IMG/VR virus record: IMGVR_UViG_3300024255_000104 | Coordinates: 1 to 30,634 of that record | Strand: one strand, 5' to 3' | Origin: a virus | Length of the DNA stretch: 30,634 nucleotides | Part shown: positions 1-30,634 of the stretch, piece after piece | Numbering within the stretch: the stretch's first letter is position 1 | Layout: each line of letters begins with the position of its first letter | Made by a program: the position numbers and the translations under genes | Notes under the pieces: generated by a model | Database searches by the model: none | Told to the model about the DNA's origin: nothing | Seen by the model: the letters and a program-made list of their open reading frames with translations, nothing else

Positions 1-1427
1 GTATCTTTATTTCTCCATCTAATAGCACCTATTTCTGTGGCATTTCCTGAACGTGCTCCAACAAAATCAAATACTGATGTGTCGACACCATTTGATGCTG
101 GTGTTGATGCCGGTGTACTCTTGTATATTCTAATTTTCTCACTTTCATTTCTAGCAATTTCAAGATCTGATGTTGGGTCATCGGTCCCGATGCCGACCTT
201 GCCTGCAAAATAGTTAGGAGCGGTGCCGTCCATATAGACGTTCCATCTATTTGTACTACTGGCAGAATCTATCCGCCCTCTAAATCCGTAGTTATTTGTT
301 CCGGCTGTCCAATCACTCCTAACATCAAACCCTACTAAATTTGTAACAGTACTATCTGCACTAAAATTTCCAAAGGAAACATTCGCAGAATATCCATATA
401 CATTATTAATTGTATATGCTGTTCCACTATTACCACTAGTTCTAACCTGAGCAAAATTATAATAAGCCGCTGTTGTTACATCTGGTTGGACGACTCCATT
501 GTTTAAAATCCCGTAGTATGTTGTAACACTCTCTCCACCTAAATCTCTTGATAGTCTCAAGGTGGTTGACTGACTCAGAGAATCTCCGATGGCTAACCTT
601 GTTGATAATTTAAAAGATTCATTGCTATCGTTCCAAGTAAGGGACTCATTGGCTCCATCAATAGTAATCCCGGCTCCATCGGCAGCTGCGCTGTTTGCTG
701 CCCCAGAAGCAAGTGTGAGATTTAAATCATCCACCGTCATTGTGGTGGAGTTGATTGTTGTGGTTGTGCCATCGACCTGAAGGCTGCCTTTAATAATAAC
801 AGTTCCAGTATTATCTCCTACACCCGCTGGGTCAATAACAAAACTTGCAGGCCCGCGAAGCTCTCCTATTAGCGCAACGTTGCCGCTTGAGTCAATAGAA
901 ATATGGTTGGCGGTCATGCCCACGCCCTTAAATTCTAATTTATCAGTGGCGGCGTCATATCTAATACCTCTTCTAACTGCATTGTTCTGATCACCAAATA
1001 CAATTGTTGAATAAGCAGTGCTCGCGCATTTAAAAAATAAATCTGATTGAGCACCAGTTGAAGTTATTAATGATTGAACATTACCTGAACCACTTACCTC
1101 AATGCCAGTAGAAGTGGTTTCAAATTTCTTAGAGTTATCGTAGAAGAGCGTTACTGCGCCATTTTGAGTAAAAGTAGCAATCTCTTCATTATCAGCTGCG
1201 TTTCTTATCCTAACGTCGCTAGCTAAGATCCTTAATGCTCCAGTTCCTTGATCAGAAATATAACTTATAAGACTATCATGATAGATCTGCAAATCATCAC
1301 TCTGCCCAAAAAGCGCTTTCTTCCCATCGTCAAGATGCAGATCCCCTCCGTTTATCCTTAGGGTTGTCGATGTATTTACCGACTCAGGGATAAATACAGC
1401 GTCTACATGATTACCTAAACTTGGCAT
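1..1427 (-). CDS. Tail fibre-like virion protein, C-terminus beyond window
   Basis: An uninterrupted frame starts at the ATG at 1427 and is still open at base 1, giving about 475 residues with the C-terminus missing. The protein is Ser/Thr/Gly/Asn-rich and beta-strand-like. Visible modules are DDLQIYHDSLISY near residues 44-56, VDDLNLTLASGAANSA near 232-247 followed by DGAGITIDGANESLTW, and KVGIGTDDPTSDLEI near 410-424. I know these blocks from marine phage and cyanophage fibre proteins. The last type often sits ahead of a self-cleaving C-terminal chaperone, which would lie outside the window. The start is supported by a purine-rich TTAAGGAATAA just upstream, and the gene follows the adaptor-like genes 1439-2092 on the same strand. 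The role is probably host contact at the fibre or baseplate. The fibre class is well supported; the exact fibre is not. Confidence 0.75.
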   Translation of the reverse strand, partial: MPSLGNHVDAVFIPESVNTSTTLRINGGDLHLDDGKKALFGQSDDLQIYHDSLISYISDQGTGALRILASDVRIRNAADNEEIATFTQNGAVTLFYDNSKKFETTSTGIEVSGSGNVQSLITSTGAQSDLFFKCASTAYSTIVFGDQNNAVRRGIRYDAATDKLEFKGVGMTANHISIDSSGNVALIGELRGPASFVIDPAGVGDNTGTVIIKGSLQVDGTTTTINSTTMTVDDLNLTLASGAANSAAADGAGITIDGANESLTWNDSNESFKLSTRLAIGDSLSQSTTLRLSRDLGGESVTTYYGILNNGVVQPDVTTAAYYNFAQVRTSGNSGTAYTINNVYGYSANVSFGNFSADSTVTNLVGFDVRSDWTAGTNNYGFRGRIDSASSTNRWNVYMDGTAPNYFAGKVGIGTDDPTSDLEIARNESEKIRIYKSTPASTPASNGVDTSVFDFVGARSGNATEIGAIRWRNKD

Positions 1428-1438
1428 AATATTATTCC

Positions 1439-1819
1439 TTAAGAGGTGATTTCAAGCGCGTTAACAATTACATCGAGGGAAGAGGCTGTGTCCGATGTCA
1501 CCACAATCTTATCCCCGGCCGAGGCCGTGCCATTATACTCCAGGATTAATTTCTGCCCTGCCATGACTTCTAGAGTAGAGCCGGATGGGATCGGGATGTT
1601 TTTGGCCAAGTAGACGTCATCAGAAGGAGCCGCAGCGGTACCAGTTGCGGGCCGGTCGATCTGTACGTCTACATTTATAGGAGACGAGTGGATGTTTGAT
1701 AACGCGATACCAATAATAATTGCTGTTTTAGTCGAAGCTCCCCCCAGCTCTACTTCGTAAGCCGTAGAGGTGGATGTCCCAACTGCCGATTTTGTATATG
1801 CTTTAAATGTATTTGCCAT
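1439..1819 (-). CDS. Small beta-rich virion protein, probable
   Basis: Encodes 126 residues. The sequence alternates hydrophobic beta strands with short loops (AIIIGIALSNIH, INVDVQI, KIVVTSD) and has no cysteines, signal peptide or membrane segment. Its order (strand-rich core, then PIPSGSTLEVMAGQKLILEY) looks like a compact beta-sandwich such as those of small phage head-tail or fibre-attachment proteins, but I cannot name a family. It lies 9 bases downstream of the 87-residue gene and 11 bases upstream of the fibre gene on the same strand, so it is probably co-transcribed with them from the candidate promoter at 2137-2144. A virion accessory role is inferred from context only. Confidence 0.65.
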   Translation of the reverse strand: MANTFKAYTKSAVGTSTSTAYEVELGGASTKTAIIIGIALSNIHSSPINVDVQIDRPATGTAAAPSDDVYLAKNIPIPSGSTLEVMAGQKLILEYNGTASAGDKIVVTSDTASSLDVIVNALEITS

Positions 1820-1828
1820 GGCGATGCG

Positions 1829-2092
1829 TTATCCTAATGCTATTGCCAAAGCAATTACGTCGTCGATAGTTGAGGCGTTAGAGGCAATTGTTTTCACTTC
1901 GTTTATTGCCGCTACTGCGTTTGTCTTGGTTGTTGTAGTCAGACTAGTAAGATTACCTACATCAACCACCTGGCCAACGTTTGTAATAACTTCTCTTGTT
2001 GCGGGGCCATTTCCTCCGCCTGGAAGCATCGTGGCTTCGCCACTACCCACTGTCAAGCCATGCTTGATGTGAAAATGTTTATTTGTCGCCAT
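1829..2092 (-). CDS. Small fibre-associated protein, unknown function
   Basis: Encodes 87 residues. The N-terminal half is Gly-rich (HGLTVGSGEATMLPGGG). The C-terminal half contains NLTSLTTTTKTNAVAAINEV, a short heptad-like stretch that I recognise as a common segment near coiled-coil parts of marine phage fibre proteins. It is first in a minus-strand set with the genes at 1439-1819 and 1-1427. A purine run GGGGAAAG lies about 8 bases before the ATG and can serve as ribosome binding site, and GTTTAAAG lies 44 bases upstream. It may be a fibre adaptor or a split fibre segment. The precise role is unknown. Confidence 0.6.
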   Translation of the reverse strand: MATNKHFHIKHGLTVGSGEATMLPGGGNGPATREVITNVGQVVDVGNLTSLTTTTKTNAVAAINEVKTIASNASTIDDVIALAIALG

Positions 2093-2136
2093 AGGTTCAC
2101 TTTCCCCTGTGCCAAGTTGTAATTATCTATTTAAGA

Positions 2137-2144
2137 CTTTAAAC
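2137..2144 (-). promoter_or_regulatory. Candidate late promoter element GTTTAAAG
   Basis: The minus strand reads GTTTAAAG here, 44 bases before the ATG at 2092, in the 62-base gap between two minus-strand genes. The same octamer in the same orientation precedes most other transcription units in the window. No convincing -35 box is visible. Function is inferred from recurrence and position. Confidence 0.45.
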
Positions 2145-2154
2145 AATAATTGGC

Positions 2155-4170
2155 TTAAGAGAGAACTGAAGTGCGAAGAACTTTTACCTCTGAATCTCCA
2201 GAGACCTCATCGTATGGAGCAAATTTAACTTCTACATTAGCACCGATCACATCGGCAGAAAAGTCCCCCATTCTTCCGCCCGGGATGGAAGCTGTGCCGT
2301 AGTCGGTTACAGAGGCATCCGTTCCGTCATGGATAATGAGTAGTTCTGTGATCTGGAAGTTAATCGGAGTGAGACCGGAGAACGTAGTAATCTGAACAAA
2401 GAGCTTAGCAGATCTATACGTAGTTGGGAAGCTATCAACGAGCTGAAAAAGACCCGCGGCCGAAATAACACCTCGTGTGGTAACTTTAGTCTGAACTTTA
2501 CTTTTTGTCGAGCCATCCCATAAAAACTCGTAAGCACCAAACTTAATCTCATCGGCTAGGGCAACCTCAGGAGCGCCAGAAAGGACCTGGGTTTTGAAAG
2601 AATAAACATTAAGCTTTCTTGCAAATGCCTCGTCATTAGTATCACCTACCCAAACATAATCTTCAGGAAGGGTGGGTAGACCACTAAAAAGATCTGGGTG
2701 GTTTACAAATATTTCACAAGTTGTTTCGTCGTCTTGGAAAAGAATACCGACTTTTTGGCTAGTTACTGTTAAAAAATCGGGCTTAGTAATAGTCAACCCA
2801 CCACCTGATTTTACATAAACCTCCTTACCTGAATCGTCACTACTTGTAGCTCCATTGATATCAGAAACATCAAGCATCAAAGGTCCGATTATTGTGACGT
2901 CACCAATTGCTCCAGGCCCTAGTTCTCCTTGGAGCAGGCCAATTGCGTTCATTGTTGCAGCATTTGATGCGTCAGCTTTCTCAACAAGAACTAATTTTCT
3001 AATCGGGTCGTTGCCTGTAAAGTATACAGGAGCGCCTTTAGGGATTGTAAATAAACTAGAGTTTTTAACAGGGATGGATAAAACAGAAGCGTCGGGCTGG
3101 GTAAAGTTTGTGCCCTGCCTTGAAAAAATCCTAACGTTTCCGTTGGAGGTATTTTGATATAGGTCCCATCTTCCATCTCCAATCTGAGAAACATCAGGGA
3201 GTTCAGAAATACCCTTGACCTTAAAGTTGCCCGATTGTGTTACATTGTACTCCTGGTCTAGTAATAACTGCGGGAAATAGTTTATCTTGACATTACCTGT
3301 AGCCAGTACATTTGTCGATCCGTCGTATAACTTGAATGTATTTAAAGATGCCTCGGCAATTATATAGTTGCCCTGAGGTACTCCGCTTGGTGTCGTTCCA
3401 TCGTTCAAAAACTCTGTTACAAATATTTCTTCACCATTGAAGAGGCCGTGGCCTACGTATGTGAATATACTCTCAGCGACTCCAGTTACAGAGTCAGATT
3501 GAAAAGAAAACTCTGTTTCGGCGTTTAAAACGATACTATTTGAGCTAGCCTCAATTGCTGCAGAATCAATAACCAGGTTATTTGCATTTAGTGTGACCCC
3601 AGTAGCGAAGTTATGCTGATCATTTATAACAAGAGTATTAGCCTTAGTACCATCTGTCTCGTCATCGCTAGGAATTGTAGTTGCGTATCCTCTTAACGCA
3701 GACTTGTTGTTAATTTTTAATTGATTGCGATCTGTGTGAATATAATCAGATCCATCTGTGGCGTCCTTAAACTGATCTAAGTAGTCGTCTTTTATTGCGT
3801 ACTTAAATTCCCCGATCTCTACCCAGCCACCTGCACCGCTATTTATATATTTATTCCAAACATGGAGTAAAGCATCCTCTTCTTGAGGAGAATCAGGAAA
3901 AGGAGGATCTACTCTTTCTACCCATAACTCGCCGTGAGATAAAGATTGCCACCCAGAAGCAACAACTGTAGGGTCAGGTGGTGTGGCCCCGTACCATATC
4001 CCACCGATTTTACGAATATTATCTTCTCTGTCTACCATGTAGATAGACGTGTCATCCTCATGATAATTTATCGCTAATTCGCCTTTTCCTATATCGGAAA
4101 CAAGCGGTCTTTTATTGAAGATACTAGATCTTCTGTGGAGGATTATATCTCTAGGGGATGATTGAGTCAT
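2155..4170 (-). CDS. Multi-domain tail fibre or baseplate appendage protein
   Basis: Encodes 671 residues. Residues 1-60 (RSSIFNKRPLVSDIGKGELAINY) match the N-terminal pattern of phage fibres in which a strand block is followed by a short label-like repeat (TSIYMVDREDNIRKIG). Residues about 225-300 form a module with GHGLFNGEEIFVTEF and NTFKLYDGS. Residues about 365-495 form another beta module (GAPVYFTGND, GDVTIIGPLMLDV, KVGILFQDD). Residues 550-671 are a strand-rich C-terminal domain. No enzymatic motif is evident. The stop codon of the upstream 275-residue gene lies one base before its ATG (TGAAATG), so the two are likely translationally coupled. It is most likely a trimeric appendage protein; attachment site and receptor are unknown. 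Confidence 0.7.
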   Translation of the reverse strand: MTQSSPRDIILHRRSSIFNKRPLVSDIGKGELAINYHEDDTSIYMVDREDNIRKIGGIWYGATPPDPTVVASGWQSLSHGELWVERVDPPFPDSPQEEDALLHVWNKYINSGAGGWVEIGEFKYAIKDDYLDQFKDATDGSDYIHTDRNQLKINNKSALRGYATTIPSDDETDGTKANTLVINDQHNFATGVTLNANNLVIDSAAIEASSNSIVLNAETEFSFQSDSVTGVAESIFTYVGHGLFNGEEIFVTEFLNDGTTPSGVPQGNYIIAEASLNTFKLYDGSTNVLATGNVKINYFPQLLLDQEYNVTQSGNFKVKGISELPDVSQIGDGRWDLYQNTSNGNVRIFSRQGTNFTQPDASVLSIPVKNSSLFTIPKGAPVYFTGNDPIRKLVLVEKADASNAATMNAIGLLQGELGPGAIGDVTIIGPLMLDVSDINGATSSDDSGKEVYVKSGGGLTITKPDFLTVTSQKVGILFQDDETTCEIFVNHPDLFSGLPTLPEDYVWVGDTNDEAFARKLNVYSFKTQVLSGAPEVALADEIKFGAYEFLWDGSTKSKVQTKVTTRGVISAAGLFQLVDSFPTTYRSAKLFVQITTFSGLTPINFQITELLIIHDGTDASVTDYGTASIPGGRMGDFSADVIGANVEVKFAPYDEVSGDSEVKVLRTSVLS

Positions 4171-4171
4171 T

Positions 4172-4999
4172 TCAGTATTCTAGTGCGTCTACTAAGTAAT
4201 TTTCATCGGTGTCTGTTAAAACGTCATCAATTGTTGTAGTGATAAACGTCTCCATGTAAGATTTATTCACAGCATCAAGGTTGTTTACAGGATTGGCCAC
4301 GCCAGCAATTCTTCTTTCGCTGGTGTATAGAGCAACTTCTCCGGCGCTTACATTTTCACCTACTGTTGTTAGATTCGTGAATGTTGCCTTACCATCTGCG
4401 TATATAGCGGCAAGGAGATCAGTAGCTGAGTTTTCCCATCTTTGTGCTTGTGTAGTGGCAGTATTGTTTGATGATCGAACAATAAGGCTCACAGACAAGG
4501 TGTCTATGCCGGGATTTATAGTGATATCAGCTAAAGAATTAGGAGCTTTAGAGACATAATTATCTCCAAGGTCAGCAGTTGAAACAAGATTGTTTACTTC
4601 TGACTTAGAATATGTTTGAGTTTTATCGTAGTAGTTGCTATTAAGATTAGCATTAATAGAATTAACATAAGAAGAGATTGACGAATCTACATATGCAATT
4701 GATGCATAAGAACTTAGGTTTAACTGAGCAAGAAGCTGATCCACCTCAATAGATGAGTAGCTTTTTTCTTGTGTGTAAACATCACTTAGATCCGCTTTGT
4801 CTGATAAGTACCTGTCTACCTCTCTTCTCGTGTAAAAATCTCTTGGGTTGAGTTGATCTGGAGTAGCTCCTTCGCCTTTAAATACATTAGGCGTTGAAGC
4901 TACTGGCCTTGCAGGAATAACTGAAGGCCTAGGAGCCGGAAGAATGCCGCTTCCGCTGGAACAATTTCGATTACTACCGTTTCCGAATACGTTTGCCAT
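4172..4999 (-). CDS. Tail fibre protein with EVD-type coiled repeats
   Basis: Encodes 275 residues. After a Pro/Ser-rich N-terminus (residues 1-50), residues about 55-140 contain the repeated pattern YTRREVDRYLSDKADLSDVY, YSSIEVDQLLAQ and YSKSEVNNLVS, typical of phage fibre shafts built from short Tyr-x-x-x-Glu-Val-Asp repeats. NPVNNLDAVNKSYMETF near residues 236-252 matches the DAVNKSYVD cap found at the C-terminal ends of many tail fibre proteins. It precedes the 671-residue appendage gene with a one-base gap, so the two products probably assemble together. No Shine-Dalgarno sequence is clear. A GTTTAAAG element lies only 6 bases upstream of the ATG. Confidence 0.75.
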   Translation of the reverse strand: MANVFGNGSNRNCSSGSGILPAPRPSVIPARPVASTPNVFKGEGATPDQLNPRDFYTRREVDRYLSDKADLSDVYTQEKSYSSIEVDQLLAQLNLSSYASIAYVDSSISSYVNSINANLNSNYYDKTQTYSKSEVNNLVSTADLGDNYVSKAPNSLADITINPGIDTLSVSLIVRSSNNTATTQAQRWENSATDLLAAIYADGKATFTNLTTVGENVSAGEVALYTSERRIAGVANPVNNLDAVNKSYMETFITTTIDDVLTDTDENYLVDALEY

Positions 5000-5005
5000 A
5001 GTCTA

Positions 5006-5013
5006 CTTTAAAC
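5006..5013 (-). promoter_or_regulatory. GTTTAAAG element close to a start codon
   Basis: The minus strand reads GTTTAAAG, then TAGACTATG. Only 6 bases separate the element from the ATG at 4999. If it acts like the other copies, the transcript would be almost leaderless, so this copy is the least certain. It sits in the 16-base gap after the giant 2102-residue gene. Confidence 0.3.
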
Positions 5014-5015
5014 CT

Positions 5016-8000
5016 TTAGGGTTGATCGAGTTCATTGATCTCTTCTTGAGTAAGGACTTTTGGCGGAGTTCGTTCTACAAAATCGTTAAGAACTTCAAAC
5101 TCTTCACAGAGCTTGTTGCCTTCAAGACCAAAATAAGGAACAGGCTGCTCAACATAGTGGCCCATAGAACCTAGCTGAACGAGCTGATAGTTAGGTAGAT
5201 CTCGCGATCTCTGAGGCTCTAGGCATTTATTCATACCTGTGTTTACACAATAGACTCTCTGCCAAAAAATTAATCCAAGCGTGTTTGCAGTTCCGCCCAT
5301 CAAAGAGTGGTTGGCACAATAGTAATATAAGGTTGGTGCGCCTATCGGGACGGTGATTTCAGTGTATGCTTCGCTGCTACCAGCAGTGCCAACTTTAGTC
5401 ACACCTTGAGTAAATTCAGCTCCTCCATCGTGAGTGCCGTTAGGCGTAGTAGAGAAGCGTACTGGATGGTTAATGTTAGAGCTGTTATCCTGATTGAAGC
5501 GATAAGTCTGTCCTTCTCTGAGATTTACGGCAGTTTGTTGAGAACCGTCGATAAAGTAACGATTACCAGCGCTAACACTTTGTACTGTTACCTTATAGTT
5601 AGTAACGTCAGAAGAGGGCTTTAAGCGGGGTTTAAATTGTTCTAGTTCATCAAAAATTAACTTTGTAGCGGGGATATCTTCTATGCAAATATATAAGCAA
5701 ACAGTGTCTTTACATTCTCCTTCAACCCAAGCATAATCTCCTACTTTGTAAAAGAAGTCTTTTCTTATCCTGGCCTGCTCCCATTGGTCGTTACTCTGAC
5801 CATAAGGTCCGTTCTTTTCATTCAAACATTTCTCGACGTCAGCAATGGTGCTGTTGTTACTTCTACACTGGTCAAAGCTTAGCTGATAGAAGGCCTCATC
5901 CCATGTTGCGTTGTACTCTTCCCATTTCTTAAGAAAAAAGTCTAGCTCGTAGGGCTTGTATCTTTCTTTGATTTCTTCTGGGGTTGGAAGTCCTGCAGGG
6001 ATAGAAGTGATCACATGACAAATCTTCTTCCATTTCGTCTTATCAAACGGACCTGATAGAGAAGTAATTAGTTCCTGAGCTTCATATAACGAGACCTTAT
6101 ATCCATCGTCTTCTATGCGAAGCACTCTGTCCGCAGGGCGTTCGGTGAGGCAGGTCGCGTCGGCAGGAGAGGTTAACCCACCGGATCCGATCTTAGGGAA
6201 GTAGGAGTAGAGTGACATGTACTCGGAGACTTGCCACTTGTCATCTGTTTTTGTTCTATTGAGATTGCAAGTCTCTTGAGGAGTATCCAAGGCTTCTCTA
6301 AGCTGCCATGGGAACTCGATCTCTCCCCAAGTCTTATACAGACCCTTTTGAGAATTGTAAATCTGATAGGCTTCAAACAATTCTTCGATAGAGATACCGC
6401 AGCTGTTTTTATCTTTGCACTTATCTTTAGGATCGATTGGATCTACGTTTATTGCCTCAATATATTGTCTATCTGGCAATCTTTCTTTACCATGAACAGT
6501 TTCAGAGTCGGTAAGGTCAGAGTTGTAGAGCTCATCGGCCTGATCTTGGGTCAAACATCCACCTTCGCCAAAGACGTTAACTACGTCAAGTAGGTTAATA
6601 AACGCTGCCCTAGTATAAAAAACGTTAGTGTTAAATGTAATCTTTGAACGAACATGATAAAACTTCTCCGTTCCGGTGTTCAAAGAAATAGCACTTGCAG
6701 TAGTTAGCTGTAACGCTTTAGCCGTTTCTCCGGTGATATCAGACCAAGTTAGTTGTCCGTCAAAAGAAATTTCCCATTGATATGCCAAGGTGTAGGAACC
6801 GTAAGCAACGATCTCTGGGTCAAGGGTGTTAATTTCTTGACTATTTTCTCTTATAGAGAGGCCTTCCTGAATGTCTTTTACGATATCTGCAAACGGGTTC
6901 ACATTGAGAATATGAGTTGTAGTAAACCTTGTAGTTCCTACGGGATTAGATACTCTGCATCTGAACTCATCACCAAAGTCATGGCCTGTAAAAACGAGAG
7001 ATAGTGACCTTTCTTGCCCGTTTTCGCAAAGAGTCCATCCGTACTCCGGGCTTTCTCTTCTTTCCCATAAAAACGAGTAAGCTATTGAGCTATTATTAAT
7101 AATAATCTCAGGGAGCAGAATAACTTCTTGGTCTAGGTTTGCTATAGTTGGATTTTGTATAATTCCGCTAAGAGTAAAGGACTCAGAAATATTTGCGTTA
7201 ATTGGGCTTATTGTTACTGAGTCGTTGTTTCCCGTTGGATCAGAAATAATACATCTGTACCTACCATCAAAGTCTAAAGAAACTGGGTTGATTTCAAATT
7301 CACCTGTAGAATTAGTGTCATACAGATCCCAGAAAGTATTTCCGTCTAAGGTTACTTTCTTTTCAAGCCTGAACGAGGGCCTGTAGGGCCCAGAGAGGGT
7401 CGCAAAGACCCTAATCAATAGTTCCTCCCCTTCTACCGCAAAATAGTTTGCAGGAGCCGTAGTAAAAACCTCTAGCACAATCGGAGTAACATCAAGCTTA
7501 ACTGGTGATGTCTTGATCGGAGAGTTTTCAGATACATTGTCTAGGGCAATAGCTCTGTAGTATTTGTCATCACCGCTAGTGGCGTTAGTAATAGAAAACT
7601 CAGATTGTCCTCTAGACTCTTCAATTGTTTCCCATCCAGTAACGCCATCAGTTGATTTTTGCCAGTAGTAAAAGATTTCTTGTCTAGAGTTGGTCTTTGC
7701 TCTTGCAGTAAATGTAATGTCCTCTCCAGCATAAATAACCTCGTTCCTAGGAAGCTCAGCCCACTCTATAAGTGGGACAAAAATAATAACATTAACAACA
7801 GAAGAAAACTGAAACTGAACTGGGTCATTAACTCTACACCTATAAAACCCTGTGTCTTCAAGCACAGTGCCTTCGATAATAAGGGTTTTTTGGTTGCCCC
7901 CTTCTATCTTCTCATACTCACCGGTTATGGCATTTAACCTTTGCCACTCGTATCCAAATTCATCTTGAGATAAAACTTCATCACCCACAACCTCTACCTT

Positions 8001-11000
8001 CAGAGTAGCTGAAAAGCCACTAATAACAGAAACCTCAGAAGAAACATCTGTTGAGAAAGTAATCGGAGCAAAGTCCGCGATAATCTCTGTCGTGTTAGAG
8101 TAGGTAACTAGAAACGCGGCGTTGGTTATTACTTTACATCTATAGAACTTTCTGTACTGATCTGCTTCGAGATACTTAATAGACAGAGTGGTCTTGTTTT
8201 CCCCTATAATTGGTTCGTAAGGCCCAAAGAAAGTTGAACCTACTTCCCACTCATAGCTATAAATAGAGACGGTTTCGTCAGCTAGGACTTTTATGCTAAG
8301 CTCAATACTTCTGTCTTTATTGGCAGTAGAGAATCTCTCTAGGTTCTCTTCAAATAGAACATTAGGAATGGCTGTCGTATAAGCTACCTTAGGAAACGAG
8401 CCAAATAGGTTTGTATAAGAATCCCATCCCGTATCGTCAAAAGTGGTCGGGTCGTTGCCGTACTCAAACTCTGTGACGTTTAATGTTTGCAACTCTGCAA
8501 CGTACTTTTTAACGTTTTCTGAGGCCCAAGTTTTTGCTTTAGTAACTAAGGTTCCTATCCAACCCGCGGCAACAGGAGAAGCAGTTGATGTACCAGAAAT
8601 AGAAGTATCGTATGGTTTTTTATTTAGCCAAGTATAGTACTCGTCATTGTCGAATCTTACCGCATCTTCTTGGTTAGGGTTTCCGGCGGCTACAAGAACT
8701 TCGCTAGCAGGAGCAAGGAAGTCAATAGCTGAGCCATAGTTGCTATACCAGTCTTTTGTTTCTCTTACGTTTGAGCTTCTGTAAGAGTTCAGAGCGGCAA
8801 TAGAGAAACTTTTGTACGTTCCTGTAAGTGCATTATAGCCAAACCTAGCGGGGGTTCCTCTTCGGTTGACGTAGCGAGCATCATCTGTTGTAAAATCTGA
8901 ATCAGCAGGATTTTTGCTTGACCAATAGTTTTCATAGTCTGCCTCACCTGGCATAACTTGCTTTTGGTTATTGTTACCAGCACCACTCACCCAAATCACT
9001 CCAGGCTTATTAACAAACTCGTCGCCTGCGTCGGTCAAATCTGGGATGGAAGTCTCTGTAGAGTACCGAGACCCGGTTGTTGGATAAAAGTTTTTAAGAA
9101 ACTCAGGAGCAGGATCGGGGTTTCCAGCAGAAATAATATCAAAAGTCCCCGTGACCCCTCTAAAGCTGTAATAGTAAGTACCTGGTAGCCACCCATTTGC
9201 AACTTCGCTTGTCCAGGTATAGCTATTATTAACAATGGTTACTCTTTGCTTATTAAGCTCTGGATCGACAGGCTTATACTTATGGAATACTTCTAGGATC
9301 TCTAGGACTTTAGCTGTATAGATGACCCCAAGACCAGCGGTCAAAGACCCTTGCTGCTGAGCAATATTCCACTTATTTGCATTAGGTGCGTGGCCATAGT
9401 TCTTACCGTACATCGCCGAAGCAACTGGGGTACCGTGATTTGCAAAGGTGGATCCTCCAGTTACCTTTTGTACGGTCGGATATTCAGAGAAGCTTCCGCA
9501 CATCCTTGCTCTTGTGTAATCAGCTGATATGCCGGTAATCTCTGGAATATCAAAGAACTTAGAAGAGCGAGAAAATTTATCAGACCACCATAACCTTGCT
9601 TTTTCTTCTTTGGCTGTTGTTCTACCTAGGAAAGTTGTGGTGAGATTGTTAGATTCAAAATAATCAGGGTCAAGGTAGTAAGGTCCGTCAAGGAAGATAT
9701 CTTGGATTTGAGATATGCCATTTTCATCTACAAACTCAGGGTGGCCGTGCCATGCTCCATTGTCAATAACAACTGCATCAATGAGCTCTCCAGCTTCGCC
9801 TGCTCTATGAGAAATATTAGTATTTAACGTCTTACCAAAGTAAACCTTGTTTCTAGGAACATTTTGATCGCCGGCTGGTAACTCTTCATATTGCCCAATC
9901 CATGGGTCGTCGCGACTAGTGGTTCTTACTCTTGCCCAGTTAGTTCTATTTAAATCTGTTTTTAACGGGTAGAGGTCATCATCATCTGCAAAATAAGATT
10001 TAAGAGCAGTAGTTAGATTAAGGAGGCCTTCTCCGATAATGACTGCACCATCAATATCTCCTCTCGAGTCATTGCCTAGTACCTTATCGAATCCTACATA
10101 ATCATACGTTACGGTACCAGAAATCGTTCCGCCACCAGACTTAGCGCCTGAGTAGTAAATCGACTGAACTGATAGGCCTCTATTACTAAGAGCAACTTCC
10201 AGTTCATCGGCCGCTAGTTGCTTATAAGCCGAGCCTCTGCTAATAAGAAGGAATTTAGATACAAAATCGTCGTCGTCAGCGTCTGTATCATTAACTAGCT
10301 CTACAGGAGAGTATGCTTTCCACTGAGCTTCTGCAGCAGAGCTGTTTGCAAAGTCAACGGTATTAATGCTAGGCTTAACGCCCCATGCGTTCATAAAAGC
10401 CCATTCTCTTCCGCCGGTAGCATTGTCGGCTACGCCAGAGATATATCCGTTAATATCATAAGTCTCTGCGTCAATTGCAACAACGGCCTGAATGGCAGAA
10501 ACAGGAACCTCTGCTACATCGAGCAATTCTTTTTTAGTTCCGGCCAATGCGGCTAAGTAGGCACCGGCTCCGTGGCCTAAAAGAATAAATCCGTTAGGAT
10601 CCAGTCCGTAAGTATTGGCATTGTCTCTTAGAAACTTAACTGCGTTAATAACATCGGTAACTTGCTGAACACCAGTGTTTCTACTTGTCCACGAGTTAAG
10701 TGCGAAATCTAAAGACCCGGTATCTACAACTTCAGAGCTTGTGTTAGCCGTAAGATTTGTATTTGTTACGAGTCGGTAGTTAACGCTTACGTAGTTGTAC
10801 CCGAGCCCGTTAAAGTATAGAGCTTTATTGCCTTCACCGTCATTACCGTCAAAGGTATTTTTATCTCCATCGATGAAGTTATTAGACTGGCTAACACCTC
10901 CATGAATTGCAACAATGGTAGGTCTGCTGCCGTAGGTAAACCTAGATATATTTAATTGTAAAGTCCCAGAATAAGCAACAGACTGTAAAGTGCTCAGGTC

Positions 11001-11324
11001 GTCTCTTGCAGGCTGGTTGTAATTAGGACTGAGTAATACATTTTTGTATGCATTAATGCCAATATGCTGAGGCACATCTACTTCGTCTTGATGATAATGC
11101 CCGTCTAGCGTAACATATCTTACTTTAGAGTGGTTTTTAACTAAAGTTACTTCTTCCTCGTCAAGGAGGTAGGTGGCTCTGTTGGCATAAACGTCTTTTT
11201 TATCAATGCACTCACAAGCGCGACTCGGGATGTTATCATCCAAAGTCCCATCTTGTAAAAGTAAATTATGGATCCCCGGCCAATCGGAGGGTGATTTTAC
11301 GCATACGACGTAGCTTTTCTTCAT
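5016..11324 (-). CDS. Giant virion protein: hydrolase-like, subtilase, Ig and cupredoxin domains
   Basis: Encodes 2102 residues, preceded by GGAGGG about 9 bases before the ATG. Residues 1-75 could be a protease pro-segment. Residues about 95-400 resemble an alpha/beta hydrolase: HGG at 141-143, and GHGAGAYLAAL at 250-260 where esterases have GHSAG, so the nucleophile is Gly252. Residues about 505-935 are subtilisin-like, with Asp521 (VVIDNG, then HPEF), His630 (NHGTPVAS), a candidate oxyanion Asn784 (GAGNNN) and Ser913 (SGTSTASP). Residues about 980-1590 hold roughly six Ig-like repeats, each ending in FYRCKV-like strands. Residues 1590-1900 are Cys/Trp-rich and unknown. Residues about 1905-2020 are cupredoxin-like, with His1953, Cys2003, His2006 and Met2009. 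The gene lies between probable tail tube and fibre genes, so the product is probably a baseplate or fibre component. Domain calls are strong; substrate, activity and copper binding are inferred. Confidence 0.8.
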   Translation of the reverse strand: MKKSYVVCVKSPSDWPGIHNLLLQDGTLDDNIPSRACECIDKKDVYANRATYLLDEEEVTLVKNHSKVRYVTLDGHYHQDEVDVPQHIGINAYKNVLLSPNYNQPARDDLSTLQSVAYSGTLQLNISRFTYGSRPTIVAIHGGVSQSNNFIDGDKNTFDGNDGEGNKALYFNGLGYNYVSVNYRLVTNTNLTANTSSEVVDTGSLDFALNSWTSRNTGVQQVTDVINAVKFLRDNANTYGLDPNGFILLGHGAGAYLAALAGTKKELLDVAEVPVSAIQAVVAIDAETYDINGYISGVADNATGGREWAFMNAWGVKPSINTVDFANSSAAEAQWKAYSPVELVNDTDADDDDFVSKFLLISRGSAYKQLAADELEVALSNRGLSVQSIYYSGAKSGGGTISGTVTYDYVGFDKVLGNDSRGDIDGAVIIGEGLLNLTTALKSYFADDDDLYPLKTDLNRTNWARVRTTSRDDPWIGQYEELPAGDQNVPRNKVYFGKTLNTNISHRAGEAGELIDAVVIDNGAWHGHPEFVDENGISQIQDIFLDGPYYLDPDYFESNNLTTTFLGRTTAKEEKARLWWSDKFSRSSKFFDIPEITGISADYTRARMCGSFSEYPTVQKVTGGSTFANHGTPVASAMYGKNYGHAPNANKWNIAQQQGSLTAGLGVIYTAKVLEILEVFHKYKPVDPELNKQRVTIVNNSYTWTSEVANGWLPGTYYYSFRGVTGTFDIISAGNPDPAPEFLKNFYPTTGSRYSTETSIPDLTDAGDEFVNKPGVIWVSGAGNNNQKQVMPGEADYENYWSSKNPADSDFTTDDARYVNRRGTPARFGYNALTGTYKSFSIAALNSYRSSNVRETKDWYSNYGSAIDFLAPASEVLVAAGNPNQEDAVRFDNDEYYTWLNKKPYDTSISGTSTASPVAAGWIGTLVTKAKTWASENVKKYVAELQTLNVTEFEYGNDPTTFDDTGWDSYTNLFGSFPKVAYTTAIPNVLFEENLERFSTANKDRSIELSIKVLADETVSIYSYEWEVGSTFFGPYEPIIGENKTTLSIKYLEADQYRKFYRCKVITNAAFLVTYSNTTEIIADFAPITFSTDVSSEVSVISGFSATLKVEVVGDEVLSQDEFGYEWQRLNAITGEYEKIEGGNQKTLIIEGTVLEDTGFYRCRVNDPVQFQFSSVVNVIIFVPLIEWAELPRNEVIYAGEDITFTARAKTNSRQEIFYYWQKSTDGVTGWETIEESRGQSEFSITNATSGDDKYYRAIALDNVSENSPIKTSPVKLDVTPIVLEVFTTAPANYFAVEGEELLIRVFATLSGPYRPSFRLEKKVTLDGNTFWDLYDTNSTGEFEINPVSLDFDGRYRCIISDPTGNNDSVTISPINANISESFTLSGIIQNPTIANLDQEVILLPEIIINNSSIAYSFLWERRESPEYGWTLCENGQERSLSLVFTGHDFGDEFRCRVSNPVGTTRFTTTHILNVNPFADIVKDIQEGLSIRENSQEINTLDPEIVAYGSYTLAYQWEISFDGQLTWSDITGETAKALQLTTASAISLNTGTEKFYHVRSKITFNTNVFYTRAAFINLLDVVNVFGEGGCLTQDQADELYNSDLTDSETVHGKERLPDRQYIEAINVDPIDPKDKCKDKNSCGISIEELFEAYQIYNSQKGLYKTWGEIEFPWQLREALDTPQETCNLNRTKTDDKWQVSEYMSLYSYFPKIGSGGLTSPADATCLTERPADRVLRIEDDGYKVSLYEAQELITSLSGPFDKTKWKKICHVITSIPAGLPTPEEIKERYKPYELDFFLKKWEEYNATWDEAFYQLSFDQCRSNNSTIADVEKCLNEKNGPYGQSNDQWEQARIRKDFFYKVGDYAWVEGECKDTVCLYICIEDIPATKLIFDELEQFKPRLKPSSDVTNYKVTVQSVSAGNRYFIDGSQQTAVNLREGQTYRFNQDNSSNINHPVRFSTTPNGTHDGGAEFTQGVTKVGTAGSSEAYTEITVPIGAPTLYYYCANHSLMGGTANTLGLIFWQRVYCVNTGMNKCLEPQRSRDLPNYQLVQLGSMGHYVEQPVPYFGLEGNKLCEEFEVLNDFVERTPPKVLTQEEINELDQP

Positions 11325-11354
11325 CTTTAATTACCCTCCAATTAGATGCCTATA

Positions 11355-11783
11355 TCAGTTATAGGTAAATGTATCCATAACAAAAGTAAGCTCTAGAGTA
11401 GATACGTTAGTAGACGATCTGTCAGCTTGACCGAAGTTGATGGAAGTGATCTGTGCGTCGGGGATTGTGATAGTCCTATTACCCAGAGGAGAGGGGTCTT
11501 CGCCGCACTCAACTGGAGTAACAGTTAAAGTAATGTAAGAGCAGTCGTAGGTCTTCCAGAAGTCAACGATGTCTGCGTGCTTTTCAGGGTCAAATGGTGC
11601 GGAAACGGTTACTTCTGCAAGGGTACGAGGACCCTTGAGCTGGAAAATACGTCCTCTTACGCCATCGGCATATTGAGTAGTACCAGAAGTATCTCTGATT
11701 CCTGAGAAAGTCGTGAAGTAATGCTGGAAAGGCGAGGCCTGGATCCAGTATTGTGCTTGGGTAATCGGCTTATATGCTAACAT
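11355..11783 (-). CDS. Probable tail tube protein
   Basis: Encodes 142 residues. The pattern is beta-rich with one central helix: GPRTLAEVTVSAPFDPEKH, then IVDFWKTYDCSYITLTVTP, then a final pair of strands STLELTFVMDTFTYN. This length and order (strand, helix containing a Trp, long hairpin, C-terminal strand) fit the tail tube proteins of contractile phages, which are usually about 140-170 residues. A tube gene is expected because a sheath gene is present at 24067, although sheath and tube are adjacent in many phages and here they are far apart on opposite strands. No Shine-Dalgarno sequence is obvious. The identification rests on fold-like pattern and size, so a different small structural protein remains possible. 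Confidence 0.5.
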   Translation of the reverse strand: MLAYKPITQAQYWIQASPFQHYFTTFSGIRDTSGTTQYADGVRGRIFQLKGPRTLAEVTVSAPFDPEKHADIVDFWKTYDCSYITLTVTPVECGEDPSPLGNRTITIPDAQITSINFGQADRSSTNVSTLELTFVMDTFTYN

Positions 11784-11818
11784 AGTGCGTTACGTTATAT
11801 GCAATATTTCTATATATT

Positions 11819-11826
11819 ATTTAAAC
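11819..11826 (-). promoter_or_regulatory. GTTTAAAT, variant of the candidate late promoter
   Basis: The minus strand reads GTTTAAAT followed by AATATATAG, 35 bases before the ATG at 11783. It differs from the recurring GTTTAAAG by its last base. It would drive the tube-like gene and, after a 30-base gap, the giant gene. Confidence 0.35.
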
Positions 11827-11835
11827 TAAAGAGTG

Positions 11836-13704
11836 TTATTGAAAATAAGGATCAAACCATCTCCAGTATCCCTTGGCGTATGTGTCTAAAGTTACCGCTT
11901 CTCTGTGAACGGCGTATCTATTTAACCTGAATGCAGACTGGTATAAACCAACCAAGTCTTTAGAACCACACTCAGAAAGGCTCTCTTGTTCTATTAACGC
12001 TTTGATTCTCTGTAGCTCTGTTTCTAGAATAGATTTAGATGCTAGCGCCTCAGGAGGTATTTTCTTAAGATTTCTAACCTCTTCTATTAGCCTCTCCACA
12101 ACAAAGACGATTTCTCCTGGTGAAGTAAACTCGTCTATTTGGAGCCTAGAGATCTGCATCTCATTACCCGTAGAGTCAGTTACGATCCTCTGGAAGCCCA
12201 CGTCATCAAGGTCACCCTTGAAATTAGCAGCGATCTCTTGAGACATCTTCTGTTTCTCTGAAGGCTCTTCAAAATCGAATAGCTTCATAAGGTCTGTGCC
12301 AAAGTCCATGTCTTCTGCCATTGGAGCTTCAGCTTCAGCACCTCCTTCCATGGGTGGCATCATTCCTCCCATCATTCCACCTTCTGGCATCTCTTGCTTA
12401 ATTAGTGAAGGGATGTTAAGCTTCTCTTTTAGCCAATCAATATCTTCTACTTGGTAGCCCAAAGCTCCTAGCTGAGATAGTACTTGCACCATACGTACTG
12501 GGTCTTCTCTCTGCTTGAGATCTTCAAAGTTACGAACCAATCTAGGAGGGTTCTTACCAGGGTAATTGAGTTCTACTATCCATCGGACCAATGTGGAGTT
12601 TATTGTCTCGTCAAGCTCTTCAGAAAATGCTTTAGCTTTTCTCATCCTTACAGAGTCTGCAATTTGATCTCGCGCGAATGAGCCAACACTGCCAGTCTCT
12701 TGACCAACAGTCGTCTCTCCGTTTATCACAAAACTGATCTGCTGATCGATGTATGTAATGAGCTGGTTGTAGAGTTCTGGTCGGCCATTACTTTCTAGCC
12801 ATTGGATATCCATCTCGTCGGGGATAACAACGGCGGTCTCTTGACCCAGTCTCTGCAATGCTGTAAATAAAGAGTTAACTTCTTCTTCAGGAGTACCTAA
12901 GCTGAACTTACCAACAGCCGTTGGTGTCGTATGCTTATCTGCGTACTGAAGCCAAAAGTTAAGAAGGGTCCTTCTAAATTCTACAAGAGGATAAAGCTGA
13001 CGACCAAGACCAGAGCCATGAACGTCCATAAAGTTACTGTAGGACCAATGGCGATGAAGAATCATTGAGCGTAGAGGAATCCCCATGCCCTCTACAGGAG
13101 AGAACATAGTGATAAGCCTGGGACTTACAGTACCATCTTCATTAAGACGGAACAAGAAACGTCTAGGGTCTCTTACCTTAATCTCTGAGGGTACTATATA
13201 CTTACCCTGTCTCATCCAACAGATCTCACTGATAGACATGCCAAGTACAATTGACTCGCACATGCCACGGATGAAGGTATCAAACCCCGAGTTAGTCGAA
13301 ACTAATTGCTCTTTACCGTAGGACTGACGAGTATTGCTACCCATGCGATTGATTACTTGCCGCACGAACTCAGCAACTTCTTCATCTTCAGATGAATCCG
13401 AGGAGGGGTAAACCTCCCATGGCCTCTGAATAATTTCGCCTATTAATTTTTCCCAAGCTGCAAGAATTTGGCTGTCATTAAACAGCCTCATATACTTCTC
13501 TACAGCTCTAGGCCCGCCACCACCTTCTTCTAGAAGGATGTCGTCTCTGCGGGGAAGTATTACTCCACTTGTAAGATACGGGGCTCCTGAGTAGGAGTAG
13601 GGATCTGATTTATACCCCGCTAAATTCCCCTGAGCTACACCCAAAGAAAAGTATCGGTCAAAAAACCCAGATTTTATATGTCGTTGGGGGTTCTCAGAGG
13701 ACAT
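11836..13704 (-). CDS. Portal protein, Mu gp29 / DUF935 type
   Basis: Encodes 622 residues. The portal is the dodecameric ring at the head vertex through which DNA is packaged. Residues about 70-100 (LAAWEKLIGEIIQRPWEVYP), 140-180 (FDTFIRGMCESIVLGMSISE, then VPSEIKVRDPRRFLF), 213-260 (SMILHRHW through GLGRQLYPLVEFRRTLLNFW, then YADKHTTPTAVGKF) and 290-345 follow the order of the DUF935 family that includes Mu gp29. Residues 436-466 are a Met/Gly/Glu-rich linker (EMPEGGMMGGMMPPMEGG) before a helical C-terminal region ending near YWRWFDPYF, longer than usual for the family. It is preceded at 30 bases by GTTTAAAG lying within the 3' end of the previous gene. It is encoded far from, and opposite to, the protease and capsid genes. 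Confidence 0.9.
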   Translation of the reverse strand: MSSENPQRHIKSGFFDRYFSLGVAQGNLAGYKSDPYSYSGAPYLTSGVILPRRDDILLEEGGGGPRAVEKYMRLFNDSQILAAWEKLIGEIIQRPWEVYPSSDSSEDEEVAEFVRQVINRMGSNTRQSYGKEQLVSTNSGFDTFIRGMCESIVLGMSISEICWMRQGKYIVPSEIKVRDPRRFLFRLNEDGTVSPRLITMFSPVEGMGIPLRSMILHRHWSYSNFMDVHGSGLGRQLYPLVEFRRTLLNFWLQYADKHTTPTAVGKFSLGTPEEEVNSLFTALQRLGQETAVVIPDEMDIQWLESNGRPELYNQLITYIDQQISFVINGETTVGQETGSVGSFARDQIADSVRMRKAKAFSEELDETINSTLVRWIVELNYPGKNPPRLVRNFEDLKQREDPVRMVQVLSQLGALGYQVEDIDWLKEKLNIPSLIKQEMPEGGMMGGMMPPMEGGAEAEAPMAEDMDFGTDLMKLFDFEEPSEKQKMSQEIAANFKGDLDDVGFQRIVTDSTGNEMQISRLQIDEFTSPGEIVFVVERLIEEVRNLKKIPPEALASKSILETELQRIKALIEQESLSECGSKDLVGLYQSAFRLNRYAVHREAVTLDTYAKGYWRWFDPYFQ

Positions 13705-13720
13705 TTAGTATGTTTACACA

Positions 13721-13915
13721 TTATTCTTCAGTATCTTTAAACTTAGTTGGTTCATTTACCTTTTCTAAGTCAATCATAACTGTCTCCAAGTTCATTAGTC
13801 TTTCCTGAAGTTCTTCGCGGCTAATCTTACCAGATTCCCATTCTGCGATCAGTTCTTCGGCTCCTTCTACTACAACGTTATAGCCTGTTGTTACGATGTT
13901 AACGCCTTCTTCCAT
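13721..13915 (-). CDS. Small acidic helical protein, unknown
   Basis: Encodes 64 residues, strongly acidic, with a predicted helix from about residue 17 to 53 (GAEELIAEWESGKISREELQ) that could form a coiled coil. There is no signal peptide and there are no cysteines. It overlaps the 3' end of the 321-residue gene by 25 bases and has a good ribosome binding site (AAGGAG, about 9 bases before the ATG), which supports real translation. It ends 16 bases before the portal gene. A head-assembly accessory role is possible but rests on location only. Confidence 0.65.
   Translation of the reverse strand: MEEGVNIVTTGYNVVVEGAEELIAEWESGKISREELQERLMNLETVMIDLEKVNEPTKFKDTEE
13735..13742 (-). promoter_or_regulatory. 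Candidate late promoter element for the portal gene
   Basis: GTTTAAAG on the minus strand, 30 bases before the portal ATG at 13704. It lies within the last codons of the 64-residue gene, where it encodes part of the C-terminal FKDTEE. The position suggests separate portal transcription. Confidence 0.45.
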
Positions 13916-14856
13916 AATTCTTGCTCCTTGCGAATAGATAGATAAAAAGTTTTGTAGGTATTACGCCAGATGTCTTCGTATTTTCTGACGTGCTTGAAGT
14001 AACTAGTTTCCCAGGCTTCTTGAGTATATAGATCTTTATACTCTTCTGGGATCGTTTTAGAGAACTGTTTGAGTTCGATGGCTAAGATCGCGCTCATAAA
14101 GTCTCCTCGTTTTGCAATCATTTGATCCTTTAGCTGATTCAAATCAACAGCTGGAAACTGATCTAAAACTGTCTCAAATAAAGGAGACTTGAAAAGATCA
14201 GCTTTTTCTTCTTGCTTTTCTTTTTTAAGAGTTTCTTGGTAGGCATTATCTAAGATCGTGGCAATAAAAGAAGAGTTGAACTCAACCTTCGATCCGTCAT
14301 TGACTTGTTCCCAGAGCTTTTTAAAAGCTTCGTATGTTCTTACGATTGTAATGTTTGCATAAGACTGAAGCTTTTGTTTGATTTCTCTCTTGGCCCCTTC
14401 CGCATAATGCATATCCTTACCCTCTGGCCAATAGGCCCTACGTTGTGCCAGTGAGTTTGACCAGAGGAAGGTAGTGAGGAGTTTCTTAGTTCTGGAATCA
14501 GATATGTCTTTTTTAGGAAGATCATCGATATTGATGATTGCTTTCTTCCACTCGTAAAAGATATCAATGGCCTTGGCTTCGGAGGCTTGCCAAATTGGGG
14601 TTTTGGATAGCTTACCAATGTGAGTCTCGTCGAGCTCACCGTAACCTGTAAGATCGTTAATTAAGATATCATCTTCAGATAGGTTTTCTGAGGTGATAAT
14701 TTTTGGTTTACTCAGACCTTTGGTTTGAGCATTAAATTCTGCAATCCATTTCTCATGAGTAAGTTGCTGTTCAAATTTCCATCTGTCATGGGAGAGTATC
14801 TTGTCCAGAACGGACTCAGATACATTAGACAGTGCTAGTAGTTCCTGAACTTGCAT
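13891..14856 (-). CDS. Conserved-looking charged helical protein, unknown
   Basis: Encodes 321 residues, rich in Lys, Glu and aromatic residues and apparently all-helical, without signal peptide or membrane segments. Trp residues are frequent (DRWKFEQQLTHEKWIAEF near the start, YEDIWRNTYKTFYLSIRKEQ near the end). I do not recognise a family. It overlaps the 155-residue gene upstream by 32 bases and the 64-residue gene downstream by 25 bases, so the three form a tight translational unit ahead of the portal. This position is where terminase or head-completion genes sit in many phages, but no Walker A, nuclease or DNA-binding motif is visible, so terminase is not supported. The start is the first ATG of the frame; its ribosome binding site is weak. 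Confidence 0.65.
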   Translation of the reverse strand: MQVQELLALSNVSESVLDKILSHDRWKFEQQLTHEKWIAEFNAQTKGLSKPKIITSENLSEDDILINDLTGYGELDETHIGKLSKTPIWQASEAKAIDIFYEWKKAIINIDDLPKKDISDSRTKKLLTTFLWSNSLAQRRAYWPEGKDMHYAEGAKREIKQKLQSYANITIVRTYEAFKKLWEQVNDGSKVEFNSSFIATILDNAYQETLKKEKQEEKADLFKSPLFETVLDQFPAVDLNQLKDQMIAKRGDFMSAILAIELKQFSKTIPEEYKDLYTQEAWETSYFKHVRKYEDIWRNTYKTFYLSIRKEQELWKKALTS

Positions 14857-15292
14857 TCAATTCTAGGCGGCGAAGATCCAAGTCTATATAGCTCATTATA
14901 TCACGATAATTCCAACAGTCAACCACCGAATCAAAAACTACAGGATCAAATCTTTCTATGTCCATACCAAATGTAAGTATTCTATTTAAATCTGTCCAGC
15001 AGTTTTTTCCAGGCTCGTCAAACAAAAATAATTTCTTACCTTCATCCATCTCTTGTTTTTCTATGACACTTAAAGCATTAAAGAACTGACAAAGGATAGA
15101 AGAGTCCCACCCCGCGAAAATAATAAACTTTGAAGACTTAATAATGGAGTCGGTAAGGCTTTGTCTTACCTTCAAGTCAATGCCTTCTTTTTCAGTTAAA
15201 ATCTGTTCCAAATGCACCACCATTTTATTGATGTCAGATGTAGAATCTACAGACTTAGACTTCAAAATAACGATAGAAATTTTAGATGACAT
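14825..15292 (-). CDS. Rossmann-like protein, possibly LOG/SLOG-type
   Basis: Encodes 155 residues. It begins with a beta strand (KISIVILKSKS) and a helix. It then has KFIIFAGWDSSILCQFFNAL near residues 55-74, a helix, KKLFLFDEPG near 86-95 and CWTDLNRIL. The order strand - Gly-rich turn - helix - strand resembles the second half of LOG/DprA-type (SLOG) nucleotide-binding proteins, where a PGGxGTxxE turn is followed by a Phe-rich helix and a strand with a conserved loop. The key PGG and GT residues are not present as such, so activity is doubtful and the match is weak. It is the first gene of the minus-strand unit leaving the palindromic divergent promoter, with GTTTAAAG 21 bases upstream. 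The gene is AT-rich compared with the portal gene. Confidence 0.55.
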   Translation of the reverse strand: MSSKISIVILKSKSVDSTSDINKMVVHLEQILTEKEGIDLKVRQSLTDSIIKSSKFIIFAGWDSSILCQFFNALSVIEKQEMDEGKKLFLFDEPGKNCWTDLNRILTFGMDIERFDPVVFDSVVDCWNYRDIMSYIDLDLRRLELNASSGTTSTV

Positions 15293-15313
15293 AGGATTTT
15301 TAAAACTACAAAG

Positions 15314-15334
15314 CTTTAAACTTAAAGTTTAAAG
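15314..15334. promoter_or_regulatory. Perfect palindrome carrying two opposed GTTTAAAG elements
   Basis: The arms CTTTAAACTT and AAGTTTAAAG flank a single central A and are exact reverse complements. Each arm contains GTTTAAAG reading outward, 21 bases before the minus-strand ATG at 15292 and 20 bases before the plus-strand ATG at 15355. The 62-base gap thus has a symmetrical divergent promoter. The symmetry could also make it a protein binding site. Confidence 0.55.
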
Positions 15335-15354
15335 TTTAGAAAAAGACCACTTCT

Positions 15355-18300
15355 ATGTTAAACACCTCCACAATAGTGCAGCTAGAGGGAATCAAAGCGA
15401 CGCTTAGCTTGTACATCGAGGCTACTTTATCCGCCTATGAGGCTGAAAGAGGGAAGTTTGAGATAAGCAAAAACAGAAGGGTCTATAGTGAGGCTTTATA
15501 TGATATCTATGCAGCTATCTTAGATAGGGTTATTCAAGAGAAGTCTGTAACGATCCTTCCGCTAACCTTTAAGATCACCGGCGCGCTGATTTCTTTTGGA
15601 TTTAATCTCGAGTTATTTTTAACATTATTTGTGTCTACAAATGAAGTTATTAAAGCTGGGTACGTTCAGCAGGGCCCTAAAACTGCCGTTATCGACCAGT
15701 ATCTAGACGCCTACATTAAAGAAGTTGTTAGTTCGCAACAGGGTCTTTCATACTATCTAAGCGGGCTTACTTCTCAGCAGCAAGTTCAGCTTATTGAGCA
15801 ATACAATCCCTCAACTGCAATTGCCGACATTGTAGTTCCAAACAGCAAAGTGAACCTACAAACAAGATATATTTATCCGCTTATCGATGACTACTTGTAT
15901 TGGGAAACGCAAGAAGAGAAATATCTTGATGCGTCTTACACAACTCAGCGTTTAACTATTTACAGAGACACCCTTTACAAACTCAACCAAGGAGTTGCCA
16001 AGCCTTCCGCCGGACAGTTTGAGCCGGAAGAGTGGAGTGAGTATACATCAAAGTTTCTTGGCAAGGAAAGTACATTTAACAACCGCTTAAAAACAAATAC
16101 AGAAAAGTATATAAGTGAAGCCCTAAACCAATCTAGGTTTCTCAATAATATTATTTCTGACTCTGATATTAAGACTGTAGAAACAGACTTAATCTATGAT
16201 AATAAAGACTTAGATATTTCTTTTGCCGGCAAGGGCAATAGTATTATCAAAAACATCCTCAATCTCAAAGAAACAATCAAGTATTTTGGAGGTAGCGAAG
16301 CATCTCCTGTGGGAAGCATTGAGTACATTGCCAGTTTTGCTGAGTATCTTTATGCTTGTAACTATTCCAGGGTTGTTGATGGCGGACAATTTAGTATTGA
16401 TGGTCTGAGCATTTTTGGACATTTTAATTTAATCTTTGCCTATGACTTCGGTGTTAATAAAATAGCTGGATTAAAATTCCTTGATAGCTTCAAGTCGTTG
16501 GCCAGTTTTCGTCAAAATACTAAGATCCCTGAGCTGGTTGAGATCAAAGAAACCGAAAATAATACTATTGAGCTCAGCTACAACCCAGTCTATGCTAAAT
16601 ATACAGAGGGATTAAAAGACAGGTTTATTAGCTATCCTAAAAATGTCTATGTAGATGCTCCAGGCTTCTCTCAGAAATCTGACAACTATGTTATTGACGT
16701 TCTATTGTTTGGACTTGAAAGCATTACTGCGATTGCCAATGTGATTGGAGACGTAGTCAACTCTCTAGATTCTGGGCTAGGAAAATCTGGAACTATTCCA
16801 GGTTATGAAGGATACGGTCCGGTATCTATTCAAATTGCCGAACTTGCCGCCTTATTCGTTCCTACAAACACTATTGAGCAGGCTACAGCAAACGGAAAAG
16901 TCTTACCTGGATTTAACGGATCGGTTCTGGCTCTGCTAAATGCTTACAGAAAGCTTACTGCAATCGTTCCTAATGTTCCTCTTACTGGCGAGTCTTTGAG
17001 CTATGTTTCTGTATGGGCAAGGAATCTTCAAAAAAACCTAGAAAGAATTGTAGATGATATCAGCTCTATAGGATACTTTCCAGGTAGTTTTATTCCTAAC
17101 ATCTCATTCAAAGCGTCGCCTAAAGAACAAGAGACACTTATTGACCAGCTCAGATCGCTTAACTTCCAAGAAAGCGAAATTAGTCAGTTCCTTTCTGTAG
17201 AATCTTTTGAGGAAATGGTCAACAAGTTCGCTCCTGTTTCTGACAGCGTTGATGAGATCTCTTTCTTCAAAGGATACGAGCTATCTCAGCTTATTTACGA
17301 GTTTGGTGGAGAAAGCGCTATTGATGCCTATATTAACTACCTATATGCTCCTGATCAAGATGGCTTAGTTAATCTTCTAAAGATTTCTTTGAAGGACCAG
17401 TCAGATGTTTCTGTGTATAATCAAAGCAAATTTGGTAAGCTAGTTGGTTTACTTGTTAACCTAACATTTGCAGTTGACCCGGGCCAAATCGAGGTTTTTA
17501 AGGAATACCTATCTGGTAACTTCTTGACTTTGTTTGAATCTATCTCTTATCTACTCGAGAACAGTCAGGCGAACATCTTGAAAAACAAGAATGATATTAG
17601 TCTCCTTGAGCCAGTTGCAAATTCTTTGATCTATGGCAAATCGATCTTTGATGTAAATAGCTATAACACTGACTATAACATTGTAAATAGAGATGCTCCA
17701 GTTGCTTTGCAGCAAATGACTAGGCTAATCGACAAAAACTTGGGCAATGTTGCCACACCACTCCTTCAGGGTCTGTACGATAAAAGCGTTGGTCTGACTT
17801 CTAAAGAACTAGTTTCTATTTTGAGCCCAGAGTCCCAGACTACAGAGCTCGGTCAAATTCTTGCTGGGTCTGAAGGTGGTAGACTTACAAAATTAATTAA
17901 CTACGCTTATCTATCTGGATTAGTTCATAAGCTTTCCTATTACTCCAACTCCTATCAAGTTCCTAACTTCTTTGTAAGTCCGACTCCTGGTTTTAATATG
18001 GCGGTCCTTGTAGGAACAATTGAGCAGTTAGTTTTTTCTATTGACCTAACAGTTACTAACTTTGTCAATGCTCTAGAGTACTCTACTCCTCTAGATACGG
18101 AAACATTGTACTCATTTAATAATATTGCCAATCTATACAACAAAAAAATTGATACTGCTTCTTATGTTGTTAAGAATCTAATTCCTATCGGCGGAGAGAT
18201 CACAAACGTAGCAAACCCCGTTGCTCCCGCTAGCGCAGAAATTATTGGCTCGCCGGGCATTGGTAACTCTCCAGCACCAGAAAGCATTTCTAAGATTAAC

Positions 18301-19443
18301 TCAATTACTCCAGAGCAAAGAGACCAATTTGTTCCTATCGTAAAAACAAATTTTTCCTTTGTTGCTAATAGAAAGAAATCAGAGTACACGGAATCTCAAG
18401 TATTTGAAAAATTTATATCTCTTATTCAAAACAACAAAGAATTAAATGGAGTTCCTTCTATTAATAACACTATAGTTGGAGAAAGTAATTATGCCGAAGT
18501 AGTCACCCAAACGAGTAAAATGACCTACTCAGATCCTACTTACTCTTCGTCATTAACAACTAGCAGCAGCAGCAGCGGCAGCAGCAGCGGTAACGGAACT
18601 GTTGGCAAAGCAGAAACATTTTTGGCAACTGACAACCTAGAGGCAAATAGAAATGTTCCTGTTGCTATTCTTAGACCCGCTGTTAACCAACTAAAAGAGC
18701 GGGAAAGATCACAAGCTATTGACGGATTGATTAAGCAAGGTCTAATTCAAGTGTTTAATCCCGAAGAATCTTGTAGATACTTTGGTGGTGATAAGTGTAA
18801 AAGCAGGTTTGCTGAAAAACAAAACACCTGCGGAGATCCTACAAATAAGGCAATTTACTCGGAAAGAGACTCTTCTCCAAGCACTACTATAGCAAACGGA
18901 AGTGTATTTGTTGATAGGCCTTACGGATATTCCCAACCCAACAAAATATTTAAGTACTTTGTCCCAGACGGAGAAAACAATAAGCCAACTTATTTTAATG
19001 TATTTAAAGATATTAAGGTACGTGTTACTAATGGCGGTGAGCCTGTCTTCGACGAGATCTTTAGTGAGCCTTTAGTATTCACAAGGGATAGTAAACCTCT
19101 TTCTGAAGATGTTACTCTTGAAGATAAGAGCTCTGTTAATACTGGGGCGGGTGAGAGCATATTGTTCAAGCCTGCAGTTGCTTTTTCAACAGAAGAAAAC
19201 AAAAACAAAAATCCAGCGCTAGAAAAATACTACTCTTCTTATTATAACTCAGAGTTTGGATTAATTGAGGCCATTAAAGCAAAATGGGAAAGAAATGATG
19301 CTTTCAATTGTGCTTTACTCGATGATCCTTATGCCTATCAAGCTTGTATGAATTTACTTAAGTGCAAAAAATTTGAAAGAAGAGACGGAATTTCATCGCT
19401 GAGTTTCTGTCCTAGAACCTTGGCAGGAGGCCTCTTTAAATGA
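15355..19443 (+). CDS. Large (1362 residues) predicted virion protein, unknown
   Basis: Encodes 1362 residues. I do not recognise a family. Residues 1-1000 look mainly helical with scattered hydrophobic patches (NLELFLTLFVSTNEV near the start, KFGKLVGLLVNLTF around 690-705) but no clear membrane segment, signal peptide or heptad pattern long enough for a tape measure. Residues about 1060-1085 are a flexible linker in which serine AGC codons run in tandem (residues 1070-1078, interrupted once by Gly). The C-terminal 250 residues are Cys-bearing (ESCRYFGGDKCKSRF near 1139, later CALLDDPYAYQACMNLLKCK), suggesting a separately folded tip. Its stop overlaps the next gene by ATGA. It is first in a plus-strand set of structural-looking genes, so a baseplate or appendage protein is plausible but unproven. 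Confidence 0.7.
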   Translation: MLNTSTIVQLEGIKATLSLYIEATLSAYEAERGKFEISKNRRVYSEALYDIYAAILDRVIQEKSVTILPLTFKITGALISFGFNLELFLTLFVSTNEVIKAGYVQQGPKTAVIDQYLDAYIKEVVSSQQGLSYYLSGLTSQQQVQLIEQYNPSTAIADIVVPNSKVNLQTRYIYPLIDDYLYWETQEEKYLDASYTTQRLTIYRDTLYKLNQGVAKPSAGQFEPEEWSEYTSKFLGKESTFNNRLKTNTEKYISEALNQSRFLNNIISDSDIKTVETDLIYDNKDLDISFAGKGNSIIKNILNLKETIKYFGGSEASPVGSIEYIASFAEYLYACNYSRVVDGGQFSIDGLSIFGHFNLIFAYDFGVNKIAGLKFLDSFKSLASFRQNTKIPELVEIKETENNTIELSYNPVYAKYTEGLKDRFISYPKNVYVDAPGFSQKSDNYVIDVLLFGLESITAIANVIGDVVNSLDSGLGKSGTIPGYEGYGPVSIQIAELAALFVPTNTIEQATANGKVLPGFNGSVLALLNAYRKLTAIVPNVPLTGESLSYVSVWARNLQKNLERIVDDISSIGYFPGSFIPNISFKASPKEQETLIDQLRSLNFQESEISQFLSVESFEEMVNKFAPVSDSVDEISFFKGYELSQLIYEFGGESAIDAYINYLYAPDQDGLVNLLKISLKDQSDVSVYNQSKFGKLVGLLVNLTFAVDPGQIEVFKEYLSGNFLTLFESISYLLENSQANILKNKNDISLLEPVANSLIYGKSIFDVNSYNTDYNIVNRDAPVALQQMTRLIDKNLGNVATPLLQGLYDKSVGLTSKELVSILSPESQTTELGQILAGSEGGRLTKLINYAYLSGLVHKLSYYSNSYQVPNFFVSPTPGFNMAVLVGTIEQLVFSIDLTVTNFVNALEYSTPLDTETLYSFNNIANLYNKKIDTASYVVKNLIPIGGEITNVANPVAPASAEIIGSPGIGNSPAPESISKINSITPEQRDQFVPIVKTNFSFVANRKKSEYTESQVFEKFISLIQNNKELNGVPSINNTIVGESNYAEVVTQTSKMTYSDPTYSSSLTTSSSSSGSSSGNGTVGKAETFLATDNLEANRNVPVAILRPAVNQLKERERSQAIDGLIKQGLIQVFNPEESCRYFGGDKCKSRFAEKQNTCGDPTNKAIYSERDSSPSTTIANGSVFVDRPYGYSQPNKIFKYFVPDGENNKPTYFNVFKDIKVRVTNGGEPVFDEIFSEPLVFTRDSKPLSEDVTLEDKSSVNTGAGESILFKPAVAFSTEENKNKNPALEKYYSSYYNSEFGLIEAIKAKWERNDAFNCALLDDPYAYQACMNLLKCKKFERRDGISSLSFCPRTLAGGLFK

Positions 19444-20402
19444 AAATAGAATCTAGTTTTCTTATCAGCGGAGAAGACACAACACTTCTGTCTTTTGATA
19501 AAGTTCAAAATCAAAGTTTTAACTTTATAGAGTTTCAAAGTACAGATGCTATATCTAATGACATCGCAATGCTTTACAAGGAGAAATCGAACTCCTGCGG
19601 TATATCAATCCAAAAAAATTATACTGGACCAGTTAAAACTTTAAAACTAACTAATCAAAGTGTTCTTACATGGGATGATTTATGGATTGATGCGCAGTCT
19701 AAATATAGTGTAGATCCAGAAATTGAATCTATTAACCTCCAAAGAAACTCTCTGTTGTATGCCAATTTTAACTTGGCAAGAAAAGCCTTAAAACATATCA
19801 ACCTTGAAGGTAACATTTATCTCAAATCTTTTGCTGGGCCACATCTCCCAGCTCTAGAAACTCTTAACTTTGAAAACTGTTTTAACCTTGAAGTCATAAA
19901 CCTTGGTGTATCTAAAAACATCAGGAGTTTGAGTTTAAAGAATTGTAGGTTAACAGAAGAAGGACTAGAAGAAACTCTGTGCTCCTTTACTCCTACCAAG
20001 ACAGCCAGCGCAAATATCTTTCCTGGGGCTCTTCCGCTATTTAGAAAGCAATACGAAACCTTACTGGATCTCAGAGGGAACGATATTAACTGGGGTAATA
20101 CACGAATTGCATCTAAGATCAGGATGCTACTCACTAACAACTGGCTGGTACTATGGGATAATCCACCTCCCACTAGTGTGATCCCTATGCAAATGTACGC
20201 TTTCTTCCCAAGAAGCCTAAGCGATACCGATATCCAAAACTATTATGGCCGATCTTTAATGCAACCGGGGAGCACGAGCGGTATTTCAAATCGAGATTCT
20301 AGCGCACCTCCTTCTCCTGAACCGGAAGGAATGGCTCCCGAGCCGACTACTACTAACCCCTCTCAGTCACAAGCTCCTACTCCGACCTCGGCGCCTCAAT
20401 AG
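19440..20402 (+). CDS. Leucine-rich-repeat protein with Pro/Ser-rich tail
   Basis: Encodes 320 residues up to the annotated amber stop. Residues about 64-212 contain repeating LRR-like units: VKTLKLTNQS, IESINLQRNSL, LKHINLEGNIYL, LETLNFENCFNLEVINLG, IRSLSLKNCRLTEEGL and ETLLDLRGNDI. LRR folds usually mediate protein-protein contact. Residues 275-320 are Pro/Ser/Thr/Gln-rich and look disordered. The start overlaps the previous stop (ATGA), indicating coupling. After the TAG, the same frame continues as Thr-Gln-Gln-Gln-Ser-Ser-Pro-Ser-Pro-Ser-Tyr-Ser and eight prolines from the C tract, so the tail may be longer through readthrough or in other members of the population. A surface-exposed recognition role is inferred. 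Confidence 0.75.
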   Translation: MKIESSFLISGEDTTLLSFDKVQNQSFNFIEFQSTDAISNDIAMLYKEKSNSCGISIQKNYTGPVKTLKLTNQSVLTWDDLWIDAQSKYSVDPEIESINLQRNSLLYANFNLARKALKHINLEGNIYLKSFAGPHLPALETLNFENCFNLEVINLGVSKNIRSLSLKNCRLTEEGLEETLCSFTPTKTASANIFPGALPLFRKQYETLLDLRGNDINWGNTRIASKIRMLLTNNWLVLWDNPPPTSVIPMQMYAFFPRSLSDTDIQNYYGRSLMQPGSTSGISNRDSSAPPSPEPEGMAPEPTTTNPSQSQAPTPTSAPQ

Positions 20403-20436
20403 ACTCAGCAGCAGAGCTCGCCTTCTCCGTCGTACT

Positions 20437-20462
20437 CCCCCCCCCCCCCCCCCCCCCCCCCC
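20437..20462 (+). repeat. Homopolymer of 26 cytosines
   Basis: There are 26 consecutive C residues between the LRR gene stop (20400-20402) and the next ATG (20504). They fall in a 101-base interval that otherwise keeps the Ser/Pro/Thr coding flavour of the LRR gene tail. Tracts of this length are prone to slippage during replication and to length errors in sequencing, so the exact count is uncertain. Confidence 0.95.
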
Positions 20463-20503
20463 ATCTCCATCGCCCTCACCCCCCTAGCTACTACTACTAA
20501 ATT

Positions 20504-21466
20504 ATGGCAGACCTCAGATCGAAGTTTATCGAAGACTACGCAGGTGGTCTCTTAAATATATCTAGACAAGAACTAGCTAGCACAGGAGAAGTCCTATCAC
20601 AGGACGGGCTATTATCTGACGCTTCATTATTTGTAGAGGATGGCGCCGGAGTTAAAAGTGGACTGAAGCTCGGTGTGGCTCTGGCAGAGGTAGTTGACCC
20701 TACCACCAACGAAGGAGCCATTAATGTAAGATACGCAAATAGAACTTACGCAAGCATTAGAGACCTAAAAATCTTCTCTACTGCTGTTGCTTCAGCGCAA
20801 GCATCTTTGGCGGACGCGTCTTCTACTTCTATTACAAACTTAGAAAATGCATTTCAGCTACTAGAAGAGGCCCATGATACCCTGGTTAATAGATTTGAAT
20901 CTAGAGTAGAGAAAATAAATGGCGATATAGAGAAGCTAAGCTCTATTGATATTCTGACAGAGCAAGTAGATGATGTAAAAGCAAATACTCAGTCTCTTAC
21001 CAACGGGCTAATTGCGCTAGAAGGCGCAGTAACCGAAAGTATTTCTAGAAACACTACGGCATTTAACGTTATAGGTAACGTTTCAAGAGTCGTTTTTGAC
21101 TCTGCCGGTGGAGTAGAAACTCTTGCACCAACAACCACCACAGCCATTGACGCTAACCGCCCTGCTGCTGACTACACTGTTACTGGACTTGCTAGTTCAA
21201 CCGGCACAGGTTTGAATGTTACTATTACAGTAGATGCTGCCGGAGCAGCAACTATTAGTTCAATTGATGCGGCCGGAGTAGGCTTTAGAACTGGTCAACA
21301 AGTAAATGTTCTTGATTCTGCCCTTGGCAGTGGTGGAGGAACTACTCTTGTTTTTAATGTAACAAACGTCGATGACTCTGGCATGACCATTAATGAAGTC
21401 AAAGAAGAGGTCAAAAAAGTCTTTACTAAAGTCAATGAGATTATCGATATCTTTGCAGATATCTAG
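20504..21466 (+). CDS. Coiled-coil virion structural protein, probable
   Basis: Encodes 320 residues. Residues about 90-185 are helical with heptad character (TSITNLENAFQLLEEAHDTL, RVEKINGDIEKLSSIDILTE). Residues about 223-288 form a Gly/Thr/Val-rich beta module (TVTGLASSTGTGLNVTITVD, then GVGFRTGQQVNVLDSALGSG) of a type I know from marine phage structural proteins. A final helix (INEVKEEVKKVFTKVNEIID) closes the chain. The layout of rod, knob and helix suggests an appendage or fibre-associated subunit. No clear Shine-Dalgarno sequence precedes the ATG. Its TAG stop shares the four bases CTAG with the stop of the opposing gene, and a terminator follows 30 bases downstream. Confidence 0.7.
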   Translation: MADLRSKFIEDYAGGLLNISRQELASTGEVLSQDGLLSDASLFVEDGAGVKSGLKLGVALAEVVDPTTNEGAINVRYANRTYASIRDLKIFSTAVASAQASLADASSTSITNLENAFQLLEEAHDTLVNRFESRVEKINGDIEKLSSIDILTEQVDDVKANTQSLTNGLIALEGAVTESISRNTTAFNVIGNVSRVVFDSAGGVETLAPTTTTAIDANRPAADYTVTGLASSTGTGLNVTITVDAAGAATISSIDAAGVGFRTGQQVNVLDSALGSGGGTTLVFNVTNVDDSGMTINEVKEEVKKVFTKVNEIIDIFADI

Positions 21467-21807
21467 AGAAACACTTCTTCTAAAACTTCTTTCTCAAGTC
21501 GGATCGCGTAGAGTGGCCCGACTTTTTTTAATACTGCAAACACAACCCCTTCTTCTTTATCTAAAGAAGTCGGTAAAAGCTGCTCGGTTATATTGTCTAG
21601 TGTATCTTCTCCACCTAACATCCTAGCAATTTCTTCCCTACCAAAAACCCACATCATATCCGATTGGTCCTCTGTAGCTATATACAGACCCAGCGGCTCA
21701 TTTTTTATTAGAGTCTTTTTAAACTCGGGGATTAGTTCCCCCTCTAAATTAGATATGTTCTTAAATATTTTTTTAATTCTTTCGCGGGCTTCTGGATTTT
21801 CAAACAT
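21463..21807 (-). CDS. Small acidic protein coupled to dCMP deaminase, unknown
   Basis: Encodes 114 residues, mixed alpha/beta, with no signal peptide and no recognisable catalytic motif. It starts with a helix (ENPEARERIKKIFKNIS), then short strands (LGLYIATEDQSDMMWVFG and VVFAVLKKVGPLYAIRLEKE). Its ATG overlaps the TAA of the dCMP deaminase by one base (TAATG), so it is translated from the same message. Association with nucleotide metabolism or its regulation is only a guess from that coupling. Its stop is shared with that of the convergent gene. Confidence 0.65.
   Translation of the reverse strand: MFENPEARERIKKIFKNISNLEGELIPEFKKTLIKNEPLGLYIATEDQSDMMWVFGREEIARMLGGEDTLDNITEQLLPTSLDKEEGVVFAVLKKVGPLYAIRLEKEVLEEVFL
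21496..21529 (+). terminator. Rho-independent terminator after the plus-strand unit
   Basis: AAGTCGG (21496-21502) pairs with CCGACTT (21518-21524) across a 15-base loop, and the run of T reaches 21529. It ends transcription of the 15355-21466 unit and lies inside the 3' end of the opposing gene 21463-21807. The minus-strand side lacks a T run, so it acts in one direction. Confidence 0.75.
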
Positions 21808-22214
21808 TACATTTTTTCGATTTCTACACCGAGCTGTCTTAAAACGTCAATACCGTCAGTGATTCTGTACTCATAACGATAATAAACTTTTTTAACTCCA
21901 GCTTGAGCGATCATTTTTGAACAGTCGGGACAAGGGCTATGCGTGCAAAATAGCTCAGCGCCATCAATAGACTCAGATGACTTAGCCATCTTAATTAAAG
22001 CGTTTTGTTCAGCATGTAGAACAAAGGGGTTCGTACTGCCGTCTTCTTTCTCACAGCAATTAGTATGAAACCCAGAAGGAGTTCCGTTCCATCCGTGGGC
22101 CAAGATACTCCCGTTTTTAACGACAATAGCACCTACTTTCATCTTATCGCAATCAGAGACTTCTGAAAAGATTTCTGCGGTTTTCATGTAAGCTTCTTTG
22201 ATTTTAGGCTTCAT
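21807..22214 (-). CDS. Deoxycytidylate (dCMP) deaminase
   Basis: Encodes 135 residues. It converts dCMP to dUMP with a zinc-bound water, supplying thymidylate synthesis in the cytoplasm of the infected cell. The zinc and catalytic signatures are present: HAE at 67-69 (HAEQNAL, with Glu69 the proton shuttle) and PCPDC at 94-98 (Cys95 and Cys98). VGAIVVKNGSILAHGWNGTP (residues 27-46) and the following CCE match the substrate-side region of the family, which includes phage T4 Cd. The length is at the short end of the family. It has a near-consensus host-type promoter 21 bases upstream, unlike the structural genes, which fits earlier expression. The neighbour 21463-21807 overlaps its stop. Confidence 0.93.
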   Translation of the reverse strand: MKPKIKEAYMKTAEIFSEVSDCDKMKVGAIVVKNGSILAHGWNGTPSGFHTNCCEKEDGSTNPFVLHAEQNALIKMAKSSESIDGAELFCTHSPCPDCSKMIAQAGVKKVYYRYEYRITDGIDVLRQLGVEIEKM

Positions 22215-22234
22215 AAAAGTAGGTTCTTTTGTTT

Positions 22235-22263
22235 ATTATACCATCTATATCTTCTTATGTCTA
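22235..22263 (-). promoter_or_regulatory. Near-consensus sigma70 promoter with extended -10
   Basis: On the minus strand, TAGACA (22263-22258) and TATAAT (22240-22235) are separated by exactly 17 bases, and TGG immediately precedes the -10 box, giving an extended -10. It lies 20 bases before the dCMP deaminase ATG and overlaps the 3' end of the 89-residue gene. The likely user is host RNA polymerase. Confidence 0.75.
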
Positions 22264-22514
22264 ACTCTTTTTACTCCTTGGTCATATAAGAAGTTTCTGT
22301 ATTTGTCCCATTGTCTTAAGTCTTCTTCTCCTAAAAACACTTTGTTTGTAATTGGTATACTTTTTTGTTTTGGCGGTAGAGCCGCTATTTCGACCTCTTC
22401 TGGGGTTGGATCCGTGAAAAAGTTTTCCAACTCTTCTTGAGGTATTTTACTTACTTCGTTTTCTTGAGATGGTTCTTCAGCTTTAGCTGCTCTCCGAGGT
22501 TTTCTAATTGTCAT
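22245..22514 (-). CDS. Small charged protein, unknown
   Basis: Encodes 89 residues from the ATG at 22514. The frame is open further upstream, but the shorter start is favoured by GGAAGAG just before it and by an ATGA overlap with the stop of the preceding 131-residue gene. The N-terminus is basic (MTIRKPRRAAK), followed by an acidic, Pro/Glu-rich and probably disordered middle. A C-terminal helical segment (EEDLRQWDKYRNFLYDQGVK) ends in a basic tail (RVRHKKI). I do not recognise a family. It may be a small virion or assembly accessory protein. Confidence 0.6.
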   Translation of the reverse strand: MTIRKPRRAAKAEEPSQENEVSKIPQEELENFFTDPTPEEVEIAALPPKQKSIPITNKVFLGEEDLRQWDKYRNFLYDQGVKRVRHKKI

Positions 22515-22906
22515 ATTCTCTTCCTTCTGCAAGAAGTGCATCCCGCCCACCCTTGGACTCTAGAAGGACCTGGGAATGTAGTTCCTGGAATCGGGCCTTT
22601 TGGGCTCTCATATAATCCGGGGGCAAGAGTAGAATTTGCTCTTTGTGTAGTCTCTGCCCATTTTTGCCAACCCCACATATCTTCAGAACCGTATACGTGG
22701 GCATTTTGTTGTGAGTTGTTTGCCATGTTTGCTCTTGTGTTTCTGTTAGGACCTGCGTTCACTCTATTTGAACTTCTTAGGTATCTGTCTTGGGCTAAGG
22801 CTTGTTTTACGTAGCTTTGGTTTTGAGTCGTATTATTCCTGTAGTCAGCAGCTTGTTTTAACTGCTTCCAAGACTCGTAAGGAGCATTTTTAGAATCTAA
22901 GGCCAT
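22511..22906 (-). CDS. Small Asn/Gln-rich protein, unknown
   Basis: Encodes 131 residues from the ATG at 22906 (MALDSKNAPYESWKQLKQAA). The open frame extends upstream past the divergent promoter, but that part would cross GTTTAAAG elements and the opposing gene's leader, so I exclude it. The protein is rich in Asn, Gln, Arg and Tyr, with a Gly/Pro-rich segment near residues 95-120 and a CTSCRRKRI C-terminus whose two cysteines could bind metal or form a disulphide. No family is recognised. GTTTAAAG lies 20 bases upstream. It overlaps the next gene by ATGA. Confidence 0.55.
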   Translation of the reverse strand: MALDSKNAPYESWKQLKQAADYRNNTTQNQSYVKQALAQDRYLRSSNRVNAGPNRNTRANMANNSQQNAHVYGSEDMWGWQKWAETTQRANSTLAPGLYESPKGPIPGTTFPGPSRVQGWAGCTSCRRKRI

Positions 22907-22926
22907 TATACTAGTTCGTAATATCT

Positions 22927-22959
22927 CTTTAAACAAAAATGTTGAATTAAGGTTTAAAG
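22927..22959. promoter_or_regulatory. Back-to-back GTTTAAAG elements of a divergent promoter
   Basis: GTTTAAAG reads on the minus strand at 22927-22934, 20 bases before the ATG at 22906. It reads on the plus strand at 22952-22959, 28 bases before the ATG at 22988. The two copies diverge across 17 AT-rich bases, the same arrangement as at 15314-15334 but with a wider centre. Confidence 0.55.
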
Positions 22960-22987
22960 AAGTATACGTATAACTCATTGAAAATCC

Positions 22988-23332
22988 ATGGCAACTTCTA
23001 AAATGTCTCGGCAGGCTGACAGCCCTTCCGCCGAACAATTTGATCTTGATAGTTTTGATTTTGGCGAACCAGAGATCCTTCCCGTAGAAATTTCAGCGGG
23101 CAAGTTCCTTTACCTTAAAGAGCCCTCTGCGGAAGACCTTATCCATATTGCCGAGATCAACGGTAATGATAAACTCTCGGAAATTGAAGCCACCCTCCAA
23201 ACAATCTGTGTTCTTCATGCTCCTCAAGATGGCGGGAAGAAGCTCGGAATGAGGGACGCCAAGAGATTAACTGCTAGGCACTTAAAGAAGATTGGCGAGG
23301 GCATGGCCACGCTATTAGGCGCAGATGAGTGA
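22988..23332 (+). CDS. Tail assembly chaperone-like protein
   Basis: Encodes 114 residues. After a disordered N-terminus, residues about 30-60 read EILPVEISAGKFLYLKEPSAEDLIHIAEI, here cited as strands VEISAGKFLYL and helix SAEDLIHIAEI. The rest is helical with a late DAKRLTARHLKKIGEGM segment. The pattern of a short strand pair with 'ePsaeDl' followed by helices is that of small tail assembly chaperones (gpG/gpE-type), which escort the tape measure during tail building. The gene overlaps the next by eight bases (ATGAGTGA) and lies just ahead of the sheath. No tape measure gene is in the window, so this remains a family-level inference. Confidence 0.55.
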   Translation: MATSKMSRQADSPSAEQFDLDSFDFGEPEILPVEISAGKFLYLKEPSAEDLIHIAEINGNDKLSEIEATLQTICVLHAPQDGGKKLGMRDAKRLTARHLKKIGEGMATLLGADE

Positions 23333-23762
23333 TAAATATACTATAGCAAGGGAATATAACTACAAAGTGACTATTACTGATAGGAACAATAATAGTTTGC
23401 AATTTAGGGACATTACAGGAAAAGACTTAGAATTTTTAGAGAGGTATCTAGGAGAAGAGGCAAAAGAAATAAAATTTGAAGATGTTATTACTATAATAGA
23501 ATACGTATCAACATCTACCAATACTGTAAAAAAACTCACGCCAAAAGTTATAAAAGAAATCTTTGACATACTCATCAAAGAGATATTTTGTAATTTTATG
23601 CCAAAATTTAAGTTTTTAGAAGTATGCTATCATCTTCAAAATAGTTCGTTTGTAGCCTTAGATTTTTTTGAATCTCAACCTATGACAAAAGTAATGGCCA
23701 TGATTCAAATACATCAAAGCGAAGTCGAAAAAATAAATAAATCTAGGTCACAATCTACATGA
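23325..23762 (+). CDS. Second tail assembly chaperone-like protein
   Basis: Encodes 145 residues. The layout repeats that of the previous gene: strands (YKVTITDRNNNSLQFRDITG), then 'GKDLEFLERYL', then helices (DVITIIEYVSTSTNTVKKLT, IKEIFDILIKEIFCNFM). The pair could therefore be paralogues or the two parts of a chaperone set. It starts inside the previous gene in another frame and ends in an ATGA overlap with the next, so the three are probably translated in sequence. The coding sequence is clearly more AT-rich than the neighbouring sheath gene. No enzymatic motif is visible. Confidence 0.5.
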   Translation: MSDKYTIAREYNYKVTITDRNNNSLQFRDITGKDLEFLERYLGEEAKEIKFEDVITIIEYVSTSTNTVKKLTPKVIKEIFDILIKEIFCNFMPKFKFLEVCYHLQNSSFVALDFFESQPMTKVMAMIQIHQSEVEKINKSRSQST

Positions 23763-24001
23763 CAGACGAATCAAGGCTAAAACTCATACTCATCCTATGC
23801 TCTATAGCTGTTAGCCAGGATCGCCCACAATTAAAAGAATTTGTTAAAGTTTGTTCTCGCTATGTAACAGATTCAGACTTTAATAAAATAATGAGAAAGT
23901 CATTAAAAATTTTAGAGTTACAAAAATGTGGAAGAACCAGCTGCCCTGACTGGTTAATGAACCATCTTTTTGAGTTATACAAAACCAACCCAGAAGATTA
24001 A
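23759..24001 (+). CDS. Small helical protein in the tail chaperone unit
   Basis: Encodes 80 residues, predicted helical throughout, with a hydrophobic stretch near the N-terminus (LKLILILCSIAVS) that is probably a helix in the fold rather than a membrane anchor. Three cysteines lie at about 14, 27 and 57, with one more at 62. No family is recognised. It starts in an ATGA overlap with the preceding gene and ends 65 bases before the sheath. Like its neighbour it is AT-rich. A role in tail assembly is inferred from position. Confidence 0.55.
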   Translation: MTDESRLKLILILCSIAVSQDRPQLKEFVKVCSRYVTDSDFNKIMRKSLKILELQKCGRTSCPDWLMNHLFELYKTNPED

Positions 24002-24019
24002 AGCTTTAAATGGCTATCT

Positions 24020-24043
24020 GTTTAAAGGCTTTCCGAAAGGCCT
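24020..24043 (+). promoter_or_regulatory. Late promoter element and leader hairpin of the sheath gene
   Basis: GTTTAAAG occupies 24020-24027, 39 bases before the sheath ATG. It is immediately followed by a stem of about 7 pairs (24026-24043) with loop CCGA. An opposed CTTTAAAT lies at 24004-24011. No T run follows, so it is not a standard terminator. The hairpin could sit near the 5' end of the sheath message and stabilise it. Confidence 0.45.
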
Positions 24044-24066
24044 CTTACTTTGTAAAAGATTAATTT

Positions 24067-27000
24067 ATGGCTAATCCTGTAAACATTAATGTAGGCGCTC
24101 TACAGCGTCCTGGAGTGTTTGTTACTCAGTCATCAACTGGCGGATTACCTCAGCCCCTGGCATCTCATGCCATTGGCTACATCTTTGGTTCTACACCCGT
24201 AGATCCTTATGATAATCAACCAATTGATAGCTACGCATCACTTCCTCCATATAAGCCAACACAGATTGGCTCTCTCACTGACTTCATTCAAAAAGCTGGT
24301 GGTGTCCCCTCAGCTGAAAACAATTCTCAGTCCGTAATCTCTTACGACGCTGTAAATGCTTTCTTTGAAAACGTAGGTGTAAACGGTGTTCTCTATTACA
24401 CTAGAGTTACCCCCACTCCTGAACTTAAGGTTGTACTGACCAAAGGTGCAGGTTGGAACCTATTCTCTCTAAAGCTTAGCGATCGTTACTATGGAGATAA
24501 GTCTCTAGGAATTAACGACAATGATGGCATCGCCATCAAAGGTATCACTACTACTGCATTAGATTCTAACGATAACGCTTTTGATATTGTTGGATATTTA
24601 AGAGAAGACGATCCCGATTTTAGTACTTACTATCGCATTGAGCAAACTGACGAAGAGGCTAAAGCTGCTACATTTAGAATTTATTCTAAAGATGTCCGCG
24701 TAGTTCCTGAAATCCAAAGCTTTAAAGGCTATCAGATCTCTGATACTGCCTATGCAACTCCGACTGACGCCGCAACGATCTCTACTTACGTTCCTATGAA
24801 GGAACTTAATTTTAGACCTGTGTCTAGAGATCTTGCGACTCAGGAGCCCGTTCTTCCTATTTCTGGTGCGGCTATTGGTGCCTATCTAGAAGAAGTAAGC
24901 AAGACGACTACCGTCACTGCTTCTGAAACCACAAACGACATAGTATCTGTCACTAGCGTTGCCGCTCTTTCCATCGCTGGTACTTCTGCAGATCCTCTTG
25001 CCGCTGGTGATTCAGTCGTATTTGAAGGTATTGATCCTGGCCAAGCCGCTTATGTCGGCGTTGGCGTTGATCCTCAGACCGGGCTTACTTTTGGCGAGAC
25101 TTACTATGTAACTGGTATCAGTGGTAATACATTCAAGCTTTCTGCTACTCAGGCAGACGCTGTTGCTAATGCCGGTGATGGTCAAAACTTTGTTAACCTT
25201 AGCGCCGATGCTAACGTAGACGGAGTTAGAGTTCGTAGACTTAAGTACGACTTCGAAGGCGGTAACCCTGCTGCTCCTAATGCGGCTGCTAAGCTAACTG
25301 CGCTATCCGATGCTATCGAAGGTTTCCTTCTTAACGCCGGTGTGTATGCTGCAATTGGTGATATCCCCTCTGGTAAAGTTGTTGCTGTTACTCTAGACAA
25401 CAGAACAGGTAAAGCTGCTCAGGTCATGTGGCCTTCAAGCGAAGCAAGATACTTCCGTTGGGATGGATCAGCTGCTTTTGCTAAAGGATTCGATGGTTCC
25501 AATGCAGACTCTGCTCCTAATGGTACAATCACCTCAACAGGTGGTAACGTCACCAGAAGCGGATATGTTCCTGACAGTGTCCAGGTATTCTATGTAAACG
25601 TTGCAGGCGAGAACAGAGCTATTATTGCTAATGGCGCTACTCCTGCTGAACTTACAAATGATATCAGAGATAGCTTGATTGAGATCCTTAAGGACAAGGA
25701 ACTTGATGCATTCTATGATGTTGAATCGGTCGCAGTTGATTACACCTCTGGTGGATTAAGTGCTAATGAGTTTGCTCCTAATAACGGAATTGCGATCTCC
25801 AATAATATCGCAACCGCAGGTATTCCTGAGCTTCGTGCTTCAGCAACCTCCTCAAAGCTTACCGGAACTCTAGTCTATGACAAGAGCGTCGATGGCACCA
25901 CAATTAAAGGTGCTACTGGTAACAACCTAACAGGTACTGTTCAGATTTCCGCTGAATCAAATACCTCGGTTACTGCAGGTAACTTTGTTATTAATGAATT
26001 CTACGTAATTAAGTCTGTAGGTAGTACTGACTTTACTGCTATTGGAGCTGCTACAAATACCGTAGGATTAGAATTTAAAGCCACTGGTGCGGGCACAGGA
26101 GACGGAGTAGCGTATGATACTAAAGGTGACCTAGACCTTGTTGGTACAAGCACACAGTATCTTTCCCAAATTTCTCCTGGTCAGAACCTACTTGTTAATA
26201 GCAAGACTTACGAAGTTGTTGAGGTCTTTAGTGACACCACGGCTTCTGTAAGACTTTCTGGATCTGCTGCTGAAAATGGACCTACGAACGTGACGGGTGC
26301 AACCTACAGTATTGTAACCACAAACTTCACCGAAGAGCTTACCAATGGCGACTTTGTTGTTATTGCCGGTGTTAGGTACGAGGTTGCTCAGGCTCCTACA
26401 CGCGACGATCAGTTCGTTGTACAAACCGCTCCTGCTGCTAATTTTGCAAGCAACACGATCGGATATCTTGACAGCTCTGAAGCCAACGGCTACTATCGTC
26501 ATGATTACCTTCTTAAGTTAAAAATCACCTCTAAGAACGGTATCCCTTCTCCTGTTGTTCCCGGTCTCGATCGTTACGGCAAGAAAGATAGTAACGTTAG
26601 AAGAGTTAATTCTCCTGACGAAGCTGCTGACTTTGCGAACTACAAGCTTTCTGCTAAGGCTCGTGCTCAAGACTTCGTATATGCTATCGAGCAAGGTATG
26701 GGATCTGGCGACTATCGCCCTGGTTTCTTATGTGCTCCTGAAGCATTTGGATCTTTTGTATCTCAAGTCGGTGGAATGACTAAGACTCAGGCAAGAGTAG
26801 AAAGAGTTAAAGTTACCCAATCTCTTCTCAAAGCTGCCGAAGGTAGGCTTGGTGAAGTCGAAGGTATCTCTGGTACTCAACATATTGCCCTCATTGACTG
26901 CGGCGGAGACGAAAACTCCCTGAGTGAAGTACAAGATGAACTTGCTTATATCAAGTCTATCGCCGGTGCTCCATTCGGCCATGCTGCTTTCTATGGTCCA

Positions 27001-27666
27001 TATATTAAAAATGCTTCTGATCGCTTCGTACCTGCCAGCCCATTCATTGCTGGTATCGCATGTTCTAGATATGTTAACGAAGGATTCCAGCAAGCACCTG
27101 CTGGTGCAAGGTACCCACTAAGAGGAGCCACTGGTCTCCGCTTTGATATCACCGCCCAGCAACAAGAAGTTACTTATCCTCTAGGCCTCAATCCGATCAG
27201 AAGCCTACCCAATAGAGGAATCGTAGCTTGGGGTGCAAGAACAATGAGCTCCAACGCTCTATTCAAATACGTCAATACTAGAGCAATCCTTAACGTCCTC
27301 CTCGACGTTATGGCCAGAAGCTTTGACGACGTCCTATTTGAACAGATCGACTCCGCTGGTACTCTCTACGCTAGAGCCAAGTCTATCGCCTCTCAGGTTA
27401 TGGGCCAACTCTATCGCCAAGGTGCCCTCTTTGGTGCAAGGCCAGAGCAAGCATATCTGGTTGTTTGTTCTGATGCTAATAATTCCCTAGCCGATCTAGA
27501 AAATGGAACATTAAGACTCGATGCTTACGTGGCTACATCGCCAACGCTTGAGCGTCTAGTTGTTACTGTAGTTAGAACACCTGCTGGTCAGGTTGCTCAG
27601 GTACAGGATACCTTCTCTAGAAACGTTGATAGATTCGACTATCTACTTAACGCTACTACCATCTGA
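24067..27666 (+). CDS. Contractile tail sheath protein with large internal insertion
   Basis: Encodes 1199 residues, far above the usual 400-700. The sheath forms the contracting outer tube of the tail. Residues 1-270 (QRPGVFVTQSSTGG near 13-26, and VNAFFENVGVNGVLYYTRVT) and about 860-1199 (HIALIDCGGDEN, NRGIVAWGARTM at 1049-1060, and NTRAILNVLLDVMARSFDDV, then FSRNVDRFDYLL) match the N- and C-terminal parts of the phage sheath family, including the conserved GIVAWGAR-type strand. Between them lie at least two modules. One is at about 285-365 (YYVTGISGNTFKLSATQ). The other is at about 637-685 (VIKSVGSTDFTAIGA through FKATGAGTGDG), a repeat I associate with marine phage proteins. Codon use is balanced and unlike the AT-rich genes just upstream, as expected for an abundant protein. 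Confidence 0.9.
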   Translation: MANPVNINVGALQRPGVFVTQSSTGGLPQPLASHAIGYIFGSTPVDPYDNQPIDSYASLPPYKPTQIGSLTDFIQKAGGVPSAENNSQSVISYDAVNAFFENVGVNGVLYYTRVTPTPELKVVLTKGAGWNLFSLKLSDRYYGDKSLGINDNDGIAIKGITTTALDSNDNAFDIVGYLREDDPDFSTYYRIEQTDEEAKAATFRIYSKDVRVVPEIQSFKGYQISDTAYATPTDAATISTYVPMKELNFRPVSRDLATQEPVLPISGAAIGAYLEEVSKTTTVTASETTNDIVSVTSVAALSIAGTSADPLAAGDSVVFEGIDPGQAAYVGVGVDPQTGLTFGETYYVTGISGNTFKLSATQADAVANAGDGQNFVNLSADANVDGVRVRRLKYDFEGGNPAAPNAAAKLTALSDAIEGFLLNAGVYAAIGDIPSGKVVAVTLDNRTGKAAQVMWPSSEARYFRWDGSAAFAKGFDGSNADSAPNGTITSTGGNVTRSGYVPDSVQVFYVNVAGENRAIIANGATPAELTNDIRDSLIEILKDKELDAFYDVESVAVDYTSGGLSANEFAPNNGIAISNNIATAGIPELRASATSSKLTGTLVYDKSVDGTTIKGATGNNLTGTVQISAESNTSVTAGNFVINEFYVIKSVGSTDFTAIGAATNTVGLEFKATGAGTGDGVAYDTKGDLDLVGTSTQYLSQISPGQNLLVNSKTYEVVEVFSDTTASVRLSGSAAENGPTNVTGATYSIVTTNFTEELTNGDFVVIAGVRYEVAQAPTRDDQFVVQTAPAANFASNTIGYLDSSEANGYYRHDYLLKLKITSKNGIPSPVVPGLDRYGKKDSNVRRVNSPDEAADFANYKLSAKARAQDFVYAIEQGMGSGDYRPGFLCAPEAFGSFVSQVGGMTKTQARVERVKVTQSLLKAAEGRLGEVEGISGTQHIALIDCGGDENSLSEVQDELAYIKSIAGAPFGHAAFYGPYIKNASDRFVPASPFIAGIACSRYVNEGFQQAPAGARYPLRGATGLRFDITAQQQEVTYPLGLNPIRSLPNRGIVAWGARTMSSNALFKYVNTRAILNVLLDVMARSFDDVLFEQIDSAGTLYARAKSIASQVMGQLYRQGALFGARPEQAYLVVCSDANNSLADLENGTLRLDAYVATSPTLERLVVTVVRTPAGQVAQVQDTFSRNVDRFDYLLNATTI

Positions 27667-27675
27667 TAATTGAAA

Positions 27676-29571
27676 ATGTCTGATAATCAAGAACAGGTTT
27701 TAAATTCTAACGAGCCTCTATCTTCTCAACAGAAGAAAAAATCTGTGCACATTGAAATGTTCAGGGCTGGTCCTCAGATCAGCTCTACTGGGCAAAAATT
27801 AATGTTCACAGAGGAGGATCTGGATCAGGTCGTCGGGACTTATGTCCCTGGTGACCATGAGGCCCCTCTGATTATTGGGCATGATCAATCAGATGGAACA
27901 CCTGCGTTAGGCTGGGTAAAAAATCTTTGGAGAAAAGGTAAAGCTTTATGGGGTAACGTAGAACTTACCCCCAAGGCTGAAAAACTAATTCGCGATGGTG
28001 TGTTTAAGAAAGTAAGTAGCTCATTCTACTTACCCGAGGCAGAAACAAATCCCTACCCCGGTAAATTAGCACTCCGCCACCTTGGGCTAGTTTCTATTCC
28101 AGCTGTGAAAGGCTTAACTGCATTTTCCGAAGGTGAAATTAACGAAGAAAAAATTCTAAATCTATCCCCCGAGGAAGGGGAGACCATTATTTCGTTTAAA
28201 GAAGCCTTAGAAACAAACAAATCTACTATGACTAGAAAAAAGAAGCTCGTTGACGAAACCGTCAAGGAGGTCTCGGTAGATCAGAACGTTGATCATGCCG
28301 AGGGTTCTATGACCGTCAACATCAATATCGGCGGAGGCAAGCCTTCTGTCTATGACGATTCCGGCAACCAAGTCGATGAAACAGGTGCTCCTGCCGATTA
28401 TAAAATGGAGTATGCTGCCGACGAAGAAACAGATGAAGAGATGGCCCCTGAAGCCGGATCTGAAGCCCCTGAGGGTGAAAGTGAAGGTGATGATATGGGT
28501 CTAGAAGACGAAGGTGGCGAAGAGGCACCTGAAGCTCCTGAAGAAGAAGGAGAAGCCCCTGTCGAAGAAGGCATGGGTGGCGAGGAAGGAGAAGGCGAAG
28601 AGCCTGCTAAAGAGGACGGCGAAGAAGATATCTCTGGTGAAATGGAGAATAACGACAAGAAAATTGCCTCTCTAGCTGCCGAGTACGACGAAGACGAGCT
28701 CTTCCAAGCACTGGCTCTCAAGAAACAAGCCGGCTCCATGATGGAGAAGGATATGTCTTCTTATGGCGAAATGCCTGAAGGACTTAAAAAGCACATAGAA
28801 GAAAAGGAAGGAAAAGGAGAGGACGACGATGAAGAGAAAAAAGAAGAGGCTGATCACGCCGAAGAGGTAGTTGATAGCGCCAAAGAAAAAGAGGAAGAAA
28901 AAGAAGAGAAAGAAGAGGCTGATCACGCCGAAGAGGTAGTTGATAGTGCTGAAGAGCATGCCGACGAAGAGAAGAAAGAAGAGGACGAAGAAGAGAAGAA
29001 AAAATCTGACATGTCAGAAAAGGTTAAAGAAGAAAAGAAAGAAACAGCCGACCACGCTGAAAAAGCTGCACCTGTGGCTACCGAATCTCTAGACCATGGC
29101 GAATCTGCCATTGGAGATCAGAGTGTTGATAACCTCAACGCTCGTGTAGCCGAACTCGAGGAAGAGCTTGGTAAGCAAAGAAAGCTCGCTCGCGAGAAAG
29201 AAATTTCTTCGTTTGCTGAAGGACTCTATGAGTCTGGAAAGCTCACAGAACAAGTCGTTCCTAAAGGCGATCTCGTTCGTTTCATGGAGACTCTTAACAA
29301 CAAGAACTCTGTGAATTTCTCAGAGACTGGTAAGGCATCTCAGTTTGACTTCATGCGTGGAGTCCTTGAATCCCTACCTTCTATGGTCTCGTTTGAAGAA
29401 TTTGCAACACCTGCAACGGCTCCTAAAAAGTCGAAAGAGGTCGAACCAAACGCTTCGGGATATGCATATGATCCCAACACTGCAAACGTTCATGCTGACG
29501 CGTTATCCTACGCCGAAGACAACGGATGCGACTACTTAACTGCTGTTAAGTTTGTTATAAATAACAATTGA
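27676..29571 (+). CDS. Prohead protease-scaffold fusion, Mu protein I-like
   Basis: Encodes 631 residues from the ATG at 27676; a TTG two codons earlier is less likely. Residues about 23-150 resemble Mu-like protein I proteases: a His in LIIGHDQSDGTPALGWV (His69), LWGNVELTPKAEKLI, a Ser cluster at 114-116 (KKVSSSFYLP) and the GLVSIPAVKGL segment. In this family the His and Ser form the active site, and the enzyme trims the scaffold after head assembly. Residues about 240-460 are extremely Glu/Asp/Lys-rich with repeated DHAE motifs, then a coiled coil (VAELEEELGKQRKLAREKEI near 490) and a helical C-terminus, which together look like the scaffolding part. It precedes the decoration and capsid genes. 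An internal ATG at 28228 may give a scaffold-only product. Confidence 0.8.
   Translation: MSDNQEQVLNSNEPLSSQQKKKSVHIEMFRAGPQISSTGQKLMFTEEDLDQVVGTYVPGDHEAPLIIGHDQSDGTPALGWVKNLWRKGKALWGNVELTPKAEKLIRDGVFKKVSSSFYLPEAETNPYPGKLALRHLGLVSIPAVKGLTAFSEGEINEEKILNLSPEEGETIISFKEALETNKSTMTRKKKLVDETVKEVSVDQNVDHAEGSMTVNINIGGGKPSVYDDSGNQVDETGAPADYKMEYAADEETDEEMAPEAGSEAPEGESEGDDMGLEDEGGEEAPEAPEEEGEAPVEEGMGGEEGEGEEPAKEDGEEDISGEMENNDKKIASLAAEYDEDELFQALALKKQAGSMMEKDMSSYGEMPEGLKKHIEEKEGKGEDDDEEKKEEADHAEEVVDSAKEKEEEKEEKEEADHAEEVVDSAEEHADEEKKEEDEEEKKKSDMSEKVKEEKKETADHAEKAAPVATESLDHGESAIGDQSVDNLNARVAELEEELGKQRKLAREKEISSFAEGLYESGKLTEQVVPKGDLVRFMETLNNKNSVNFSETGKASQFDFMRGVLESLPSMVSFEEFATPATAPKKSKEVEPNASGYAYDPNTANVHADALSYAEDNGCDYLTAVKFVINNN
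28194..28230 (+). promoter_or_regulatory. Possible internal promoter and scaffold start
   Basis: GTTTAAAG at 28194-28201 is followed after 26 bases by an in-frame ATG (28228) within the protease-scaffold gene, the same spacing as at other transcription units. The resulting 447-residue product would lack the protease, like the separately made scaffold Z of phage Mu. There is no Shine-Dalgarno sequence, and the octamer also encodes Phe-Lys, so chance is possible. Confidence 0.3.
28840..28946 (+). repeat. Direct repeat of 38 bases in the acidic scaffold region
   Basis: Bases 28840-28877 and 28909-28946 are identical, 69 bases (23 codons) apart. Both encode EEADHAEEVVDS. Degenerate DHAE copies also occur near 28290 and 29050. 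An in-frame internal duplication is the likely origin, and it would be a site for recombination-driven length change. Confidence 0.85.
29556..29563 (+). promoter_or_regulatory. TATAAATA, T4-type late promoter match, uncertain
   Basis: TATAAATA lies 19 bases before the ATG of the decoration gene, at the end of the protease-scaffold gene. The octamer is the T4 late promoter consensus core. It also encodes Val-Ile-Asn codons in frame, and the structural genes here otherwise use GTTTAAAG, so this single match may be chance. Confidence 0.25.
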
Positions 29572-29582
29572 GGTAATTACTA

Positions 29583-30080
29583 ATGGCAACTGACCCCCGT
29601 TACATGTCTTTTGACCACCAGTATGTCGAGACTGTTGAGGTAACCGATTCTACCAGACTTGCTTCTGGTGTCGACGCCCACAGATTCGTAACACGTACTG
29701 GTGCTTATCCTTCGGCTAAAGCTTATGCTGCCGGAGCTACTGTTTTCGATATCCCTGGCCAAGGCCAGCTAAATGACAAAGGATATCAAGTTGACGATGG
29801 CACTCAAGCCGTCTATGAAGGTCAACTCAATCCATCCACTACACCATACAAGCCTGGCGTATTCCCCTTCCAAAAGCTACTCACCGTAGTTACAGAAGGA
29901 ATCGTCATCGTTGAAGCTGGTGCTGCTATCGCCGCTGTTGATAGTGCTATCGAAGCCGACGCTTCTGGTAGAGCCGTTACTGCGACTGGTTCAGGAACCG
30001 TTGTTCTAGGTAGAGCTCTTGACACCGCCGCTGCTGCTGGCGATTATGTCAGAGTGAAGCTTGGCGACGCGATTCTTTGA
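29583..30080 (+). CDS. Head decoration (capsid cement) protein, DUF2190-like
   Basis: Encodes 165 residues. The segment KLLTVVTEGIVIVEAGAAIA followed by EADASGRAVTA, then GTVVLGRALDTAAAAGDYVR, is the signature order of the DUF2190-type capsid decoration family: a beta-sandwich subunit that locks the head lattice from outside. It lies between the protease-scaffold and major capsid genes, the usual place in phages with DUF935 portals. GAGGT about 9 bases before the ATG is a fair ribosome binding site. The N-terminal 60 residues (SFDHQYVETVEV, SGVDAHRF) are less typical, and the protein is somewhat longer than the common 110-130 residues. Confidence 0.75.
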   Translation: MATDPRYMSFDHQYVETVEVTDSTRLASGVDAHRFVTRTGAYPSAKAYAAGATVFDIPGQGQLNDKGYQVDDGTQAVYEGQLNPSTTPYKPGVFPFQKLLTVVTEGIVIVEAGAAIAAVDSAIEADASGRAVTATGSGTVVLGRALDTAAAAGDYVRVKLGDAIL

Positions 30081-30107
30081 TATAGGTACTAAAGGAGAAA
30101 ATTAATC

Positions 30108-30634
30108 ATGATGAATCTAGATCAGGTACGCGTAATTGACCCTATTCTTACGCAACTTGCCCAAGGCTATAAGAATGCCGAAGGCGTAGCTACATTCTTC
30201 GGTCCTGCAGTATCTATGAATACTCGCGCCGGCCGTACATTGGTATTTGGCAAAGAAGCCTTTGCCGCTCAGAACTTCCTCCGTGCTCCAGGATCTAACA
30301 TCCAGAAGATCCAGAATGAGTTCGGAACCAGAAGCTTCTCGCTCCGTCAGGAAGCGATCAGCTGGGAAATCGCTGAGGAAATTGCAGCAGAAGCCAAGAA
30401 TGGCGCTGCTCAAATTGACCTTCGTCAGTACGCTGCAAAGGACGCTGCAAATCGTCTTATGCAGTCATGGGAGATCACCGTTGCTGACGCCGTTACGGCC
30501 TCTGCTTCGTATGAGACTTCTTGCGTATTCGACCTTGCTACTCGCGCTTCTGGTGCAGACAAGTTCAACGCTGCTACTTCTGACATCGAAGTCCTAATCG
30601 ACGAAGCTAAAGAAGCTGTTCGCGCTCAGATCGG
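30108..30634 (+). CDS. Major capsid protein, C-terminus beyond window
   Basis: The frame opens at 30108 (a second ATG follows directly) and is still open at the window end, giving about 175 residues. The N-terminus (VRVIDPILTQLAQGYKNAEG), then FGKEAFAAQNFLRAPGSNIQ, and FSLRQEAISWEIAEEIAAEA match the major capsid proteins that accompany DUF2190 and DUF935 genes, which adopt the HK97 fold. AAGGAG lies 10 bases before the first ATG, one of the strongest ribosome binding sites here, fitting a highly expressed protein. It does not look like T4 gp23. The remainder, including the inner axial domain, is outside the window. Confidence 0.88.
   Translation, partial: MMNLDQVRVIDPILTQLAQGYKNAEGVATFFGPAVSMNTRAGRTLVFGKEAFAAQNFLRAPGSNIQKIQNEFGTRSFSLRQEAISWEIAEEIAAEAKNGAAQIDLRQYAAKDAANRLMQSWEITVADAVTASASYETSCVFDLATRASGADKFNAATSDIEVLIDEAKEAVRAQI

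Follow-up and report, generated by a model that had tools for sequence, protein, structure and literature searches.

An Aurunvirus-type tail protein joining a conserved core to subtilase, Ig-like and cupredoxin-like modules

A single long gene in the tail block

The window, by which we mean the whole 30,634-base stretch of virus record IMGVR_UViG_3300024255_000104 that was analysed, carries on its minus strand a block of genes in the order portal, tail tube, a 2102-aa gene, a 275-aa gene and a 671-aa gene. The 2102-aa gene forms one open reading frame from an ATG without an internal stop. RNA genes and tRNAs were not found in the window. The block and the parts of the 2102-aa protein are as follows, with the basis of each assignment in brackets:

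11836..13704, minus strand: portal gene, conserved neighbour (PHROGs, synteny)
11355..11783, minus strand: tail tube gene, conserved upstream neighbour (PHROGs, synteny)
5016..11324, minus strand: whole gene, Aurunvirus-type tail chassis protein with plug-in modules (2102 aa)
11070..11324, minus strand: I9-like pro-segment, residues 1-85 (predicted fold; identity to S-TIM54)
9981..10949, minus strand: alpha/beta-hydrolase, esterase-like, residues 126-448, between pro-segment and subtilase (Pfam)
10569..10571, minus strand: Gly252 in GHGAG at the nucleophile position, Ser in S-TIM54 (sequence comparison with S-TIM54)
8499..9809, minus strand: subtilase (S8) catalytic domain, residues 506-942 (Pfam Peptidase_S8, PHROGs, Foldseek)
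9762..9764, minus strand: catalytic Asp521 (conserved column in relatives)
9435..9437, minus strand: catalytic His630 (conserved column in relatives)
8586..8588, minus strand: catalytic Ser913 (conserved column in relatives)
6567..8369, minus strand: six Ig-like units forming a stalk, residues 986-1586 (Pfam, unit comparison)
5610..6557, minus strand: core, first part, Cys/Trp-rich, residues 1590-1905 (profile and alignment with relatives)
5271..5609, minus strand: cupredoxin-like domain in the loop of the second core repeat, residues 1906-2018 (profile search)
5466-5468, minus strand: His1953, fourth predicted copper ligand (alignment of copies)
5298..5318, minus strand: Cys2003-x2-His2006-x2-Met2009, three of four predicted copper ligands (alignment of copies)
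5019..5270, minus strand: core, second part, residues 2019-2102 (alignment with relatives)
4172..4999, minus strand: 275-aa conserved downstream neighbour, no assigned function (synteny)
2155..4170, minus strand: 671-aa conserved downstream neighbour, tail/fibre-type (weak N-terminal PHROG match)

The placement of the gene between probable tube and fibre genes, as given in the initial annotation, thus agrees with a tube gene upstream and a tail/fibre-type gene downstream. The window also shares with Aurunvirus (the S-TIM5 group) both the syntenic portal-tube-core block and a large sheath gene of the S-TIM5 type. As judged by this synteny and the sheath gene, the source virus is an Aurunvirus-like cyanomyovirus.

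Among phage records searched by tblastn, the sole full-length match of the 2102-aa protein was to the Aurunvirus isolate S-TIM54, whose 2140-aa product (UYE97265.1) occupies the same locus, has the same domain order and an intact subtilase triad, and is 50.6% identical over 2157 alignment columns; it differs in its GHSAG hydrolase and diverged Ig units. A second viral contig (L001) furthermore matches the window at 99.98% identity across 14,388 bp, spanning residues 1-1750 of the protein. Together these exclude an assembly artefact joining separate genes, with S-TIM54 serving as the stronger control because L001 could stem from a related sample set. The same isolate shows that the architecture, for which no described phage counterpart had initially been known, is not unique to this DNA: with the full architecture deposited in an isolate genome, it is not new to databases. 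It is nevertheless apparently uncharacterised, being annotated in GenBank only as a virion structural protein, a label that may have been transferred by homology, and the literature searched (the original S-TIM5 paper lying outside its scope) yielded no description of this protein.

Modules of the arm and the cupredoxin-like loop

Pfam, AlphaFold/Foldseek and profile-to-PDB comparisons bear out the initially proposed list of domains, namely a pro-segment, hydrolase, subtilase, six Ig-like units, a Cys/Trp-rich block and a cupredoxin-like domain. Residues 1-85 lack a Pfam I9 match, and are predicted with a pLDDT of about 90 to adopt a beta-alpha-beta-beta-alpha-beta fold, the topology of I9 propeptides. 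In S-SSM7, S-SCSM2R, Sf-CH5 and many metagenomic phages the pro-segment directly precedes the subtilase. The proposed order of pro-segment, hydrolase and subtilase was correct, with the amendment that in the window and S-TIM54 the hydrolase is an insertion of about 320 aa separating the other two.

The subtilase was detected by Pfam (Peptidase_S8, E 4.7e-9) and through a match to the subtilase-containing family phrog_9158, and its AlphaFold model matched proteinase K-like PDB enzymes best in Foldseek (E 1.8e-10; TM about 0.6-0.7 by target length). The Asp-His-Ser triad and oxyanion Asn occur in subtilisin order (D521, H630, N784, S913), and the catalytic residues correspond to conserved columns across about 30 diverse relatives. 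With its triad intact, the domain is active-looking.

The hydrolase module, by comparison, matches the BD-FAE/alpha-beta hydrolase families (E 8.7e-14, Pfam) and is homologous to this fold family, but its membership among active enzymes is rejected, since the GxSxG nucleophile is absent. Gly252 stands where S-TIM54 has Ser, in keeping with the original description of a dead hydrolase. The window motif YDYVGFDKVLG, compared with YNHEGIHKVIG in S-TIM54, indicates that the catalytic His has likely been lost too. No obvious acid was found at the canonical acid position in either protein. The S-TIM54 hydrolase, having kept both GHSAG and the C-terminal His, may still be active. Matches of this hydrolase to PPR-repeat PDB entries were discarded as chance sums over repeats. 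Further relatives of the module in IMG/VR were limited to one near-identical contig.

Ig_3, ig and I-set matches (E 4.9e-12 and weaker, Pfam) identified the stalk; some pairs of its units are not alike above chance, and most units are linked via at least one other. These units are the fastest-changing part of the protein relative to S-TIM54 (24-52% identity), followed by the hydrolase (44%) and subtilase (55%). The pro-segment is the most conserved part of the arm (72%), and the core parts and cupredoxin-like domain are evenly conserved at 74-77%. Third codon positions are near saturation.

The cupredoxin-like domain presents the type-1 copper ligand order H1953, C2003, H2006 and M2009. Across the 77 distinct copies in the loci analysed, the Cys and second His were present in all 77, the first His in each of the 76 that were readable at that position, and the axial position was occupied by Met in 58 copies and by Gln in the other 19, the two residues usually found as axial ligand at a type-1 copper site. 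The window copy alone had no Pfam match; a profile built from 15 phage copies ranked plastocyanin, Cu nitrite reductase, rusticyanin and amicyanin at the top of its PDB matches, which were weak but consistent (best E 7.5e-4). Residues 1912-2014 additionally match tail-fibre families in PHROGs, and tblastn located the domain in at least 140 phage records from cyanophages and from Pelagibacter and Methylophilales phages. These patterns support a relation of the domain to solved blue copper proteins, and copper binding is predicted. The literature searched contained no account of a phage blue-copper-type domain as a virion copper site.

A conserved core and the turnover of its modules

Alignment with relatives revealed that the Cys/Trp-rich block and the C-terminal residues 2019-2102, previously read as an unknown block and a short tail on either side of a copper-type domain, form one protein interrupted by the cupredoxin-like domain; the domain order otherwise stands as first described. 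Profile searches of IMG/VR identified 54 loci with this core, on about 50 viral contigs, mostly as a stand-alone gene of about 340-390 aa. As far as each contig reaches, the locus is shared, with the tube gene immediately upstream of the core and homologues of the 275-aa and 671-aa genes downstream, and it is the modules that differ. The core contains two related repeats (hhalign P 6.4e-5 for two profiles of low diversity). The loop of the second repeat, which holds the cupredoxin-like domain in the window, comprises 8-21 residues in other members and is occupied by another insert, about 100 residues long, in contigs L015-L017. No cellular relatives of the core were found in the genome contigs searched, and no counterpart in T4 or another known system emerged from Pfam, PHROG, PDB sequence or fold matches; the AlphaFold model of the core was poor (mean pLDDT 58) and yielded no fold match. 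A reading of the core repeats as CBM5/12 carbohydrate-binding modules, drawn from a motif, was set aside, having no Pfam support at E 1.

Comparison of these loci uncovered an array of module states. The closest relative of the window and S-TIM54 in the tree, a sister contig (L002) with 100/100 support, encodes a bare core that lacks both arm and cupredoxin-like domain and is 74% identical to the window core. S-TIM5 and S-TIM61 possess the core with the loop cupredoxin at the same locus, in a 485-aa protein (AEZ65678.1) that likewise carries the annotation virion structural protein. It has no pro-segment, hydrolase, subtilase or Ig units, its similarity to the window protein being confined to the C-terminal region. 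Another contig (L067) has pro-segment, subtilase, Ig-like units and core, without the hydrolase; partial copies of this type occur in L068 and L069. Two further contigs carry a hydrolase of another family with GHSQG kept, 47.5% identical to each other and sited at the core N-terminus in L027 and mid-core in L048. Finally, in L015, L017, L039 and L040 the cupredoxin lies at the C-terminus rather than in the loop.

The window cupredoxin is closer to the S-TIM5 copy than to that of S-TIM54. Between the window and S-TIM5, identity is 46.6% in the first part of the core, 84.1% in the cupredoxin and 66.3% in the last part of the core, the corresponding values for third codon positions being 40, 63 and 40%. 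Since third-position identity is also raised in the cupredoxin, domain-specific constraint alone is not an easy explanation, and the simplest reading of the contrast is exchange of the cupredoxin as a cassette. Given module-free relatives at the same locus, and S-TIM5 with the copper domain only, no added module is essential to the basic structural function of the gene. Relatives with no modules, some modules or other modules at one gene therefore suggest that this tail protein works as a socket into which exchangeable tools for host contact are fitted. The initial proposal of a multi-function host-contact device is retained insofar as host contact is the most likely role; the idea of a single fixed device is abandoned in view of these relatives, and the core is more aptly seen as a small, conserved tail protein open to different modules.

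A predicted tail-anchored protease arm

Several known systems come close to parts of this protein. Stand-alone pro-subtilases of Kyanoviridae (T4-GC 292, matching PHROG 9158; e.g. S-SSM7 YP_004324284 and P-SSM2 YP_214528) share the pro-segment and subtilase at roughly 25-35% identity and adjoin tail or fibre genes, but are separate genes without hydrolase, Ig units or core. The sequenced phage S-SCSM1 has a pro-subtilase built into a long chain within its tail gene cluster (QFG06492.1), with laminin-G-type lectin-like domains replacing the Ig units and core. S-BM3 encodes a giant chain of 2648 aa (WDS61281.1), annotated as a peptidase S8, which combines cupredoxin-like domains with a run of Ig sequence homologous to the one in the window (22% identity), but this chain lacks the core and any Pfam S8 match at E <= 0.01, and has a YHYH domain. 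In GenBank the S-SCSM1 pro-subtilase chain bears the note '(virion protein)', and a second S-SCSM1 gene, related to the L027 hydrolase (52% over the main piece), is marked as both tail fibre and virion protein. Mass spectrometry of the S-SCSM1 virion proteome gave 45 proteins (PMC9602691). Going by these marks, relatives of both enzyme types likely ride on virions. As the core also keeps a constant position within the tail block, a tail-anchored arm presenting the subtilase to the host surface is the best explanation.

We thus favour, at a probability of roughly 70%, a tail-anchored, protease-tipped arm for host-surface processing, made of interchangeable modules on a core chassis. The C-terminal core would anchor the chain in the virion and serve as the chassis, bearing a long N-terminal arm of pro-segment, dead esterase-like domain, subtilase and six-unit Ig stalk, the last of which would keep the subtilase at a distance from the tail. 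The pro-segment would aid folding of the subtilase and block it until cut, and the freed enzyme may then trim host surface proteins; the dead hydrolase and Ig units would serve for binding or as spacers. Cleavage of the pro-segment, should it occur as in other subtilases, would leave the dead hydrolase at the tip of the mature arm. Protease activity, self-processing and a host target are accordingly all predicted properties of the arm, as is the position of the core in the virion. The same host strain, WH8102, is listed for S-TIM5, without the arm, and for S-TIM54, with it, so that the protease is not needed to infect WH8102. The arm is thus an accessory, and may bear on the range of hosts or the efficiency of infection more than on infection as such.

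The pro-segment, which implies self-cleavage, and the mid-chain location of a protease that could cut the long chain into separate parts would also fit a maturation-type enzyme acting during assembly on its own chain and its tail neighbours, with no host-surface role. We consider this unlikely, given that both S-TIM5 and the relatives with a bare core make their tails with no subtilase at this locus, that a separate head maturation protease match is already present in the window (27670-29571), and that pro-subtilases occur as stand-alone genes next to fibre genes. Similarly improbable is a passive binding arm, in which hydrolase, subtilase and Ig units act as adhesion folds and catalysis is irrelevant: the window hydrolase is indeed already dead, and the Ig units and the lectin-like partners in relatives point to binding, but the subtilase catalytic residues are kept in those diverse relatives, and a pro-segment useless to a pure binder is nevertheless conserved better than the rest of the arm. 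That the gene is a rare or decaying fusion, its arm being lost and little beyond the core functional, would account for the missing hydrolase nucleophile, for an arm seen only in S-TIM54, the window lineage and the L067 group, and for the near-absence of the hydrolase module from IMG/VR, yet is very improbable when a 6.3-kb frame has stayed open in two lineages about 50% diverged, with triad and copper ligands kept, and L067 retains a protease-Ig arm with seven Ig-like units visible by eye.

There are precedents for modular tail proteins that bear virion enzymes, and for phage tails with Ig-like domains. More surprising are the many module states of one chassis gene and the wide distribution of the type-1-copper-like domain. 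We put forward only tentatively that the core is a dedicated tail chassis with preferred insertion sites for swapping enzymatic and metal-binding host-contact modules, and that one of these, a type-1 copper domain distributed among tail proteins of cyanophages and of Pelagibacter and Methylophilales phages, holds virion copper used in host contact. This one locus presents the small tail protein on its own, joined to a copper-type domain, fitted with a protease arm, or bearing either of two unrelated hydrolase insertions. The stages in which tails acquire tools for host contact can thus be compared in a single family, which includes the cultured isolates S-TIM5 and S-TIM54. If marine phage tails do carry copper, this would be a surprise, and would tie them to the trace-metal biology of the ocean.

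Further genes of the window

window 24067-27666: tail sheath gene, 1199 aa
window 27670-29571: gene for a 633-aa protein with a head maturation protease match
window 15355-19443: gene for a 1362-aa protein, divergent in orientation from the minus-strand portal block

The long N-terminal part of the sheath (residues 1-625) matches only the phrog_17610 sheath family, and its match to phrog_23, the general sheath family, is limited to residues 877-1184. In the 633-aa protein, similarity to the head maturation protease is confined to residues 14-210, the remainder being without a family assignment. The 1362-aa protein returned no PHROG match; it is kept across related contigs, and its counterparts in the cyanophages S-TIM5 and S-TIM54 are annotated as virion structural proteins.

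Type-1-copper-like domains and low-complexity tails

window 5271-5609: type-1-copper-like domain
L056:7941-9482: core homologue with a low-complexity tail (likewise L057 and L058)

Type-1-copper-like domains were identified in 140 phage records, with many marine phage tail proteins among the carriers, some of which are annotated as baseplate wedge or PetE. In these tail proteins the His-Cys-His residues of the domain are invariant, and the axial residue is Met or Gln. Homologues of the core, the conserved C-terminal part of the 2102-aa tail protein, possess in three contigs (L056, L057 and L058) a long, low-complexity, Pro/Thr-rich C-terminal tail ending in GYGGGYGGY.

Hydrolase and protease modules

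L027:1058-3043: GHSQG hydrolase module
L148:2884-3987: GHSQG hydrolase module of phage S-SCSM1
L126:5992-11076: pro-subtilase chain, 1695 aa

The order of pieces in the GHSQG hydrolase module differs between the two copies: the 'GLETFTTGHQSPILFTQ...' segment lies upstream of the nucleophile part in L027, whereas it lies downstream in S-SCSM1. This looks like a circular permutation between phage proteins.

At least two pro-subtilase genes adjoin each other within each of contigs L096, L120 and L138. The L126 chain joins a pro-subtilase to four or more Ig domains of the He_PIG type and lacks the core; thus, the protease-Ig combination is found also separate from this chassis.
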